DNA from: Nakamurella lactea DSM 19367 | GTDB lineage: Bacteria; Actinomycetota; Actinomycetes; Mycobacteriales; Nakamurellaceae | Direction of reading: 5' to 3' | Assembly: GCF_000426645.1 (NCBI RefSeq) | Contig: NZ_AUFT01000007.1 | Coordinates: forward strand, 248,001 to 312,000 | Length of the DNA stretch: 64,000 nucleotides | Part shown: positions 1-64,000 of the stretch, piece after piece | How the letters are laid out: every line of letters starts with the position of its first letter | Numbering within the stretch: the first letter of the stretch is position 1 | Made by a program: the position numbers and the translations under genes | Notes under the pieces: generated by a model | Databases searched by the model: none | Told to the model about the DNA's origin: nothing | The model's input: the letters and a program-made list of their open reading frames with translations, nothing else

Positions 1-129
1 AACTGCGTCGGACGGAGTGCGAGGGGACATGGGATCGGTCCTTTCGGGACTGTGGGGGAAGACCCGATCACCGGACCGGATCGGGGAAGTGCGGGCGGTG
101 CTGGGCCTGGTGGCTCGACAACTTCGAGG

Positions 130-1197
130 TCAGGGCCGCGCCGGCTCGGCCGCGGGGTCCTTCGACAGCGAGCCGGCGGGGTCGGTGTCGGACCTGCGGC
201 GCCCTGGATCGCCGCTGCCGGACACCTGCGGTGTGCCCTGACCACCGCCGAATCGCTGACGGGCCATGGCGTACAACCGTGGACCGGCGACACTGACCAC
301 CAGCAGGGTGCCGAGGATCAGTGTCTGGGTGGGACCGGCCACATTGGCCAGGCCGAGGCCGTTGGACAGGGTGCCGAGCAGGAACAGCGACAGCACCACC
401 CCGAGCACGGTGCCCTTGCCCCCGTTGATGCTCACTCCGCCGAGCACCACCGCCGTCACCACGAACAGGATTCCGCCGTCGGCGTTGTCGGCTCTGGCCG
501 AGGCGTACTGGCCGATCCAGATCAACGCGCCGAGCCCGGCCAGTGCTCCGGCGAGGGTGTAGGCGACGATCTTGCTGCGGCGGACGGGGACCCCGCCGAA
601 GGCAGCGGCCGTAGCGCCGGCGCCGATGGCGTAGCTGAACCGCCCGAACACCGTGCTGCGCAGCGTTACCGCCGCAGTCACCGCCACCAGGCAGAACACG
701 ATCAGCGAGACCGGGACGATCCCGAGATCGCTGCCGCCGAGCCAGGTGAAGCTGTCCGGGAAGGCCGAGTAGCCCTGCTCGCCGCCGATCACGTATGCCA
801 ATCCGCTGTAGGCGCCCATGGTGCCGAGGGTCACCGCGAGCGATGGTAATCCGTAGCCGGCAACCAGAATGCCGTTGACGGCGCCCAACAGCGCGCACAC
901 CACGATGATGGCGACGAAGGTCGGGACCAACCCCCAACCGGCCGCCTGCAGCGTGGCAGCCAGGGTGGTGCCGACCGCGAGCGTCGAGGTGAGGGAGATG
1001 TCGATCTCGCCCTGGATCACCACCATCATCAGCCCGAGGGCCATCAACCCCGGGATGATGAAGAACCTGGTCGAGCCGAGGATCTGGTCGAGATAGAAGT
1101 AGTAGGGCGACAGCGTTGCCGACCAGGCCATCGCGGCGACGATGAGGACCACCAGCAGAGTTTCCCAGCGCACCAGGACCGACCGCATTGTCGTCAT
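130..1197 (-). CDS. Sugar ABC transporter permease (RbsC/LsrD type)
   Basis: A 355-residue inner-membrane permease of the branched-chain/ribose transporter superfamily. It should form a channel with the neighbouring permease and the double ATPase to import a sugar or polyol. The N-terminus is short and cytoplasmic, followed by about ten hydrophobic segments; the motif GGVSINGGKGTVLG near the C-terminus is typical of RbsC proteins. The ATG start overlaps the stop of the upstream permease by 4 bases, so the two are translationally coupled. The C-terminus carries about 40 extra polar residues rich in Gly, Asp and Pro, which may be over-extension or a real tail. The substrate is not readable from sequence. 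Confidence 0.9.
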   Translation of the reverse strand: MTTMRSVLVRWETLLVVLIVAAMAWSATLSPYYFYLDQILGSTRFFIIPGLMALGLMMVVIQGEIDISLTSTLAVGTTLAATLQAAGWGLVPTFVAIIVVCALLGAVNGILVAGYGLPSLAVTLGTMGAYSGLAYVIGGEQGYSAFPDSFTWLGGSDLGIVPVSLIVFCLVAVTAAVTLRSTVFGRFSYAIGAGATAAAFGGVPVRRSKIVAYTLAGALAGLGALIWIGQYASARADNADGGILFVVTAVVLGGVSINGGKGTVLGVVLSLFLLGTLSNGLGLANVAGPTQTLILGTLLVVSVAGPRLYAMARQRFGGGQGTPQVSGSGDPGRRRSDTDPAGSLSKDPAAEPARP

Positions 1198-2246
1198 GCC
1201 GTCACCGCCACCCGGCGCCGGGTCCGGTTCATCGCGACTTCGCGGCGGCTCACCGTCGCGTCGACGGCCACCGCCAAGGCGATGGCGACGCCCTGGATCA
1301 GCAGCTGCCAATAGGCCTGGACGTGCAACAGGATCAGCCCGTTCTGAATGGTTGCCAGCACCACGGCACCGAGGGCGACCCCGATCACGCTGCCGGATCC
1401 GCCCCAGATGCTGACGCCGCCGATCACCGCCGCCGCGAGTACCTGCAGCTCCCAGCCGTCGGCCAGCACCACCGTCACCGTGCCGACCTGGGCCGCGTAG
1501 AGGAAGCCGGCCAGCCCGGCGATCGCACCGCCGGCCACATAGGCGAGCCAGACGACCCTGGTCGACGGCAGCCCGAAGAACCTGGCAGCCTCGATGTTCG
1601 AGCCGACGGCATACAGCATCCGGCCCGCGACGGTATGCCGGAGCACCAGTGCCACCACCGCCACCACCGCCGCGGCGGCCAGTACCAGATTGGGGATGCC
1701 CAGCACCGCGCCGGCGGCCAGCCGGCCGAACCAGGACGGCACCTCGTTGGAGGTGATCTGCTGGCCGTCCGCGTACACATAGGTGAGGCCGCGGTAGATC
1801 GACATGGTGCCGAGCGTCGCGACGATCGAAGGGATCTTCAGCCAGGCGACCAGCAGGCCGTTGAGCGCCCCCAACGCCGCGCCGATCAACACGGCCAGCG
1901 CGACCAACCCGACATTCAGGCCCGGCAGGCCGATCGACACGTCGGCGGTGATGTAGGCCGCGAGTCCCATCGTCGAGCCGACGGACAGATCGAGGTTGCC
2001 GGTGAGCACCACCAATGCCTCGCCGACGGCCGCGATGGTCAGAACGGCTGCAGCGAAGACGATTGCCCTGGCATTGCCACCGGTGAGGAAGTTGTCCGCA
2101 CTGATCGAGAAGACCGTCCACAGCAACACCAGGAAGATCGCGACACCGAGGAAGCGAACCCGCAGCGCCATACCGATCCGTGATCTGCCGCCCGTTCCGG
2201 GCGCGGCGATGCCGACGGAGTGCCGTGGGTCGAGGCCGGCTGTCAT
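1194..2246 (-). CDS. Sugar ABC transporter permease (RbsC/LsrC type)
   Basis: A 350-residue permease, the partner of the downstream gene. The ATG at 2246 was chosen because it overlaps the ATPase stop codon by 4 bases and is followed by about 30 polar residues before the first membrane segment; upstream in-frame starts would lie inside the ATPase gene. The motif GGVSIWGGSGSVIG is the RbsC-family signature. Two non-identical permeases next to one double ATPase is the layout of rhamnose (RhaPQ) and autoinducer-2 (LsrCD) transporters, in contrast to ribose systems with a single permease. Confidence 0.92.
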   Translation of the reverse strand: MTAGLDPRHSVGIAAPGTGGRSRIGMALRVRFLGVAIFLVLLWTVFSISADNFLTGGNARAIVFAAAVLTIAAVGEALVVLTGNLDLSVGSTMGLAAYITADVSIGLPGLNVGLVALAVLIGAALGALNGLLVAWLKIPSIVATLGTMSIYRGLTYVYADGQQITSNEVPSWFGRLAAGAVLGIPNLVLAAAAVVAVVALVLRHTVAGRMLYAVGSNIEAARFFGLPSTRVVWLAYVAGGAIAGLAGFLYAAQVGTVTVVLADGWELQVLAAAVIGGVSIWGGSGSVIGVALGAVVLATIQNGLILLHVQAYWQLLIQGVAIALAVAVDATVSRREVAMNRTRRRVAVTA

Positions 2247-3778
2247 CGTCCACCTCCGGCCAGGGCCGGGACGCCGGTCGCCGCCGCCATCACGGCTTCC
2301 TCGGAGGCGTCGGCGCGGTCGATACTGGCGCTGATCCGCCCGGCCGCCATCACCAGGATCCGGTCGGACAGTGCCAGCACCTCGTTGAGGTCTGAGGAGA
2401 TCACCAGTACCGCCATGCCTTTCTCCCTGGCGAGTCGCTCGATGATGCGATGCACCTGGGTCTTGGTGACGATGTCGATGCCGTGCGTCGGCTCGTCGAG
2501 GATGAGAATCCGCGGCTCGGTTGCCAGCCACCTGGCCAGTGCGACCTTCTGCCGGTTGCCGCCGGACAGCGACGACACCAACGCGTTCAGCCCCGAGGTC
2601 TTGATATCGAGCTCGGTGAGCTGGCCGGTGGCCTGCCTGGCTTCCGCTCGCCCGGACAAGATGCCGTGGTTGCTCAGTCGGCTGCTGCTGGGCAGGGTGA
2701 TGTTGCGCAGAACCGACATCGACGGGATCAACCCTTCGACATCCCTGTCCTCTGGGACGTAGGCGATGCCATGCCGGGTCAATTCACGTGGGCTGCTGAT
2801 CCGCCTGGGCGTGCCATCGATCAGCAGTTGACCGCCGGTCGGTCGACGTACGCCACAGATCGCTTGGGCCACTTCGGTTCTCCCGGCGCCGACGATGCCG
2901 GCCATGCCGACGATCTCACCCGCCCGCAGCTCGAACGACACTCGCTCGAATTCGCCGGCAACGGTCAATTCCCGCAGCTCCAGTAGCGTCGCTCCCGGCT
3001 CGGCCGGTGCCGGCGCAGCGAACAGTCGCTCCATCCCACGGCCGACCATCAGAGCGACAATCGCATCGTCGTCGAGCTCGACGGTGGGTGCCGTCCGGAT
3101 GTGTCGACCGTCCCGCAGCACGCTGACATGGTCGGTGAGCGCGTGGATCTCCTCCATCCGGTGGGAGATCCACAGCACCGCGGTGCCGGCGTCCCGGAGT
3201 CGGCGCACCACCTGGAACAGACGCTCCGTCTCCAAGGGGGTCAATGACGATGTCGGTTCGTCCAGGATCAACAGGCGGGTGGTGACCGCCAGCGCCCTGG
3301 CGAGCTCGACGAACTGCGCCTCGGCCAACGACAGCCCGGAGACCAGGGCGTGGGTGTCCAGCTGGACACCGAGCCGCCCGAGCAACTCGGCCGCGTCGGC
3401 GTGCATCCGCTGGCGATCGAGCACGCCGGGCATCCGCTGCGGATAGGCGCCGGCGAAGATGTTCTCGGCGACGTCCAGTTCGCCGAAGAGCTTCGGATCC
3501 TGGTACACCGCGGCGACCCCGGATGCCCTTGCCTGCCGTGGATCTCGAAAGCTGATCGGCTCGCCGTCGAGCAGCACGCTGCCCCGATTCGGGCTGAGCA
3601 GACCGGTGATGACGCCGACCAGGGTGGACTTGCCGGCGCCGTTCTCACCGACCAGGGCGTGGATACTGCCGGGATTGACGGCGAAGCTGACGTCGGTCAG
3701 CGCGGTCACCGCACCGAAGTGCTTGGTGACACCGCGAAGCTCAAGGCGCGGTACCTGCAATCCGCCGGGTGTCGTCAT
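2243..3778 (-). CDS. Sugar ABC transporter double ATP-binding protein (RbsA/MglA type)
   Basis: A 511-residue protein with two fused ATPase domains that powers the two permeases downstream. The first half has Walker A GENGAGKST at residues 44-52, a signature-like segment SLAEAQ and Walker B ILDEPTSS. The second half has a degenerate Walker A (GIVGAGRTE), a good signature LSGGNRQKVALARWL and Walker B ILDEPTHGID. This asymmetry is normal for the RbsA family. The length matches RbsA (about 500). It begins the transporter part of the operon, 67 bases after the SIS-domain gene, and its stop overlaps the next permease start. Confidence 0.95.
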   Translation of the reverse strand: MTTPGGLQVPRLELRGVTKHFGAVTALTDVSFAVNPGSIHALVGENGAGKSTLVGVITGLLSPNRGSVLLDGEPISFRDPRQARASGVAAVYQDPKLFGELDVAENIFAGAYPQRMPGVLDRQRMHADAAELLGRLGVQLDTHALVSGLSLAEAQFVELARALAVTTRLLILDEPTSSLTPLETERLFQVVRRLRDAGTAVLWISHRMEEIHALTDHVSVLRDGRHIRTAPTVELDDDAIVALMVGRGMERLFAAPAPAEPGATLLELRELTVAGEFERVSFELRAGEIVGMAGIVGAGRTEVAQAICGVRRPTGGQLLIDGTPRRISSPRELTRHGIAYVPEDRDVEGLIPSMSVLRNITLPSSSRLSNHGILSGRAEARQATGQLTELDIKTSGLNALVSSLSGGNRQKVALARWLATEPRILILDEPTHGIDIVTKTQVHRIIERLAREKGMAVLVISSDLNEVLALSDRILVMAAGRISASIDRADASEEAVMAAATGVPALAGGGR

Positions 3779-3845
3779 TGGTCCGGTACCTCCGGTCGAG
3801 CGTCATTGGTCGGGGCCGGCGAGTGACCCGCCGGGTGGTGGAAGG

Positions 3846-4475
3846 TCAGTCGGTCGCGGCCAGCAGTTTTCCGACAGCGCCGCCGGGGTGGCTCTGCGCG
3901 AACGAGGCCCAGGCGTTCTGCCGGGCGCCCATCGTGACCGCCGCCAGCGCATCTCCGATGGCGCAGTTGGCCAATGAACTCCCCATGGCGATCACCTGGC
4001 CGAAGTCCGCGTCGGGCTCCGTGACGGTGATCAACAGGTGGTCGGCGATGTCGGCCAGCGGCGAGTCGCTGTCCGACGTCATCGCGACAGTCGCGGCACC
4101 ACGCTCGGCGGACCGCAGGACGAACTCGTTCAGTTCGTCGCTGCGGCCGCCCTTGCTGATGGCGACCAGTACGTCGTCGGGGCCGACAGCGCCCAGTCCG
4201 CCGTGCAGCCCGTCAGCAGCATTCACGTAGAGCGAGGGGGTGCCGCCGACCGAGAGCAGATGGGCGATCCGGCGCGCAGTGGCACCCGAGGTGCCCATGC
4301 CGGTGACCAGCACCTTGCCGGTGCAACGGACCAGCACATCGACGATGCCCAGGAACTGCTCGCCCAGTTGATCCACCAGGCCGGCGACCGCGGCGGCGTC
4401 GGACCGCAACACCTGTCTGGCGATCTCCAGGGCTGTCGCGTCGTCCAGGACCCGGGCTGTCGGGGCATCGGTCAC
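3846..4475 (-). CDS. SIS-domain sugar-phosphate isomerase-like protein
   Basis: A cytosolic protein of 209 residues with one sugar-isomerase (SIS) fold. It has the phosphosugar-binding loop GMGTSG (residues 59-64), a serine/lysine loop ISKGGRS, and the tail SHPGGAVGK. That tail resembles the HPGG segment of arabinose-5-phosphate isomerases (KdsD/GutQ), but the CBS domains of those enzymes are absent. The GTG at 4475 was chosen because AAAGGAG lies just upstream; an ATG at 4493 is in frame but poorly spaced. It is the first gene of the operon, so it probably isomerises the imported sugar after phosphorylation. No kinase is present in the window. Confidence 0.85.
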   Translation of the reverse strand: MTDAPTARVLDDATALEIARQVLRSDAAAVAGLVDQLGEQFLGIVDVLVRCTGKVLVTGMGTSGATARRIAHLLSVGGTPSLYVNAADGLHGGLGAVGPDDVLVAISKGGRSDELNEFVLRSAERGAATVAMTSDSDSPLADIADHLLITVTEPDADFGQVIAMGSSLANCAIGDALAAVTMGARQNAWASFAQSHPGGAVGKLLAATD

Positions 4476-4520
4476 ATCCGCTCCTTTGAGCATGTCTGGC
4501 TGAGTACGATCGTTCGTGGC

Positions 4521-4544
4521 GCTCAAATGAGCATCCATGTGCTC
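4521..4544. promoter_or_regulatory. Candidate SorC operator cluster (inverted repeats)
   Basis: Two overlapping dyads lie in the divergent gap between the SIS/transporter operon and the SorC regulator. One is GCTCA-AA-TGAGC at 4521-4532; the other is GAGCA-N6-TGCTC at 4529-4544. Both use the same GAGCA/TGCTC half-site found again at 4624-4637. SorC-family regulators usually bind such sites in their own divergent promoters; binding here is inferred. Confidence 0.5.
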
Positions 4545-4623
4545 GAATGGGAGCAACCTCGGAACCATAGATCGGCAGTCGAGCGAGCGTCAAGACCAAT
4601 GAGGAATCAGATGACACTCAATG

Positions 4624-4637
4624 TGCTCAGACGAGCA
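4624..4637. promoter_or_regulatory. Candidate SorC operator (third GAGCA dyad)
   Basis: The dyad TGCTC-AGAC-GAGCA lies about 90 bases upstream of the chosen SorC-family start and repeats the half-site of the cluster at 4521-4544. It could be a second operator allowing looping or autoregulation. This is inferred from repeat structure and position only. Confidence 0.45.
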
Positions 4638-4724
4638 ATCCGATAGGTTGCCCGCCGGCGGCGCACTGTGTCACAGTTGCGAGCGGTCGACGCCGAGGGT
4701 GCCGGCGTACCGAGGGGAGCTGCC

Positions 4725-5690
4725 GTGGGTCCGGTCGAGATGGCGCAGGCCGCCGAGATCGCGCGGATGTACTACGTGGAACAGCTCTCGAAGATCGAGA
4801 TCGCCCAGCGCACCGGGTTGTCGCGATTCAAGGTCGCCAGGATCCTCGCCGACGGCCTGGCGGCGGGCATCGTCAAGATCACCATCGAGCTTCCGGACAG
4901 TCTGGACGCCGACCTGGCCGGCCGGGTCGGTGCCGCCTACGGGTTGCAACACGTGCTGGTGGTCCGCGCCGAGGCCGCTACCGAGGACGATCTTCGCCGG
5001 AAGCTTGCGCGGGCGGCGGCCGACCTGCTGACAGAGATCGTCAGCCAGGATGATGTTCTGGGTGTCGGCTGGGGCCGCACCCTGACCGCCATGGCAGGAT
5101 TCCTGACCGACCTGCCATCCTGCCCGGTGGTCCAGATGACCGGGGTGACGGGCCAGGACATGAACAACTCGATGGAGCTGGTCCGGCAGATCACCAGCGG
5201 ATCGGGCGGCCGGGCATATCCGATCTTCGCGCCATTGTTGTTGCCGGACAGCGCGACTGCTGCCGGACTCCGCCGGCAGCCGGATCTGGCGGCGGCCACT
5301 GCGCAGTTCGGGGCGATCACCAAGGCCGTGGTTGCCATCGGTAGTTGGGATCCGCCGAACTCGCAACTTCGGATGGTGATGACTCCGCGCGAGCGTGACG
5401 AGTTGAAACAGCTGGGCGTGCAGGCGGAATTGTGCAGCGGGCTACTGGATGCAGAAGGTCGTCGGGTGGCCACCGAGATGAACGACCGCATGATCGCCGT
5501 CGATGTCCAGCAGCTGCACGACATCCCGGAGCTCATTGCGGTGGCCGGTGGCGAAACGAAGCAGCGGGCGGTATTGGCGGTGCTGCGCTCCGGACTGGTG
5601 AACTCGCTGATCACCGACGACGGTGTCGCGCAGTTCTTGTTGGATCAGCTGCCGGCTGAGCATCCGGCGCCCGGAGTCGACGGCAACTGA
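4725..5690 (+). CDS. SorC/DeoR-family sugar-responsive transcriptional regulator
   Basis: A 321-residue regulator. An N-terminal helix-turn-helix (roughly residues 15-45, with LSKIEIAQRTGLSRFKVARIL) is followed by the large SorC effector domain, which resembles sugar-phosphate isomerases and normally binds a phosphorylated sugar. GVGWGRTL and the ITDDG segment near the end are typical of that domain. The GTG at 4725 was preferred because GGGGAG lies 5-6 bases upstream; a GTG at 4668 would add 19 residues and has no clear ribosome site. It is divergent from the SIS/ABC operon, which it probably represses until inducer appears. Confidence 0.88.
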   Translation: MGPVEMAQAAEIARMYYVEQLSKIEIAQRTGLSRFKVARILADGLAAGIVKITIELPDSLDADLAGRVGAAYGLQHVLVVRAEAATEDDLRRKLARAAADLLTEIVSQDDVLGVGWGRTLTAMAGFLTDLPSCPVVQMTGVTGQDMNNSMELVRQITSGSGGRAYPIFAPLLLPDSATAAGLRRQPDLAAATAQFGAITKAVVAIGSWDPPNSQLRMVMTPRERDELKQLGVQAELCSGLLDAEGRRVATEMNDRMIAVDVQQLHDIPELIAVAGGETKQRAVLAVLRSGLVNSLITDDGVAQFLLDQLPAEHPAPGVDGN

Positions 5691-6480
5691 GCCGGTCGTC
5701 GGCGACCGCGGGACGACAGCGGGTGCCACGCCGTTCTCCACCCACTCGATCAGCGATCGACCTCTCACTGCTGACGGCAGATCCGGAGCACATTGTCGGT
5801 GTAGTGCAGGATTTCACCGTCGGGACCTGGCCGTTGTTGATCCGCCAGCAGGTGCCGGGGCTCCGCCACAGCGCCGGGTCCAGGTCCAGCGCCCGCAGCG
5901 TCTGCTCGGTGCTGGGCAGCTCGGCGTCGTGGTGTCCCGCACTTGCCGGCACAGCCGCGTGTCCGATGATCAGCAAAGTGCCGCCCGGGGCCACCGCGGC
6001 GGCCGCCGCCCGCAGGATCGGCTCGCGTTCGGCCGGCCTGTCCTGGCGGGAGTGTAGATACTGCGCGCAGACCAGATCGAAGGTTCCCGAGGGGAACGTC
6101 TGCTTGAGATCGTGTGCCTGCCAGTCGATTCGGTCGCCGACTCCGGCTTCGGCCGCGTACGCGGCCGCCCGGGCGAGTGCGACCGGCGAGACGTCGACAG
6201 CGGTGACGCGCCAGCCCTGGCCGGCCAGCCAGACCGCGTCGGCGCCCTCGCCGCAGCCGAGCTCCAGCGCGGTCCCCGGCGTCAGCCCGTCGACGTTCTC
6301 GACCAGCAGCCGGTTCGCATTCCCGCTCCAGCGGCGATCGGCCTCGAGGTAGAGCTGGTCCCAGAACTCCTGCGGTTTCAGGCTGTCCGGCTCGGCCGTG
6401 TCGTGCCCGTTCGGCGCGTGCGCGGCGGCGGACTCCGGCTGCGGTTCGGCGTGCTGATGAATGGCGTGCTGATCTGTCAT
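5611..6480 (-). CDS. SAM-dependent methyltransferase, reading frame disrupted near the 3' end
   Basis: A class I methyltransferase of the TehB-like kind. It has motif I LELGCGEGADAVW and the later segments DLVCAQYLHSR and GGTLLIIGH. It starts at the ATG at 6480 and begins with a His-rich stretch. As sequenced the frame stays open for 289 residues, but after DLDPALW (about 5866) the residues become low-complexity Arg-rich and the frame runs 80 bases into the convergent SorC gene. The expected family ending, with GPDGEILHYTDNVLR, is found in the next frame and stops at 5765. A shift of -1 between about 5866 and 5830 would restore a protein of about 238 residues. This is either a true mutation or a sequencing error. 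Confidence 0.7.
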   Translation of the reverse strand: MTDQHAIHQHAEPQPESAAAHAPNGHDTAEPDSLKPQEFWDQLYLEADRRWSGNANRLLVENVDGLTPGTALELGCGEGADAVWLAGQGWRVTAVDVSPVALARAAAYAAEAGVGDRIDWQAHDLKQTFPSGTFDLVCAQYLHSRQDRPAEREPILRAAAAAVAPGGTLLIIGHAAVPASAGHHDAELPSTEQTLRALDLDPALWRSPGTCWRINNGQVPTVKSCTTPTMCSGSAVSSERSIADRVGGERRGTRCRPAVADDRLSCRRLRAPDAQPAADPTRTARHRRR

Positions 6481-6554
6481 GACCCGATCGTGCTGGCAGC
6501 GACGACCGGGACGCAAGGTCGCTTGCCGGAACGGCAACGGATCGACCAGGATCG

Positions 6555-7223
6555 TCAGCGCTGAACCCGCCCGAGGACCGCCAGATTGATCGCGGCGTCC
6601 GGTCCCTGGACACTCGGCGGTTGCTTCCCGGTGAGGTCGATCATCACGATGAACGCTCCCGACCCGCCAGCCTGGGTGAACGCGCCGACCAGTTGAAGGG
6701 CGATCACCGGATCGTCGGCGTACGTCGCCGGCCCGCCGGCCCGCAACTGCACATACAGCTCGCGGACGGTGGTCCGTACCCACTCGATCGAGCGCGGCTG
6801 CCGATCACCCAGCGCGGCCGCGCAGGCGACGCCCAGCGCCCGGATCGCGTCCGGCTCGGGCTGGGCCGAATCCAGCCGAACCGGCTCCGCCGATGCTTGG
6901 CACCGCTCGACTGCCTTCATGATCCGGTCCTGCTCCGACTCGGCCGTGGTGACCGGGGCTCCGGTCGGTTGACCTGCCGGGCGGGTGTCGACCGAGGCCG
7001 CAGTCCGGCCCGATGGCACCGTGTCCCCGGTGGAGGACACGATCGCGGTGGTGGTCGCCACCGCGGCGACCGCGGCTGCCAGCAGAAGTGGCCCGCCGAG
7101 CCTCCGCCGTGTCCGCTGCCGGCGCGCTGCTGTCGCCGCCAGCAGCTGCCGAAGCTGCGCCGGATCGGGGGCAAACCGCTCCTGCTCGGTCAGCGCCCGT
7201 TGCAGTTCGTCGGTGGTGATCAT
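6555..7223 (-). CDS. Membrane-anchored partner of SigE-type sigma factor (putative anti-sigma-like)
   Basis: A 222-residue protein with an Arg-rich cytoplasmic N-terminus of about 40 residues, one transmembrane helix (around residues 43-65, LLLAAAVAAVATTTAIV) and an extracytoplasmic domain of about 150 residues with no motif I recognise. Its start overlaps the sigma-factor stop by 4 bases. Such membrane proteins behind SigE-family sigma genes are common in actinomycetes and are often proposed to be anti-sigma factors or sensors, but no zinc-binding HxxxCxxC motif is present, so the role is inferred from position alone. Confidence 0.75.
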   Translation of the reverse strand: MITTDELQRALTEQERFAPDPAQLRQLLAATAARRQRTRRRLGGPLLLAAAVAAVATTTAIVSSTGDTVPSGRTAASVDTRPAGQPTGAPVTTAESEQDRIMKAVERCQASAEPVRLDSAQPEPDAIRALGVACAAALGDRQPRSIEWVRTTVRELYVQLRAGGPATYADDPVIALQLVGAFTQAGGSGAFIVMIDLTGKQPPSVQGPDAAINLAVLGRVQR

Positions 7224-7720
7224 GGTCGTCGTGCCTCCGATTCGAGGAGTTCGGGTGAGACGCGGAGCCGGGCAAGCGCGCGGGACATGTTCGACCGCAC
7301 GCTGCTCACCGAGCAGCCGAGCTGGTCGGCGACGGCCGCGTCGTTCAGGCCGAGGTAGTAGCGCAGCACCACCACCGAACGCTGCTGACGCGGTAGGTCG
7401 CGCAGCAGTCGATCGAGCAGATCCCGATTGCCGATCGCGGTGCTCACGTCGTCAACCGGTCGGTCCAATCGGTGGGCCTCACCGGTGGTTTCGGTGCGCC
7501 GGCGGCCGGCCTTGCGGCGATCCGCCAGGAAACGGTTGACGACGGCTTTGCGGACGTAGGCGGTCGGGTGGTCCAGCCGCGAGATGCGTTGCCACTGCGG
7601 CCCGACGGCGAGCAGCGCGTCCGCGAGTACGTCGTGGGCATCCTGCCGGTTCCCGACCAGCACGCCGGCGAACCGGGTCAGAGCGACCAGCTCCCGATCG
7701 AGGAACTCCTCGAACTCCAC
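7220..7720 (-). CDS. SigE-family ECF RNA polymerase sigma factor
   Basis: A 166-residue sigma factor with region 2 (residues about 10-75, including ADALLAVGPQW and YVRKAVVNRFLADRRK) and region 4 (residues about 105-155, LPRQQRSVVVLRYYLGLNDAAVADQLGCSV split over the helix-turn-helix). The size and sequence fit the actinobacterial SigE family of extracytoplasmic-function factors. The GTG start at 7720 has GAGGTGACGG directly upstream. It is coupled to the membrane protein downstream, suggesting a two-gene signalling operon. Its target promoters are not evident here. Confidence 0.92.
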   Translation of the reverse strand: MEFEEFLDRELVALTRFAGVLVGNRQDAHDVLADALLAVGPQWQRISRLDHPTAYVRKAVVNRFLADRRKAGRRRTETTGEAHRLDRPVDDVSTAIGNRDLLDRLLRDLPRQQRSVVVLRYYLGLNDAAVADQLGCSVSSVRSNMSRALARLRVSPELLESEARRP

Positions 7721-7790
7721 CCGTCACCTCGCTTTCGCCATGTCACTCATTGAATGCCGCGGGCGGCGGGAAACATTGCAAGAGCGCGCG

Positions 7791-8666
7791 TCAGCCCTGG
7801 GGTTCCGACTCGGCGGGGTACTGCACGCCGCCGATCTCCTTGAGTCGGGCGATCTTCGCCGCGTCGGCGTCGGTGGCCGGCAGATAGCTGATCATCCGGT
7901 ACTCGGGGGAGCCGTCGACCGCGAAACTGGCGGTGGTCATGTCCAGGATGCCGACCGGCGGGCAGTTGAACCGCTTCTTCAGCGGGGCGGGCTCGGCGAC
8001 CTGGTGGCCGGCCCAGAGGTCGGCGAACTCAGTGCTGACCGCCGACAGCCGGCTGATGAACTCCTCCCAGTCCGGGTCGCCGAGGTGGCGGGCGTAGTTG
8101 CCGCGGGCGATCGCGACCATGTGCGGCAGCAGCAGCGGTTCGCGCAGCGGCGTGTTGCCGCCCATCGCGGCGAACAGTTGCCACAGTGCGTTGCGTTCGA
8201 TGCCGGTGGCCTTGGCCAGCCCGGGGAACAGCAGCGCATAGGTGCTGTTGCAGGCCAGCATGTCGAACTTGCCGTCGTATACGCAGGCGGCGAACGGATC
8301 GAGCGCATCGAGCACCCTGGGTAGATCGTCCGGCAACGATTGGGCTGCTCGCCCGGCCGGCACCCCGGGGACGTCGGCCAACCGGTACAGGTGCCAGCGC
8401 TCGGCCGGACCCATCTGCAGCACCCTGGCCACCGAATCCAGTACCTGCACGCTGGCGTTGATCGGCCGGCCCTGCTCGAGCCAGGTGTACCAGGTGACGC
8501 CGACTCCGGCGAGCAGCGCGACTTCTTCCCGGCGCAGGCCCGGGGTCTTGCGCCGCGGCCCGGGTTCGATCCCGGCATCGGCAGGCGTGATCCGGGATCG
8601 TCGGCTGCGCAGAAAGGTCGCCAGCTCGGTGCGCCTGATCTCACCCGCGCCTGCGTGCACGCTCAT
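7791..8666 (-). CDS. XRE-type transcriptional regulator with MmyB-like ligand domain
   Basis: A 291-residue DNA-binding regulator. The N-terminal Cro/C1 helix-turn-helix (about residues 20-80) contains TPGLRREEVALLAGVG and TWYTWLEQGR, which is diagnostic of the MmyB family. The C-terminal half is the PAS-like MmyB ligand-binding domain with WRHL-type and DWEEFISRL segments. The ATG at 8666 was chosen; an in-frame start at 8723 would add 19 residues of low-quality sequence. It is divergent from the EmrB/QacA-type exporter gene, which it likely controls in response to a small hydrophobic ligand. Confidence 0.9.
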   Translation of the reverse strand: MSVHAGAGEIRRTELATFLRSRRSRITPADAGIEPGPRRKTPGLRREEVALLAGVGVTWYTWLEQGRPINASVQVLDSVARVLQMGPAERWHLYRLADVPGVPAGRAAQSLPDDLPRVLDALDPFAACVYDGKFDMLACNSTYALLFPGLAKATGIERNALWQLFAAMGGNTPLREPLLLPHMVAIARGNYARHLGDPDWEEFISRLSAVSTEFADLWAGHQVAEPAPLKKRFNCPPVGILDMTTASFAVDGSPEYRMISYLPATDADAAKIARLKEIGGVQYPAESEPQG

Positions 8667-8825
8667 TCCGATCAGTGTTCCACCCGGGTCCGACAGTGTC
8701 CGGGTCTTTTCGGCGGCGGCCATCTCCCCAGCATGGATCCCCGCGGGATCGTGTGGGTGGTGCTGGCAATACCCGGATCAGCGGGCACTCCCGACTTCGT
8801 CGCGAGCGCACGCAGGCTCGAACTC

Positions 8826-10265
8826 ATGACCACCATCGCCCCAGCAGGCACCACCGGCGCCGCAGCGCCAGGCACGAATCCGCCCGGAACCAAATCGACC
8901 GCCGTGCTGGCGACCTTGCTGGTCGGCCAGTTCATGGGAGTCCTCGACACCTCGATCGCCAACGTCGCCGCACCGACCATCGGCGTCGAGCTGCGCACCA
9001 CGGGTGCTCAGCTGCAACTGATCGTCTCCGGCTACCTGATCAGCTACGCCGTACTGCTGATCACCGGCGCCCGATTGGGCGATCGGATCGGTCACGGCCG
9101 GATGTTCCGGTTCGGCGCCGCGTTCTTCACGCTGATGTCGCTGGCCTGCGGATTGGCACCGAACGGCCCGACCCTGATCGTCTTCCGGGTGCTGCAGGGC
9201 GCCGGCGCCGCAATGATGGCGCCGCAGGTGATGAGCCTGATCCAGCGGCTGTTCGGCGGTGGACATCGAGCGCGCGCCCTGAGTCTGTACGCCGCGGTCA
9301 ACTCGTGCGGCATCGTCGTCGGCCAGGTGCTCGGCGGGGTGCTGGTGAGTGCCAACCTGTTCGGGTCGGGCTGGCGGCCGGTGTTCCTGGTGAATGTGCC
9401 GATCGGCGCTGCGTTGCTGTGGCTGGCCGCCCGCCGGCTGCCGGCGGAGTCCGGCGACCCCGCGCGTCGGATGGATCTGCCGGGCGTCGGCGCGTTGTCC
9501 GTCACGGTGGCCGCCTTGGTGATCCCGCTGGTTCTCGGTAACGAGCTCGGTTGGCCCACCTGGAGCTGGATCGTCTTGGGCGGCAGCGTGATCGCTTTCG
9601 TGGGCTTCGTGCTGATCGAACGTTCGGTGGCTGCCGCCGGTGGTGCGCCGCTGGTGTCGGCCCGGGTGCTGCGGTCGCCGGGTCTGGCCCCGGCCGCCGT
9701 CTCGATGATGATCGGGATGGCGGTCTACGCCGGCTACCTCTTCTCGATGGCGCTGCATCTGCAGTCCGGGCTCGGCCTGTCGGCTGTCCGGACCGGATTG
9801 ATGTTCTCTCCCATGGCGATCGGGTTCGGCGCAGTCGGCCTGCTGTGGCGGCGACTGCCGGCCAGGTGGCATGTCGCGATCATCCCGGTCGGTCTGACGA
9901 TCGCCGCCCTCGCCTACGCCGCGTTGGTCCCGCTGCTCGCGGACGGGCACACCGGGCCGTGGCTGGAACTGAACCTGCTGGTGCTGGGATCGGCGACCGG
10001 GCTTGCGTTTTCGCCGCTGTTCACCGTTGCGCTGGCCGAGGTGAAGTTGACCGACGCGGCCGAGGCGAGCGGCCTGATGACCACGGTGATGCAACTCGGT
10101 CAGGTGATAGGAGTGGCCACCATCGGCACCCTGTTCCTGTCCCGACTGGACGGCGCCGGCCCGCAGGCGTCATCGGACGCGATGGGAATCACCGGCTGGG
10201 TGCTCGGGTTCGGAACGCTGGTGGCCGCGGGGATCAGCGCCCTGTTGCTGCGCCGCCGCCGGTGA
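8826..10265 (+). CDS. EmrB/QacA-type MFS drug exporter
   Basis: A 479-residue membrane protein with about 14 predicted transmembrane segments. It shows the family features GQFMGVLDTSIANVA (motif D1, helix 1), GARLGDRIGHGRMF (motif A between helices 2 and 3), and a proline/glycine-rich motif C region (AAVNSCGIVVGQVLGG). It should expel drugs or small toxic molecules using the proton gradient. The ATG at 8826 leaves about 30 polar residues before helix 1. Being divergent from the MmyB-family regulator suggests ligand-induced efflux. Confidence 0.9.
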   Translation: MTTIAPAGTTGAAAPGTNPPGTKSTAVLATLLVGQFMGVLDTSIANVAAPTIGVELRTTGAQLQLIVSGYLISYAVLLITGARLGDRIGHGRMFRFGAAFFTLMSLACGLAPNGPTLIVFRVLQGAGAAMMAPQVMSLIQRLFGGGHRARALSLYAAVNSCGIVVGQVLGGVLVSANLFGSGWRPVFLVNVPIGAALLWLAARRLPAESGDPARRMDLPGVGALSVTVAALVIPLVLGNELGWPTWSWIVLGGSVIAFVGFVLIERSVAAAGGAPLVSARVLRSPGLAPAAVSMMIGMAVYAGYLFSMALHLQSGLGLSAVRTGLMFSPMAIGFGAVGLLWRRLPARWHVAIIPVGLTIAALAYAALVPLLADGHTGPWLELNLLVLGSATGLAFSPLFTVALAEVKLTDAAEASGLMTTVMQLGQVIGVATIGTLFLSRLDGAGPQASSDAMGITGWVLGFGTLVAAGISALLLRRRR

Positions 10266-10270
10266 CGATC

Positions 10271-10374
10271 CGGGACAACCCTGCTACGCCGTCGAGGTTG
10301 CAGGCGTAGCGGGGTTGTCCCGCCGGGTGGCGTAGCGGGGTTGTCCCGCCGGGTGGCGTAGCGGGGTTGTCCCG
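10271..10374. repeat. GTAGCGGGGTTGTCCCG tandem repeat with inverted copy, between convergent genes
   Basis: Two full 26-base units (10303-10328, 10329-10354) and one partial unit (10355-10374) begin GGCGTAGCGGGGTTGTCCCG. A 20-base inverted copy with one mismatch lies at 10271-10290, so the transcript can fold into a strong stem with the first unit. The array fills the whole gap between the stops of two convergent genes, so it may end transcription from both sides. A single further copy occurs at 29593-29612. Confidence 0.85.
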
Positions 10375-11751
10375 TCAGCCGACGATGCCCTGGGACCTGG
10401 CCTTGGCCAACCAATCCGGGAACTCGCTGAGCAGCAGCTGGTAGAGCTGGGCGTCGTCCAGTGCGTCGACGTCCTTCACCGGGAAGAACCCGACGTTGTC
10501 GACGACCCGGCCTTCCATGTCGTCCAACTTCTCCAGGATGCCGAACGCGCCGGCCTTGCCGATCCCGACGAACTGCCAGAAGGCAGGCAGGGCAGCGGCT
10601 TTCACGATCAGATCGGTGATCGGCTTCTTCCGGTGGAACCCGCCGTCGGTGAAGAACAGCACCAGCGTCGGCATCGGGTCGCCGACGGTGAGGGAGCCGA
10701 TGATCTCGGTGAGGATCGGGATCTCGTCGTTGACCCCACCGATCCGCCGGTAGTCGATGCCGCCGTGCTTCCCGGACAGGTGCACGTACTCGGCGATCCA
10801 TTCGTCCAGCTGCGCCACCTGCAGATCCGGCAGCTTGAAGAAACTCTCGGCGTACAGATAGCACTCCAACGAGCCGTCGTCGTCGAGTTGGATGGCCACC
10901 GGCACCATCCGCTCGACCACCCGATGCACCACGCCCTTCTTGTACTCGCGGCTCATCGACCCGGTCTTGTCCAGCACCAGCACCACCCTGGCCCGTAAGC
11001 CGGTCGCGTTCTTGGTGAGCAGCACCTGGTGCACGGCATTCTTGCGCAGGTCCAGTTGCTGCCGCTTGACCAGCGACAGCTTCTCCTCGCCGGGCACGGA
11101 TCGGGGACCTTGCGCCGGTGCGGGGGCCGTCGGCGCGGCCGGTTCCGGCACCACGGCGGGCCCGGGGCTGACGGGAATCGCCGCCACCGGCGGCGCGGCG
11201 GGCGCGGTGGGCACCGGCGGTGTGACCGATGGAGCGGCGGCCGGCGGCTCGGGTGTGGGCTCCTCGACCTGCACGCCGTACTCCCGGGCGAGCGCTGCCA
11301 GCCCGGCGTCCCAGCCGGCGGAGACGTTGCGCAGCTTCCAGCCGTCACCGCGGCGGTAGATCTCGACCAGGATCGCGGCGCGCTCGGTGGTCAGCCCGGT
11401 GGCCGGCGCCGAGTGCTGCTGGCCCTGCGACACCGTCGCCGCGAGACCGGCGATGCCGGACAGCGAGCCGCCGACGCTGTCGTCCAGCGCCACCGACACC
11501 ACCAGCGTCGTCACCGCAGCCGGCACCCCGGTCAAACAGACCCGGACGCCGCCAGGCCCGGTGAGCTCGACCGCGCCCTCGGGTGAGCGCGGCTGATTGA
11601 AGAACACCATGTCGGCGTCGCTGCGTACCTTCCCGTCAGCCCCGATCTGGAAGACCAGCAGATCCACCGATCCGGGCGCGGCGCCGGTCACCGCGACCTC
11701 AAGGTCGGACGAGCTCAGGAGGATGTTGGCGCCGCGGTCGAGTGTGCTCAC
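10375..11751 (-). CDS. TerD-domain and VWA-domain (TerF-like) protein
   Basis: A 458-residue cytosolic protein. The N-terminal third (residues about 1-180) is a TerD-like calcium-binding domain (LDRGANILLSSSD at the start, DLLVFQIGADG). A Pro/Ala-rich linker of about 80 residues follows, then a TerF-type von Willebrand A domain with a metal-site motif DKTGSMS and a later FFTDGG. Families of this kind belong to tellurite-resistance/stress modules, where they are proposed to sense chemical stress at membranes. No other ter genes are nearby. The GTG at 11751 gives a natural TerD start; a second GTG lies one codon upstream. Confidence 0.85.
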   Translation of the reverse strand: MSTLDRGANILLSSSDLEVAVTGAAPGSVDLLVFQIGADGKVRSDADMVFFNQPRSPEGAVELTGPGGVRVCLTGVPAAVTTLVVSVALDDSVGGSLSGIAGLAATVSQGQQHSAPATGLTTERAAILVEIYRRGDGWKLRNVSAGWDAGLAALAREYGVQVEEPTPEPPAAAPSVTPPVPTAPAAPPVAAIPVSPGPAVVPEPAAPTAPAPAQGPRSVPGEEKLSLVKRQQLDLRKNAVHQVLLTKNATGLRARVVLVLDKTGSMSREYKKGVVHRVVERMVPVAIQLDDDGSLECYLYAESFFKLPDLQVAQLDEWIAEYVHLSGKHGGIDYRRIGGVNDEIPILTEIIGSLTVGDPMPTLVLFFTDGGFHRKKPITDLIVKAAALPAFWQFVGIGKAGAFGILEKLDDMEGRVVDNVGFFPVKDVDALDDAQLYQLLLSEFPDWLAKARSQGIVG

Positions 11752-11815
11752 CACACCAGCCTGACATGAAGCGCGGTGGCTTGGCCGGTCCGGGCGGGGT
11801 GGCAGGATCGCACCG

Positions 11816-12343
11816 GTGACGATCATTGCAGCCGCGGACGGCTCTGCCCTCGGAAACCCCGGACCGGCCGGCTGGGGCTGGTACATCGACGAGGACCGGT
11901 GGGCCTGCGGCGGCTGGCCACACGGCACCAACAACATGGGCGAGTTGACCGCGGTGCTCGACCTGCTTCGGCAGACCGCTCACCTGGAAGACGACCTGCT
12001 GGTCTACTGCGACAGCCTGTACGCCATCAACTCGATCACCAAGTGGATCCCGGGGTGGAAGCGCAACGGCTGGGTCAAGAAGGACCGCAAGCCGGTGCTC
12101 AACGTGGAGATCATGAAGGCGCTGGACGCGGCCATGGCCGGTCGGCGGGTCCGGTTCGAGTGGGTCAAGGGCCACGCCGGGCACCCGCTCAACGAGGAGG
12201 CCGACCGACTGGCCAACGGCGCGGCGCTGGCCTACAAGGATGGCGTGGTTCCCGATCCCGGGCCGGGCATCCCCGGGGCCTCTGCGGCGCCGGCTCCGGC
12301 TCAGCCGGCGTCCGCTCCGGCTGATGATGGCACCCTGTGGTGA
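11816..12343 (+). CDS. rnhA: Ribonuclease HI
   Basis: A 175-residue enzyme that cuts the RNA strand of RNA-DNA hybrids during replication and R-loop removal. The four catalytic acids are present: Asp8 (ADGSALGNPGPAG), Glu43 (NNMGELTAV), Asp66 (VYCDSLYA) and Asp130 (LNEEADRLA), with a catalytic-loop histidine in GHAGHP around residues 120-123. The core matches E. coli RNase HI (155 residues), with an added Pro/Ala-rich tail of about 30 residues. The GTG start gives the usual N-terminus of the family. It is divergent from the TerD-VWA gene. Confidence 0.93.
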   Translation: MTIIAAADGSALGNPGPAGWGWYIDEDRWACGGWPHGTNNMGELTAVLDLLRQTAHLEDDLLVYCDSLYAINSITKWIPGWKRNGWVKKDRKPVLNVEIMKALDAAMAGRRVRFEWVKGHAGHPLNEEADRLANGAALAYKDGVVPDPGPGIPGASAAPAPAQPASAPADDGTLW

Positions 12344-12416
12344 GCTGACAACCTCGCTCCCCGGAGTACATCGAGCGTGCGCTGGAGCGGCTCGTCCGGT
12401 GCACTCGACGAAACAT

Positions 12417-12447
12417 TTGCCCTGACGTCGGCGTCAACGCCTACCGT
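12417..12447 (+). promoter_or_regulatory. MerR-type promoter with 19-base spacer and dyad operator
   Basis: A -35-like TTGCCC (12417-12422) and a -10-like TACCGT (12442-12447) are separated by 19 bases, the over-long spacing characteristic of promoters activated by MerR proteins. The spacer holds the perfect dyad TGACG-TCGG-CGTCA (12423-12436). Transcription would begin at about 12454-12455, at the ATG of the MerR gene, so the message would be leaderless. This suggests autoregulation and probable control of the downstream thioredoxin gene. Confidence 0.6.
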
Positions 12448-12454
12448 CGGATCC

Positions 12455-12817
12455 ATGCAGATCTCCGAGTTGGCCGAGCAGGCCGGCACCACACCCAGGG
12501 CGCTGCGTTTCTACGAGCAGTCCGGCCTGCTGACGGCCGTCCGCGACCAGCGCGGGTACCGCAGCTACGACGAACGTGACCTGGCCGTCGTCCGGCAGAT
12601 CCGCTCGCTGGCCGATATCGGGTTCTCGCTCGACGAGACCCGTCCGTTCGTCGAGTGCCTGCGGGCCGGTAACAGCTGCGGTGACGTCTGCAGCGGGTCG
12701 ATCGAAGGCTACCGCCGTAAGCTCACCGAACTCGACGCCGCGATCGCCGAGCTGCAGGCCGCCAGGAGCAAGATCAGCGCCGCCCTGGACGCCGTCGATC
12801 AACACGCTGGTTACTGA
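12455..12817 (+). CDS. MerR-family transcriptional regulator (putative redox sensor)
   Basis: A 120-residue regulator with the N-terminal winged helix of MerR (QISELAEQAGTTPRALRFYEQ split across helix 2, then LLTAVRDQRGYRSYDE), followed by the dimerising coiled coil. Three cysteines (68, 75, 79; ECLRAGNSC and GDVC) sit where MerR relatives bind metals or sense oxidants. The ATG at 12455 lies directly after the -10 of its own MerR-type promoter. Thioredoxin follows about 100 bases downstream on the same strand, so a thiol or oxidant signal is likely, though this is inferred. Confidence 0.88.
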   Translation: MQISELAEQAGTTPRALRFYEQSGLLTAVRDQRGYRSYDERDLAVVRQIRSLADIGFSLDETRPFVECLRAGNSCGDVCSGSIEGYRRKLTELDAAIAELQAARSKISAALDAVDQHAGY

Positions 12818-12918
12818 GAACTCGTCGTCAGTCGGCCGGATCCTGACCCAGGAGGCAGAAAAAGGTCCACTGGCGACGAGTCTCCAGGATCCTCATCCGC
12901 TTCCACCGAAGGAGAACC

Positions 12919-13266
12919 ATGACCGCTCATGCCCCGCCAACCGGCGTCAGCCTGGTCACCGCCGCCGACTTCGAGGCGCAGGTGCTGAATTCGCCGCGCC
13001 CGGTTCTGGTCGAGTTCGGCGCCGACTGGTGCCCGCCCTGCCGGGTGATCGAGCCGGTGCTGGCCGCCATCGCCGCCGACCGCGCCGACACCCTGCGGGT
13101 GGTCACTGTCGATGCCGACGACGACCCCGAGATCGCCGGCCGCTACGGCATTCTCGGTCTGCCGACGCTGATGGTCTTCACCGGGGGTATCCCGGTGATG
13201 CAGGTGACCGGCGCCCGTTCCAAGACCCGGCTGACCGCCGAGATCGACGCCGCCCTCGCCGGCTGA
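12919..13266 (+). CDS. Thioredoxin
   Basis: A 115-residue thiol-disulfide oxidoreductase of the cytosol. The active site is WCPPC (Trp37-Cys41), in which the usual glycine is replaced by proline, and cis-Pro82 lies in GLPTLMVF. The WCPPC change alters redox potential in related proteins, but the direction is not predictable here. A ribosome site GAAGGAG precedes the ATG. It follows the MerR regulator, and converges with the diguanylate cyclase gene with only 8 bases between stops. Confidence 0.93.
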   Translation: MTAHAPPTGVSLVTAADFEAQVLNSPRPVLVEFGADWCPPCRVIEPVLAAIAADRADTLRVVTVDADDDPEIAGRYGILGLPTLMVFTGGIPVMQVTGARSKTRLTAEIDAALAG

Positions 13267-13274
13267 GGCCGAAC

Positions 13275-14222
13275 TCAGAACAGCGAGCGTCCGCGTTTGG
13301 CGGCGATCAGGTTCGCGTCGGCCCTGGCCAGCAGAGACGGCAGGTCGTCACCCGGTCTGGACGTCGTCGTGCCAGAGGACCAATGCGCCGGATGTGCCTG
13401 CTCCAACCGCCGGACGATCGGCGTCAGTCCTGATCCGGGAGTGTCCGGCAACAGGACGAGGAATTCGTCACCGCCGAACCTGCCGAGCATGCCGTCATCC
13501 CCGATCGCCGTGCTCCAGGCGCGGGCGACGGAAGCGAGCAGGGCGTCGCCGGCCAGGTGACCGTGCTCGTCGTTCACCGATTTGAAGTGGTCGAGGTCCA
13601 GCAGCACGATGCTCAACGGACGCCTGCCATCGGAGCGCAACTCGTATTCGGCGATCCGCACCAGCCAGGTCCGGTTCAGGGCACCGGTCAGCGAGTCGGT
13701 CGACCCGGTGCGGCGGAGTCGTTGGGTCAGCTGGGAGAGCACCAGGCTCACCGCGACCGCGACGATGACGGCCGGGATGATGCCCATCAACAACGGCGAT
13801 GTGCCGGAGATTCTGGCACCGACGCAGTAGCTGACGACGCTCAGTGCCACCTGCCAGCCGAGGCTGCGGCGGGTGGCGAAGTAGCCGAGGTACATGCAGG
13901 TCGCGATCATCGCCGGGGCCAGCCCGAGGACCCCGACCGCGGTGACGGCGATGGCCGCGAGGGTGGCGATCAGCAATGAGTAGAGGTTGATCAACCCGGT
14001 GAGGACAGCGGTCGGGATCCGGGCGGCCAGCACCAGCAACAGCCCGGCGGCCACCAGCCCGACACCGCCGAAGACGGCGAGCGCCTCGTACCTGGCCTGC
14101 GGGTTCTGCCGGACCAGCACCACCAACAGACACAAGGCCCCGCCCAATGCGTAGAGCAGGGACAGCAGCCGCGCCCTGGTGACCCGATGATCCTGTTGCC
14201 AGGCCCTCTCCAAGTACTGCAT
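13275..14222 (-). CDS. Membrane-bound diguanylate cyclase (GGDEF)
   Basis: A 315-residue protein. About six hydrophobic helices occupy residues 15-165, followed by a GGDEF domain (residues about 170-310) that makes cyclic di-GMP from two GTP. The active-site loop GGDEF is intact at residues 250-254, and LDLDHFKSVND gives the metal-binding Asp of the first strand. The inhibitory RxxD site expected five residues before GGDEF is GDDG instead, so product inhibition through that site is probably absent. The ATG at 14222 is the only sensible start. Confidence 0.92.
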   Translation of the reverse strand: MQYLERAWQQDHRVTRARLLSLLYALGGALCLLVVLVRQNPQARYEALAVFGGVGLVAAGLLLVLAARIPTAVLTGLINLYSLLIATLAAIAVTAVGVLGLAPAMIATCMYLGYFATRRSLGWQVALSVVSYCVGARISGTSPLLMGIIPAVIVAVAVSLVLSQLTQRLRRTGSTDSLTGALNRTWLVRIAEYELRSDGRRPLSIVLLDLDHFKSVNDEHGHLAGDALLASVARAWSTAIGDDGMLGRFGGDEFLVLLPDTPGSGLTPIVRRLEQAHPAHWSSGTTTSRPGDDLPSLLARADANLIAAKRGRSLF

Positions 14223-14424
14223 GACGCGTCCCCTTCGGCGTGAATGGGCTACCGCCGCCCGATCACCGGCGCCCCATCCCGGACGAAGATTACCCGCACC
14301 GGCACTGGCGGGTTCGGCCGGAAAGTTCTGAATTCAACCGATGAGTTGAGCAGTCGAGGCCGGTCTCAACCGGCGCGGACGCCTGCCGACCAGGTCGGCG
14401 TCATCGGGAAGAAGGAGCACCATC

Positions 14425-14901
14425 ATGCCCAGCATCGTCACCAACCTGTGGTTCGACGGCCAGGCCGAGGAGGCCGCAAGGTTCTACACGGAGCTGTTCG
14501 GCGGCACGGTCGGCCGGGCGTTGCCGTACGGCCCCGACCAGCCAGGGGTCGAGGGAACGACCATGACGGTCGACTTCGAGATCCTCGGGATGAAACTGAC
14601 CGGGATCAACGGCGGCCCGCAGTTCCCGTTCACCGAGGCGGTGTCGCTGGAAGTGCAGTGCGAGACGCAGCAGGAGCTCGACCGGATCTGGTTCGCGCTG
14701 GTCGACGGCGGCAAGCCCGGACCGTGCGGTTGGTGCAAGGACAGGTACGGGCTGTCGTGGCAGATCACCCCGAACCTGCTCGGCGCGCTACTGGAGGATG
14801 GGGATCCGGACGGCATCAACCGGGCGATGAAGGTGGTGCTGTCCACCGACGGGCAGCCGCTGAACTTCGCCGCGATCCGGGCGGCCTACGACCGGGAATG
14901 A
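14425..14901 (+). CDS. VOC-family protein (PhnB/3-demethylubiquinone methyltransferase-like)
   Basis: A 158-residue protein of the vicinal-oxygen-chelate fold, PhnB-like subgroup. It has the typical opening TNLWFDGQAEEAARFYTELF, written here in two parts of the same motif, and the mid-protein WFALVDGG and CGWCKDRYGLSWQI segments. Members of this subgroup are often single-domain proteins of unknown reaction; the name demethylubiquinone methyltransferase is historical. GAAGGAG lies 7 bases before the ATG. It stands alone. Confidence 0.88.
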   Translation: MPSIVTNLWFDGQAEEAARFYTELFGGTVGRALPYGPDQPGVEGTTMTVDFEILGMKLTGINGGPQFPFTEAVSLEVQCETQQELDRIWFALVDGGKPGPCGWCKDRYGLSWQITPNLLGALLEDGDPDGINRAMKVVLSTDGQPLNFAAIRAAYDRE

Positions 14902-14989
14902 CGGCTGGCGATCCGCACCGACGCCAGGATCCGCCAGGCTGAGGGTCGCTCGCGACGGAGCGGCTGGGACGTCCGCCGAACAGGCCGGC

Positions 14990-15553
14990 TCAGCCGACGA
15001 CCGGGTCGAAGTCAAAGGCGGGCAGGCCGTCGATGCTCGTGCTGTTCTTGGTGCGCCGGTAGTCGGCTCGGCCGTCGGGCCCCTTGCGCTCCATGTGCTG
15101 CGGCAGCAGTTCGCGTTCGCCGGCGTACTCCATCAGCGGCACACCGTAGCCGCACGAGTCGGAGATGCGCTGCACGTCGACCACGATCACCGCGCGGCTT
15201 CCGGGGACCTCGGCGAACAACGGGGCCAGGTCGTTGAACTCGTCGTCGTAGATCGTCACGAACCGCCCATGGCCGTGCAGGCGGACCACATTCGGCGGCC
15301 CTTCGAACGCGCAGAACATCAGGGTGATCCGGCCGTTGTCCCGAAGGTGTGCAATGGTTTCGGCGCCACTGGCGGTGATGTCGAGATAGGCGACCGTGTG
15401 ATCGTCGATCACCACGAAGGTGCCGCCGATCCCCTTCGGCGACACGTTGACCCGGCCGCCGCTGCCGCTCGGCGCTGTCGCGACGAAGAACATCCGCTGT
15501 CGTTCGATGAACTCCCGCAGGCGCCCGTCGATCCGTTCGTGAACCTTTCCCAT
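14990..15553 (-). CDS. Pyridoxamine 5'-phosphate oxidase-family flavin/F420-binding protein
   Basis: A 187-residue split-barrel protein. It starts MGKVHERIDGRL and carries the family core VNVSPKGIGGTF, TVAYLDITASGAET and the RITLMFCAF strand. Members bind FMN or F420 and include general stress or heme-handling proteins; the particular substrate is not readable. The ATG at 15553 fits the usual family start, whereas an upstream in-frame start at 15640 would add sequence that overlaps the divergent promoter region. The gene is divergent from the small basic protein gene at 15655. Confidence 0.85.
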   Translation of the reverse strand: MGKVHERIDGRLREFIERQRMFFVATAPSGSGGRVNVSPKGIGGTFVVIDDHTVAYLDITASGAETIAHLRDNGRITLMFCAFEGPPNVVRLHGHGRFVTIYDDEFNDLAPLFAEVPGSRAVIVVDVQRISDSCGYGVPLMEYAGERELLPQHMERKGPDGRADYRRTKNSTSIDGLPAFDFDPVVG

Positions 15554-15654
15554 TCGCCAACGGTAGCGCCATGGCCCGCCGGCGCTCGGGCCGCCGACCC
15601 GCGGGGTACCGTCGACAGTTCGGGACCGGTTCGGTTCCACAGCGGAGGATCACC

Positions 15655-15789
15655 ATGTCCGACAAATCACCTCGCAGCAGTCTGTCGAAGAAATCCGGCA
15701 AGTCGCTGAAGGAGAAGCGCGCCGAAAAGAAGGCCAAGGTCGACCACACCCACGACGCCGAGATCGTCGCGAAGGTCAAGAAGCGCTGA
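15655..15789 (+). CDS. Small basic conserved actinobacterial protein
   Basis: A 44-residue, highly charged protein (MSDKSPRSSLSKKSGK, then alternating Lys/Glu). GGAGGATCACC precedes the ATG, and the coding-like sequence begins exactly there. Short Lys-rich proteins with this opening are widespread in actinomycetes with no known function. It ends 10 bases before the MFS gene and is probably co-transcribed with it. Confidence 0.75.
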   Translation: MSDKSPRSSLSKKSGKSLKEKRAEKKAKVDHTHDAEIVAKVKKR

Positions 15790-15799
15790 CCGTGGCCTG

Positions 15800-17236
15800 A
15801 TGGCAACACTCCTGCAGCGGCTGCGGGAGACCGCCGGCGGTCCGGGGCGGCTACGGGTCGTGGTGCTGCTCGCCGCGGCCCTGTCGTCGGCGGCCGGCGT
15901 GCAGACGATCGCCGCCGCGGTCGCGCCGGATCTCAAGCAGGCCTTGGGCATCGACAACGTCCAGATCGGTCTGCTGGTCACCGCGGCGAGCCTGATGGGC
16001 GCCGCCACCACCCTGCCGTTCGGGCTGCTGGCCGACCGGGTGCCGCGGGTGCGGCTGCTGGCCGGCTGCGTGGTGCTGTGGTCGACAGCGATCGTGATCG
16101 AAGGGTCGGCGCAGAGCTACGGGATGGTGCTGGCGGCACAGCTGTTGCTCGGCGCCGGGATCGGCGCGGCGACGCCGGTTGTCGCATCGCTGACGGGTGA
16201 CCTGTTCCCGCCCGCCGATCGGGGCCGGGTCTTCGGGCTGATCCTGGCCGGCGAATTCGCGGGTGCCGCGGTCGGGCTGCTGGTGGCCGGCGAGATCGCC
16301 GCACTGTGGTCGTGGCGGGGGTCGTTCTGGCTGTTGGCGATCCCGAGCCTGCTGCTCGCCGTGCTACTGCTGCGGCTGCTGCCCGAGCCGGTCCGCGGTG
16401 GTATGGGCGAGCTGCCGGCGCCCGTCGAGGTCGGTGAAATTCGTTCGGGCACAGTGAGTCTGGCGCAACTCACGACCGACGCCGGCGTCGAACCGAATCC
16501 CGCGCTGGTGCTCACCGAGGATCCGACGAACAAGTCACTACGCTGGGCGGTGCGCTACGTGCTGTCCATCCGGAGCAACGTGCTGCTGATCGTGGCGTCG
16601 GCGCTGGCGTACTACTACACGGCCGGCATGCAGACCTTCGCCGTGGTGTTCCTGCGCGGCCGCTTCGACCTGGGCCAGGGAATCGCCACCGCGTTGCTGG
16701 TGGTGATCGGGCTCGGCGTGATCACCGGAACCCTGGTCACCGGTCCACTTTCCGACCGGTTCATCGCCCGGGGCCGGATCGCCGCCCGGCCGATCGCCGG
16801 TGGGCTGTCCTGCCTGGCCGCGGTGATCTTCTTCGTCCCCGGGTTCTTCGCGGTGTCGTTGGCGATCTCGTTGCCGCTGTTCTTCCTCGGCTCGGCCGGC
16901 ATCGGCGGCGCCAATCCGCCGCTGGACGCCGCGCGGTTGGACATCATGCACTCGAGGCTGTGGGGTCGGGCCGAGAGTGTCCGCAATTTCCTGCAGACGC
17001 TGCTCAAGTCCTCCGCGCCCCTGGTATTCGGCTGGTTGTCCGGGGTGTTGTCGCCGGCCGGCGACAACCCCGATCAGGTCCAGGGCGGCGGCGCGATCGG
17101 TCTGGACCGGGCGTTCCTGGTGATGCTGGTGGTGCTGGCCGTCGCGGCCGGAATCCTGCTGCTGGCCGCCCGGCGTTGGTACCCACGGGACGTGGCGACC
17201 GCGATCGCCTCGGAACGAGCGACCAGAGCGGGCTGA
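15800..17236 (+). CDS. MFS transporter
   Basis: A 478-residue membrane protein with about 12 transmembrane helices. The first half contains GLLADRVPRVRLLAG (motif A), and GAGIGAATPVVASL lies in helix 5. A charged cytoplasmic loop of about 70 residues separates the two halves. It resembles the general metabolite or drug transporter branch of the major facilitator superfamily; the substrate is unknown. The ATG is preceded by CCTGATGG with no strong ribosome site, so translation may depend on the short gene upstream. Confidence 0.85.
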   Translation: MATLLQRLRETAGGPGRLRVVVLLAAALSSAAGVQTIAAAVAPDLKQALGIDNVQIGLLVTAASLMGAATTLPFGLLADRVPRVRLLAGCVVLWSTAIVIEGSAQSYGMVLAAQLLLGAGIGAATPVVASLTGDLFPPADRGRVFGLILAGEFAGAAVGLLVAGEIAALWSWRGSFWLLAIPSLLLAVLLLRLLPEPVRGGMGELPAPVEVGEIRSGTVSLAQLTTDAGVEPNPALVLTEDPTNKSLRWAVRYVLSIRSNVLLIVASALAYYYTAGMQTFAVVFLRGRFDLGQGIATALLVVIGLGVITGTLVTGPLSDRFIARGRIAARPIAGGLSCLAAVIFFVPGFFAVSLAISLPLFFLGSAGIGGANPPLDAARLDIMHSRLWGRAESVRNFLQTLLKSSAPLVFGWLSGVLSPAGDNPDQVQGGGAIGLDRAFLVMLVVLAVAAGILLLAARRWYPRDVATAIASERATRAG

Positions 17237-17259
17237 CGATTTCGCCCACCCACCCCGGA

Positions 17260-17408
17260 GGTAGCGGAATGTTGGACGACACGCCGACGAGAGTTGCGCT
17301 ACCTGGCCAGGTTTGCGCTACCTGGGTGGGTCACCCTCCCGGCAGGTAGCGGAATGTTGGGCGACACGCCGGCGAGAGTTGCGCTACCTGGCCAGGTTTG
17401 CGCTACCT
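17260..17408. repeat. Pair of 64-base direct repeats between convergent genes
   Basis: Unit A (17260-17323) and unit B (17345-17408) match over 64 bases with two A-to-G changes. Each unit starts GGTAGCGGAATGTTGG, ends GCGCTACCT and contains the palindrome ACCTGGCCAGGT, so each unit can form its own stem-loop with GGTAGCG pairing to CGCTACC. They fill the space between the MFS stop and the LuxR-family stop. A bidirectional terminator or REP-like element is the likely nature. Confidence 0.8.
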
Positions 17409-17421
17409 CCGCAGGGCGAGG

Positions 17422-20151
17422 TCAGCGATCGACGTCGCGCAGCTGCGCGGCCAGCTCGGTCCGGGAGCGGATGCCGAGCTTGGTGTAGACGTGGCGCAGG
17501 TGGTACTCGACGGTCTTCGGGCTCAGGAACAGCGCCGCCGCTGCTTCCCTGGTGGTCCGTCCGTCGGCCAGCAGCAGGGATATCTGCATTTCCTGTGGGG
17601 TCAGTTGTTGCGCCGGGTCGGCGCCGCGGGGTCCGACCCGCTCGCCGGTGGCCAACAGCTCAGATCGGGTCAGCTCGGCCCACGGCACCGCGCCTAGCTG
17701 CTCGAAGGCGCCCAGCGCCGACCGCAGTTGGACCCGGGCGTCGACCCGGCGTCGCTCCCGGCGCAGCCGGGAGCCGTAGGCCAGCTGGGTCCGGGCCGTC
17801 TCGAACGCATCGAGGGTGACGGCGTGCGCCTCCAGCGCCGCGGTGAAGTGCCGATCGTCGGCGGTCGGCCGGCCCACCATGCCGAGCACCCGTTCGGCCC
17901 GGGCGAGTGCCCACGGCTGGCCTTTGGCCACCGCCCTGCGGTGGTAGCGGTGCGCCACCTGCGCGGCCTCGTCGGCTCGGCCCAGTCGCAGCAGTGCATC
18001 CACCAGTTCCGGTCCGGGGTCGACGTCGACGTCCAGGATCCCGTTGTCGTCGAGCCACTGCGAGAGCTCCCGGAAGGTGGTCGCCGCCTGCTCGGGTCGT
18101 CCCAGGGCCGTCGCCAGCTCGCCGGCGGCGAACTGCGCCCAGGCCCGGCCGAGGTGGATATGTTGCTGCGTGCAGACTTCCATCGCCTCCAGCATGTGCG
18201 CCCGGCAGTCTGCTGCGCGTCCCATCCGCGCCTCCAGCCAGGCCAAACCGGACAAGGACAACCCGAGATCGGTGGTGTGGCCGAAGTCGCGGGCCAGCTC
18301 GATCGACTCGGCGTAGTCGGCGGCGGCAGGTGCCCATCGGTCGGTCGCGGCTCCGTCCCTGGCGATCAGGAAGAGCAGATGCGGGAGTGTTCCGACGTCG
18401 CTCCGCGCCCGGCCGCTGTCCACCACTCGCCGCGCGAGCCGGCGTCCGGTCGAGGACTCGCGGAGGAACAGCGGGCCGATCATGCTCCACACCGGCTGCG
18501 TGGACTCCGCATCGGGGAACGTCGAGAGTTGTTCCACCGCAGCATGGATACGGTCGATCCCGAGCTGCCCGGCCAGAATCTGGGCGACCCCGGTGGCAAT
18601 CGCGGCGATGGTGCCGGCCAGTGGCGCGACCGGGCCAGGAGGGTCTCGGAGCAACTGTTCGACGTGGGCGGAGGTGGCCAGCGCCGTCGCCGAGTCGCCC
18701 AGGTAGAAGCAGCCATAGATGGCGTCGGCGAACAGCACCAGCGCCCGATCCACATCGGTGGCGTCCGCGGCTGCCAACAGTAATGTCTGCCTGGCCTGAT
18801 CCAGCGGACCGCAGCGGGCCGCAATGGTGCCGAGCAGTCCGTTGGCCGCCCACCGCGTCGGTGGCGTCGGCTCCAGTTCGAGGGTGGCGGCCAGCAGGCT
18901 CCGGGCGCGGGTCGCGTCACCTGCAGACCAGGCGGCGGTCGCGGCGGCGAGCAGCCGGCCGGCTCGGGCCGGCCCGTCCGCTGTCAGCCCGGCCGCGCGC
19001 TCGTACCCGATGGAGGCCACCGCGTGCGCTCCCCGGTCGGCCGCACGCCGGGCGACCTCGGCGATCGCGTCCGCGGCCTCCGGATCCGGTCCGAGCGCGG
19101 CATCGCACAGGTGCCACGCCCGCCGGTCGTCGGTGGCTGGAAGTGCCTGTGCCACAGCGGCATGCAGACTCCTGCGCAACTCGGGAGCGGACGTCGCGTA
19201 GATCCCGGAGCGGACCAGCGGGTGGACGAACTCGACCCGCTCGGCCCCTACCCGCAGCAGCGCTGCCCGCTCCGCCTCGGCCAGCGCGCCGATCGCGACA
19301 TCCATGGTGGCACAGGCCTTTGCGACCAACGGTAGATCGCCGCCGGCCGTGGCGACCAGCAGTACCGCGAGTCGGGCGTCCGGGCTCAGCGAGTCCGCCC
19401 GGGCGGCGAATCGGGCGGCCAGGTCCGCCGGGATCGGCATCGGGGCATCCGGCCGGGTGGCCGTGAGGACGGCGCCCTCGCGGGCCAGTTCGATGATGGC
19501 GAGCGGGTTTCCGCGGCTGAGCTCGAGGATCTGCCTGGTCGTCTCGGCCGACGTCGGGGCCGTCGCAGTTGCCGCCACCAGGGTCCGGCTCGCCTCCCGG
19601 TCGATACCGGTCAGTCGGAGCTCCGGCAGGCCGCTCGTGGTGAGCACGGTCAGCGGTTCTCCTCGGGCCGCCACGACGACGAGGATCGGGTCGGCGAACA
19701 GCCGCCGGGCCGCGAATGCGATGGCCTGGGCCGACGGTTGATCGAGTTCGTGGCCGTCGTCGATCAGCACGGCTACCGGCCGGTCCTCGCCGAGCAGGGT
19801 CAGCAGACTCAGCGTCGCCGCGCCGACGGCGAACCGGTCGACGGGGTGACCGGCGCGCAGCGCGAGCGCGACCCCGAGGGCCTCGGCTTGCGGTGCGGGG
19901 ATCCGGTCGATGAGGGCCAACGCCGGGCGGAGTACCTGCAACAGCCCGCCGAACGGAAGGTCGCGCTCGGCTGCCGAACCGCGGGCGGTCAGCAGCCGCA
20001 TGTCGTGGATTCGGGTCCTGGCGTACTCGATCAGGGTGGACTTTCCGATGCCGGGTTCGCCGGTGATCAGCAGGATCCCGCTGCTGCCGACCCGCGCCCC
20101 GGCGACCAGGGCGTCGATTGCTCCGGTTTCGGCGGTTCGTCCCACCAGCAC
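17422..20151 (-). CDS. Large ATP-binding LuxR-family (LAL) transcriptional regulator
   Basis: A 909-residue regulator of the LAL/STAND type. The N-terminus carries an AAA ATPase with Walker A GEPGIGKST and Walker B LIDDGHELD. The long middle (about residues 280-830) is helical and TPR-like, and the last 60 residues form a LuxR helix-turn-helix (LTPQEMQISLLLADG, REAAAALFLSPKTVEYHL). Such proteins act as ATP-dependent activators of catabolic or secondary-metabolite operons. The GTG at 20151 gives the usual start VLVGRTAE; no strong ribosome site is present. It is divergent from the methyltransferase/hydrolase operon, its most likely target. Confidence 0.9.
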   Translation of the reverse strand: MLVGRTAETGAIDALVAGARVGSSGILLITGEPGIGKSTLIEYARTRIHDMRLLTARGSAAERDLPFGGLLQVLRPALALIDRIPAPQAEALGVALALRAGHPVDRFAVGAATLSLLTLLGEDRPVAVLIDDGHELDQPSAQAIAFAARRLFADPILVVVAARGEPLTVLTTSGLPELRLTGIDREASRTLVAATATAPTSAETTRQILELSRGNPLAIIELAREGAVLTATRPDAPMPIPADLAARFAARADSLSPDARLAVLLVATAGGDLPLVAKACATMDVAIGALAEAERAALLRVGAERVEFVHPLVRSGIYATSAPELRRSLHAAVAQALPATDDRRAWHLCDAALGPDPEAADAIAEVARRAADRGAHAVASIGYERAAGLTADGPARAGRLLAAATAAWSAGDATRARSLLAATLELEPTPPTRWAANGLLGTIAARCGPLDQARQTLLLAAADATDVDRALVLFADAIYGCFYLGDSATALATSAHVEQLLRDPPGPVAPLAGTIAAIATGVAQILAGQLGIDRIHAAVEQLSTFPDAESTQPVWSMIGPLFLRESSTGRRLARRVVDSGRARSDVGTLPHLLFLIARDGAATDRWAPAAADYAESIELARDFGHTTDLGLSLSGLAWLEARMGRAADCRAHMLEAMEVCTQQHIHLGRAWAQFAAGELATALGRPEQAATTFRELSQWLDDNGILDVDVDPGPELVDALLRLGRADEAAQVAHRYHRRAVAKGQPWALARAERVLGMVGRPTADDRHFTAALEAHAVTLDAFETARTQLAYGSRLRRERRRVDARVQLRSALGAFEQLGAVPWAELTRSELLATGERVGPRGADPAQQLTPQEMQISLLLADGRTTREAAAALFLSPKTVEYHLRHVYTKLGIRSRTELAAQLRDVDR

Positions 20152-20260
20152 AGACCCAGTGTAAGAGCGACAACTAGGTGGGTGACCGGATGCGATGGCC
20201 CCCCACCGGGCGGAAGCATCGGCGCAACAGCCACGCATTCCCTCGCCAAGGAGATCCGCT

Positions 20261-21352
20261 ATGACCACCATCGATCAACCCACCGCCGCTCCCACCGAGA
20301 TCGACGAGCAGAAGCTGATGGGCTTCGTCTTCAAGGCCGTCGACGAGGTGGGCGCGACCCTCAATTGTGCGCTGGTGGTGATGGGCGACAAACTCGGTTA
20401 CTACCGGGCGCTGGCCGATCGCGGCCCGCTCACGCCGTCGCTGCTCGCCGATGCCACCGCAACCGGCATCCACTATGCCCGCGAGTGGCTCAACGCCCAG
20501 GCCGCCGGCGGCTACGTCGAGTACCACCCGGCTGACGGCACCTACACCCTCCCGCCCGAGCATGCCATCGCCCTCACCGATCCGGACAGCCCGGCCTATC
20601 TGCCCGGGTTCTTCCAGATCGCGTTCGGCACGGTGCACGACTCACCGGCGGTGGTGGCCGCGGCCTCTGTCGGCGACGGGGTGGGCTGGCATGAGCACGG
20701 CGATGACGTCTTCGTCGGGTGCGAGCGCTTCTTCCGGCCGGGCTACAACGCCAATCTGGTGTCGTCCTGGCTTCCCGCGATGGACGGGGTGGTGCCGAAG
20801 CTGATTGCCGGCGCGCGGGTCGCCGACCTCGGATGTGGGCACGGCGCATCGACGATCGTGATGGCCAAGGCCTTTCCGCAGTCGACCTTCGTCGGGTCCG
20901 ACTATCACCCGGGATCCATTGCGACCGCGCGGGAGCGGGCCGCGGAGGCCGGGGTGGCCGACCGGGTGCGGTTCGAGGTGGCGGACGCGGGCTCGTACAG
21001 CGGCACCGGATACGACCTGGTGACGACCTTCGACGCCTTGCACGACATGGGGGATCCGATCGGCGCCGCCCGGCACGTCCACTCCACGCTGGCCGATGAC
21101 GGCCGGTGGATGATCGTCGAACCGGCGGCTGGTGATCGGGTGGAGGACAACCTGAATCCGGTAGGCCGCGCCTACTACGGCTTCTCGACCCTGCTGTGCA
21201 CCCCGGCCTCGCTGTCGCAGGACGTGGGGCTGGCCATCGGCACCCAGGCCGGACCGGCCAGGATCAACGACATCACCACCACGGCCGGCTTCACCGGTTT
21301 CCGGGTGGTCGCCGGCACGCCGTTCAACAACGTGCTCGAGGTATGGAAGTGA
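20261..21352 (+). CDS. Winged-helix class I SAM-dependent methyltransferase
   Basis: A 363-residue enzyme resembling mycobacterial Rv2258c-type proteins. An N-terminal winged-helix domain (residues about 15-95, with GDKLGYYRALADRGPLTP and the YAREWLNAQAA segment) precedes the Rossmann methyltransferase domain (motif I VADLGCGHGASTIVMA, DYHPGSIATARERA, later FDALHDMGDP). The substrate is unknown. CAAGGAGATCCGCT puts a good ribosome site 7 bases before the ATG. Its stop overlaps the next gene's GTG (GTGA), so it works with the hydrolase-glycosyltransferase protein. Confidence 0.9.
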   Translation: MTTIDQPTAAPTEIDEQKLMGFVFKAVDEVGATLNCALVVMGDKLGYYRALADRGPLTPSLLADATATGIHYAREWLNAQAAGGYVEYHPADGTYTLPPEHAIALTDPDSPAYLPGFFQIAFGTVHDSPAVVAAASVGDGVGWHEHGDDVFVGCERFFRPGYNANLVSSWLPAMDGVVPKLIAGARVADLGCGHGASTIVMAKAFPQSTFVGSDYHPGSIATARERAAEAGVADRVRFEVADAGSYSGTGYDLVTTFDALHDMGDPIGAARHVHSTLADDGRWMIVEPAAGDRVEDNLNPVGRAYYGFSTLLCTPASLSQDVGLAIGTQAGPARINDITTTAGFTGFRVVAGTPFNNVLEVWK

Positions 21353-23673
21353 CGATCGGCGGGCTGCTCGGTTCCGGTCGAGCAGCCGCGCCGGCGGCCT
21401 GGCCGGGTGCGCCGGCGGCCCGGCCGGGTGCGCCGGCGGCCCGGCCAGGTGCGCCGAGGGTGCGGCCGGGTGCGCCGCCGGCGGGGTCGACCGGGCCGGT
21501 TGACGAGCAGCCCGCCTGGACCGGCTCGCTCGCCGGACCGCGTGACGTCGGGGCGGCGATCCCGCACACCACCGGGGTCGCCGAGCGGGACGGGGTTTCG
21601 CTGGCCTGGGCGGCATACGGCGATCGGATTTCCGATCGCCCGACGGTGCTGCTGATGCCGACCTGGTCGATCGTCCACAGCGGCATCTGGAAGGGGCAGA
21701 TCGCCTATCTGGCACGACATTTCCCGGTGCTGACGTTCGACGGACGGGGCAGCGGCCGGTCCGGTCGGCCGGCCGGCGCCGCCGCCTACACGGATCTGGA
21801 GTACGCGGCCGATACGGTGGCCGTGATGGATGCCGCCGGGGTGGGTCGGGCAGTCCTGGTCTCGCTGTCCTGCGGCACCGCCTGGTCGCTGCACGTCGCC
21901 GCCGACCACCCGGAACGGGTGATCGGCCTGTTCGCCATCTCCCCGTCCTGCGGATTCCCGGTCTCCCAGCCGCACCGCGACGGCTATCGCTGGGACCAGC
22001 GGTACGACACCACCGAGGGCTGGTCCGCCTACAACCGGTTCAACTGGCTGGAGGGGGATTACGACGGCTTTCTGCAGTTCTTCTTCGGAAAGATGTTCAG
22101 CGAACGCCACTCCACCAAGCAGACCGAGGACGCGCTCGGCTGGGCGCGGCAGGTACCGCGGGGGACCCTGGTCGACACCACCGCCGGCCGGATCGGCTGC
22201 GACGGAGCGATCTGCGCCCCGCTGGAGCCGGTCTGCGCCAGGGTCGGTTGCCCGGTGACGGTGGTGCACGGCACCGACGATCGGGTTCGCCCGCACGCCA
22301 TCGGCGAACGGCTGGCCGAACTCACCGGTGGCTCACTGCTGCTGGTACAGGGCGGCGGACACGGCATCCCGAGCCGCGACCCGGTGTTCCTCGATCGGGA
22401 GATCCGCGCCTTCGTCGACGGGCTGTGTCCGCCGGTCCGCGTTCGCGGCTGGACCAGGGCGCTGAACCGGCCGCGGAAGGCGCTGTACCTGTCGTCACCG
22501 ATCGGGCTCGGCCATGCCATGCGCGACATGGCGATCGCCCAGCAGCTGCGGACGGCACGGCCCGACCTGCAGATCGAGTGGCTGGCGCAGCATCCGGTGA
22601 CGGCGGTACTGGCCTCGAACGGCGAGACGGTGCACCCGGCCTCGGCGTTCCTGGCCAGCGAGTCCGGCCACATCGAACACGAGGCCGGCGAGCATGATCT
22701 GCACGCCTTCCAGGCCATTCGCCGGATGGACGAGATCCTGGTGAACAACTTCATGGTCTTCGCGGACCTGGTGGCCGACAACCACTACGACCTGGTGATC
22801 GGCGACGAGGCTTGGGACGTCGACTACTTCCTGCACGAGAACCCGGAGCTCAAGCGGTCGCCGTTCGCCTGGATGACGGACTTCATCGGCTGGCTGCCCA
22901 TGCCCGACGGCGGGGCTGCCGAGGCCGCGTTGACCGCCGACTACAACGCCGAGATGATCGAGCAGCGGGACCGATTCCGCTCGGTTCGGGATCGCTCGAT
23001 CTTCGTCGGCAACCCAGGCGACATCGTCGAACTGGACTTCGGTGACGGACTCCCGCGGATCCGCGACTGGGCGGCCGACAACTTCGATTTTGCCGGCTAC
23101 GTCACGGGTTTCGATCCTGCCGCGCTCGGCAGTCGGGAGGAACTGCGGGCCAGCCTTGGCTATCGTAAGGACGAGCGGGTCTGCGTGGTGACCGTCGGCG
23201 GCTCCGGCGTGGGACTGCCGCTGCTGCGGCGGGTGCTGGACGCGATTCCGTTGGCCCGCCGGCTGGCTCCGGACCTGCGGTTCCTGGTGGTCGCCGGGCC
23301 GCGGATCGACCCGGGCACGCTGCCGCGTCGACGCGGTGCGAGGATCGTCGGCTATCAGGGCGAGCTGTATCGGCACCTGATGGCGTGCGACATCGCTGTG
23401 GTCCAAGGTGGTCTGACGACCTGCATGGAGCTGACGGCGGCCCGCCGGCCCTTCCTGTACGTGCCGCTGCGGCACCACTTCGAGCAGAACTTCCATGTCC
23501 GTCATCGGCTGGAGCAGTACCGGGCCGGTCGGTGCCTGGAGTATCCGGAGGCGAGCGATCCGGCGGCGCTGGCCGCCGCGATCTGTTGCTGCCTGGATGC
23601 CGAGGTCGACTATCGACCGGTGGAATCCGATGGGGCGGCCAGGGCGGCAGCGATGCTCGCCGAGTTGCTCTGA
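21349..23673 (+). CDS. Alpha/beta-hydrolase fused to MurG-like glycosyltransferase
   Basis: A 774-residue two-domain protein. After a Pro/Ala/Gly-rich lead of about 50 residues, residues about 70-360 form an alpha/beta hydrolase with a nucleophile elbow SLSCGTA, acid region VVHGTDDRVRPH and a final histidine in GGGHGIPSRD. Residues about 375-774 resemble GT-B glycosyltransferases of the MurG/UGT kind: YLSSPIGLGHAMRD opens the domain, and VQGGLTTCMEL with PFLYVPLRHHFEQNFH forms the nucleotide-sugar site. The GTG at 21349 overlaps the methyltransferase stop and has GAGG 7 bases upstream; ATG at 21343 is an alternative. The substrate and role are unknown. Confidence 0.85.
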   Translation: MTIGGLLGSGRAAAPAAWPGAPAARPGAPAARPGAPRVRPGAPPAGSTGPVDEQPAWTGSLAGPRDVGAAIPHTTGVAERDGVSLAWAAYGDRISDRPTVLLMPTWSIVHSGIWKGQIAYLARHFPVLTFDGRGSGRSGRPAGAAAYTDLEYAADTVAVMDAAGVGRAVLVSLSCGTAWSLHVAADHPERVIGLFAISPSCGFPVSQPHRDGYRWDQRYDTTEGWSAYNRFNWLEGDYDGFLQFFFGKMFSERHSTKQTEDALGWARQVPRGTLVDTTAGRIGCDGAICAPLEPVCARVGCPVTVVHGTDDRVRPHAIGERLAELTGGSLLLVQGGGHGIPSRDPVFLDREIRAFVDGLCPPVRVRGWTRALNRPRKALYLSSPIGLGHAMRDMAIAQQLRTARPDLQIEWLAQHPVTAVLASNGETVHPASAFLASESGHIEHEAGEHDLHAFQAIRRMDEILVNNFMVFADLVADNHYDLVIGDEAWDVDYFLHENPELKRSPFAWMTDFIGWLPMPDGGAAEAALTADYNAEMIEQRDRFRSVRDRSIFVGNPGDIVELDFGDGLPRIRDWAADNFDFAGYVTGFDPAALGSREELRASLGYRKDERVCVVTVGGSGVGLPLLRRVLDAIPLARRLAPDLRFLVVAGPRIDPGTLPRRRGARIVGYQGELYRHLMACDIAVVQGGLTTCMELTAARRPFLYVPLRHHFEQNFHVRHRLEQYRAGRCLEYPEASDPAALAAAICCCLDAEVDYRPVESDGAARAAAMLAELL
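21391..21474 (+). repeat. Four in-frame 21-base tandem repeats
   Basis: Four imperfect 21-base units, of the form CCGGCGGCCCGGCCGGGTGCG, encode the 7-residue periods AAWPGAP, AARPGAP, AARPGAP and RVRPGAP at the start of the hydrolase-glycosyltransferase fusion. It is probably a flexible N-terminal lead that varies in copy number between strains. Confidence 0.85.
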
Positions 23674-23690
23674 ACTCCCTGGCACCAAAT

Positions 23691-23725
23691 GCACCAGAAG
23701 TGCCCTGTCAGGGTGCTTCGGGTGC
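23691..23725. terminator. Imperfect hairpin between convergent genes
   Basis: Arms 23691-23707 and 23709-23725 pair at 14 of 17 positions (GCACC, GAAG and CCCTG blocks). No T-run follows, as is usual in high-GC actinomycetes. It lies between the stop of the hydrolase-glycosyltransferase gene and the SNF2 helicase stop, so it may terminate both. Confidence 0.5.
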
Positions 23726-23736
23726 GCTCGGGAAGG

Positions 23737-26700
23737 TCAGCTGAGTAGGCCGCGGAGGTCGTCGACGGTCAGCGCGCTGCCGAGCTGGCCGCCGTCCTCG
23801 ATCACTCTGGCGAACAGGTCGCGCTTGCTCTGCTGCAGCGCGAGCACCTTCTCCTCGATGGTGTCGGCGGAGATCAGCCGGTAGACCATTACCGGCCTGG
23901 TCTGCCCGATCCGGTGCGTGCGATCGATGGCCTGCGCCTCGGCGGCCGGGTTCCACCACGGGTCCAGCACGAAGCAGTAGTCGGCCTCGGTGAGGTTGAG
24001 GCCGAAACCGCCGGCCTTCAGGCTGATCAGGAAGACGGGCGCGGTGCCCGTGGTGAACTCGGCGACCTTCGCCTGCCGATTCTTGGTCCGCCCGTCCAGG
24101 TAGACGTGCTCGATGCCCTCGGCCGTCAGCCGGTCGCGGACCTGCCCGAGGAACCGGGTGAACTGGCTGAACACCAACGCCCGGTGGCCCTCGGACGCCA
24201 GCTCGGTGAGCTGCTCGACCAGGGTGTCGATCTTCGCCGACGGAACGCCGGCGTGCTCCTCGTCGACCAGCCAGGCGGACAGCGCCAGCTGTCGCAGTTT
24301 GGTCAGCGCCTGCAGGATCTCGAACCTGTTGCGCTGCACGTCGTCCAGCAGTCCGAGCACCTTCTGTCGCTCCCTGGCCAGCTGCGTCTGGTAGATCTTG
24401 CGATGCTTCGGGTACAGCTCGACGGAGAGCACCTGCTCCTGCTTCGGCGGGAGTTCGGTGGCGACCAGCTCCTTGGTTCGTCGCAGCATCAGCGGTCGGA
24501 TCCGCCGGCGCAGGACTTCCAGTGCCTGCGGGTCGGTGCCCCGTTCGATCGGATGACGGTAGTGCTCGGTGAATTTCTCCGGATCCGGGAACAGGCCGGG
24601 TGCCACGATCGACAGCAGCGCCCACAGCTCCATCAGGTTGTTCTCCAACGGAGTCCCGGTGATGGCCAGCTTGAAGTCCGCCGGCAGCCGGCGCGCGCAC
24701 TGGTAGGTCTTGGCCCGGTGGTTCTTGACCGCCTGCGCCTCGTCCAGAAATGCTGCGGCCCAGTCGATCCCCGCGTAAGAGTCGTATTCCAGGCGCAGCA
24801 GTGCGTAGGAGGTGACGACGATCGCCGCACCGTCGGCGACCTCGGTCAGCGGCTTGCCGCGGCGGCGCAGTGTCTCGCTGACCACCGCCACCCCCAGCTC
24901 GGGCGCGAACTTGGCGGCCTCCGTCGCCCAGTTGCCGACCACGCTGGTCGGCGCCACCACCAGTACCGGCCGCCGCTCGCCGCCGTCGACCATCTGCTGC
25001 ACCGCCGCCAGCGCCTGCACTGTCTTGCCCAGCCCCATGTCGTCGGCCAGGATGCCGCCGAGGCGTTGCTGCCAGAGGAACATCAGCCAGTGGTAGCCGG
25101 TGAGTTGATAGGCCCGCAGCTCCGCGCGGAATGACGCCGGTGGCGGGGGTGCCGGCAGCTCCGTCAGATCCAGCAATCCGTCGACCGAGGAGCGCCAGGC
25201 TTCGGACTGCTCGTTGACCACGCCGAGTGCGACCAATTCTTCCCAGAGCCCGGCATGCAACGGATTGATCCGCAGCTCACCGGTTTCCGGGTCGGCCAGC
25301 TCGCGTGCCTGTTCGATCAGGTGCCGCAGCTGGTGGAATTCCGGCCGGTCGACGTCGAAGTAGATGCCGTTGTCGAGTAACAGCGGCCGCCCGGTGGCCA
25401 GCGCGGTGAACAACAGCGCGAACGGCACGTCGACGCCGTCGACAGTGACGCTGATCGCCAGGTTGAACCAGTCCCGGTCGGTCGAGTCGGCGACGCCGAT
25501 CTCGACCACCGGATCCGAGTCCGGTGAGCGGTACTCCAGCGCCGTGCCGATCACCTCCACATCGAGGTCCATCGAACGCAGCAGCGGCAGGGTCTGCTGG
25601 GTGAAGGCCACCGTCGCCATACCGGAGAAGCGTTGCAGACGACGGGGTCGGACCCGGCCACCGATCTGCTCTACCAGCATCGCCAATTCCGGCCGGCTCA
25701 GCTCCAACGCGTCCAGCGCCACCTGCTCGGCGCCGGGATCGCGGGCCGGCCCGGCCGGGCCGGGTTCCCTGCCGAACTCATCCCCGCCGAACTCGTCCGC
25801 GCCCAACTCGTCCCCGCCGAACTCGTGCCCGCCGAACTCGGCACTGCCGTCAGCGGAATCGTCGTAGTACGAATCGTCGGCGAAGGTCTGTCCGGCGAAC
25901 GGCGTGCCCATCGGCCCGGGCAGCTCCGACCTGACGTCGTCGCCGTTGCGGCCGGCGGCGGCGAGGTGCAGCTCGGCAATCTGCCGCATGATCTTGTCGG
26001 CAGCCTCCCGGACCGCGATGGTGCGGCGACCCACCTCGGCGCGTTGGTCGTCAGCGAAGTCGTCGTAGTTGTTGCCGTGCACCGCAACCCGATACGTGTT
26101 GTCCCCGATCCGGTAGCGGAAGAACCACTCGAGCAGTACCTGATGGTCGTCGGCATAACAGGCCTGGACCAACACTCTCGGCCGGGTGATCTCCGGGAGC
26201 TGGACCGAGTCGTCGGACGAGACGATGTCGGTGACCCGGCGCAGCCTGGGCAGGAATTGCGCCCGGAAGGTCGGCAGGTCCGCGTCCGGGATTTCCAGCG
26301 GCCGCCCCTGGAGCAGGCCGGTGGTGAGCGGGTCGAGCCGCCGGTCGAAGCGCCACAGCACCAGCTGTTGTTCCTTGCCCGACCCGTTCACCGCCCAGAG
26401 CCCGACCGGTGGATCACCGATCGGCAGCGCGCTCGGATCCGGCCCGGCGTCGAGGCTGGCCGACAGCCGTGCCGGCATTCCGGCGGCGTGGGTGATGTCC
26501 AGGCTCACCCCGACCGGTGTCCGGATGACGCTTCCGCTGCCGCTGCGGCCGAAAATCAGCGGCACGCCGGCGTCGAGCACGTCGTCCAGCAGGGGCCAGA
26601 CGCCGAGCCCGCCGCCGTCCAGATACAGCGGATCCTGCCCGTAGCCGTAATACCCGCTGGACTGGTTGCGCAACCAGCGATACAGCGCCAGCAGCGGTTC

Positions 26701-27291
26701 CCGGGCCCGGTGACGGCTCCAGCTGCCATATCCGCCGTACTCCAGATCCGGCCAGGAAACCCCCTGTCGGACCCAGTCGCCGCGCTTGCCGATGGTCACC
26801 GGACGCAGTCGGAGCCGTGTCGGCTCGTCCGGAACGTTGCTGTACAGCCGGGTGTGTCGTTGGGGCACAACGGCTTCCACCTGCAGCCCGATCGGTCGCT
26901 GGTCGATGCCCGGCAGGGTGGACTCTGCCGTCGCCAGCAGACCCTGCAGCCGTTGCTGCCAATCGGGACTCCGGTCGCCGCGGCGCAGGGTGGCGACCGC
27001 GGTCTGCCGGCTCCGCTCGGCCAGCGCGGTCAACGCCACCGCGGCGACATGCTTGCAGTTGGCCGCCATCGGGCAGCTGCAGGTGCCGTGCAGCTGGGCC
27101 GGATCGTCGCCATAGCTCACCACCACCTGGTAGGGGGCGGCGCCGGTGCCCCGAACCCGACCGAAGATCTGGTCGTCCGCGATGCGGAGCTCACTGACCC
27201 GTCCGGTGGCCGCGTACGGCCGGCCGCGTTCGAAGGCGGCCGGGCCGACGGCCCGGCGGATCGCCTGCTCGGGCGGGAGTGGGGGAGTCAT
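23737..27291 (-). CDS. SWIM zinc-finger SNF2-family helicase-like ATPase
   Basis: An 1184-residue DNA-dependent ATPase. The N-terminus has a SWIM zinc finger, CSCPMAANCKH (CxC...CxH). The middle of about 400 residues is a bacterial SNF2 accessory region. The C-terminal 500 residues are the SNF2 motor: motif I DDMGLGKTVQALA, motif II FLDEAQAVKN, and motifs V-VI FGLNLTEADYCF and DRTHRIGQTRPV. Related bacterial proteins are thought to move on DNA or remodel RNA polymerase complexes. The ATG at 27291 begins with TPPLPPEQAIRRAVG, which fits the family. An Asp/Glu/Gly-rich repeat linker is present near residue 500. Confidence 0.92.
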   Translation of the reverse strand: MTPPLPPEQAIRRAVGPAAFERGRPYAATGRVSELRIADDQIFGRVRGTGAAPYQVVVSYGDDPAQLHGTCSCPMAANCKHVAAVALTALAERSRQTAVATLRRGDRSPDWQQRLQGLLATAESTLPGIDQRPIGLQVEAVVPQRHTRLYSNVPDEPTRLRLRPVTIGKRGDWVRQGVSWPDLEYGGYGSWSRHRAREPLLALYRWLRNQSSGYYGYGQDPLYLDGGGLGVWPLLDDVLDAGVPLIFGRSGSGSVIRTPVGVSLDITHAAGMPARLSASLDAGPDPSALPIGDPPVGLWAVNGSGKEQQLVLWRFDRRLDPLTTGLLQGRPLEIPDADLPTFRAQFLPRLRRVTDIVSSDDSVQLPEITRPRVLVQACYADDHQVLLEWFFRYRIGDNTYRVAVHGNNYDDFADDQRAEVGRRTIAVREAADKIMRQIAELHLAAAGRNGDDVRSELPGPMGTPFAGQTFADDSYYDDSADGSAEFGGHEFGGDELGADEFGGDEFGREPGPAGPARDPGAEQVALDALELSRPELAMLVEQIGGRVRPRRLQRFSGMATVAFTQQTLPLLRSMDLDVEVIGTALEYRSPDSDPVVEIGVADSTDRDWFNLAISVTVDGVDVPFALLFTALATGRPLLLDNGIYFDVDRPEFHQLRHLIEQARELADPETGELRINPLHAGLWEELVALGVVNEQSEAWRSSVDGLLDLTELPAPPPPASFRAELRAYQLTGYHWLMFLWQQRLGGILADDMGLGKTVQALAAVQQMVDGGERRPVLVVAPTSVVGNWATEAAKFAPELGVAVVSETLRRRGKPLTEVADGAAIVVTSYALLRLEYDSYAGIDWAAAFLDEAQAVKNHRAKTYQCARRLPADFKLAITGTPLENNLMELWALLSIVAPGLFPDPEKFTEHYRHPIERGTDPQALEVLRRRIRPLMLRRTKELVATELPPKQEQVLSVELYPKHRKIYQTQLARERQKVLGLLDDVQRNRFEILQALTKLRQLALSAWLVDEEHAGVPSAKIDTLVEQLTELASEGHRALVFSQFTRFLGQVRDRLTAEGIEHVYLDGRTKNRQAKVAEFTTGTAPVFLISLKAGGFGLNLTEADYCFVLDPWWNPAAEAQAIDRTHRIGQTRPVMVYRLISADTIEEKVLALQQSKRDLFARVIEDGGQLGSALTVDDLRGLLS
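25771..25845 (-). repeat. Five in-frame 15-base repeats in the SNF2-protein linker
   Basis: Five 15-base units based on GCCGAACTCGTCCCC (plus-strand sense) run from 25771 to 25845. On the coding strand they give a periodic Glu/Phe/Gly/Asp linker (FGGDE-like). The repeat keeps the frame and probably varies between strains. Confidence 0.8.
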
Positions 27292-27442
27292 CGTCCCCAG
27301 GGTAGAACGACCGTCTGACGCTTCCGGGCTGTCCACAACGGTGGCGCCGAGACGTGCCTGGGTGGATAACTGGCCCTCTCCGGAGGCGCGCGAGCGGCTG
27401 CGGGTAGCCCCGGAACGCGCCGGACCGGGGACAATTGTCCCC

Positions 27443-27745
27443 ATGGCCCGCCGATCCCACCGTCGCTACGCCGACCCACATCCGGAACTGGACGTGTCGT
27501 CGGTGTTGCGCGGCCGTGCGCGGAGCGAGGGCAGGGCCGACGGATCACGTTGGTCGGTGCGCCCGGTGGCCGGATCCGACAAGGTCTATCGCTGTCCGGG
27601 CTGCGAGCAGCAGATCCAGCCGGGCGTCGGACACGTGGTGGTCTGGTCCGACGATCACCTGTTCGGTGAGGAAGCGGCGCTGGACGACCGGCGGCACTGG
27701 CACCGCTCGTGCTGGCAGGCGCGGGACCGGCGCGGCCCACGCTGA
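27443..27745 (+). CDS. Small zinc-finger-like conserved protein
   Basis: A 100-residue protein that starts with an Arg/His-rich stretch (MARRSHRRYADPHPEL). Residues about 45-95 hold a treble-clef-like zinc site: YRCPGCEQQI with two cysteines, then H in GHVVVW and the pair WHRSCW. Homologous proteins in actinomycetes are often labelled ATP/GTP-binding, but there is no P-loop here. It is divergent from the SNF2 helicase gene and may share its promoter region. Function unknown. Confidence 0.8.
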   Translation: MARRSHRRYADPHPELDVSSVLRGRARSEGRADGSRWSVRPVAGSDKVYRCPGCEQQIQPGVGHVVVWSDDHLFGEEAALDDRRHWHRSCWQARDRRGPR

Positions 27746-27783
27746 GCGTCGCCGCCGGCCCGGCGCCGTGGTACTTCTAGGGA

Positions 27784-28899
27784 ATGACGACACCCCCGCC
27801 GCCAACGACATCCAGAACGTTCGGGGTGGAGGAGGAACTGCTGCTGGTCGGTGGGGTCAGCGGAGCACCGACCCCGGCGGGTGAGCAGGTTGTCGCGCTG
27901 GCGCCCGGCGACACCGTGGAGCACGAATTCAAGAAGGAACAGGCCGAGACCGGGTCCGAGCCGTGTCGCAGCGCCGACGAGCTGGTCGGTCAGCTGCGGG
28001 AGCTGCGTGCGGTGGCTGCCCGGGCGGCCGACCGGTCCGGTGTCCGGATCGCGGCGCTCGCCACCAGCCCGCTGCGGGTCCGTCCGACCGCCACCCCCGA
28101 TGAGCGCTATCGGCGGATGCACGACCGGTTCGGGGTGATCGCGGACCGGCAGCTCACCTGTGGACAACACGTGCATGTCGGCATCGAATCGCGCGCCGAG
28201 GGGGTAGGGGTACTCGACCGGATCGGCCCGTGGCTGCCGGTGATCCTGGCGTTGTCGGCGAATTCGCCGTTCTGGCAGGGCGTGGACACCGGGTATGCCA
28301 GCTTCCGGACAGTGCTCTGGGGGATGTGGCCCAGCGCCCTGCCGACCGCCCCGTTCGGCGACGAGAGTACCTACGACACAGCGGTTTCCGAGCTGATCGA
28401 GAGCGGCGCCGCACTCGACGATGGCATGGTCTACTTCGATGCCCGGCTGTCCGCGAGTTACCCGACGGTGGAGATCCGGGTGGCAGACGTGTGCACCGAC
28501 GTGGCCGATGCGGTCGCGATCGCCGTGCTGTGCCGGGCTCTGGTAGACACCGCCGCGCGGCAGTGGCGCGACGGTGAACAGCCGCTCCCGATGCGGCCCG
28601 AACTCCGGCGGGCCGCCGTCTGGCGGGCCGCCCGTTACGGCCTCACCGAAGAGCTGTTGGATCCGCGGACCCGCCGGCCGGTGCCGGCCGCCGACGCGGT
28701 CTCCGGGTTGCTCGAGCAGCTTGACGGCGCGCTCACCAGATCCGGCGACCGGGAGCGCGCTCACCACGAGGTCGCCCGGCTGCTGCGTACCGGGAACGGC
28801 GCCGAGCACCAACGACGGGCCGACGCCGAGGGCGGACTCACCGCGGTCGTTCGCGACGCCGTGAGACGAACCGTGGCAGGCGCGGTGTCGAACGGATAA
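27784..28899 (+). CDS. YbdK-type carboxylate-amine ligase (GCS2 family)
   Basis: A 371-residue enzyme of the plant-type glutamate-cysteine ligase family (YbdK-like), which joins a carboxylate such as glutamate to an amine at the expense of ATP. It starts with FGVEEELLLV, the family opening, and has GQHVHVGI and the VEIRVADVCTD strand with metal-binding residues. YbdK shows weak glutamate-cysteine ligase activity in E. coli; the true substrate is unsettled. A mycothiol-making actinomycete would not need it for glutathione. It is followed after 50 bases by an uncharacterised gene. Confidence 0.9.
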   Translation: MTTPPPPTTSRTFGVEEELLLVGGVSGAPTPAGEQVVALAPGDTVEHEFKKEQAETGSEPCRSADELVGQLRELRAVAARAADRSGVRIAALATSPLRVRPTATPDERYRRMHDRFGVIADRQLTCGQHVHVGIESRAEGVGVLDRIGPWLPVILALSANSPFWQGVDTGYASFRTVLWGMWPSALPTAPFGDESTYDTAVSELIESGAALDDGMVYFDARLSASYPTVEIRVADVCTDVADAVAIAVLCRALVDTAARQWRDGEQPLPMRPELRRAAVWRAARYGLTEELLDPRTRRPVPAADAVSGLLEQLDGALTRSGDRERAHHEVARLLRTGNGAEHQRRADAEGGLTAVVRDAVRRTVAGAVSNG

Positions 28900-28949
28900 T
28901 TGCAGGTCAACGGCTCGCCAAGGCGGCCGAAGGCTGGCACCATGGAGAG

Positions 28950-29573
28950 ATGTACATCGCCGGACGGGAGAGCTGGAAGATCTCCATCGACGAGCCGCAG
29001 GTACTGCGGATCGCCCTGTACCTGCGCGAGGTCTGCGCGCTGACGCCGCACACGGATCCGGACATCCCGCCGCTGGACCCGCCGGCCTCGGCCTGGCCGG
29101 CCTGGGTGCGCCGGCCGGCCGACCCGGACCTCCCCGAGCTCGCCCCGTTGGAGCGAGCGGCCGCGTCGGTGCAGTGGACCCGCTGGTGGAATCACGCCCT
29201 GGACATCGGTGCGCCCGCGCTGCGCGATCTCGCCCCGGGGTTCAAGCAGTTCCGTCACCTCCCGGAGCTGCGGGCGCTGCTCGTCGCGCACTTCCCGAAC
29301 GCGCTGGTCTGGACGACCGCCTTCGGTGACGACCCGCGGGTCAAGCGCGACATCCTCGCTCCGGGGACCCGGCTCACCGAGTTGGTCAACGACGTGGAAC
29401 GGTCCGCCGGTCGCGCCGCGAAACCGTTCGAGCTGCGGATCACCGTCATTTCCGTGCAGACGAAGCACGCCTGGGTGCTGGGGCCGGGGCATCTGCTCAT
29501 CACCCACCGGCTGATCCACGACGACGAGAACATGCTCGACTGGTTGCGTCCGCAGCTGCGCGAGTTGGTCTGA
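28950..29573 (+). CDS. Uncharacterised conserved cytosolic protein
   Basis: A 207-residue protein with no signal peptide or membrane segment and no motif I recognise. Notable segments are WKISIDEPQVLRIALYLRE near the start, WTRWWNHALDIG in the middle, and LGPGHLLITHRLIHDD near the end. Coding bias is good and the frame is clean. It lies 50 bases after the GCS2-type ligase on the same strand and may be co-transcribed with it. A single copy of the GTAGNGGGGTTGTCCCG repeat follows its stop. Confidence 0.7.
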   Translation: MYIAGRESWKISIDEPQVLRIALYLREVCALTPHTDPDIPPLDPPASAWPAWVRRPADPDLPELAPLERAAASVQWTRWWNHALDIGAPALRDLAPGFKQFRHLPELRALLVAHFPNALVWTTAFGDDPRVKRDILAPGTRLTELVNDVERSAGRAAKPFELRITVISVQTKHAWVLGPGHLLITHRLIHDDENMLDWLRPQLRELV

Positions 29574-29592
29574 CGCGGTCGCGCCAGGGGTA

Positions 29593-29612
29593 GGCGTAGT
29601 GGGGTTGTCCCG
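29593..29612. repeat. Single copy of the GTAGCGGGGTTGTCCCG repeat
   Basis: Bases 29593-29612 match the core of the array at 10303-10322 with one change (C to T). Like that array, it sits in a short gap between two convergent genes. The shared location suggests a dispersed element that inserts or functions at 3' ends. Confidence 0.8.
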
Positions 29613-29618
29613 CGCGGC

Positions 29619-30203
29619 TCAGCCGGTCGAGGCGATGAAGTCCGGCGGGAGTTGGGCGTCGATTTCCTCGCGGAGTTGCTTCGGGTCGATGCCGGCGCCG
29701 ACGATGATCTGGCTGGCGATCCCGTTGCCCTCCCGAAGCAGGCCGAGCAGCAGATGCCCGTCGGCGATGTAGTTGTGGTGCAGGCGTTGTGCTTCGCGCA
29801 GCGCGAGTTCCAAGGCCTTCTTGGACCGCCTGGTGAACGGGATGTGCCCGGTCACTGTCTTCCTCCGCTTCGACCGCCGGTCGCCGCGCGGTTCCAACGC
29901 ACCGGGGCCGAAGGTCGCCTCGACCCGTCGCCGGACCGCGTCCAGGTCGATCCCGATGGCGCCCAAGGCTTCTGCGTCGATCTCGTCGTCCTCGGAAACG
30001 CCGGCCATGCCCAGGAACGTCTGCTCGGCGGTCTTCTTGTCGAGTCCGTGTTCGGCGAGCAGGCGCGCGGCCAACGTCTGCGGCCGGTCCAGCAGCCCGA
30101 GCAGTAGGTGCTCGGTGCCGATGTAGGAGTGTCCGAGCTGGCGCGCGTTCTCCTGGGCCATCACCACGACTGCCCTGGCCTCTTCGGTGAATCGTTCGAA
30201 CAT
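29619..30203 (-). CDS. Stand-alone Clp N-terminal-domain protein
   Basis: A 194-residue protein made of two Clp-N repeats, as at the front of ClpC/ClpB (FERFTEEARAVVVMAQENA and SYIGTEHLLLGLL first; then KALELALREAQRLHHNYI and GHLLLGLLREGNG). It has no AAA ATPase domain. A charged linker joins the two repeats. Such ATPase-less proteins may act as adaptors or decoys that bind unfolded proteins or antibiotics such as cyclomarin-like compounds; this is inference. It starts 4 bases after the small HTH gene and is in its operon. Confidence 0.9.
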   Translation of the reverse strand: MFERFTEEARAVVVMAQENARQLGHSYIGTEHLLLGLLDRPQTLAARLLAEHGLDKKTAEQTFLGMAGVSEDDEIDAEALGAIGIDLDAVRRRVEATFGPGALEPRGDRRSKRRKTVTGHIPFTRRSKKALELALREAQRLHHNYIADGHLLLGLLREGNGIASQIIVGAGIDPKQLREEIDAQLPPDFIASTG

Positions 30204-30207
30204 GGTG

Positions 30208-30441
30208 TTACTTCTCCCGTCTCAGTAGGCCGCGGCCGGCGGAGTGCTTCTTGTGCACGGCTTGTCGGCTGACTCCGAGCCGCTCGGCGATGTCCTGCCA
30301 CGACCAGGCCTGGCGGCGGGCGTTGTCGACCTGCAGGGCCTCCAGCCGTTCGACCAGCACTCGGAGTGCCCGGACGGCGCGCAGTCCGACGTCCGGATCG
30401 GCGTCGGCGGCATCGGCTGCCAGGTTCTTGGTATCGGTCAC
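30208..30441 (-). CDS. Small helix-turn-helix regulator
   Basis: A 77-residue DNA-binding protein. Residues about 45-70 form a helix-turn-helix (WSWQDIAERLGVSRQAVHKK), similar to sigma-70 region 4 or MarR-type HTHs. The GTG at 30441 coincides with the expected transcription start of its promoter, so it would be read from a leaderless message. It is coupled to the Clp-N protein and probably represses both from the palindromes at its promoter. Confidence 0.85.
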   Translation of the reverse strand: MTDTKNLAADAADADPDVGLRAVRALRVLVERLEALQVDNARRQAWSWQDIAERLGVSRQAVHKKHSAGRGLLRREK

Positions 30442-30443
30442 CG

Positions 30444-30492
30444 TGTCAATCTAAGTTGACGGAGACCGTTTGTCAACCCCGGTTGACAAACG
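30444..30492 (-). promoter_or_regulatory. Near-consensus leaderless promoter with two TGTCAA/TTGACA palindromes
   Basis: On the minus strand the -35 is TTGACA (30476-30471), the spacer is 17 bases, and the -10 is TAGATT (30453-30448), so initiation falls at about 30441, the GTG of the HTH gene. A 26-base palindrome at 30467-30492 (arms of 12, 2-base centre) covers the -35, and the dyad GTCAA-N6-TTGAC at 30445-30460 covers the -10. Repressor occupancy would block polymerase; the HTH product itself is the likely ligand. Confidence 0.7.
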
Positions 30493-30517
30493 CCACGATT
30501 GTCTGTGGTCGGGTAGG

Positions 30518-30582
30518 GGCCTGTGCCGTCCTGCCGCTATGCCCCGCCTGCCGGGGCAGAGTGGTAGGACGGCACACAGGCC
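30518..30582. terminator. Long near-perfect hairpin
   Basis: A 29-base left arm (30518-30546) and a 31-base right arm (30552-30582) pair almost fully around the 5-base loop CCTGC, with a 2-base bulge and several G-T pairs. Weaker pairing extends the symmetry to about 30503-30594. It lies downstream of the TadG-like trio (minus strand), so it may act as a terminator without a T-run. Its unusual length leaves other roles open. Confidence 0.6.
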
Positions 30583-30661
30583 ACCCCACCCACAGCGCGG
30601 CCTGCACCCGGCGCTCGGCCTCGTCGTGCGCGCCGTTGGGCTCACTTCGACGAAGCCGTGG

Positions 30662-31084
30662 CTATCCGACGGCCCGTTCGATCTTGCTGCTGGAGTTGAC
30701 GTCCAGGTGCACCGTCGGGTTGAGGAACAATGCGCCGAAGGTGATCGGTGCCTCGATCTGGCAGTGTGCGAAGACCGCGTCCGCGGTGACGCCGGCCTCG
30801 ACCGTCGCGCCGGTCGGTCGTTCGTTCAGGTAGTTGGCCATCAGTTGACCGACCCGCCCGGTGTCGCCGCCGGCGGCCTCCTCCGGAGTGGTCGATCCGG
30901 CAGCGTAGTTGGTCGCGCCGTCGCAGATGCTCTGCAGGTTACGGCGGGCGAGCACCGCCGATCCGGCGGCGATCACCCCGGCGCCGAGCAGTAGCAGGCA
31001 CAGCATCATCCCGAGGACCAATGGCGTCACCGATCCCCGGTCGGCGTCGCTCGTCCGCCGTTCGGGCTGGCGTTGATCCGGCAC
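30662..31084 (-). CDS. TadE/TadG-like pseudopilin-type membrane protein
   Basis: A 140-residue protein. After about 16 polar residues, DRGSVTPLVLGMMLCLLLLGAG forms the hydrophobic helix of TadE/TadG-like proteins, with a Gly-Ser-Val junction like the prepilin cleavage region. The remaining 100 residues are extracytoplasmic, with paired cysteines (SICDGA and HCQIE). No tad secretion ATPase or prepilin peptidase is nearby. It begins 3 bases downstream of the exported protein gene and forms a three-gene operon with it and the lipoprotein. Confidence 0.75.
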   Translation of the reverse strand: MPDQRQPERRTSDADRGSVTPLVLGMMLCLLLLGAGVIAAGSAVLARRNLQSICDGATNYAAGSTTPEEAAGGDTGRVGQLMANYLNERPTGATVEAGVTADAVFAHCQIEAPITFGALFLNPTVHLDVNSSSKIERAVG

Positions 31085-31087
31085 GGG

Positions 31088-32062
31088 TCAACCGCCGGGG
31101 TGCAGGTTCGCGTCGGGGTCGTTGACCATGACGGCACGGAGTTCGCCGACTTCGACGGAGGTGTTGCTGTCCATGGCGAGGGTGATGCTGCCGCCGACGC
31201 CGATGTTGGAGGTCCAGTCGGCGGTCCATTCGACCGTGGCGCTGACGGGCCACCGACCTGTGCCATTGGTGCGGGCCTTCTTCGACACCCAGTGGTAGGT
31301 GTAGCCGCAGTCCGGGTTCCAGTCGTGCGGGTCGGCCGGGAGCTGGTCCTGGGCCGGGGCGGTGGTGCCCGGTCCGTCGCAGATCACCTGCTGGGTGGCT
31401 GAGCTGCCGGTGTCCGGGTTGTCGGTCGGCTCGCCCATCGACCAGGTGACCTTGGTGATGTGTGCGTTCACCGTGACGGTCACGCCCCGCAGACTCAGGG
31501 ATGACGTTTGAGCTCCCGGATCCTCAACCCAGAGCCACAGCGGACGGTTGACCACCGCATTCTCCACCGACGGACCAATCTTCGGCGGGAGTGTGGGGAG
31601 TTTCATCCGCTGAGTGACGTTCGCGGCCAGCTGTGCAGGATCTGGTGGCGGTGGAGCTATTGGCGCTTCTCCGTCTGGAACGAATTGCGGCTCGCTAGCG
31701 GTGTAGTTGACGAGGTTGCCGCTGGTGTCGAGATCGGTTGGACACCACATGACGACCCACACGCCGTGTGTCGTGCCGCCGTCGGCGCCTGGTCCAGCAT
31801 CTGGCTTCGACGAGTCGATATGTCCCCAACAATCGCCCACCGACATGATGTCGGCCAACGACCGATGAGGCGCAGATTTGCCTGACCCCGTTCCGTTGTC
31901 GCCGGTGTTAGGTATGGGGGTGCTGTCGGGTGACGTGCCCGAGACGTACAAACTCTCCTGGATATTCCCATCACCTAGCCCGTCGATATCGATCTCAGGC
32001 ACCGGCTCGGAGAGCATTACGGCAGCGACCGCTACAGCGACGAGTGCGTTCCTCAGGAACAT
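31088..32062 (-). CDS. Putative exported protein of unknown function
   Basis: A 324-residue protein with a short hydrophobic N-terminus (MFLRNALVAVAVAAVMLS) that may be a signal peptide or anchor. The body is rich in Asp, Pro, Thr and Trp, with segments such as WVVMWCPTDLDTSG and GYTYHWVSKK, and four or more cysteines that could form disulfides. No family is recognised. Its coding sequence is lower in GC than the surroundings, especially 31600-32060. It overlaps the lipoprotein stop by 10 bases. Confidence 0.7.
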   Translation of the reverse strand: MFLRNALVAVAVAAVMLSEPVPEIDIDGLGDGNIQESLYVSGTSPDSTPIPNTGDNGTGSGKSAPHRSLADIMSVGDCWGHIDSSKPDAGPGADGGTTHGVWVVMWCPTDLDTSGNLVNYTASEPQFVPDGEAPIAPPPPDPAQLAANVTQRMKLPTLPPKIGPSVENAVVNRPLWLWVEDPGAQTSSLSLRGVTVTVNAHITKVTWSMGEPTDNPDTGSSATQQVICDGPGTTAPAQDQLPADPHDWNPDCGYTYHWVSKKARTNGTGRWPVSATVEWTADWTSNIGVGGSITLAMDSNTSVEVGELRAVMVNDPDANLHPGG

Positions 32063-32856
32063 TTTCCATCACCCAAGGCGTCGTATCGCTCGACGCGCCA
32101 GATGGCGTCTTTGCTGCGCGTCACGCTCACTCGGACCAGTCGATCAGCGACACCTTTGCCGGTGACCTTCTTAGTTGTTCGATCCCGTGTTCCCCATTTC
32201 GACTGATCGAGACAGTCGTTGAACATGGCCATGTCTGATCCGTTGATCTCCGGCTTCCAGGTGAACTTGTGTCCCAGAGTTCCCCAGGTCTCCACGTTGT
32301 TCTGATCCGAGATTGCGGCGGATTCCAGCGTCAACCGCGCCAGGGGGTCTACCGCTGACGTCGCGATCAGGGCCGCACGTTTGTCAATGGGTGTGGCGGG
32401 CAGCCGGTTATAGACCTTCCAGTAAGCGAGCCACGCATCCTGGGCGGCCTTGCGATCGGCAGCCTCCTGCGCGGAGATCGTCGGACCGCCGGCGCCGGTC
32501 GTGGACTTCCCGGTCCCGGTCCCGGTCCCCGTCCCGGACTTGCTCGTCGACCGAGTAGGTGCCGTCGACGTGCTGGTCGGTGGGCCGGTGGTCGGTCCGC
32601 TGCTGGTCGACGGGGAAGCCGGCCCCGAGGTGGCGGTCGAGGCGACGGTCCTGGTGCTGCCGGGTGCCGGCGAATCGGCACTCGAGCCGGAGGCCGCTGG
32701 ATCACCGGACAGCGGCGGGAGTGGCACCGCGGAGCCGCCGGGGCTCATGGTGGCCAGCGGCTCGGTGGTCGGGCCGGCGTCGGGGTCGCCGGTGCAGCCA
32801 CTGACCAGCAGCGCGGCTACCGCGATCGGCGCGGCCCAGCGCAGGCCTGCTCGCAT
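32053..32856 (-). CDS. Putative lipoprotein with Ser/Thr/Pro stalk
   Basis: A 267-residue lipoprotein. MRAGLRWAAPIAVAALLVSGC ends in a lipobox (VSGC). Residues about 25-125 are low-complexity Ser, Thr, Pro and Gly, including a GTGTGTGTG run, like a cell-wall-spanning stalk. A globular C-terminal domain (about 130 residues, WLAYWKVYNRLPATP onward) resembles the extracytoplasmic domains of actinobacterial secreted proteins. The ATG at 32856 is preceded by GGGAGGACGGC. It is the first gene of the operon with the exported protein and the TadG-like protein. Confidence 0.8.
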   Translation of the reverse strand: MRAGLRWAAPIAVAALLVSGCTGDPDAGPTTEPLATMSPGGSAVPLPPLSGDPAASGSSADSPAPGSTRTVASTATSGPASPSTSSGPTTGPPTSTSTAPTRSTSKSGTGTGTGTGKSTTGAGGPTISAQEAADRKAAQDAWLAYWKVYNRLPATPIDKRAALIATSAVDPLARLTLESAAISDQNNVETWGTLGHKFTWKPEINGSDMAMFNDCLDQSKWGTRDRTTKKVTGKGVADRLVRVSVTRSKDAIWRVERYDALGDGKCS

Positions 32857-33050
32857 GCCGTCCTCCCGTCCCGGCCGCCACCCTCGTCCGACCATCCGGA
32901 CCACTTTCCCGGAAGCCACGGGCCGACGCAACCCGCGCTGTCCCGGCTGTGGACAACCTCCGACGTGCGGCGATGCCGCGCGGACGCTCCGCGCGGGGGT
33001 GCCACGGACTGGTCTGCGGCGGGTCGATGAGGCAATGCGACAATCGGCAG

Positions 33051-34226
33051 ATGCCAGCCACGCCGCAGTCACCCCTGGGCCTGTTCGCCACCGACGAGCT
33101 GATCGGCGAGGACGATCGGGCCATCCGCGACACCGTGCAGCAGTTCGTCAGCGACCGGATCCGCCCGCGCGTGGCCGACTGGTACGAGGCGGCGAGCATC
33201 CCGGCCCGCGAGCTGGCCGTCGAGCTCGGCTCGCTGGGTCTGCTCGGCATGCACCTGGAGGGTTACGGCTGCGCCGGCACCACGGCCACCGCCTACGGCC
33301 TGGCCTGCATGGAGCTGGAGGCCGGCGACTCGGGCCTGCGCTCGCTCGTATCGGTCCAGGGATCGCTGGCGATGTTCGCGATCTGGAAGCACGGCAGCGA
33401 GGAGCAGAAGCAACAGTGGCTGCCGCGGATGGCCGCCGGCGAGGCGATCGGCTGCTTCGGCCTCACCGAACCCGACTTCGGCTCCAACCCGGCCGGCATG
33501 CGCACCCGGGCCCGCAAAGACGGCTCCGACTGGGTACTCAACGGCAGCAAGATGTGGATCACCAACGGCTCGATCGCCGACGTCGCCGTGGTCTGGGCGC
33601 AGACCGACGACAAGGTGCGCGGCTTCGTCGTCCCGACCGACACCCCAGGGTTCACCGCGCCGGAGATCACCCGAAAGATGTCGCTGCGGGCATCCGTCAC
33701 CTCCGAGCTGGTCCTGGACAACGTGCGGCTGCCGGAATCAGCGGTGCTGCCGGAGGCACGTGGCCTGTCCGGCCCGCTCTCCTGTCTGACGGAGGCGCGG
33801 TTCGGCATCATCTTCGGCGCGCTCGGCGCCGCCCGCGACTGCCTGCAGACGGCGATCGGCTACGCCGCCGATCGCGAGATCTTCGACAAATCCCTGGCCG
33901 GCTATCAACTGACCCAGGCCAAGCTCGCCGATATGACGCTCGAGCTGGGCAAGGGCATGCTGCTGGCCCTTCATCTGGGCCGCCGCAAGGACGCCGGGAC
34001 CCTCCGGCCGGAACAGGTGAGCCTTGGCAAGCTGAACAACGTTCGTGAGGCCATCGCCATCGCGCGGGAGTGCCGCACCATCCTCGGGGCCGCCGGCATC
34101 ACCGCCGAGTACCCGATCATGAGGCACGCCAACAACTTGGAGTCGGTGCTCACCTACGAGGGCACCTCCGAGGTGCATCAACTGGTGATCGGCCAGGCGC
34201 TCACCGGGCAGGCTGCCTTCCGCTGA
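33051..34226 (+). CDS. Glutaryl-CoA dehydrogenase-type acyl-CoA dehydrogenase
   Basis: A 391-residue FAD enzyme that oxidises an acyl-CoA. Family motifs are CFGLTEPDFGSNPAGM (FAD and substrate contact), KMWITNG, and YEGTSEVHQL, whose glutamate is the catalytic base. GLRSLVSVQGSL matches the conserved region of glutaryl-CoA dehydrogenases, which also decarboxylate glutaryl-CoA to crotonyl-CoA in lysine and tryptophan degradation. The ATG at 33051 gives the usual length; an upstream in-frame start adds poor sequence. No related degradation genes are adjacent. Confidence 0.88.
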   Translation: MPATPQSPLGLFATDELIGEDDRAIRDTVQQFVSDRIRPRVADWYEAASIPARELAVELGSLGLLGMHLEGYGCAGTTATAYGLACMELEAGDSGLRSLVSVQGSLAMFAIWKHGSEEQKQQWLPRMAAGEAIGCFGLTEPDFGSNPAGMRTRARKDGSDWVLNGSKMWITNGSIADVAVVWAQTDDKVRGFVVPTDTPGFTAPEITRKMSLRASVTSELVLDNVRLPESAVLPEARGLSGPLSCLTEARFGIIFGALGAARDCLQTAIGYAADREIFDKSLAGYQLTQAKLADMTLELGKGMLLALHLGRRKDAGTLRPEQVSLGKLNNVREAIAIARECRTILGAAGITAEYPIMRHANNLESVLTYEGTSEVHQLVIGQALTGQAAFR

Positions 34227-34287
34227 GCTCCGGCCGGCGCGGGCGCACCAGACGTCTTGATCCGTCAGGCCACCAGCGGCGGACCGG

Positions 34288-37200
34288 CTACCGCTTGATC
34301 AGCGCGAAGTTCTGCGTGCTCGTCTCACCCTTGCGGATCTTGACCACCTTGACCTGCGGCTTGTAGCCGTCCTTCGCGGCGATCACACTCACTGGGCTGT
34401 AGCCCTTGTCCAGCCACAGCCGGTACTCACCGGTGGAGTCGGTGGTCAAGGTGTAGGAGACGGGGCCGCAGGAGTTCTTGGTGTACATCGTGCAGACCTC
34501 GACCGTCACGCCGCCGATCGGCTTGCCTGCGGTGTCGGTCACCGTGCCGGTCAGGTTGCCCCAGCGGGCCGGCGGATTCACCTGCAGCGCAACCCCGATG
34601 GGGTCGAGCCGGTAGGGCGTGTCGGTCTGTACCTCGAGATCGGCGCGGTAGGCGCCCGGCTGCGCGACCGCTGTCGAATCCAGGGTGACCCGCACCTTGA
34701 CGGTCCGACCGGGCGCGACCACGAGCGAGTTGTTCGCCGGTTGCAGCCAGCCCACTTCGTCCGCGGCGGCGCAGTCGTAGCCGGGGAGCTGCTCGGCGAA
34801 CGGAGTGGCATCCAATTGTTGTGGCGCGCCGCCGACCCGGTACAGCCCGCAGACACCGCCGCCGCGGTAGAGGGCGTTGGTCGCGTTCGGCAGGTCGGCC
34901 CAGCTGTCGGCGGCCGGGTCGTACTCGAATGCCTGGTTGCTGACCAGCCCGCCGATCACCCCGCCCACCATCTGCAACCGTCCGCCGGATGCCGATGCGG
35001 CGGCGCCGGCGACGGTGGCCGGAAGATCGGCACCCTGTGTCCAGGCGTCCGATTCCGGGTCATAGACGTAGGTTTCGGCGTACTCGGTGGAGGACTCGAC
35101 ATCGACGCCGCCGGCGCAGACCAAGCGGTCGACCACCCCGGCACACGATTCGAAGACGACGGGCTTCGGGTAGTCGGCGCGCCGGGTCCAGCTGTCGGCG
35201 GCCGGGTCGTAGCTGTAGACGGCGGCGGACTCGCCGTCGCAGTTGTCGCCGCAACCTCCGACCACATACATCTTCCCGCCGAGCACCGCGGAGGCGCCTG
35301 CGGTCAGCGGCTGCGGCAGATCGGCCAGCACGGCCCAGCTGTCCGTGCCCGGGTCGTAGGCATAGGTGGTTTCGGTGCTCTTGCCGGCATCGTCCCAACC
35401 GCCGGCGACGTACAGCTTCGCGCCGATCAGCTCGCCCTGCGCGGCCTCCCGCGGGCCGGGCAGGTCCGCGATCGCGGCCCACTGCTGGGCAGCGGGGTCA
35501 AAGCGGTACCCGGATGCGACCGGGCCGGCGCCGGCCGTGCCGCCGACCGAGTACACCGTGGCGCCGAGAGCGGCGACCGCGTTGTCCATGATCCGGGTCG
35601 GGAAGTTGGCGATCGGCTGCCAGGCGTCACCGGCAGCGCCGACAGCCGGCCTGGTCGGGACGCCGTCAGCCGTCAGACCCGGGGAGCCCGAAGGCATTTC
35701 GGTCCCGACACCGACCCCGCTCAACGGTCGGTAGCTGACCGGAACCGTGAGCCGGCTGGTCGGTGCACCGGCTGCTGTGCCGGTACCGACGCCCGTGCTC
35801 GAGATCATCGGCGTCACTCCGAGGTCCCGCTCGGCCAGATCAACCTGCACCGGTTCGGTCCCGGTGTTGCCGAACGTGAGCACCTTCGACTTCGCGGCGC
35901 CCAGCCGCTCGGTGATCGAGATCGACCCGGCACTCACCGTGAGCCGGCCCGCGTGAAGCTGGAAATCACTGCGTACCACGGAATCCGCCGGAACCGTCAC
36001 GCCGGCGGTGGCCGTCCGGTACTTGCCGTACGCCGCGCTCAGCTCGGTGCCGCCGGTGTGGGAGCTGTAGAGCCAGTAGAAGCCGTCCGGCAGCTGCGGG
36101 TCGTCGGCGGTCGGCGCGCTCACGCCGAAATCACCGGCGGGTGCGCCGCTGGACACGGTGACGCCGTCCAAGGCTTCACCGGTGTTGTGGTCGACCACGG
36201 TGCCGGCCACCAGTCCGCCGGGAACCGGGTCGCAGGACCGGCTTCCGAGGTAGACATCGTCCAACTGCCACCAATTGTCGTACTGCCCGACGTAGCGGAA
36301 CCTCGCCTGTACGGCGGCTTTACCGGCGGCCTGCGGAATCGGGATCGAGACGTGTCCCTGTATCGATTGGGTGCTCTGCTCCCAGACGGGAGTCCAGCTG
36401 GCCCCCTGGTCCAGGCTCAGCGACACCTGTGCGACCGAGTTGCCCCAGGCCGAGTAGTCGGTCTGGAAGCCGATCTCCGGATGCTCGATGTCGCTCAGAT
36501 CGGCGACCGGTGAGATCAAGCTGGTGTCGTGCGCGGCCGGAAAGTACCAGTCGTCGACGATGGCGAACCCGCCGCTACCGCCGGTGCGGTTCCCCTTGCC
36601 GCCCAGGTCGTCGAAGGCCCACACCTTTCCGGTACCGGCATCGTCGGTCACCGACCAACCGGCGCCGGGCTGGCCGGCCCAGCCGGTGAAGTCGGTGGAC
36701 TCCCCGGCATAGCGGTAGGCGTAGCCCGGTGTGGTGCAGCTGAGCGCGTCGACCGGGAGGTCGATGTCGGTGCGGTTCGCGGTCGGTGCGCCGGCCCTCG
36801 CCGGGGTCGCCCCGGCTGCTTTCGTGCCGCGTGGTCCCTGAATCGGCAGCGAGTTGACCGGAGTGCCGGTGAGATTTGCCGGTACGTCGACGGTCTGATA
36901 ACCGGGGAGGTCGGCGGCGACGGCATGCAAGGTGTACGCGGCACCGGTGGGCAGCTCGATGCTGTAGCGGCCGGTGTACGGATCCGAGTAGACGGCGCCA
37001 CCGGGATCGGCGTCCACGGTGATCCTGGCGCGCAGCGGCCAGCCATGACCCGACCCGTCGCTGACGGTGCCGGAAACAGTGCGGCTCGCCAGCTTCGGCA
37101 ACGCGAAGTCGGCGGAGGCACCGTTAACGGTCAGCTGCACGTCGGTGGTGCGCTCGGCGTAGCCGAACAGCCGGGCGGTCAGCGTGTAGCTGCCGACGGG

Positions 37201-38706
37201 CGCCGTCAGCAGATAGCTGCCGTCCGTGCCGCTGGTGGCCGTGAAGCTGCCACCGTCCGCCGGAGCGGCCGTCACGGTCACGCCGGCCAGCGGCGCACCC
37301 GTGGAATCGGTGACGCTGCCGGCGATCTCGCCCACTTCGCCCTGGGTAAGGGCGGCGATGCCGTTCGGGGTACCGAGGCCGGTCGGGCCGTCCCAGCCAG
37401 GCCCGGCCTGGCACAGCAGGGTCCCGCACGGACCGTTCGCCCCGGTAGTGACGTCGTTGAGCGCGTTCGGGTTCGCATACGGGTATGACGCCGGGTAGGT
37501 GTTCGGGGTCGGACGCCCGGCCAGTGCGTACATGCCGGACATCAGCGGCGCGGCCAGCGAGGTGCCGCCGAATTGTGCCCAGCCGCCCCAGCCGGTGCTG
37601 TTGTAGACGGCCAGACCGGTCTCCGGGTCCGCGTCGGCGGCGATATCGGCGGTGGCCGAGCGCTGACCGCAGCCGGTGTCGACGGTCTGCTGCCAGGCGG
37701 GCTGGGACTCGTACAGCGAGCAGCCCGAGCCCGCGCCGTCGCCGCCGGAGGCGCTGCCCCATACCGACTCTGCCCAGCCGCGCTCGGAGCCGTCGCGGTG
37801 CAGCGAGGTACCGCCAACGGAGAGCACGGTCGGGCTGGTGGCCGGGAACGATTGCACGTTGCCGGTATCGCCACTGGACACCACGATCGCGGTACCCGGG
37901 TGGTCGTAGTACTGGTCGTAGTCGAGCTGCGCCGGGGTCTCGCCATCGATGCCGTAGGAGTTGGAAACCACGGTCACGCCGAGCCCGGCGGCGGTGTTCA
38001 CGGCCTCGGCCAGGTCGTCGAGGCTGGCCGAATCACCGTTCACCAGTAGGAGTGTGCACTTCGGGCAGGCGCTGGAGACCGCATCCAGATCGAGTGCCGC
38101 CTCCACCGACCAGTCGGGGTCATCCGCGGGGTAGTCGGTGCCGCCACGCTGGTCGATCTGCCGGAAGCAGCCGTTGCTGACGGTGCAGGCGGGAAGTCCG
38201 TAGTGCGAACGGAACACCGCAAGATCGGCCTCGGCGGCGGCGTAGCCGCCGGCCACCACGATCGCCACCGTCTGACCTTCACCGCCGGCAGGGAGCTGGT
38301 AAGCATCCTGGATATCGGCCGGGCCGAGCGCACCGGTCGGCGGCCCGTCGGCCTGCGCGATCCGTGCGCCGGCGGGCGAAGTGTAGGCGACCGCGAAGCA
38401 CCGAGCGACCGGAATCGCGCTGGCGCGTTGCTGCGCGGTGAGCGTGGCGCAACCGGCGGGCTGGTACCGGGGATGATCGGAATGCTTGACGTAGCCGGGT
38501 GTTTCGTCGGCTCCGGAACCTGTCGAGGCGTCGGGCGAGGTGGAGGTGGCCGGCGGCTGAGGGCTGGTCGGCGATTCGGCGGTGACGGTGCCAAGGCCTG
38601 CTGCCGATGACGCCGCTGCGGCTGCTGGCACGGCGGAAACCAGACCGGCCAGCATGACCAGTACGGCCAGCGCGACTCCGATGGCCGGGCGCCGGGTTCT
38701 GCTCAT
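34288..38706 (-). CDS. Secreted sedolisin (S53) peptidase with Kelch and carboxypeptidase-regulatory domains
   Basis: A 1472-residue exported peptidase. It has a signal peptide (residues 1-32), then an S53 catalytic domain with Glu202 and Asp206 (WSVEAALDLD), oxyanion Asp280 (SSGDTG) and nucleophile Ser383 in GGTSLAAP. The usual large inhibitory propeptide is short or missing. Carboxypeptidase-regulatory-like domains follow (about residues 470-640), then a galactose-oxidase-type Kelch propeller (about 1050-1330, repeats with VYSVGG and MYVVGGCG), and one more regulatory-like domain at the C-terminus. GAGGAGATCAGC precedes the ATG. The divergent TrmB-type regulator gene may control it. Confidence 0.9.
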   Translation of the reverse strand: MSRTRRPAIGVALAVLVMLAGLVSAVPAAAAASSAAGLGTVTAESPTSPQPPATSTSPDASTGSGADETPGYVKHSDHPRYQPAGCATLTAQQRASAIPVARCFAVAYTSPAGARIAQADGPPTGALGPADIQDAYQLPAGGEGQTVAIVVAGGYAAAEADLAVFRSHYGLPACTVSNGCFRQIDQRGGTDYPADDPDWSVEAALDLDAVSSACPKCTLLLVNGDSASLDDLAEAVNTAAGLGVTVVSNSYGIDGETPAQLDYDQYYDHPGTAIVVSSGDTGNVQSFPATSPTVLSVGGTSLHRDGSERGWAESVWGSASGGDGAGSGCSLYESQPAWQQTVDTGCGQRSATADIAADADPETGLAVYNSTGWGGWAQFGGTSLAAPLMSGMYALAGRPTPNTYPASYPYANPNALNDVTTGANGPCGTLLCQAGPGWDGPTGLGTPNGIAALTQGEVGEIAGSVTDSTGAPLAGVTVTAAPADGGSFTATSGTDGSYLLTAPVGSYTLTARLFGYAERTTDVQLTVNGASADFALPKLASRTVSGTVSDGSGHGWPLRARITVDADPGGAVYSDPYTGRYSIELPTGAAYTLHAVAADLPGYQTVDVPANLTGTPVNSLPIQGPRGTKAAGATPARAGAPTANRTDIDLPVDALSCTTPGYAYRYAGESTDFTGWAGQPGAGWSVTDDAGTGKVWAFDDLGGKGNRTGGSGGFAIVDDWYFPAAHDTSLISPVADLSDIEHPEIGFQTDYSAWGNSVAQVSLSLDQGASWTPVWEQSTQSIQGHVSIPIPQAAGKAAVQARFRYVGQYDNWWQLDDVYLGSRSCDPVPGGLVAGTVVDHNTGEALDGVTVSSGAPAGDFGVSAPTADDPQLPDGFYWLYSSHTGGTELSAAYGKYRTATAGVTVPADSVVRSDFQLHAGRLTVSAGSISITERLGAAKSKVLTFGNTGTEPVQVDLAERDLGVTPMISSTGVGTGTAAGAPTSRLTVPVSYRPLSGVGVGTEMPSGSPGLTADGVPTRPAVGAAGDAWQPIANFPTRIMDNAVAALGATVYSVGGTAGAGPVASGYRFDPAAQQWAAIADLPGPREAAQGELIGAKLYVAGGWDDAGKSTETTYAYDPGTDSWAVLADLPQPLTAGASAVLGGKMYVVGGCGDNCDGESAAVYSYDPAADSWTRRADYPKPVVFESCAGVVDRLVCAGGVDVESSTEYAETYVYDPESDAWTQGADLPATVAGAAASASGGRLQMVGGVIGGLVSNQAFEYDPAADSWADLPNATNALYRGGGVCGLYRVGGAPQQLDATPFAEQLPGYDCAAADEVGWLQPANNSLVVAPGRTVKVRVTLDSTAVAQPGAYRADLEVQTDTPYRLDPIGVALQVNPPARWGNLTGTVTDTAGKPIGGVTVEVCTMYTKNSCGPVSYTLTTDSTGEYRLWLDKGYSPVSVIAAKDGYKPQVKVVKIRKGETSTQNFALIKR

Positions 38707-38792
38707 GCTGATCTCCTCGTTGGTACCGACAGGTTCACCGCGGTCGCGGTTCGGGGCGGCCGGGAACGGACACGCGGTGCTCACTAGAGATA

Positions 38793-38846
38793 CTGTCCGC
38801 TTGTTACCACTACGGGCAAGACGGTTGTGCGTCCGGAAGTGGACAG
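38793..38846. promoter_or_regulatory. Candidate operator between peptidase and TrmB/LuxR-type regulator
   Basis: The half-site CTGTCCGCTT at 38793-38802 is matched in inverted orientation by AAGTGGACAG at 38837-38846 with one mismatch, 34 bases apart. Both lie in the divergent gap, near the likely promoter of the peptidase (TTGCCC-N18-CAGTAT on the minus strand). The adjacent regulator is the obvious candidate to bind, but this is inferred. Confidence 0.4.
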
Positions 38847-38871
38847 CTGACCTCTACAGGACGGAACCAGC

Positions 38872-39840
38872 ATGTGGGACATCGTCGGGATCAGGGAGAC
38901 CGAGGAGCGGGTGTACGAAACACTGGCCCGGCGCGGACATTGCGACGTCGGCGATCTCGCCGAGGCGACGGGACTGCCGCGTGGCCGGGTGTCGAAGGCG
39001 GTGACCGAGCTGGTCGATCACGGGATGGTGACCCGGTTATCGGGGCGGCCCACCAGGTTCGTCGCTTCGCCGCCGGATCAGGTCGCCGGCTCGCTGATCG
39101 CCGGGATGGAGCAGCGGCTATCGCAATTGCGGGGCCACGCGCGAGATCTCGCCGAGCAACATCGGCGGGCGACGGTATCGCGGGATCATCCGGCCGACCT
39201 GGTGGAGATCGTCGAGGGCGGCGCGAACGTGGCCAGCACGTTCCGCCGGCTGCAGCAACAGGCGCGGCGTGAGGTCCGCGGCTTCGACCGACCGCCCTAT
39301 CTGACGAATCCGGTGGAGGGCAACCAGGAAGAGACGCATCAGCGGGCGAGCCGGGGCATCACCTATCGGGTGGTGTACGACCGGTCGGCGCTGACGATCC
39401 CCGGCCGGATGGCGGACATCTGGGCCGGCATCCATGCCGGCGAGCTGGCCCGGGTCGGCGATGTCCCGATGAAGATGGTGCTGTGCGACGACATTGCCGC
39501 GTTGATCCCCGCATCGACCACGGAGTACACCGCCGACGCCGCTTACCTGATCCATCCGTCTTCGCTGCTGAACGCCGTCAGTGCGTTGTTCGAATCGGCC
39601 TGGGACCGGGGCAGCCCGCTCAACCGGGTGCAGCACAACGAGAGTGACGATGCAGTGTCGGTCGACGACGTCGACCTGCTCGGGCTGCTCGCGGCCGGCA
39701 CCACCGATGAGGCGATCGCCCGCAGTCTGGGCTGGAGCCTGCGCACCGTGCGGCGGCACGTCCGGCGACTGATGGTGCAAGCCGGCGCCCAGACCCGGTT
39801 CCAGCTGGGCATGGAGGTCATCCGCCGGGAGTGGATCTGA
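38872..39840 (+). CDS. TrmB-like regulator with C-terminal LuxR-type HTH
   Basis: A 322-residue transcription factor. The N-terminal winged helix (residues about 5-70, with GHCDVGDLAEATGLPRGRVS) is TrmB-like. The middle part (residues about 95-240) matches the effector portion of such regulators. A LuxR-type helix-turn-helix (residues about 260-320, DEAIARSLGWSLRTVRRHV) closes the protein. This domain pairing is common in actinomycetes. It starts 166 bases from the divergent sedolisin gene and likely controls it. Confidence 0.85.
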   Translation: MWDIVGIRETEERVYETLARRGHCDVGDLAEATGLPRGRVSKAVTELVDHGMVTRLSGRPTRFVASPPDQVAGSLIAGMEQRLSQLRGHARDLAEQHRRATVSRDHPADLVEIVEGGANVASTFRRLQQQARREVRGFDRPPYLTNPVEGNQEETHQRASRGITYRVVYDRSALTIPGRMADIWAGIHAGELARVGDVPMKMVLCDDIAALIPASTTEYTADAAYLIHPSSLLNAVSALFESAWDRGSPLNRVQHNESDDAVSVDDVDLLGLLAAGTTDEAIARSLGWSLRTVRRHVRRLMVQAGAQTRFQLGMEVIRREWI

Positions 39841-39888
39841 GGGCGGATGCGGTGCCCGACGCGCTCGGAGCATCGTTCGGACGGCAGA

Positions 39889-39928
39889 AGCCCGGCGGGC
39901 GGTTCGATCTCGAACTGCCCGCCGGGCT
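39889..39928. terminator. Strong hairpin between convergent genes
   Basis: AGCCCGGCGGGC (39889-39900) pairs fully with 39917-39928, and an inner GTTCGA/TCGAAC stem continues it with one G-T pair. The 40-base hairpin has only a 2-base top. It lies between the TrmB/LuxR-type gene and the Ig-like protein gene, both of which end here, so it is a good bidirectional terminator. Confidence 0.75.
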
Positions 39929-39964
39929 GGTGCTGCGATGGCCGGTCGCGTGCGAAACCACTGG

Positions 39965-41080
39965 CTAATTGGCGGCGTACCAGACCACGACGGGCTTCTG
40001 CCAGTCGGTGTGGTCGGTGATCTTCCACCGGCCGCCGGCCGCCGCGGTGGCCGGAACCTCCACGACCGAGTAGAAGGAACCGGTTGCGTTGCGGTACATC
40101 TCGTTCAGCGAATAGATGCCGTTGTTCCAATAGAACTTGTCCGTATCGGTGTAGGTGCGACCGTTGCTGCCAACGAACTCGACATCGAGATCCCACCAGG
40201 CGGCCGACGAGCCAGACGCGAGGTAGCGCACATTGAACTCGCCGACCACGTAGCGGTTCCCACTGCTCGGGCCAGGGCTGAAGCCTTGAGCCTTCACTGA
40301 GGCCCAGGCGTTCGGGTTCGAACTCGCGAGATTGACGCGCCACCCCTTCAGACTGGTGGCCAGGCCCACGCGGTACGGATCCGAGCGGGTCGACTGCACG
40401 CCGAGGGTGACTGGCTTGGAGATGACCTGACCGGAGCCGGTGCGCACGACGACCCGGAACTGGGTGCCGTTCTGCGCGCTGGTGGCTCGGACATTATGGG
40501 TCGAATGGACTGCGCCCGAGATGTTCGTCCAGGTCTTTCCGACCAGCTTCTGCCAACGATAGGTAACGGCGTAGCCGGTGGCCTTGACGGCGAATGACGC
40601 GACTGCACCGGCCGTGACTCGCTTGCTCGCCGGCTGGCTGGTGATGACCGGCTTGGGGATGACGACGGTCAGCTTCGCCGCCGCCGAGACAGTCTGGCCG
40701 GCGACGTTGTTCAGCACGACTCGATAGCTGGAGCCGTTGCGCGCCGCGCTGGCCGTCACGTTGTGATAGCTCTTCGTCGCGCCGGCGACGTACGTCCACG
40801 ACTTGCCGGGAAGCTGTTGCTGCCAACGATATTTCACTGCATACCCGGTGGCCTTGACCGTGAAGGTCACTTGCTTGCCGACTGCGACGCGCTTCGATGC
40901 AGGCTGAGTGGTGACCTTCGGTTTGGTGACGGCGGCGAGGGTCGCCGTTGGTGCCATCGTCAGGGCACTTTGCGCGGGCGCTCCGGGATCGGCTGCCTGG
41001 GCGATGGTGGTACCGCCTACCGTGAGCGCGGTCGTGACAGCCAGCGCCAGCACGCTGCGATGGATGACGTTCAACTTCAT
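39965..41080 (-). CDS. Secreted protein with two Ig-like domains
   Basis: A 371-residue exported protein. MKLNVIHRSVLALAVTTALT begins a signal peptide, cleaved near TIAQA. Two bacterial Ig-like domains of about 85 residues follow, each starting KPxVTxQPASKRV and carrying the pattern GYAVxYRWQ. The last 120 residues (from SDPYRVGLATSLKGWRV) form a separate domain rich in aromatic residues that I do not recognise, perhaps a carbohydrate- or surface-binding module. No membrane anchor or sortase signal is seen. Function unknown. Confidence 0.8.
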   Translation of the reverse strand: MKLNVIHRSVLALAVTTALTVGGTTIAQAADPGAPAQSALTMAPTATLAAVTKPKVTTQPASKRVAVGKQVTFTVKATGYAVKYRWQQQLPGKSWTYVAGATKSYHNVTASAARNGSSYRVVLNNVAGQTVSAAAKLTVVIPKPVITSQPASKRVTAGAVASFAVKATGYAVTYRWQKLVGKTWTNISGAVHSTHNVRATSAQNGTQFRVVVRTGSGQVISKPVTLGVQSTRSDPYRVGLATSLKGWRVNLASSNPNAWASVKAQGFSPGPSSGNRYVVGEFNVRYLASGSSAAWWDLDVEFVGSNGRTYTDTDKFYWNNGIYSLNEMYRNATGSFYSVVEVPATAAAGGRWKITDHTDWQKPVVVWYAAN

Positions 41081-41350
41081 TCCAGCTCCAACAGGGTGGT
41101 AGGGCCGATCGGCGAAAGCCGAGGGACGATCGACGGGAGGAGCAGAGGGGCTTACGTTACGAAGTGGCATATTGTCGGAGCGCGGAGATACTCACCCATT
41201 CTGCTGATAGCAGACTGTAGCATCGGTCGCCGACCGTCACCGTCCTCGAAAGGATGAATCGGCACGACCCGGTCGGCACCCTCATGGGCGCAGTGCGGTG
41301 AACACCGGAGGAGCTCGATCCGGCGCCGCCGTCAGACATGAGGGACGGAG

Positions 41351-42067
41351 CTAGGTCTCCGCCCTGCCAGTCGCCTGCAGTGCGTGGCTCAGGCTGCCGT
41401 CGTTCGAATCGCCCCGATGCAACTCGAGGTATCGACGCAATGCCTTGCTGGCGTGCTTCACGTGGCGTCGGACCAGCCGCTCGGCCGCTCCGGCGTCGCC
41501 ATTGCGAATGGCGTTGGCGATCGCCTCATGTTCCGTCAGCGCCGCGGGCAATCGGCCGGGCGCCTGCGCCGACAGCCTGTTCCCGAGCCGCACCTGGGCA
41601 ATCAGGTTTTCGGCGATCGGTAACAGTCGCGCGTTGTTCGAGCCCTCCCAGATCCGTCGGTGGAACAGCAGGTCGAGGTCGCCGTAGGAGACCAGATCGC
41701 CGGCCTCGACGGCCGTCCGCTGCTCGGCCAGCAACATGTCAAGGTCGTCCGCGATCGACGCATGTCCGGACGCCGCAGCGGCCCGCCGGCCGGCGATCCC
41801 GTCGACTGCCTCGCGCAGTTCGTACAACTCGAGCAGGTCGTTGACGCCGACCTCGGGGACGAAATACCCGCGGTGCGGGATGGTGATCAGGAAGCCTTCG
41901 CGCTCCAACGCCGCCAGTGCACCCTGCAAGGGCGTCGGGCTGAGCCCGAGTTGTTCGGCCAGCGGCCGGACCGTCACTCGTGAGCCCGGCGCCAGCGTGC
42001 CGTCCAGGATCGCGGCCCGGACACTTTCGTACGCGGCCTGCACGAGCGTCTGACGCGGCACCGTCAT
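41351..42067 (-). CDS. GntR-family (FadR subfamily) transcriptional regulator
   Basis: A 238-residue regulator. The N-terminal winged helix (residues about 5-70) includes LAPGSRVTVRPLAEQLGLSPTPL, and the C-terminal FCD domain (residues about 80-220) is all-helical with metal-binding positions such as DLDLLFHRRIW and LTEHEAI. The FCD type usually binds organic acids or amino acids. The ATG at 42067 has GGAGGGTCGG upstream. It is divergent from the carboxypeptidase gene, and may also control the amino-acid transport operon beyond. Confidence 0.9.
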   Translation of the reverse strand: MTVPRQTLVQAAYESVRAAILDGTLAPGSRVTVRPLAEQLGLSPTPLQGALAALEREGFLITIPHRGYFVPEVGVNDLLELYELREAVDGIAGRRAAAASGHASIADDLDMLLAEQRTAVEAGDLVSYGDLDLLFHRRIWEGSNNARLLPIAENLIAQVRLGNRLSAQAPGRLPAALTEHEAIANAIRNGDAGAAERLVRRHVKHASKALRRYLELHRGDSNDGSLSHALQATGRAET

Positions 42068-42595
42068 CCGACCCTCCTCACCGATCGATGGTTGACGAAG
42101 AGTGATCTCCCGGTGCACTCACATCCGACCATGCATCCAGAAGTTGCCCATTCGGCGCATCACCTGTGCACTTTACGTCCCACGGGGGCGTGAGGTTCAC
42201 CGTCGGTCGGCGCGAACGGGCCAGCGCGGGCCGGCGCGGCTTACCTCTGATCCAGCTCAGATCTAACTTTTAATTTGAAATGAAGTATTGCATCCAACAG
42301 TGGGTGGTGGTTACCTAACGGCTACGTACGAGGGCCATGGTTGGCCGTGGGCAGGCCATCTCCGTCTCCGCACGATGCGCGCCGCCCCTCCGTGCGACCG
42401 GCCCCGGGTGTCCCACCGACCGATCAGCACCGGCGACGTACCTGTCTGCGCCATCGAGCAACTGGATCGGGACGCAGAGCTTCTCCGAACCGAATTGACG
42501 GAACCCAGCAAGAGGTTGCAGAACGTCCGCCAGACCTTGCGGTCGGGCGGCGGTCTGCAGCCGTGGCGAACGACCGCGGAAGGCGGAGTCGTTAA
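42068..42595. other. 528-base intergenic region between GntR and carboxypeptidase genes
   Basis: No gene with credible coding bias is seen here. A locally AT-rich stretch at about 42260-42290 (including AACTTTTAATTTGAAATG) stands out against the GC-rich background and may hold promoter elements for the carboxypeptidase gene, giving it a leader of up to about 300 bases. No riboswitch class was recognised. Confidence 0.5.
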
Positions 42596-45286
42596 ATGAA
42601 CAACAGTGAAGGCATCGGACTGTCCCGAAGGACCCTGTTGCGCAGTAGCGCGCTGGCATCGGCAGCGCTGGCGGTGGGCGCAGTGGCAACAGCCGAACCG
42701 GCGGCGGCAGCGGCTCCCCCACTGGATCTGGCCGGGCCGGTGCGCCCGGCGGTCAGGGTGTCGGCGGCAAAGAAGTCCATCCCGACACCGGAGCAGTACT
42801 TCGGGTTCAAGATCGGCTCGGAAGGCAAGCTGGCGACCTGGGACCGGATGGTCCCGTACTTCGAGATGATCGCCGAGCGCAGCAACCGGGTGACGTTCGA
42901 GAAGGTCGGTGATACGACCAACGGCCACCCATACATCCTGCTGACCATCAGCTCGAAGAAGAACCTGGCAAACCTGGACAACCTGGTTGAGCTGAACTCC
43001 AAGCTGGCCGATCCCCGCGGTCTGTCGCCGACCGAGGCGAAAGCCATTGCCGCTGAAAGTGTCCCGTTCTACTACGTGCAAGCAGGCATCCACTCCACCG
43101 AGGTCGGGAACTCCCAGGCGACCATCGACTGGGCCTATCGGCTGGCCACGGAGGATTCGGACTACATCGAGGGGCTGCTGGACAACCTGGTGATTCTCCT
43201 GAACCCGTGTCAGAACCCGGACGGTCTGGTGCTGGTCAACGACTACTTCACCCAGACGGCCGGTACGGCCTATGCGCGTACCTACCCCGACCTGTACAAC
43301 CGCTACAACGGGCACGATGACAATCGCGACTGGTTCATGCTGACCCAGATCGAGAGCAAGTTGAACGCGTCGATCCTGAACAAGTACCACCCGCAGGTGT
43401 TCCAGGACTCGCACCAGGCCGGATCGGGTTCACCGCGGATGTTCACGCCGCCGTATCTGTCGCCCTACGACATCAACATCGATCCGATCCTGGTGCAGAG
43501 CACCGATACCGTCGGCCTTGCCATGCAACGCGGGATGACGGCTGCCGGCATGAAGGGCGGTGGGTGGGGTTCCACCTACGACTACTGGACCCCGTCCCGC
43601 CAATACTGCGTCTACCACGGGGCGGTGCGGATCCTGACCGAAGCGGCCAGCTGCTCGAATCTCGCATACACGCTCACCAGCGACAAGCCGATCGGTCGCC
43701 AGGACACGGACATCAGCTTCATCCAGCCCTACGACAAGACGACCTGGTCGCTGCAGCAGATCGTCGACTACGTCACGGTGGCCTTCTACTCGGGCATCGA
43801 GTCCGTCGCCTACGACACCTTCAACTGGCTGTACAACTCGTGGAAGGTGGCGACCAACGCCGTCACCAGCACCGCACCCTTCGCCTACGTCATTCCCGCC
43901 GGCCAACGCGATCCGCAAGCGGTGCTGGACACGTTGAACATCTTCCATACCGGCAATGTCGAGATCAGCCAGGCGTCCTCGGCCTTCACCGCGGACGGAA
44001 AGTCGTATCCGGCGGGCTCGTACATCATCTTCATGCAGCAGCCCTACAAGGGATTCGCCAAGACGCTGTTGGAGGTACAGGACTATCCGCAGCTGTTGGA
44101 GTACCCGGGCGGGCCGCCGCAGCGTCCCTACGACGTGACCGCACAGACGCTGCCGATGCTGCTCGGCTTCCAGGCCACCGCCGTCACCGGCTCGTTCTCG
44201 GCGGCGGCCAAGAAGCTGAAGAACGTGAAGCCGGAACCGGTGACCATGCCGCCGGCCCCGCCCGCCGGGGGTGCCTACGTGCTCGGGCCGGAGTCGTACG
44301 GGGTGTTCCGGATCGTCACCCGCTTGCAGGCGCAAGGCATTCCGACCTTCCGGGCGGCCGCGGCGTTCAGCGACGGCGGCCGTGACTTCGCGCCGGGCAC
44401 CTGGGTGGTGCCACCGACCAGCGCTGCCCGAACAGTGCTGCAGAACCAGGCGCCGAAGACCGGGATTCCGGTCGGGGCCATCTCGGCGGTGCCGAAGGTC
44501 AAAGGCCTGCGGCTGAAGTCGCGGACCCGGATCGGCATGTTGAAGCCGGCCGGCAACGCACCGTCCGGCTGGATGATGTGGACCTTCGACCAGTACAAGG
44601 TCAACTACCAGGTCGTCAAGGCGCAGCACTTCGCCAATCTGGCCGGACACTTCGACGCCATCATCATGCCGCAGGGCGTCAGCAAGTCGAAGATCGTCAA
44701 CGGTCTGGACTCGACGAAGTATCCGAAGGCGGACTGGAGCTGGGCCTTCGGTGTCGGTGAGGACGGTTACGCCAAACTGGCCGACTTCGTCACCGGCGGT
44801 GGGACCCTGATCGCCTTCGGTAGCGGAACCGACACGGCCGTCGACCTGTTCGGGCTGCCGTTGACGTCGGTACTGCCGACCGAGAACACCGAGTTCTACT
44901 GCCCGGGATCTCTGCTCAGCCAGGAGATCGACACCACCAGCCCGGCCGGCTGGGGGATGACCCCGGACAACCCGGTCTGGTTCGACGGGGATGACGCGTT
45001 CGAGATCACCGACGCGGCCAAGTATCCGCATCAGGTGGTGGCCAAGTATCCGGACAGCGGCGAACAGTTGCAGAGCGGCTGGCTGATCGGCGGTGAGGCG
45101 TTGAACGGTGCCATCAACGGAGTCTCGTGGACGGTCGGCAAGGGCACGGTGCTGACCTTCGGCAGCGAGATCGCCTTCCGGACCTGGAACCGTTCCGAGG
45201 AGCGGATGATCTTCAACGCGATGTACAACGGGCCGGCGACGGAGCTGACGGCTACTCAGTTCTCGAACCTGAACACCGTCGTCTGA
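42596..45286 (+). CDS. Tat-exported M14-family zinc carboxypeptidase
   Basis: An 896-residue exported peptidase. A twin-arginine signal SRRTLLRSSALASAALAVGA lies at residues 10-29. The zinc site is His166 and Glu169 (GIHSTE), with His273 (DSHQAG) as the third ligand; NPDG at 207-210 and Arg244 (DDNRDW) fit M14 substrate binding, and LTEAAS supplies a likely catalytic glutamate. The C-terminal 450 residues form further domains, one resembling a glutamine-amidotransferase-like fold (WMMWTFDQY onward). It probably releases amino acids outside the cell, to be taken up by the transporter encoded downstream. Confidence 0.88.
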   Translation: MNNSEGIGLSRRTLLRSSALASAALAVGAVATAEPAAAAAPPLDLAGPVRPAVRVSAAKKSIPTPEQYFGFKIGSEGKLATWDRMVPYFEMIAERSNRVTFEKVGDTTNGHPYILLTISSKKNLANLDNLVELNSKLADPRGLSPTEAKAIAAESVPFYYVQAGIHSTEVGNSQATIDWAYRLATEDSDYIEGLLDNLVILLNPCQNPDGLVLVNDYFTQTAGTAYARTYPDLYNRYNGHDDNRDWFMLTQIESKLNASILNKYHPQVFQDSHQAGSGSPRMFTPPYLSPYDINIDPILVQSTDTVGLAMQRGMTAAGMKGGGWGSTYDYWTPSRQYCVYHGAVRILTEAASCSNLAYTLTSDKPIGRQDTDISFIQPYDKTTWSLQQIVDYVTVAFYSGIESVAYDTFNWLYNSWKVATNAVTSTAPFAYVIPAGQRDPQAVLDTLNIFHTGNVEISQASSAFTADGKSYPAGSYIIFMQQPYKGFAKTLLEVQDYPQLLEYPGGPPQRPYDVTAQTLPMLLGFQATAVTGSFSAAAKKLKNVKPEPVTMPPAPPAGGAYVLGPESYGVFRIVTRLQAQGIPTFRAAAAFSDGGRDFAPGTWVVPPTSAARTVLQNQAPKTGIPVGAISAVPKVKGLRLKSRTRIGMLKPAGNAPSGWMMWTFDQYKVNYQVVKAQHFANLAGHFDAIIMPQGVSKSKIVNGLDSTKYPKADWSWAFGVGEDGYAKLADFVTGGGTLIAFGSGTDTAVDLFGLPLTSVLPTENTEFYCPGSLLSQEIDTTSPAGWGMTPDNPVWFDGDDAFEITDAAKYPHQVVAKYPDSGEQLQSGWLIGGEALNGAINGVSWTVGKGTVLTFGSEIAFRTWNRSEERMIFNAMYNGPATELTATQFSNLNTVV

Positions 45287-45312
45287 CTCGCTGACGGAGA
45301 TGGTTCGACCCA

Positions 45313-45345
45313 GGTACCGGCGCAGCCCGACGCTGCGCCGGTACC
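45313..45345 (+). terminator. Perfect 13-base-pair hairpin after the carboxypeptidase gene
   Basis: GGTACCGGCGCAG (45313-45325) and its exact complement (45333-45345) flank the loop CCCGACG. It lies between the carboxypeptidase stop and the threonine synthase start, suggesting that the downstream operon has its own promoter. A T-run is lacking. Confidence 0.6.
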
Positions 45346-45387
45346 GCGGACCGTCGGAAACCTCAATTCAACAGAACGGACGTCGGC

Positions 45388-46683
45388 GTGCAAGCAGCAC
45401 AACAACAATGGACCAGTGCACTGAGCCATCTGGAATGCGCCCGATGTGCCACCAGGTACGACCCATCGGTGCCGCAGAACCTGTGCACCTGCGGGTCGCC
45501 GCTGCTCGTCCGTTACGACCTCGAGCAGGTGGCCGCCGGTGCGTCCCGGTCGGACCTTGCCCGCCGTCCGCCCGACCTCTGGCGTTACCGCGAACTGCTG
45601 CCCGTCCTGGATCCCGCCAACGTGGTGGGCCTCGGCGAGACGATGACCCCGATCCTCGCGCTGCCGGAATACGGTCGGAGGATCGGACTGCCCGGGCTGA
45701 TCACCAAGGACGAGTCGGCGCTGCCGACGGGCAGCTTCAAGGCCCGCGGTGCCGCGGTCGGCGTCTCCAAGGCGCGGGAGCTCGGCATTGATCGAATTGC
45801 GCTGCCCACCAACGGCAATGCCGGAGCCGCCTGGGCAACCTACGCGGCACGCGCCCGGATCGAATGCCTGGTGGTGATGCCCGAGGACGCGCCGAAGCTG
45901 ACCAGGATGGAGTGCGCGCTAGCCGGGGCGAGGCTGTTCACGGTGGACGGCCGGATCGCCGATGCCGGCCGGATGGTGCGACAGGCGGTCGACAAGGGCT
46001 GGTTCGATGTCTCCACCCTGAAGGAGCCCTACCGCATCGAGGGCAAGAAGACGATGGGCCTTGAGCTGGTCGAACAGTTGGGCTGGCGGGTGCCGGAGGT
46101 GATCGTCTATCCCACCGGAGGTGGCGTCGGCCTGATCGGGATCCACAAGGCGATCGGCGAACTACTCGCCCTCGGCTGGATCACCGGCAAGATGCCCCGG
46201 CTGGTGGCGGTGCAGGCCCAGGGCTGCGCACCGATCGTCAAGGCCTTCGAATCCGGCGCCGAAACGGCTGAGCCGTGGCCGCCGGAACAGGCGCACACCA
46301 TAGCGTTCGGCATCAACGTCGGCAGCGCGCTGGGTGACTTCCTCATCCTGCGAGCCCTGCGGGAGAGCGGTGGTACCGCGATCGCCGTGCCCGATGCGCA
46401 GATCGCCGCCGAGCAGGCCCGCTGCGCGGCTGTCGACGGAGTGCTGATGTGTCCGGAGGGCGCGGCGACGCTGGTCGCGGTGCTCCGGTTGCGGGAGCAG
46501 GGCTGGTTGGCCGGCGATGAGGAGGTACTGGTGCTGAACACCGGTAGCGCTCTGAAGTACGAATCAGCGGCCGTCGTGGCCGAGCCGCTTCGACTGCGCC
46601 AGGACGAGCGACTGCCGCCGTCGGCCACCGAGCCGGCGCCCGGCGGCCGGACCCGCTGGGGGACGACGGAGGTGCCGGGGTGA
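45388..46683 (+). CDS. Threonine synthase-family PLP enzyme
   Basis: A 431-residue PLP-dependent enzyme of the threonine synthase family. An N-terminal zinc ribbon (Cys17, Cys20, Cys33, Cys35) precedes the catalytic domain, in which Lys118 (TGSFKARG) holds the cofactor and [11 protein letters not shown] forms the phosphate-binding loop. True threonine synthase converts O-phosphohomoserine to threonine. Its stop overlaps the amino-acid ABC ATPase start by 4 bases, an unusual place for a biosynthetic gene; it may instead be a degradative beta- or gamma-elimination enzyme of similar fold. The GTG at 45388 matches the zinc-ribbon start. Confidence 0.85.
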
Positions 46684-47450
46684 CCGGCGGCGCGTCGCCC
46701 ACCGCCGGAGCGGCGCCGGAGCCGATGGTCGAACTGCGCGGTGTGCACAAGAGCTTCGGCGATCATGAAGTGCTCAAAGGCATCGACCTGCGAATCGCTC
46801 GCGGCGAGGTGGTCGCCATCATCGGGCCGTCCGGCGGCGGGAAGTCCACCTTGCTCCGCTGCGTCAATCTGCTGGAGTCGGTGACGGCCGGTCAGGTACT
46901 GCTGGAGGGCACCGATCTGACCGCGAAAGGTGTTGACCTCAACCTGATCCGGCGTCGGATCGGGATGGTCTTCCAGCAGTTCAACCTGTTCCCGCACTTG
47001 AGCGTGCTGCAGAATCTGACGCTGGCGCCGCGCAAGCTGCTCAAGCGGGAGCGCGCGGCCACCGAGGAGCGGGCGCATGCGCTGTTGGCCAGGGTCGGTC
47101 TGCGGGACAAGGCGCAAGGGTTTCCCAAGCAGCTCTCCGGCGGCCAGCAGCAGCGGGTGGCCATCGCCAGGGCGCTGATGATGGATCCCCACGTGATGCT
47201 CTTCGACGAGGTGACCTCGGCGCTCGATCCGGAACTCGTCAGCGAGGTGCTCGACGTCATGCGCGACCTGGCCGAGTCGGGAATGACGATGTTGTGCGTG
47301 ACCCACGAGATGGGATTTGCCCGAGAGCTGGGTGATCGCCTGGTGTTCGTCGACGGCGGGATCATCGCCGAACAGGGCGACCCGAAACAGGTACTCGACC
47401 ACCCCGAGCAGGACCGTACCCGCCAGTTCCTGCGCAAGGTACTGCGATGA
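46680..47450 (+). CDS. Polar amino-acid ABC transporter ATP-binding protein (GlnQ/HisP type)
   Basis: A 256-residue ATPase. Walker A is GPSGGGKST, the signature is [15 protein letters not shown], and Walker B is [12 protein letters not shown], all of the polar amino-acid transporter branch, followed by the [16 protein letters not shown] histidine loop. The GTG start overlaps the threonine synthase stop (GTGA). It drives the permease pair downstream to import one or more amino acids. Confidence 0.95.
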
Positions 47451-47480
47451 ACGCCATGACCTCCAGGAGAGGAACCTGAG

Positions 47481-48446
47481 ATGAAGCTACGAATCGGAGT
47501 CCTACTGTTCGGCCTCGCCGTGGCCGCGACCGGATGCGGCGGCTCGACGGACAACGGCGACGGTGCCGGCAGTACGCCGGCACAGGCCGGCAGCAGTATC
47601 GAGGCGTCGGGTGGTGGCGCCAGCGGTTCCGATGGGACCGCGGCTGGGACAACAGGTCTGGACGTTCCGCTGCCGGCCGAGGTGCAGGGCAAGGGCAAGC
47701 TGGCGATCGGGGTGAAGTGCGACTATCCGCCGTTCGGCTACATCGACGAGTCGGGCAAGAACGCCGGGTTCGAGATCGACCTCGCCCACCAGATGGCCCA
47801 GTACGCGTTCGGGAGCCCGGATGCCCTCGAGCTGACCTGTGTCACCGGCACCAACCGGGTGCCGTTCCTGACCACGAACAAGATCGACCTGATCATCGCG
47901 ACCATGAACTACACCCCAGAGCGGGCCCAGACCATCGACTTCACCACCCCGTACTTCGACAGCGGGGTGAAGTTGTTGGTGCCCAAGGACTCCGCCGTCA
48001 CCTCGTTCGCGGCGCTGGCCGGCCAGACGGTGATCTCGATCAAGGGCACGACCGCCAGCATCTGGCTGACCCAGTGCATGAGGGACGTCCATCAGCAGCT
48101 GTTCGACCAGACCAGTGAGGCGCTGACGGCCTTGAAGCAGAACCGCGGCGTTGCCTTCGCCCAGGACGACACGCTGCTGGTCGACCTCGCCGCCAAGAAC
48201 ACCGATCTTGCGGTGGTCGGCGATGCGAAGGCCGACAGTCCGTGGGGGATGGGGGTTCGCAAGGCAGACAAGGCAATGTTGGACTGGACGAACGCCGCCT
48301 TGCAGAAGATGCAGGCAGATGACGTTTTCTGGGCGGACTTCCAGAAGGCCGTCCCGGACAGCGCGGTGCAGCAGCAGTTCGAGAAGTTCGTGCCGCGGCC
48401 GGCCAACTCGCTGAGCTATCCCGAGGGCGACGTGTTCAAGTGTTGA
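47481..48446 (+). CDS. Amino-acid ABC transporter substrate-binding lipoprotein
   Basis: A 321-residue lipoprotein. MKLRIGVLLFGLAVAATGC ends in a lipobox, followed by a Gly/Ser/Asp-rich linker of about 45 residues. The bilobed binding domain begins KLAIGVKCDYPPFGYIDES, typical of type-3 solute-binding proteins for polar amino acids, and NKIDLIIATMNYTPERAQ is the family hinge region. It captures the substrate at the membrane surface for the permease pair. CAGGAGAGGAACCTGAG precedes the ATG. Confidence 0.93.
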   Translation: MKLRIGVLLFGLAVAATGCGGSTDNGDGAGSTPAQAGSSIEASGGGASGSDGTAAGTTGLDVPLPAEVQGKGKLAIGVKCDYPPFGYIDESGKNAGFEIDLAHQMAQYAFGSPDALELTCVTGTNRVPFLTTNKIDLIIATMNYTPERAQTIDFTTPYFDSGVKLLVPKDSAVTSFAALAGQTVISIKGTTASIWLTQCMRDVHQQLFDQTSEALTALKQNRGVAFAQDDTLLVDLAAKNTDLAVVGDAKADSPWGMGVRKADKAMLDWTNAALQKMQADDVFWADFQKAVPDSAVQQQFEKFVPRPANSLSYPEGDVFKC

Positions 48447-48460
48447 GAGGCAGCTGACCG

Positions 48461-49186
48461 GTGCTCACCGAACCAGTGCCCGCCAACAGCGCTCTCGGCC
48501 CCGGCTTTCTCGCCGACGGCGGATATCAGTTCCACTGGGGCGTTCTCGGCGATCATCTGAGCGAGCTCTGGGACGGACTGCTGCGGACCCTGGCGATCAG
48601 CGCGATCGGGATGGCCGGCAGTGTGGTGGTGGGAGTTCTGCTCGGCGGCGCCGCCGCCCTGCGGATTCCGGTGCTGCGGACCCTGATCTGGCTCTACGTC
48701 GAGATCTTCCGCAACACTCCACTGCTGGTACAGATCTTCTTCCTGTACTTCGCCCTGCCGGACATCGGCATCAGCCTGAGCGGGTTCACCGTCGGCTGGC
48801 TGTCGTTGGTGCTGTGGGGCGGCGCGTACAACGTGGAGAACTTCCGGGCGGGATTCCAGTCCGTCGACCCGGCCTACGTCGAGGGCGGCCGCGCGCTCGG
48901 ATTCCCCCGGCTGGCGACCTTCCGCCTGGTCAATCTTCCGCTGGGTTGGCGGGCCGCGCTGCCGTCGGTGACCAACACCCTGATTTCGGTGTTCAAGAAC
49001 TCGTCGTTCATGATCGCGATCAGCTACCCGGAACTGACCGAGACCACCGTGAACCTCGTTGCCGTGAGCTTCCGGGTCTTCGAGCTGTTCATCGCCATCG
49101 GTGCCGTCTACCTGGCACTGGTCTGGTTGATGTCGCTCGGTGCCCGGCTTATCGAGCGCCGCTTCGCGATACCGGGAGGGTTCTGA
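48461..49186 (+). CDS. Amino-acid ABC transporter permease (HisQ type)
   Basis: A 241-residue membrane protein with about five helices. It contains the permease cytoplasmic motif AYVEGGRALGFPRLATFRLVN and the opening segment WDGLLRTLAISAIGM. It starts at a GTG, 14 bases after the binding-protein stop. It pairs with the next gene, which begins one base after its stop. Confidence 0.92.
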   Translation: MLTEPVPANSALGPGFLADGGYQFHWGVLGDHLSELWDGLLRTLAISAIGMAGSVVVGVLLGGAAALRIPVLRTLIWLYVEIFRNTPLLVQIFFLYFALPDIGISLSGFTVGWLSLVLWGGAYNVENFRAGFQSVDPAYVEGGRALGFPRLATFRLVNLPLGWRAALPSVTNTLISVFKNSSFMIAISYPELTETTVNLVAVSFRVFELFIAIGAVYLALVWLMSLGARLIERRFAIPGGF

Positions 49187-49187
49187 C

Positions 49188-49844
49188 ATGCCGGCCTGGG
49201 TCGGACCCGTTGCGTCATATATGGCACAGGGCCTGTGGACGACACTGCTGCTCGCCCTGCTGAGCAACGTCATCAGCCTGTTGCTCGGAACGGTCATTGG
49301 GACGCTGCTGGTGTTCCCGAACAGACTATTGCGCGGCCTGCTGCGCATCTATGTCGAGGTGTGGCGCGGACTGCCCATCATCATCATCCTGTTCTTCGTC
49401 TTCTTCGTGCTGCCGATCATCCACATCGAGGTGGACACCTTCGTCGCGGCGACGGTCGGCCTGAGCCTCTGGGGCAGCGCCAACGTGGCCGAGGTGGTCC
49501 GTGGTGCCGTGCAGTCGGTTCCGCAGGGACAGCAGGAAGCGTCCGCGGCGCTTGGCTTTCCCTGGCACAGCCGGATGCGCTACGTGATCTTGCCGCAGGC
49601 GACCCGCCGGGCGCTTCCGCCGTTGGTCGGGTTGGTGGTCAACATGATCCAGCAGACATCGCTGGCGGCGATCATCGGTCTGCTGGATCTGCTGGAGGCA
49701 TCGCAACGGTCGATCGAGCGGCTGACGCTCAGCGGTGGCAGCACGCACGCGGTGCCGATTCTCGGGGCGGTGCTGCTGATCTTCTTCGTGGTGTGCTTCC
49801 CGCTCACCGTATTGTCCCGGCGATTGGAGGGTCAGCGGCACTAG
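49188..49844 (+). CDS. Amino-acid ABC transporter permease (HisM type)
   Basis: A 218-residue membrane protein with about five helices and the coupling motif QQEASAALGFPWHSRMRYVI that contacts the ATPase. The ATG at 49188 is just after the upstream stop, with GGGAGGG as ribosome site. It is the last gene of the operon threonine synthase-ATPase-binding protein-HisQ-HisM. Confidence 0.92.
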   Translation: MPAWVGPVASYMAQGLWTTLLLALLSNVISLLLGTVIGTLLVFPNRLLRGLLRIYVEVWRGLPIIIILFFVFFVLPIIHIEVDTFVAATVGLSLWGSANVAEVVRGAVQSVPQGQQEASAALGFPWHSRMRYVILPQATRRALPPLVGLVVNMIQQTSLAAIIGLLDLLEASQRSIERLTLSGGSTHAVPILGAVLLIFFVVCFPLTVLSRRLEGQRH

Positions 49845-49958
49845 TCGACGCCGGACGGTGTGGCTGCAGTACCCGCGCCGGGTGAATGCCGCCACCGATG
49901 ATCTGATGAGCTGTGCAGCAGGCCATCATCGGGTGAGCGGACGGGAGAGCGGCGAGCA

Positions 49959-51230
49959 GTGAACGACCAAGCTGTCTGGCAGGCCGAACCGGCCGTCGTC
50001 GCGGTGCAGCGCCGCACAGTGCGGCTGCTGGCGTCCGCCCAGATCGTCGGCGGTATCGGGATCGGCGCCGGTGCCTCGCTCGGCGCCCTGCTCGCGGAAT
50101 CGGTCACGTCCTCGGAGTCGATGGCCGGGTTGGCCAGGACCGCAGCCACCCTGGGCGCCGCGGTGGTGGCGATCCCGCTGGCCACCCTGGCCGGTCGCCG
50201 GGGCCGTCGCACTTCGCTCGGCCTCGGCTGGGCGATCGCCGCGGTCGGTGGCCTGGCGCTGGTGGTCTCGGCCGCGCTCGACAGCGTCGTCATCCTGGTC
50301 CTCGGCATGCTGATGTTCGGTTCCGGCACCGCCACGAATCTCCAGTCGCGATATGCCGCAACGGATGTCGCGCTGCCCGCCCGGCGCGCCGGGACGCTGT
50401 CACTGGTCGTCTGGTCCACCACCATCGGGGCGGTACTCGGGCCGAACCTGTCCGGCCCCGGCGCGGCGGTGGCCGAGTGGCTGAACCTGCCGGAGCTGGC
50501 CGGCGCGTTCGTCATCTCCGCGGTGGTACTTGCCCTGGCCGCGCTGCTGATGTCGTTCCTGCGTCCGGATCCGTTGCTGCTGGCCCGACGCCGCACGCCC
50601 GCGGTGGTGCACCCGCCAGGAACCAGCCCACCGAAACGCAACGTCGCTGCGGCGCTGTCGGCCGTCCGGTCGTCACCGGTCGCGCGGTTCGCACTGGTCA
50701 CCGTTGTCCTGGGGCAGACCGTGATGGCCGCGGTGATGACCATGACGCCGGTGCACATGACTCACCACGGTGCATCGTTGGAGCTGGTCGGGATGACGAT
50801 CAGCGTGCATGTGCTCGGCATGTACGCCTTCTCGCCACTGGTCGGCCGACTCGCCGACGTCTGGGGACGGGTCCAGACGATCGTGCTCGGGCAGCTGCTG
50901 TTCCTTGCAGCCGCGGTACTGGCCGGCCTGTCCAACTCCTCGACCGTGCTGGTGACGGCCGGCCTGCTGCTGCTCGGGCTGGGCTGGTCGTGCTCGCTGG
51001 TCGCCGGATCCGCGCTGCTGGTCGAGTCGGTGCCGGAGCAGATCAGGACCTCGGTGCAGGGCACCTCGGACATGCTGATGAACGTGTTCGCGGCGATTGC
51101 CGCAGGGGTCTCCGGACCATTGCAAACCGCCTGGGGCTTCGGCGGTCTCAACCTGGTGGCAGCCATGCTGACGGTTCCGGTATTCGTGCTGGTGCTCGGC
51201 ATGCGCCGGTGGGTCGTTCGGGTGACCTGA
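49959..51230 (+). CDS. MFS transporter (multidrug or metabolite)
   Basis: A 423-residue protein with about 12 membrane helices in two halves joined by a Pro-rich loop (residues about 205-235). ATLAGRRGRRTSLGLG is a motif A-like loop, and YAFSPLVGRLADVWGR is its counterpart in the second half. It starts at a GTG with GGCGAGCA upstream. Standing apart, it has no clear substrate. It converges with the membrane protein gene, with only 13 bases between stops. Confidence 0.85.
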   Translation: MNDQAVWQAEPAVVAVQRRTVRLLASAQIVGGIGIGAGASLGALLAESVTSSESMAGLARTAATLGAAVVAIPLATLAGRRGRRTSLGLGWAIAAVGGLALVVSAALDSVVILVLGMLMFGSGTATNLQSRYAATDVALPARRAGTLSLVVWSTTIGAVLGPNLSGPGAAVAEWLNLPELAGAFVISAVVLALAALLMSFLRPDPLLLARRRTPAVVHPPGTSPPKRNVAAALSAVRSSPVARFALVTVVLGQTVMAAVMTMTPVHMTHHGASLELVGMTISVHVLGMYAFSPLVGRLADVWGRVQTIVLGQLLFLAAAVLAGLSNSSTVLVTAGLLLLGLGWSCSLVAGSALLVESVPEQIRTSVQGTSDMLMNVFAAIAAGVSGPLQTAWGFGGLNLVAAMLTVPVFVLVLGMRRWVVRVT

Positions 51231-51243
51231 CGTCGGGGTTGCG

Positions 51244-52527
51244 TCAGGGGGATGACGGGGATGACGCGACCGCTGTGCCGTCCGTCGGCCGAAGGGTCCC
51301 GTCACCACCGGGGAGCAGGGCCAGCACCACGGCCGCCAGCAGGACGGCCCCCAGCACAATGGTCCAACCCGTACCCAGGTCGGCGAACAGCAGGATGATC
51401 CCGACGATCCCGGTGACCGCCCATGCGGCGATCCGTCGAATCAGCACCGCATGCTCGTCGGCCGCGGGTCCCCAGAGCTTGCCGGCGAAGCGGCGCACCG
51501 CCACCGCGGTCCGACCGCTGGAGAACACCCAGGCGAGGACGGCGACCACGAACGCCACCGCAACCACGATCCGCAGCCCGTCGCGGAGCCCGCGCAGCAC
51601 GTCATTGAAGATCGCACTGATCGCGCCGGGGTGGGCGAGATCGGTGCCGGTGGCGGTCAGCTTGTTCTCCACGATCCGCAATCCGACCGCGAGCAGCAGC
51701 GATCCCAGGATGGTCGCCACCGCCACCCGGACGACGGCTGCCAGCCGGTCGACCGCCAGCAGCACCGCGCCGATCGCGACCACGATCCACACAGCGAAGA
51801 TCACCCAGAACGCGCTGGTGGCCAGCTTGTAGTACCCTCGCAGGGCGTTCGTCTGGGTGGCGTCGACCAGGTCGTAGCGCAGGTCGGTGTCCGGAATGTT
51901 GGCAGCCCAGGCGTGGCCGTTGTCGACCAGCTGCTGGCGGACCGCCGCGACCACCGGTTGCAGCTGCAGCGCAAGACCGCCCTCCTCGGTGAGCAGAACG
52001 CTGGTCCCGTCCATGATGGCGGTGAACTGTTGGTGCGTTGCCGTCTGCAGCCGGTCCCAGATGTTCTGGAACTGCGATGAGGTGAGCACCGAGGTCACCG
52101 CGTTGCGGACGATGCTCTCCAGGCCTTGATTCAACGACGACGCCAGGGCCTGGGCGGCGGTCAGCACTTTGTCCGGCATCCGCTCGAAGCTGTTGAGCCA
52201 GTCGATCAGCTGCTGATCCAGATCGAGGGATTCGACCTTGGTCATCACCGCCTGGGTCACCCGGTCCTCGATGGCCGCCTGTACCTCGGCCTCGTTGGCC
52301 AGCGGTGCGGTCGCGGCCACGTAGGCCTGTTCGTTCGACAGAATCAGCCGGGTCCAGCCGGTGGCAAGGGTGAGCGGGGTGAGCCCGAAGATGAGCACCA
52401 CCAACACCCAGGAGGTGATCCGCCGGCCGCGGTGTCGCGGCGAGGCACCTGAGGACGCGGCAGCGGCGGGTTCGGCCGCAGCGCCGGTCGCCGGATCGCC
52501 GGTGGGGATGGGTGCGGTGTCTGCCAT
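51244..52527 (-). CDS. Uncharacterised multi-helix membrane protein
   Basis: A 427-residue membrane protein. After about 35 low-complexity residues comes helix 1 (SWVLVVLIFGLTPLTLATG), then an extracytoplasmic region of about 190 residues that contains repeated amphipathic helices (EAEVQAAIEDRVTQAV), then four or five more helices from about residue 245 onward. The layout resembles actinobacterial proteins annotated only as hypothetical; no enzymatic motif is visible. The ATG at 52527 was chosen. Confidence 0.75.
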   Translation of the reverse strand: MADTAPIPTGDPATGAAAEPAAAASSGASPRHRGRRITSWVLVVLIFGLTPLTLATGWTRLILSNEQAYVAATAPLANEAEVQAAIEDRVTQAVMTKVESLDLDQQLIDWLNSFERMPDKVLTAAQALASSLNQGLESIVRNAVTSVLTSSQFQNIWDRLQTATHQQFTAIMDGTSVLLTEEGGLALQLQPVVAAVRQQLVDNGHAWAANIPDTDLRYDLVDATQTNALRGYYKLATSAFWVIFAVWIVVAIGAVLLAVDRLAAVVRVAVATILGSLLLAVGLRIVENKLTATGTDLAHPGAISAIFNDVLRGLRDGLRIVVAVAFVVAVLAWVFSSGRTAVAVRRFAGKLWGPAADEHAVLIRRIAAWAVTGIVGIILLFADLGTGWTIVLGAVLLAAVVLALLPGGDGTLRPTDGTAVASSPSSP

Positions 52528-52559
52528 GGATACATAGTGGGCCGCGGTGCGGTGCCGGC

Positions 52560-52580
52560 GCTCACCCGCCTGGGGTGAGC
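52560..52580 (-). terminator. Hairpin after the large catabolic operon
   Basis: GCTCACCC (52560-52567) and GGGTGAGC (52573-52580) form an 8-base stem with a 5-base loop. It lies 17 bases past the stop of the last gene of the leftward operon and upstream of the membrane protein gene, so it should end that long transcript. Confidence 0.6.
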
Positions 52581-52596
52581 CGCCCGCCATGCCGCG

Positions 52597-53871
52597 TCAG
52601 CCGAGCCGGCCGGCGACCACCACACCGTCCTGCACGACGGCCCGCAGCCGGGACTCGGCCAACACCGAGATGTCCTGCAGCGGGTCTTCGTCCAGCACGA
52701 CCAGATCGGCGGCCGCCCCAGGAATGATCTGTCCCAGTTCGCCTTCCCGCTGCAGCACCGTCGCCGCGACGGTGGTCGCCGCCCGGATCACCTCGAGCGT
52801 CGGCTGGTGCTCGGCGCGAATCGCGAATTCGCCGGCCTGGTGCCGCTGCATGGCGCCGAGCAGGTCGGAGCCGTAGGCGGGATTGAGGCCGGCGGCGTGC
52901 AGCAACCGCAGCGCGCTGATCCCGCCGTCGAGTACCGCGCCGACCTTCGCCACCGACTCCGCCGGCAGCCCCAGACCGGCGCCCTCGTCGGCCAGTGCCC
53001 GGTAGGTCACCAGGTTCATCGTGACGAAGGCGTTGTGTCGCTTGACGAGTGCCACGGTCTCCTCGTCGATCAGGTTGCCGTGCTCGATGGTGCGAACCCC
53101 GCAGGCCAGCGCCCGCTGGATGGCTCGCGGGGTGTACGCATGGGCCGCCACGTACCGGTTGGCCGCCTCGGCCTCCTCGACCACGGCCCGAATCTCGTCG
53201 AGAGAGTACTGGGTGGAATCGATCCGGTCGGTCGGCGAGGCGACGCCGCCGCTCACCATGATCTTCAGGTGGTGGGCGCCCGTGCGCAGTTCGTCGCGGG
53301 CGGCCAGCCGGACCGCGTCGACGCCGTCGGCGATCCGGCTCAGGCTCGGACAGCACCGGTGCTCGACGTCGGTGGTGCGGCCGGGGCCGCGGGCGTCGCC
53401 GTGGCCGCCGGTCTGGGACAGCGCCCTGCCGGCGAAGAAGATCTTCGGCGCCCGCAGCAGTCCCTCACGCTGGGCCCGGTGAATGCCGAAGTCGGCGCCG
53501 GCCATGTCCCGGACCGTGGTGAAGCCGCGATCGAGCATGTCGCTCATCAGCCGGGCGGCGCCGAACATCACGTACGAGGTCGGGGTGTCCATCAGTTGCG
53601 ACAGATCCGCGTCGACCGCCAGCACGTGCACGTGGCAGTCGATCAAGCCGGGCAGCACGAACCTGCCGGTCAGGTCGACGCGCTCGCCGGCAGGAGCGGC
53701 GCCCGCCGGGGCCGGCTCGGTGATCTCGACGATCCGGCCGCCGGTCAGTCGGATATCGGCGGTGCGCCAGGTCCCGGCCGCCACGTCCAGGAATCGCGCA
53801 GCGCCGAGGGTGATGTCGGCCGCCCTGGGCGTCGGGTGGACGGAACTGCTGCTGAGGTCGGGGTGCGTCAT
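52597..53871 (-). CDS. Metal-dependent amidohydrolase (imidazolonepropionase/prolidase-like)
   Basis: A 424-residue amidohydrolase, the last gene of the leftward operon. The metal-binding set is present: HVHVL (HxH, after PGLIDC), HHLKIMVSGG with a lysine that may be carbamylated, VAAHAYT, TIEHGN and YGSDLL. Family members hydrolyse amide bonds of cyclic or dipeptide substrates. The ATG at 53871 has AGGAAGG at good distance; an alternative ATG at 53901 adds ten residues. Substrate unknown; context suggests a late step in degradation of an N-containing compound. Confidence 0.85.
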   Translation of the reverse strand: MTHPDLSSSSVHPTPRAADITLGAARFLDVAAGTWRTADIRLTGGRIVEITEPAPAGAAPAGERVDLTGRFVLPGLIDCHVHVLAVDADLSQLMDTPTSYVMFGAARLMSDMLDRGFTTVRDMAGADFGIHRAQREGLLRAPKIFFAGRALSQTGGHGDARGPGRTTDVEHRCCPSLSRIADGVDAVRLAARDELRTGAHHLKIMVSGGVASPTDRIDSTQYSLDEIRAVVEEAEAANRYVAAHAYTPRAIQRALACGVRTIEHGNLIDEETVALVKRHNAFVTMNLVTYRALADEGAGLGLPAESVAKVGAVLDGGISALRLLHAAGLNPAYGSDLLGAMQRHQAGEFAIRAEHQPTLEVIRAATTVAATVLQREGELGQIIPGAAADLVVLDEDPLQDISVLAESRLRAVVQDGVVVAGRLG

Positions 53872-53918
53872 CGGGGCCTTCCTGGCGGCTGATCGCTGCA
53901 TCGTGGAGCGCCCAGATC

Positions 53919-54845
53919 TTAGTCGGTCGGGGGGATGCCGAAGGCGACCCGCAGGTGCCCGGCGACGATGCCGCGAACCCGCTCTCGTGCTTGCCACGTG
54001 CCGGCGGCGACATGCGGGGTGAGCCGGACGGAGTCGAGTTCCCGCAGGGGATGATCGGCCGGGAGCGGCTCCTCGGCGAAGACGTCCAGCACGGCGGTGG
54101 CCGGGCGCCCGATTCGCAGCGCCGCAACCAGATCCGGCTCGACCACCAAGGCGCCTCGCGCGGTATTGATGAGGATGCTGTCGGCCGGCATGCTGGCCAG
54201 CAGCGGCGCGTCAACCATTCCCGCGGTGGCGGGGGTCAGCGGCGCGTGCAGGCTCACCACATCGCTGGCTGCGAACAGCTCGGGAAGACTGACCCAGCCC
54301 GGGTCGGTGCCGTCGGCGGGTGGCCGGGAAGTGGTGTGCAGCACGGTGGTCCCGAACCCGTTGAGCCGGCGCTCCACCGCCCGGCCGATCGCGCCGTGGC
54401 CGACCAGCCCGACAGTGACGGATCCCAGTTCTCGCCCGAGAGGCTGTGCCACCCAACCGGTTTCCCGCAGATCCCGGGGTCGGCGGAGCGCGTCGATGAT
54501 CGCCGCCACGGTCCAATCGGCGACGGCGTCGGCGTTGTAACCGGCGGCGTTGACGATCCGCAGGCCGCGTTCGCCCGCGGCGGTCACGTCCAGCGACACC
54601 TCGATCCCGACCGCCGGCACCACCACCAGTCGACACCGGTCCAGCTGGCCGATCGCCGGCGCATCCAACACCAGCCGGCGGGCCGCGTCGGCGATCACCA
54701 CGTCCGCCCGACGCAGCGCCGAATACGCCGCGGTGACGGGGAGCTCACGTTCGGCCACCACCACCTCGACCGCACCGGGAACCCACTGGCGCACCAGCTC
54801 ATCGGGATAGTCGGACAGGCAGACCAGCACCCCGCCGTGACTCAC
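53919..54845 (-). CDS. D-2-hydroxyacid dehydrogenase
   Basis: A 308-residue NAD(P)-dependent dehydrogenase. It has the Rossmann loop GLVGHGAIGRAV and the catalytic triad Arg (NTARGAL), Glu (FAEEPLP) and His (LTPHVAAGT). It should reduce a 2-keto acid to, or oxidise, a D-2-hydroxy acid. The GTG start at 54845 overlaps the stop of the enolase-superfamily gene, so the two are coupled. It is a little shorter than typical members at the N-terminus, where the catalytic domain begins. Confidence 0.88.
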   Translation of the reverse strand: MSHGGVLVCLSDYPDELVRQWVPGAVEVVVAERELPVTAAYSALRRADVVIADAARRLVLDAPAIGQLDRCRLVVVPAVGIEVSLDVTAAGERGLRIVNAAGYNADAVADWTVAAIIDALRRPRDLRETGWVAQPLGRELGSVTVGLVGHGAIGRAVERRLNGFGTTVLHTTSRPPADGTDPGWVSLPELFAASDVVSLHAPLTPATAGMVDAPLLASMPADSILINTARGALVVEPDLVAALRIGRPATAVLDVFAEEPLPADHPLRELDSVRLTPHVAAGTWQARERVRGIVAGHLRVAFGIPPTD

Positions 54846-56029
54846 AGGATCCGTCGCGATCGCACCGCCGACTCGTCCAGCGCCATCCCGAGCCCCGGGC
54901 GGGTGGGAGCCCGGAGGTAACCGTCGACCGGCACCACCGGCTCGGCCAGGAAGTGTTGATACAGCGGCATCAGCCGCACCAGGTACTCCTGCTGCTGGAC
55001 CAACGCCGGCGAGCTGGCGAACGACAAAGCGCTGTTGCACTGCATCGATTGCCCGTGGAAGACGGCGGTGCCGCCGGCCGCGGCGATCAGCGCCAGGATC
55101 TTCCAGGTCTCCGAGATCCCACCGGCCCAGTGCGGGTCGGGCTGATGCACATCCAGCACCGCGCTCCGCAGCAACTCCTGGTAGCCCCACCGGGTGTATT
55201 CGTGTTCGCCGCCGGCGATCTGCACCTCGGACGGCAACCGGTGGCGCAGCGTCCGGTAGCCGTCGATGTTGTCGGCCAGCAGCGGCTCCTCGATCCAGCC
55301 GAGGCGCAGGCCCTGACACTCGCGGGCGACCCGGACGGTGAACTCGACATCCCAGGAACACCAGGCATCCAGCATGATCTCCGCCTGCGGGCCGGCACCC
55401 TCCCGGGCGGCGGCCACCAGTTCGACCACCCGGTCGACGCCGGCCCGTCCGTCCTCCGGTCCCCAGCGCGGAAACCACTTCACTCCGGAGAAGCCCGCGG
55501 CCACCAGCTCCCGGCTCCGCTCGCGGACGGCCGATGGCTCCAGGCTGTCGCCGAGCGTGGACGCGTAGGCCGGGATACGGTCGCGGGTCGGGCCGCCCAG
55601 CAACCGGTGGACCGGCTGGCCCAGCAGCTGACCCCGCAGATCCCACAACGCGCAGTCGACCGCAGACAGCGCAACCATTCCGGCACCGCGCCGGCCATGG
55701 ATGGAGGAACGATAGGCCAGATCCCACAGGTACTCCGACGCCATCGGATCGGCGCCGATCAGCAGCGGCCGCAACATCGAGTTGATCAGAAAGGCCGACT
55801 CGGCGGAGATCTGCATCGTGGTGCCGATCAGCCCGTCGTCGGTCCGGATGTGCAGCGCGATGGAGGTCACGACCACCTCGTCCGGTCGGTCCGCCGGCGG
55901 GAACACCTCCGGCCCGAGGGCGCGTCGGTCCGGATAGATGTCGGCCGGCCGGCGCAGCCGGTCGGCGAAGACGCCGCCGGGAGCCGACCGGACCCCGGTG
56001 TACTCGACGCATTCGACGGCGGTGATCAC
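54842..56029 (-). CDS. Enolase-superfamily sugar acid dehydratase (rhamnonate dehydratase-like)
   Basis: A 395-residue enzyme of the mandelate racemase/muconate lactonising group. Metal ligands are Asp (DAWCSWD), Glu (WIEEPL) and Glu (AGGEHEYTRWG), and a likely catalytic histidine is in VFHGQSMQ. HGRRGAGMVALSAVD in the front half and HQPDPHWAGG match the L-rhamnonate dehydratase subgroup, which removes water from a sugar acid to give a 2-keto-3-deoxy acid. This product class fits the D-2-hydroxyacid dehydrogenase encoded next. It overlaps both neighbours by 4 bases. Confidence 0.85.
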   Translation of the reverse strand: MITAVECVEYTGVRSAPGGVFADRLRRPADIYPDRRALGPEVFPPADRPDEVVVTSIALHIRTDDGLIGTTMQISAESAFLINSMLRPLLIGADPMASEYLWDLAYRSSIHGRRGAGMVALSAVDCALWDLRGQLLGQPVHRLLGGPTRDRIPAYASTLGDSLEPSAVRERSRELVAAGFSGVKWFPRWGPEDGRAGVDRVVELVAAAREGAGPQAEIMLDAWCSWDVEFTVRVARECQGLRLGWIEEPLLADNIDGYRTLRHRLPSEVQIAGGEHEYTRWGYQELLRSAVLDVHQPDPHWAGGISETWKILALIAAAGGTAVFHGQSMQCNSALSFASSPALVQQQEYLVRLMPLYQHFLAEPVVPVDGYLRAPTRPGLGMALDESAVRSRRIL

Positions 56030-57291
56030 GGTCGACGTGCCTCCTCGGATCGTTGCTGACGGGTCTGTGCGGACCAGGCTGCCACCGGACCGGTGACGGT
56101 GCAGCGGGTCTCGGCGACCAGTCGGCCGCGTCGCCAGACCCGGCGGCCCGCGCCGGCCGCGGCGAGCGGGCTGCCCGCCTCCGGCGTGCGCAGCGCGACC
56201 AGGTCGGCGACCGACCCGGCGACCGGGCCGGCGGACGGCCGGTCCATCACCCGTCGGCCGGCGTCCGTGACGAGCCGTATCGCCTGCGCTGCGTCCAGGC
56301 CCGCGGCCAGCGTCAGCAGGCCGGCGGTGTCCAGCGGGTCGAGCCGGCCGGTGGGATTGAACGGATCCTGCACGTTGTCGCCGCCGGCGGCCACCTCGAC
56401 GCCGGCGGCCAGCAAGCGATCCAGCGGCGGCAGTCCGCCGGTCCGGGAACCGGCGCGCTGCAAATACAGGTTCGTGGCCGGCAGCGTCACCACGCGGATG
56501 CTCTTGCGTGCCAGCAGTTCGGCCACTTCGTCCACCACCGACCCCGGATGTTGGCCCAGCGAGACGCAGTGGCTGGCGGTGACCGGGATCGAGTCGGGTG
56601 CCTGTTCGGCCAGCCGGCGCAGCAGGAACACCGACGGATCCATGGTCTCGTCCAGGTGCAGGTCGATCGGCACGCCCCGGTCGACCGCGACGTCGAGCAG
56701 CGCGTCCAGCGCCGCCTCCGGTTCGGCCTCCAGTGACGGGTTGCCGCCGACCACGTCGGCGCCGGCGTCCAGTGCGTCGCGCAGCAACCGGGTGTGGCTG
56801 TGCCAGTGCTGATCCGCTGCCGGGCCACCGAGGTGCGCGACGATCTGCAGATCGATCAGCGCGGCCGCCTGCTCGCGGACCGTCGCGATCGCCTCGACGA
56901 ACCTGGTGCCGGCCAGCCGGCCGCAGCCGATGTGCACCCGGGCGGTCGTCACGCCGTTGCGGACCAGGGCGGCAACCCCGTGACGGGCCCGGCCGATCAC
57001 GTCCGGAGTCGGCGCGGCGAGCAGCCGCTGGTAGCTGGTCATCGCGCCGCGCAGGGAGCCGTCCGACCAGCCCCGGTCCGCGGTGAACACCTTGTCCAGG
57101 TGCAGGTGTGGCTCCACGAAGGCACCGAGGAGCAGGTCGCCGGACAGGTCGACGCAGGGCGTGGCGGCGGCCACCGCCAGCCCGGGGCCGACCGCCGCAA
57201 CCAGGCCCCCGGTGATCAGCACGTCCGCACGGGAGCCGTCGAGCAGCCGGGCATTGCGCAGCACCAGTTCGCCGGCCGCCGGTGCCGTCAT
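56026..57291 (-). CDS. Cytosine deaminase-type amidohydrolase
   Basis: A 421-residue amidohydrolase of the cytosine deaminase subgroup. The signature EPHLHLDKVF (HxHLDK), then DLHLDETMD with His and Glu, TASHCVSLG and the acid in AGGDNVQDPFNP reproduce the CodA metal and proton-shuttle residues. It may deaminate or hydrolyse a pyrimidine-like, cyclic-amidine or guanidine substrate rather than cytosine. The ATG at 57291 overlaps the permease stop by 4 bases, and its own stop overlaps the dehydratase start. Confidence 0.87.
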   Translation of the reverse strand: MTAPAAGELVLRNARLLDGSRADVLITGGLVAAVGPGLAVAAATPCVDLSGDLLLGAFVEPHLHLDKVFTADRGWSDGSLRGAMTSYQRLLAAPTPDVIGRARHGVAALVRNGVTTARVHIGCGRLAGTRFVEAIATVREQAAALIDLQIVAHLGGPAADQHWHSHTRLLRDALDAGADVVGGNPSLEAEPEAALDALLDVAVDRGVPIDLHLDETMDPSVFLLRRLAEQAPDSIPVTASHCVSLGQHPGSVVDEVAELLARKSIRVVTLPATNLYLQRAGSRTGGLPPLDRLLAAGVEVAAGGDNVQDPFNPTGRLDPLDTAGLLTLAAGLDAAQAIRLVTDAGRRVMDRPSAGPVAGSVADLVALRTPEAGSPLAAAGAGRRVWRRGRLVAETRCTVTGPVAAWSAQTRQQRSEEARRP

Positions 57292-58115
57292 CCCTTCACC
57301 CCGCCGCCGGCGATGGCGGTGACGTATCGCTGCAGGTAGGCGAAGACGATGAGCACCGGGATCATCACCACGACCCCGGCGGCCAGTAGCCGGCCCCAGT
57401 CGGTGGTGTACTCGCCGATCAGCGAGTTCAGCCCCACCGATAATGTCCACTTCTTGTCCGTGTCGATGAAGGTGTTGGCGTACAGGAACTCCTCCCACAC
57501 CTGGATGACGACGAAGACCGCGGCGGCCATCACGCCGGGCATGGCCGGCGGCAGCACCACCTTCCAGAGCGCCCGGAACCGCGAGCAGCCGTCGATCATC
57601 GCTGCCTCCTCGATCTCCACCGGGACGGCCAGGAAGTAGTTGCGCAGCAGCCAGATGCAGAACGGCAGTGCGAACGACACGTACACCACGGTCAGCCCCA
57701 CCAGGGAGTTGAGCAGGTTCAGCGACTTCACCGTCGTGTACAGCGGGATCACCAGCATCACGGCCGGGAACATCTGGGCGGCCACCACGATCAGCAGCAT
57801 GCCGCGGTTGCCGACGAAGGTGAACCTGGCCAGGCCGTATCCGGCCAGGATGGCCAGGAACAGGGCGATCAGCGTGGTGCCGACGGCAACCATCGCCGAG
57901 TTGAGGAAGTATCGGAAGAAGTTGGTGTCCAGCAGTGCGGTGTAGTTACCGAAGTAGAGGTGGCTGGGCAGCAGCCGCTGGTCGACCCCGTTGAGTTCGG
58001 CCGGGGACTTGAACGAGGACACGAACATCCACCCGAACGGGACCAGTGCCACCAGCACCAGAACGGCCGCGCCGAGGTGACTCCAGACGCTGCTGTGAGT
58101 GCGGTCGGTCGTCAC
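57288..58115 (-). CDS. Carbohydrate-type ABC transporter permease (MalG/LacG type)
   Basis: A 275-residue permease of the CUT1 group with six helices. The coupling motif EIEEAAMIDGCSRFRALWKV contains the EAA signature. The GTG at 58115 overlaps the stop of the other permease (GTGA); it places about ten residues ahead of helix 1. It pairs with the MalF-type permease upstream and the substrate-binding lipoprotein. No ATPase is encoded in this operon. Confidence 0.92.
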   Translation of the reverse strand: MTTDRTHSSVWSHLGAAVLVLVALVPFGWMFVSSFKSPAELNGVDQRLLPSHLYFGNYTALLDTNFFRYFLNSAMVAVGTTLIALFLAILAGYGLARFTFVGNRGMLLIVVAAQMFPAVMLVIPLYTTVKSLNLLNSLVGLTVVYVSFALPFCIWLLRNYFLAVPVEIEEAAMIDGCSRFRALWKVVLPPAMPGVMAAAVFVVIQVWEEFLYANTFIDTDKKWTLSVGLNSLIGEYTTDWGRLLAAGVVVMIPVLIVFAYLQRYVTAIAGGGVKG

Positions 58116-59056
58116 GACCGCCTCCCCTTGCTCCGGCCCTCGACGACGAAGAAGTACACCACGGCGATGATCAGCATCAGGACGAAGATCACCACCGATG
58201 CGGTTGCGGCCATCCCGAGGTCGAGGTCCTGGAAGGCGGTGCGGTACGCGAGGGTGGTGAGAATGTCGGTGCTGCCGACCGGTCCGCCGCGGGTGAACAA
58301 CCAGATCCCGTTGAAGTTGTTGATCGAGCCGGAGATCGTGGTCAGGCAGACCAGGGCCAGCGAGGTTCGGATGCCGGGCAGCGTGATGTGGAACCAGCGT
58401 CGGAAGGCGGAGGCGCCATCGACGGTGGCGGCCTCGTACTGCTCGTGCGGGATCTGCTGCATGCCGGCCAGCAGAATGACTGCGGCGAACGGGGTCCACT
58501 TCCAGGCCCCGATCACGATCAGGGTGGGCAGCGCGGTGGCGGTCGAGGCCAACCAGGCCGGCGGGGCCTCCAGCAGGCCGCTGTTGCGCAGCAGGGCATT
58601 GATCGGACCCTGCGCCGGGTCGAGCAGGAACCGCCAGATCAGCGCCACGATCACGCTGGGCACCACCCACGGCACGATGATGCTGGTCCGGACGAATCCG
58701 CGGGCGAAGAGCTTCTTGTTCAGGATGTTCGCCACGAACAGCGCCAGACCGACCTGAGTGACCAGCGAAGCGATCGCCCAGACAGCGGTGCGACCGAGTA
58801 CCCCGAGAAACTCCTCGGAGCCGATCAGGTCGACGTAGTTGGAGAACCCGGCGAAGCTGTCCTTGCCCGGCGCGGCCAGCGAGGAGTGCAGGAAGCTGGT
58901 GCCGATCGCCGAAATCACCGGGTAGCCGATGATGAGCGCCATCACCACGAATGCCGGGGCGATGTACAGGACGGGTTCCCACCGGCGCCTGCGCCGCCGA
59001 ACCCTGGTGCCCGCACCGGGTGTCCGCGCCGCAGGCGGTGCCTGCAGGATGCTCAT
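58112..59056 (-). CDS. Carbohydrate-type ABC transporter permease (MalF/LacF type)
   Basis: A 314-residue CUT1 permease. An Arg-rich N-terminus (RVRRRRRRWEPVLYIAPAF) leads into six helices, with coupling motif EQYEAATVDGASAFRRWFHI. The ATG at 59056 was preferred to one 18 bases upstream because AGAGGAG lies 6 bases ahead of it. It follows the binding-protein gene after a 96-base gap that holds a hairpin. Confidence 0.92.
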   Translation of the reverse strand: MSILQAPPAARTPGAGTRVRRRRRRWEPVLYIAPAFVVMALIIGYPVISAIGTSFLHSSLAAPGKDSFAGFSNYVDLIGSEEFLGVLGRTAVWAIASLVTQVGLALFVANILNKKLFARGFVRTSIIVPWVVPSVIVALIWRFLLDPAQGPINALLRNSGLLEAPPAWLASTATALPTLIVIGAWKWTPFAAVILLAGMQQIPHEQYEAATVDGASAFRRWFHITLPGIRTSLALVCLTTISGSINNFNGIWLFTRGGPVGSTDILTTLAYRTAFQDLDLGMAATASVVIFVLMLIIAVVYFFVVEGRSKGRRS

Positions 59057-59108
59057 CTTCGGCTCCTCTGCCACAACTCGGCACGGTGTCGTGCCCTGGT
59101 GATCTGTT

Positions 59109-59133
59109 GCCCCGCCGGATCGTCCGGCGGGGC
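59109..59133 (-). terminator. Perfect GC hairpin between binding-protein and permease genes
   Basis: GCCCCGCCGGA and its complement form an 11-base-pair stem with a 3-base loop (TCG). It lies 19 bases past the binding-protein stop and ahead of the permease gene. In ABC importers such structures reduce read-through or stabilise the upstream message, which gives more binding protein than permease. This role is inferred. Confidence 0.65.
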
Positions 59134-59152
59134 CCGTCGCACTACTGGGTCG

Positions 59153-60472
59153 TCAGCCCTTGAGCTTGTCGACGGAGGCGGCGGCAGCATCGGTGAGCGC
59201 CGTCGCCGGGTCCTTCTTCCCCTGGATCACCGAGTCCCAGGCGTCGGCCATCACGCCCCATTCGACACTGCCCCAGGTCGGCAGGGTGGGCCGGGCCTTC
59301 GCGTCGGGCAGTTGCTGGACGAACACCTTGCGGATCGGATCCTCTTCGGCCCAGGCCGAATCGAGCACGTCCGTGCGGCCGGGAATGTTGTTCGTCGCCT
59401 GGATCGCACCCACCTGATCGGCGCTGGTGATCCACTCGACGAACTTCCATGCCGCGTCCGTCTGCGCGGTCTTCGCCGAGACGCCGATGGTCGCCCCACC
59501 GAGGATGGTGGCGGCCTGCTTGCCCTTCGGCAGCGGTGCGACCTCCCAGTTCAGGTCCGGGTTGCCCTTGGTGATCGACGGGGCGCCCCACGGGCCGGTG
59601 GCCATCATCGCGACCTTGCCCTGCACGAACGGGGCGACGTACTGGTCCCAGGAACTGGTGACGGCGACGAACTCCGGCGGCGCGACCTTGTGCTTGATCG
59701 CCAGGTCTGCGTAGAACTGGAATGCCTCCTGGCCGGCGTCGTCGGCGAATGTCGGGGTGATCCCGTCGTCGCCGACGATGGTGCCGCCGTTTTGCCACAG
59801 CCATGGCCAGAACAGGAACGAGCCGTAGCCGTTGGCGCCCATCATGTAGCCGTAGCTGCCGCCGCCGGTCAGCTCGACGGCCGCCGCCTGCAGTTCGTCC
59901 CACGTCTTCGGAGCCTCGACGCCGGCCTTGCCCAGCAGGTCCTTGTTCACGTACAGCACGACGTCGTTGGCGTAGTACGGCACGCCGAACTGCTTGTCCT
60001 GGAACGAGGACGACTTCCAGACGTCGGCAACGAACTGGTCCTTGATCGAGCCGGCCCTGCTGGTCAGGTCCGCCAGGATCTGGCCGGCCGCGAGCTGCGG
60101 GACGGACGACGAATCGACGATGGCCAGATCCGGACCGGCGCCGCCACCGATGGTGGTGGTCAGTTTGGCGGTCAGATCGGTGGTCGGAATCCCTTGGACG
60201 TCAACGGTGATGCCGTTGGCCGAGCCGTAGTCTGCTGCCGCCTTGGACAGGCCCGTTGTCTTGTCGGCGGTCAGCGCGGCGTTCGCCCAGATGGTCAGTG
60301 AGCCGCCGCCACCGCCGCCACCAGAGGCGGCAGCAGTGCCGCCGGCGGCCGGGGTGTCGGTGACGGCGCTGGTGCCGCAGGCCGCGAGAGCGAGCGCGGC
60401 TGCGGAGCCACCGGCCAGGCCGAGGAACCGGCGGCGGTCCAACCGGAGTGACTCCCGGTACGTGGGTGCCAT
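59153..60472 (-). CDS. Substrate-binding lipoprotein of sugar-type ABC importer
   Basis: A 439-residue extracellular solute-binding protein of family 1. The N-terminus combines a Tat-like LDRRRFLGLAGG stretch with a lipobox (LAACG), then an Ala/Gly-rich linker, and the binding domain starting GSLTIWANAALTAD. VPYYANDVVLYVNKDLLGKAG is typical of sugar- and polyol-binding members. AAGGAG lies 7 bases before the ATG at 60472. It is the most strongly expressed-looking part of the operon, flanked by two hairpins. Confidence 0.92.
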   Translation of the reverse strand: MAPTYRESLRLDRRRFLGLAGGSAAALALAACGTSAVTDTPAAGGTAAASGGGGGGGSLTIWANAALTADKTTGLSKAAADYGSANGITVDVQGIPTTDLTAKLTTTIGGGAGPDLAIVDSSSVPQLAAGQILADLTSRAGSIKDQFVADVWKSSSFQDKQFGVPYYANDVVLYVNKDLLGKAGVEAPKTWDELQAAAVELTGGGSYGYMMGANGYGSFLFWPWLWQNGGTIVGDDGITPTFADDAGQEAFQFYADLAIKHKVAPPEFVAVTSSWDQYVAPFVQGKVAMMATGPWGAPSITKGNPDLNWEVAPLPKGKQAATILGGATIGVSAKTAQTDAAWKFVEWITSADQVGAIQATNNIPGRTDVLDSAWAEEDPIRKVFVQQLPDAKARPTLPTWGSVEWGVMADAWDSVIQGKKDPATALTDAAAASVDKLKG

Positions 60473-60490
60473 GCGTTTCTCCTTCGTTTC

Positions 60491-60512
60491 GGGTCCGCAG
60501 CGCTGCGGACCC
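60491..60512. promoter_or_regulatory. Perfect 22-base palindrome upstream of the binding-protein gene
   Basis: Bases 60491-60512 are an exact inverted repeat with no spacer (arms GGGTCCGCAGC and complement). It lies between the amidohydrolase stop at 60522 and the binding-protein start at 60472, 18 bases upstream of the start. It may be an operator, a transcript end for the upstream genes, or an mRNA processing structure. No regulator gene is in the visible part of the operon. Confidence 0.55.
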
Positions 60513-60521
60513 ATCCGTGTG

Positions 60522-61697
60522 TCAGTTGCCGGCCCGCTGGGCGATCCGGCTGGTCGACTCGCGCGCGGCGCGCACGAGGTCCTGCTCCTCGGCTGATACC
60601 AGCCGACCGTCACGAACGACCCGCCGACCGTCGATCGTGACGTCCCGAACATCCTTCGGTCCTGCCCGGTGCACCAGCGCCCACTCGGGATCGGCGAGCG
60701 GCTGGGTGGATGACGACCAGAGATCGATCGTCACCGCGTCGTGGTCGGCGAAGTCAGCTGCGATGCCGTTGGCCAGCAAGGCATCACGGCCGTCCTGGGA
60801 GGCCATCCGCAGAGCGGCGGCCGTCGGCAACACCCCGGGGCGACCGGCCGCCTGGCCCTGGACCGCGATCGCCTGCCGCATCTCGTGCAGCAGGCTCTCC
60901 ATGCCGTCCACCCCGAGGGTGACGCGGACCCCGGCGGCCTGCAGGTCCACCACCCTGGCGACCGGCTTGGCCAGCTTCGCGTGGTTGCTGGGGCAGTAGA
61001 CCACCGTCGTCCCGGACTCGGCGAGCAGCCGGATCTCGCTGTCGGTCAGGCAGATCGCGTGGACCAGGACGGTGCGGGGGCCGAGGAATCCCTGGTCCGC
61101 CAGCAGTTCCACCGGTCGGCGGCCGTGCTCGTCCACCGACTGGCGGACCTCGGCGTGGTTCTCGGCGATGTGGGTGTAGAGCCCGATGCCGAGCTCGGCC
61201 GCCGCCACGGCCGCTCGACCGTAGTCGTCGGGGATGTTCTGCCGCAGCGACACCGGCGCCAGGAACATCCGGCCGGGACCGAGTCGCGGCAGCGCGGATT
61301 CCGCCAGTTCGGCGATCTGGTCCACCGAACTGCACAGCTGCGGCAGCCCGCGGGTCATGATGCCCAGCGCGACGATGCCGCGCAGTCCCACCTGGCGATA
61401 GCCGGCCAGTGTGGCGTCCAACAACTCCGGCCGCAGCGGATAGAGATGGTCGACCACCGTCGTGGTGCCGGCCAGTACCTGGCGGGCGGCGGCCAGCGCG
61501 GTGAGGGCCTGGTAGTCCTCGGGTTCGGCTACCGACTGAGCCGCACCGGCCATCGCGACCACCTCGGCCAACGGGGCGCTGTCGGAGGCCCGGCTCGGCG
61601 CCAGGAACGAGCGCAGGTGATCGTGCATGTTGATCAGACCGGGAACGGTGATCGACCGCTGGTCCTCGCCCAGCACCGCTGCGGGAGCGGAGGTCAT
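60522..61697 (-). CDS. TrzA/AtzA-type amidohydrolase (N-heterocycle deaminase-like)
   Basis: A 391-residue amidohydrolase of the chlorohydrolase/deaminase subgroup. The metal site reads MHDHLRS (HxH), LYTHIAENHAEV, VHAICLTD and LGVDGMES; the substrate loop is YCPSNHAKLAKPVARV. Known relatives dechlorinate or deaminate triazines, guanine and related rings. This one is shorter at the N-terminus than usual (about 20 residues before the HxH). The ATG at 61697 overlaps the opine-dehydrogenase-like stop by 4 bases. Confidence 0.86.
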   Translation of the reverse strand: MTSAPAAVLGEDQRSITVPGLINMHDHLRSFLAPSRASDSAPLAEVVAMAGAAQSVAEPEDYQALTALAAARQVLAGTTTVVDHLYPLRPELLDATLAGYRQVGLRGIVALGIMTRGLPQLCSSVDQIAELAESALPRLGPGRMFLAPVSLRQNIPDDYGRAAVAAAELGIGLYTHIAENHAEVRQSVDEHGRRPVELLADQGFLGPRTVLVHAICLTDSEIRLLAESGTTVVYCPSNHAKLAKPVARVVDLQAAGVRVTLGVDGMESLLHEMRQAIAVQGQAAGRPGVLPTAAALRMASQDGRDALLANGIAADFADHDAVTIDLWSSSTQPLADPEWALVHRAGPKDVRDVTIDGRRVVRDGRLVSAEEQDLVRAARESTSRIAQRAGN

Positions 61698-62818
61698 CGG
61701 GAGTTCCACCAGCCGTCGTCGGTCGCCGCCAACAGCCCGTCCCGGCCGCGGCCGGCCAGCCCGAAGGTGGCCAGCGAGCGGCCCTCGGCGCGGAAATCGG
61801 TACCGGTGGCCACCGAGGCGAGCTGGATGACGGCGTCAATGGTCGGGGTTGGCACGCCGATCTCCTGGCCGATGGACGACATCAGGCACAGTGCGAACGG
61901 CACATCCTCTGTCACGTACCGGCTTTCCAGGGCGTGCGGGCCGGTGCCGAAGGTGGAGTCGGCGAAAGTGGACGACTGCAGGGTGGCGTGCAGGTCGCCC
62001 AGCACCTTCGGCGCGAATCCCTGCGCGACCAGGAACTCCTCGTAGCCGCGCAGCTCGGTGAAGCCCAGGCTGCGGCGGATATCGACCAACTCGCTGTCGA
62101 TGCCGCCGATGATCCGGCACACCGCAGGGCTGGCTCCGCTGCCCCACAACAGGAACTTGCCCGGTCCGGCATCGATCGCGCCCAGGTTGCACAGGATCGG
62201 CGGCACGTGGTCGATGGCGTTGAAGTTGAGCAGGATGGTTTCCAGCACGTTCTGCACCGGCGACACGGTCGGCCACAGCCGCAGCGCGGTCTCGACAGCG
62301 GGGTTGTCCACGCTCGGGATGCCGGCGACCAGGGTGCCGCCCGACTTGCGGGACGCCGTCACCAGACCAGGTGCGCGGACCCGGGTTCCGTACGGCAGGC
62401 TGTTCAGTTCGGCCATCGCCAGGTCGACCTCGCGCCCGCTGCCGGCCAGTGCGGCGCCCAGCGCCAGGCAGCCGCCGCCCTCGCCGGCGAAGATCACCTG
62501 AGTGCCGTCCTGCGCATGCTCGGCCAGTAGCGCGGCGAAGGTGTCGTGCCCGAAGGCCGGCACGCACACCACGATGATCGCTGAGCGCCTGATCGCCGCC
62601 GCCGGATCCCGGTCCGCCCTGGCGGGAGATTCGGTGATGCCCTGCCACGGCGACTTGAGCCGGACCACGCCCGACTCGGCGATGGCATCGACATTGGCCG
62701 GGAACTGCGGCAGGTCCGAGACCACCACATCGATCCCGGCCTGGGCGAACTCGTTCGCGCAGGACAGCGCCCCGGCACCGGAGCCGAGAATCAGGACGGT
62801 ATCGGGCAGGGTGCTCAT
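61694..62818 (-). CDS. NAD/NADP octopine/nopaline dehydrogenase-family protein
   Basis: A 374-residue oxidoreductase. The N-terminal Rossmann domain starts LILGSGAGALSCANEFA, and the C-terminal helical domain carries NFNAIDHVPPILCN, matching the catalytic histidine region of opine dehydrogenases. Such enzymes oxidise or form the C-N bond between an amino acid and a keto acid or sugar. Its place in this operon suggests release of an amine and a keto acid from an opine-like substrate. Start and stop both overlap neighbours by 4 bases. Confidence 0.85.
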   Translation of the reverse strand: MSTLPDTVLILGSGAGALSCANEFAQAGIDVVVSDLPQFPANVDAIAESGVVRLKSPWQGITESPARADRDPAAAIRRSAIIVVCVPAFGHDTFAALLAEHAQDGTQVIFAGEGGGCLALGAALAGSGREVDLAMAELNSLPYGTRVRAPGLVTASRKSGGTLVAGIPSVDNPAVETALRLWPTVSPVQNVLETILLNFNAIDHVPPILCNLGAIDAGPGKFLLWGSGASPAVCRIIGGIDSELVDIRRSLGFTELRGYEEFLVAQGFAPKVLGDLHATLQSSTFADSTFGTGPHALESRYVTEDVPFALCLMSSIGQEIGVPTPTIDAVIQLASVATGTDFRAEGRSLATFGLAGRGRDGLLAATDDGWWNSR

Positions 62819-63831
62819 CGGACGATTTCCTTTGCCAGGTCAGTCAGTTGGGTGCGGTAGCCGGCGGCGTCGCTGCCGCCGACGCTGATGATCACTTCGT
62901 CGACGCCGCGTTGCTCGAGTTCGGCCAGCCCATCGGCGATCCGGCCGGCCGAGCCGGCCAGCCCGAACGCCTTGGCCATGTCGTCGGTGACCAGGGCGGC
63001 GGCTGCGGCGCGGTCGCCGGACCGCAGCGCCGTTCGGGCAAGGCCGACCTGCTCCGGATCGAGTCCGTACACGGGGATCAGCTCGTCGGCGTAGGCGCCG
63101 GCCGCCATCGTCAGGCAGCGCGGCCGCAGTCCGGCCCAGGCCCGGGTCTCGTCGCCGTCGACCTCGACGTCCAGCATCAGCGCGAGCGAGATCGATCGGC
63201 CGCTCGAGCCGGGATCGCTGGTGCCGTCGGCAATCCCGGCGGCGGCCTGGGCGGCGCCGGCTGCGACCCGGTCGCGGACGAAGTCGATGTGCGCCGCCGA
63301 GATGCCGTGGGTGATGACGCCATCGGCGATCCGGCCGGCGAGTTGCAACATCTTCGGGCCGCGCGCCGCCAGGTACACCGGGCCGTCAGCGGCCGCCCAA
63401 CGCAGTTGCGAGCCCTTGGCGCTGAACGTGTCACCGCTGACCTCGGCCCGGCCGGCGGTCAGCTCGCGGACGATCGCGGTGGCCTCCTCGGTGATCCGCA
63501 GCGGCCGCGGCGACGCGATCCCCAGCTCGCTGGCGAACTCGTACCCGCCGACGCCCAGCCCGAGGATGAACCGATCCGGTCCGATCTCCCGAAGGGTGGC
63601 GGCCAGGCTGGCCAACAGCGTGGGATGACGCAGCAGTGGCGACATCACCGCGGTGCCGAGGGTGAGGCCGTTGGTGGCCGTCATCATCAAGGCCAGCGCG
63701 GCCGCGGCCTCCCGGTGGAAGTAGTGGTCGGCGATCCAGGCGCTCTGGTAGCCGAGATCCTCGATGAGCCGGGCGGTCTCGGCCGCGTCGACGATCGACT
63801 GGGTCGGCCGGACGGTCACTCCGAGTCTCAT
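62815..63831 (-). CDS. Luciferase-like monooxygenase-family (LLM) oxidoreductase
   Basis: A 338-residue F420- or FMN-dependent oxidoreductase with the TIM-barrel fold of bacterial luciferase. RLGVTVRPTQSIVDAAETA begins the first strand; DHYFHREAAAALALMMTATN and FILGLGVGGYEFAS are typical of the F420-dependent branch. The reaction cannot be inferred alone; some FMN relatives, such as RutA, open pyrimidine rings. The ATG overlaps the stop of the molybdenum-hydroxylase FAD-subunit gene. Confidence 0.88.
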   Translation of the reverse strand: MRLGVTVRPTQSIVDAAETARLIEDLGYQSAWIADHYFHREAAAALALMMTATNGLTLGTAVMSPLLRHPTLLASLAATLREIGPDRFILGLGVGGYEFASELGIASPRPLRITEEATAIVRELTAGRAEVSGDTFSAKGSQLRWAAADGPVYLAARGPKMLQLAGRIADGVITHGISAAHIDFVRDRVAAGAAQAAAGIADGTSDPGSSGRSISLALMLDVEVDGDETRAWAGLRPRCLTMAAGAYADELIPVYGLDPEQVGLARTALRSGDRAAAAALVTDDMAKAFGLAGSAGRIADGLAELEQRGVDEVIISVGGSDAAGYRTQLTDLAKEIVR

Positions 63832-64000
63832 CGGTGGGTGCTCCTGATCTGTGCTGATGGTGTTGATGGTGTTGACGGCGGAACGTCGCCGAGTACTTCG
63901 CGCAGCAGACCGGCCGCGCAGCGACGGCGGTAGTCCGCCCCGGCCCGCAGGTCGTCGATCGGCCGGATATCCGCGGAGACCGCCGCAGCTGCCTGCGCTG
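63828..64000 (-). CDS. FAD-binding subunit of a molybdenum hydroxylase (partial, C-terminus only)
   Basis: Only the last 56 or so residues are visible, from the right edge to the stop at 63828. The sequence SADIRPIDDLRAGADYRRRC followed by LLREVL matches the C-terminus of CoxM/XdhB-like FAD subunits of carbon-monoxide dehydrogenase or xanthine dehydrogenase-type enzymes. The large molybdopterin and iron-sulfur subunits are probably to the right of the window. Its stop overlaps the LLM gene by 4 bases. Coding in this frame stays open to the edge. Confidence 0.75.
   Translation of the reverse strand, partial: AQAAAAVSADIRPIDDLRAGADYRRRCAAGLLREVLGDVPPSTPSTPSAQIRSTHR

Follow-up and report, generated by a model that had tools for sequence, protein, structure and literature searches.

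Actinobacteria possess alpha-glucoside uptake operons regulated by ROK proteins, and systems that combine a Mo-hydroxylase with a TrzA/SsnA-type aminohydrolase act on purines. The locus described here resembles both. With the former it shares a ROK gene, a glycoside hydrolase and importer genes for a MalE-type binding protein and two permeases, with no gene for an ATPase, but most of its operon is of oxidative and deaminating type, not glycolytic. With the latter it has in common a three-subunit Mo-hydroxylase together with a TrzA-type amidohydrolase and, adjoining the operon of Occultella on the same strand, a gene for the maturation factor XdhC; in contrast, it reaches no curated cut-off in this respect and adds an LLM (luciferase-like) flavin oxidoreductase, an opine-type dehydrogenase (ODH), a glucoside hydrolase and sugar-acid enzymes. 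The ODH belongs to the same family as N-(1-D-carboxylethyl)-L-norvaline dehydrogenase (PDB 1bg6), which it matches over nearly its full length (E 8.8e-34, residues 7-365 of 374), but it is linked to the LLM and TrzA-type genes in 17 of 19 related loci. The mycobacterial glucosylglycerate hydrolase MhGgH (PDB 5ohc) is 49% identical to the glycoside hydrolase (GH) of the operon, in which catalytic, glucose and direct glycerate contacts are kept; the latter differs in having Gln at the position of His78 and in heading an apparently ROK-controlled 14-gene operon with a Mo-hydroxylase and amidohydrolases.

Within the window, a 64,000-nucleotide stretch of the Nakamurella lactea DSM 19367 genome, ten complete minus-strand genes (52597-63831) and an eleventh truncated at the window end (63828-64000) were recognised by open reading frame listing with translation and by codon-usage gene call, in agreement with the count of the initial annotation (Table 1). 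Pfam recovered the families it had named, i.e., LLM, opine-type dehydrogenase, three amidohydrolases, MR/MLE dehydratase and D-2-hydroxyacid dehydrogenase, as well as its sugar-type importer (binding protein and two permeases). Its Mo-hydroxylase was likewise confirmed: the cut gene encodes the FAD subunit, and the Mo and Fe-S subunits are encoded outside the window. The description of most genes as overlapping by 4 bases was slightly too strong, as five of the ten in-window junctions are of this kind, the others being one 16-base overlap and four gaps of 11, 47, 49 and 96 bases, counts that depend on the chosen start codons. The operon extends 4.9 kb beyond 64000, to 68906 (positions above 64000 are extended window coordinates, the window coordinate being that of L007 plus 52000). 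Its 14 genes are ordered GH, Mo-hydroxylase L-S-M, LLM, ODH, TrzA-type amidohydrolase, binding protein, two permeases, CodA-type amidohydrolase, MR dehydratase, D-2-hydroxyacid dehydrogenase and third amidohydrolase. The close overlap of genes and the presence of one promoter point to a single operon, and the earlier reading as one catabolic operon is supported. Base composition of the cluster (G+C 0.708) was too close to that of the flanks (0.685 and 0.698) to be informative on horizontal transfer.

Table 1 Features of the locus, in window and extended window coordinates
Feature	Coordinates	Strand	Remarks
Third amidohydrolase, prolidase type, last gene	52597-53871 (start uncertain, up to 53997)	-	PF01979, 143.8 bits
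D-2-hydroxyacid dehydrogenase	53919-54830 (alternative start 54872)	-	PF02826, 160.7 bits
MR/enolase-superfamily acid-sugar dehydratase	54842-56029	-	PF13378, 174.6 bits
CodA/AtzC-type amidohydrolase	56026-57291	-	PF07969, 89.6 bits
ABC importer permease 2	57288-58115	-	PF00528
ABC importer permease 1	58112-59056	-	PF00528
Sugar-type (MalE-like) solute-binding protein	59153-60472	-	PF01547, 163.5 bits
TrzA-type amidohydrolase	60522-61709	-	PF01979, 98.9 bits
Opine-type dehydrogenase (octopine/nopaline dehydrogenase family)	61694-62818	-	PF02317, 118.2 bits (cut-off 30)
LLM (luciferase-like) flavin oxidoreductase	62815-63831	-	PF00296, 176.9 bits
Mo-hydroxylase FAD subunit	63828-64715 (in window 63828-64000)	-	cut by window end
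Mo-hydroxylase Fe-S subunit	64712-65266	-	outside window
Mo-hydroxylase Mo subunit	65257-67497	-	outside window
Glucosylglycerate-hydrolase-type GH, first operon gene	67494-68906	-	outside window; NCBIfam NF047898
Putative operator	68910-68932	n/a	palindrome TTANGTTC-N7-GAACNNAA
ROK regulator, divergent from operon	68985-70202	+	PF00480, 165.4 bits
FAD oxidase	70222-71571	+	outside window, downstream of ROK gene

The ROK gene and the operon are arranged back to back. Overlapping the presumed -10 box of the operon's promoter, the palindrome occurs at a single place in genome G000 (5.82 Mb). All ten ROK-type clusters, and none of ten others, carry the promoter core TTGAC-N17-TTANGTTC; the full palindrome is kept in six of the ten. 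No Pfam HTH domain was found in the ROK protein of the window. Judging from sequence, the operon looks separately regulated by ROK at the predicted operator.

The GH passes the curated equivalog cut-off for glucosylglycerate hydrolase (NF047898; 610.2 bits versus 550). Ten cluster copies are 49-52% identical to MhGgH, and all of them retain the catalytic residues, Asp182 and Glu419, as well as Tyr36, Trp40, Tyr88, Arg216 and Tyr375, which contact glycerate directly. Eighteen of the 20 active-site positions examined are identical across the ten copies, positions 78 and 433 being variable; His78, named among the substrate-binding residues of MhGgH in PMC6608630, is replaced by Gln in five copies, including that of the window. 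From equivalog score and conserved contacts, the enzyme is predicted to be one that may hydrolyse glucosylglycerate. Lying beyond the window end, this gene strengthens the glycosylated part of the substrate guessed initially (a glycosylated or polyhydroxylated N-heterocycle or opine-like compound). Relatives were present in six of 40 kin genomes, which means that the GH can occur independently of this cluster; it was absent from all 16 congeners examined. Among the openly licensed PMC papers listed for this enzyme, none placed a glucosylglycerate hydrolase in such a ROK-controlled operon with Mo-hydroxylase and amidohydrolases.

The nearest solved relatives of the binding protein include 5ysb, 5ci5 and the acarbose/maltose-binding GacH; no ABC ATPase gene was found among the importer genes of the operon. 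The initial label ‘rhamnonate dehydratase-like’ stands loosely for the MR enzyme: L-rhamnonate dehydratase (NF011968) is its nearest curated model, but the score of 205.4 bits is below the cut-off of 393. Relatives of the D-2-hydroxyacid dehydrogenase, 42-56% identical, are found in L021-L032.

All amidohydrolases, Mo-hydroxylase subunits and dehydratases encoded in the operon fall short of the curated equivalog cut-offs. The Mo subunit is below that of every xanthine dehydrogenase model (PucD, XdhA and others), the best being PucD with 528.2 of 783.65 bits, and is about equally near to CoA-reductase, aldehyde oxidoreductase and quinoline/xanthine enzymes. The TrzA-type protein scores 171.1 of 532 bits against 8-oxoguanine deaminase (NF006055); it lacks some 35 N-terminal residues present in its relatives but retains the HxH, HxxE, H and D motifs in an alignment from which the L030 row was left out. 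The CodA-type protein matches a cytosine deaminase structure (4r7w, 112.7 bits), with 165.3 of 403 bits for the corresponding equivalog (NF005759). Functions were not assigned from the similarities to PucD, rhamnonate dehydratase and cytosine deaminase, a use that was rejected because all three matches are far below cut-offs. We infer ring hydroxylation, ring opening and deamination from family membership.

Cofactor use by the LLM was considered from the distribution of CofD and CofH in draft genomes, where missing genes are weak evidence. CofD was above cut-off in 12 of 14 genomes, including G000, and in three of 14 controls; it was below cut-off in the L021 genome (27.7 bits only) and gave no match in that of L025. 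CofH was above cut-off in two of seven genomes and not in G000, L022 and L030, all three with CofD. At least two carriers thus seem to lack F420, weak as absences from drafts are, which would favour FMN for the LLM; F420 dependence as a given was dropped.

The ODH, used as the marker for finding related clusters, contains the motif LLNFNAIDHV, invariant in all 15 sequences aligned, whose histidine we take to be catalytic. Remoter relatives (L020, L044, L045 and L046) have other gene contexts, save for one 32% amidohydrolase in L044.

Conserved linkage, whose absence would have refuted the interpretation according to the initial annotation, was evident in the contiguity of LLM, ODH and TrzA in the 17 loci mentioned above. 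Nearly the full gene set is present in 11 of the 19 (L021-L031), belonging to Micrococcales, Pseudonocardiales, Streptosporangiales and Jiangellales, with a different inner gene order in L026-L031, and a chance assemblage was rejected. Occultella and Cellulomonas timonensis are among the culturable carriers. Chance is also argued against by the ODH, for which a survey of 100 genomes of kin gave only one match at E 1e-30 (31% identity), and by the lack of the GH in the 16 congeners. The LLM-ODH-TrzA core is also found repeatedly in metagenome-assembled genomes, a few or more of which bear the label Acidimicrobiia. The third amidohydrolase matches PDB 3feq (377.8 bits); gene calls in the 19 loci, several of which end within about 1 kb of the dehydrogenase gene, showed no relative, and tblastn gave no match at 1e-5 in 13 stretches, including the extended Occultella stretch L054. 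It was rejected as a conserved pathway member on these grounds, which are not proof, as some loci end early.

Enzymes of other classes seem to act as stand-ins: a GH13 phosphorylase-type enzyme for the hydrolase in L030-L032, in whose examined stretches no GH relative was found; an IlvD/EDD dehydratase for the MR enzyme in L036; and, for CodA, an 8-oxoguanine-deaminase-type enzyme in the Haloactinopolyspora cluster L030, which exceeds the NF006055 cut-off (545 bits versus 532). These occupy other gene positions, and the IlvD/EDD case is one locus.

The reading we favour, with confidence evenly divided for and against it, is that of a catabolic island dedicated to a specific substrate, an alpha-glucoside with a nitrogen-containing, probably N-heterocyclic, hydroxy acid as aglycone; horizontal spread is the best reading of its distribution. 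ROK would be released by the solute or something formed from it, and the MalE-type importer with an ATPase encoded elsewhere would take up the glucoside. The GH would then act on a D-glycerate-like acid, cutting alpha-glucose from its 2-OH. Oxidation of the aglycone would fall to the Mo-hydroxylase and LLM and cleavage of a secondary C-N bond to the ODH, whereas the TrzA- and CodA-type enzymes would open the ring or free ammonia. The leftover polyhydroxy acid would be passed to central metabolism by the MR dehydratase and the D-2-hydroxyacid dehydrogenase. The aglycone may be purine-, pterin- or opine-like, its N-heterocyclic or opine-like nature resting on family membership.

A somewhat unlikely alternative is that one ROK regulator governs two modules: import and hydrolysis of glucosylglycerate for glucose and D-glycerate (GH, ABC importer, MR dehydratase and D-2-hydroxyacid dehydrogenase), and scavenging of nitrogen from another compound when it is needed (Mo-hydroxylase, LLM, ODH, TrzA and CodA). 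The contacts of the GH suit glucosylglycerate, and MhGgH closes over its ligands (PMC6608630), so that the substrate of the GH may be glucosylglycerate as such and not a compound with a bulky aglycone; the same source links MhGgH to recovery from nitrogen starvation. The LLM-ODH-TrzA core stands without GH or Mo-hydroxylase in the flanks examined of L034-L039, so that the part for sugar may be separable from that for nitrogen; it lacks the sugar genes in those of L034, L035 and L037-L039, and has NMT1/THI5-like importers in L033 and L036. Against this, both parts occur together in eleven clusters of four orders despite the differing inner order, loci in which the GH was not found still have an enzyme of alpha-glucoside type (GH13), and overlaps and promoter speak for one operon.

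Degradation of a glycosylated or carboxyalkylated purine or pterin, in which the Mo-hydroxylase would oxidise the ring, TrzA and CodA deaminate it and the ODH remove an N-linked hydroxy or amino acid, is improbable. It would accord with PucD as best curated model of the Mo subunit, with the Haloactinopolyspora deaminase-type enzyme, a relative of which (45%) is encoded downstream of the Streptosporangium core, and with adenosine deaminase and nucleoside hydrolase genes near the core in L038 and L039. L038 has in addition a PfkB kinase gene and an Indigoidine_A gene, presumably PsuG-type. Pterin glycosides are made by cyanobacteria, according to PMC13259868. However, equivalog models for the chemistry of purines or pterins are not reached by any operon enzyme, and genes for urate, allantoin or lumazine steps were not recognised in the operon. 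Opine catabolism, with the ODH splitting a sugar-bearing N-(1-carboxyalkyl) amino acid as key step, is very improbable: the ODH is a clear family member with N-(1-D-carboxylethyl)-L-norvaline dehydrogenase and marks the cluster, but its plasmid-borne relatives of Agrobacterium and Rhizobium are just 24.5-25.5% identical (best 20 of 195 records), and we know of no opine pathway in which two deaminase-type enzymes accompany a Mo-hydroxylase and an LLM.

No published description of the gene set was found in openly licensed PMC papers. Joint searches there for glucosylglycerate and xanthine dehydrogenase returned one SAR11 paper, with unrelated mentions in the accessible excerpts, and the accessible parts of the pterin literature (including PMC9513972 and PMC13259868) contained no matching gene set. 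Extending the catabolic island reading, we consider it rather doubtful that a new class of natural products is degraded, i.e., a nucleobase- or pterin-like heterocycle with a 2,3-dihydroxy acid whose 2-OH is alpha-glucosylated, and that the same two steps are taken interchangeably across lineages, one by enzymes of GgH or GH13 phosphorylase type and the other by those of MR or IlvD/EDD type.

If the catabolic island reading is true, actinobacteria of several orders would share a pathway for eating an undescribed glucosylated nitrogen metabolite. The handles for finding it would be the binding protein, a glycosidase whose chemistry is known and the regulator, with its single predicted operator in the genome. 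The LLM-ODH-TrzA core would gain a function, and glucosylglycerate hydrolase a new context.

The operon extends beyond the stretch covered by the initial annotation, whose ten complete and one cut minus-strand genes at 52597-64000 were borne out by ORF listing, translation and gene calling from codon usage, with related loci as the training set. Gene content was derived in this way, and a further 23 kb of the 5.82-Mb source genome past the window was taken in. Adjacent genes overlap by four bases at seven of the 13 operon junctions. An FAD_binding_4 oxidase beside the divergent ROK regulator gene may be a member of the pathway, because a relative with 41-42% identity also adjoins ROK in three related loci (L021, L024 and L025).

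Genes of the operon and its divergent flank (extended window coordinates; coordinate in the fetched stretch L007 + 52000)
Feature	Position	Strand	Remark
Glucosylglycerate-hydrolase-type glycoside hydrolase (GH)	68906-67494	-	first operon gene; extended
Mo-hydroxylase Mo subunit	67497-65257	-	extended
Mo-hydroxylase Fe-S subunit	65266-64712	-	extended
Mo-hydroxylase FAD subunit	64715-63828	-	cut by the window end at 64000; extended
Luciferase-like flavin oxidoreductase (LLM)	63831-62815	-	
Opine-type dehydrogenase (ODH)	62818-61694	-	
TrzA-type amidohydrolase	61709-60522	-	
Sugar-type binding protein	60472-59153	-	
Two permeases	59056-57288	-	
CodA-type amidohydrolase	57291-56026	-	
MR/MLE dehydratase (MR)	56029-54842	-	
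D-2-hydroxyacid dehydrogenase	3' end at 53919	-	
Third amidohydrolase (prolidase-type)	3' end at 52597	-	last operon gene
ROK regulator		+	divergent from operon
FAD_binding_4 oxidase	70222-71571	+	beside ROK gene; extended; L007 18222-19571

A scan of a genome collection yielded 19 related loci (L021-L039), the gene content of which was determined by tblastn and gene calls; ODH served as bait, and the counts therefore measure linkage of ODH to the other genes. The check suggested in the initial annotation, whether this gene set travels together in other actinomycetes, came out in favour of conserved linkage, with LLM-ODH-TrzA contiguous in 17 of the 19 loci (L021-L031, L034-L039). In L033, Mo-hydroxylase-LLM-TrzA are contiguous and three ODH copies lie about 9 kb off, and a contig end cuts L032 before LLM. 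The Mo-hydroxylase trio occurs in 12 loci (L021-L031, L033), as does the pair of MR and D-2-hydroxyacid dehydrogenase (L021-L032); GH was found in nine (L021-L029). Nearly the full set is present in Pseudactinotalea, three Occultella, Cellulomonas timonensis, Amycolatopsis taiwanensis, three Spongiactinospora, Haloactinopolyspora and Phytoactinopolyspora, spanning Micrococcales, Pseudonocardiales, Streptosporangiales and Jiangellales. In L026-L029, GH is separated from the Mo subunit by reversed MR and dehydrogenase genes, so a single inherited gene order cannot alone explain the linkage.

Alignment of the rok-GH intergenic region revealed TTGAC, 17 bases, TTANGTTC and then an inverted half-site, common to the ten ROK-type loci (window and L021-L029). 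Each of them has a single copy of the core TTGAC-N17-TTANGTTC, which is missing from ten other loci. Nine further stretches (394,208 bases, counting both strands) gave one match, and this match, in L055, corresponds to the promoter of Occultella glacieicola. Six of the ten ROK-type loci (window, L021-L025) retain an intact full palindrome, TTANGTTC-N7-GAACNNAA, which is degenerate in L026-L029; in the whole window genome it occupies one place (on both strands), against zero for a reversed-pattern control. The pattern looks like that of a dedicated ROK regulator with one target, acting at this putative operator.

The GH scored 610 bits against the NCBIfam glucosylglycerate hydrolase model (cut-off 550) and shares about 49% identity with the mycobacterial enzyme MhGgH. 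We compared 20 positions contacting glucose or glycerate, or catalytic, as given in the MhGgH paper (PMC6608630); 18 are identical in all ten cluster copies (window and L021-L029). The variable ones are position 433 and His78, the latter listed there among the substrate-binding residues and replaced by Gln in five copies. Both catalytic acids and all five residues in direct contact with glycerate are conserved, and GH should therefore act on a D-glycerate-like acid bearing an alpha-glucosyl (or mannosyl) group. The paper also describes a closed state of MhGgH with ligands inaccessible to solvent, which bears on whether GH takes a larger acid.

Sequence places ODH clearly within its family. The Mo-hydroxylase, LLM, TrzA-, CodA-, MR- and prolidase-type proteins are superfamily members, all below equivalog cut-offs, so we infer their substrates. 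Of 14 carrier genomes, 12 had CofD above its cut-off, all but those of L021 and L025, and CofH passed in two of seven genomes, that of the window not among them; given these gaps, FMN is slightly favoured over F420 as the LLM cofactor. In the window's genome, CofD (F420 branch) was above cut-off and CofH/FO synthase was not found, likewise in those of L022 and L030. The window's TrzA-type protein is about 35 N-terminal residues shorter than its relatives, with metal-site motifs intact, which may reflect decay or a genuine deletion within the small beta domain.

Several clusters carry apparent stand-ins. No GH or CodA relative was found in the stretches examined of the L030-L032 genomes, and a GH13 gene homologous across these loci lies at the cluster end. 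Its product is nearest sucrose phosphorylase in L030 and L031 (155 and 152 of 334 bits), in L030 also near glucosylglycerol phosphorylase structures. An additional L030 amidohydrolase scores 545 bits on the 8-oxoguanine deaminase model, above its cut-off of 532; at the matching place L031 and L032 encode amidohydrolases with 34% and 32% identity to the TrzA type. The Streptosporangium loci (L036, L065) combine the core with an IlvD/EDD dehydratase, D-2-hydroxyacid dehydrogenase, SDR, GntR regulator and NMT1-like importer, the binding protein of which is a weak Pfam match. Adenosine deaminase and nucleoside hydrolase genes occur near the core in L038, where they lie together with PfkB kinase and Indigoidine_A genes (all four within 486-4687, about 4 kb from the core), and relatives of the first two occur near it in L039. 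In the Occultella and Cellulomonas clusters, an MFS transporter gene separates the CodA gene from the MR gene (scans of L022 and L025); in Occultella glacieicola, an additional LLM and XdhC, a maturation factor for Mo enzymes, come next on the same strand. The stand-ins may catalyse the same reactions as the enzymes they seem to replace, and taken together these varied clusters suggest that the required steps are three, namely deglucosylation, oxidation with deamination, and polyhydroxy acid dehydration.

Other neighbours were also recorded. The three ODH genes of L033 form a tandem array (7754-11119), with an NMT1-like importer, a CodA-type gene and an AMP-ligase nearby. An AMP-dependent acid ligase relative follows the core in five MAG loci (L034, L035, L037, L038, L039), and a glyoxalase-type and a second TrzA-type gene precede it in L034, L035 and L037. 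An NRPS-type gene (adenylation, carrier and condensation domains) lies downstream of the Spongiactinospora cluster L028 (17434-21108), with a matching ORF in L029.

The window's genome has one match each for ODH and GH; at E 1e-30, ODH matched one other among 100 kin genomes (31% identity). GH was absent from all 16 congeners searched, and relatives (46-54%) were present in six of 40 kin genomes, none of them from the genus. In a class sample, five of 393 other genomes matched at 1e-40, four being carriers also recovered by the 19-locus scan; in a phylum sample, the profile matched three of 395 others at 1e-60, with different gene contexts. In an unrooted tree built from five concatenated proteins (1838 columns, 13 rows), the window's cluster groups with those of Micrococcales (support 1.000), not Amycolatopsis or Spongiactinospora. 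Tree and distribution fit horizontal spread, to which a G+C comparison added no support.

No paper describing the operon was found among openly licensed PMC papers, in line with the initial statement that no pathway was recognised; known enzyme families occur here in a combination not matched to any described pathway. The cluster is a real, conserved and separately regulated catabolic operon, and is probably horizontally mobile.
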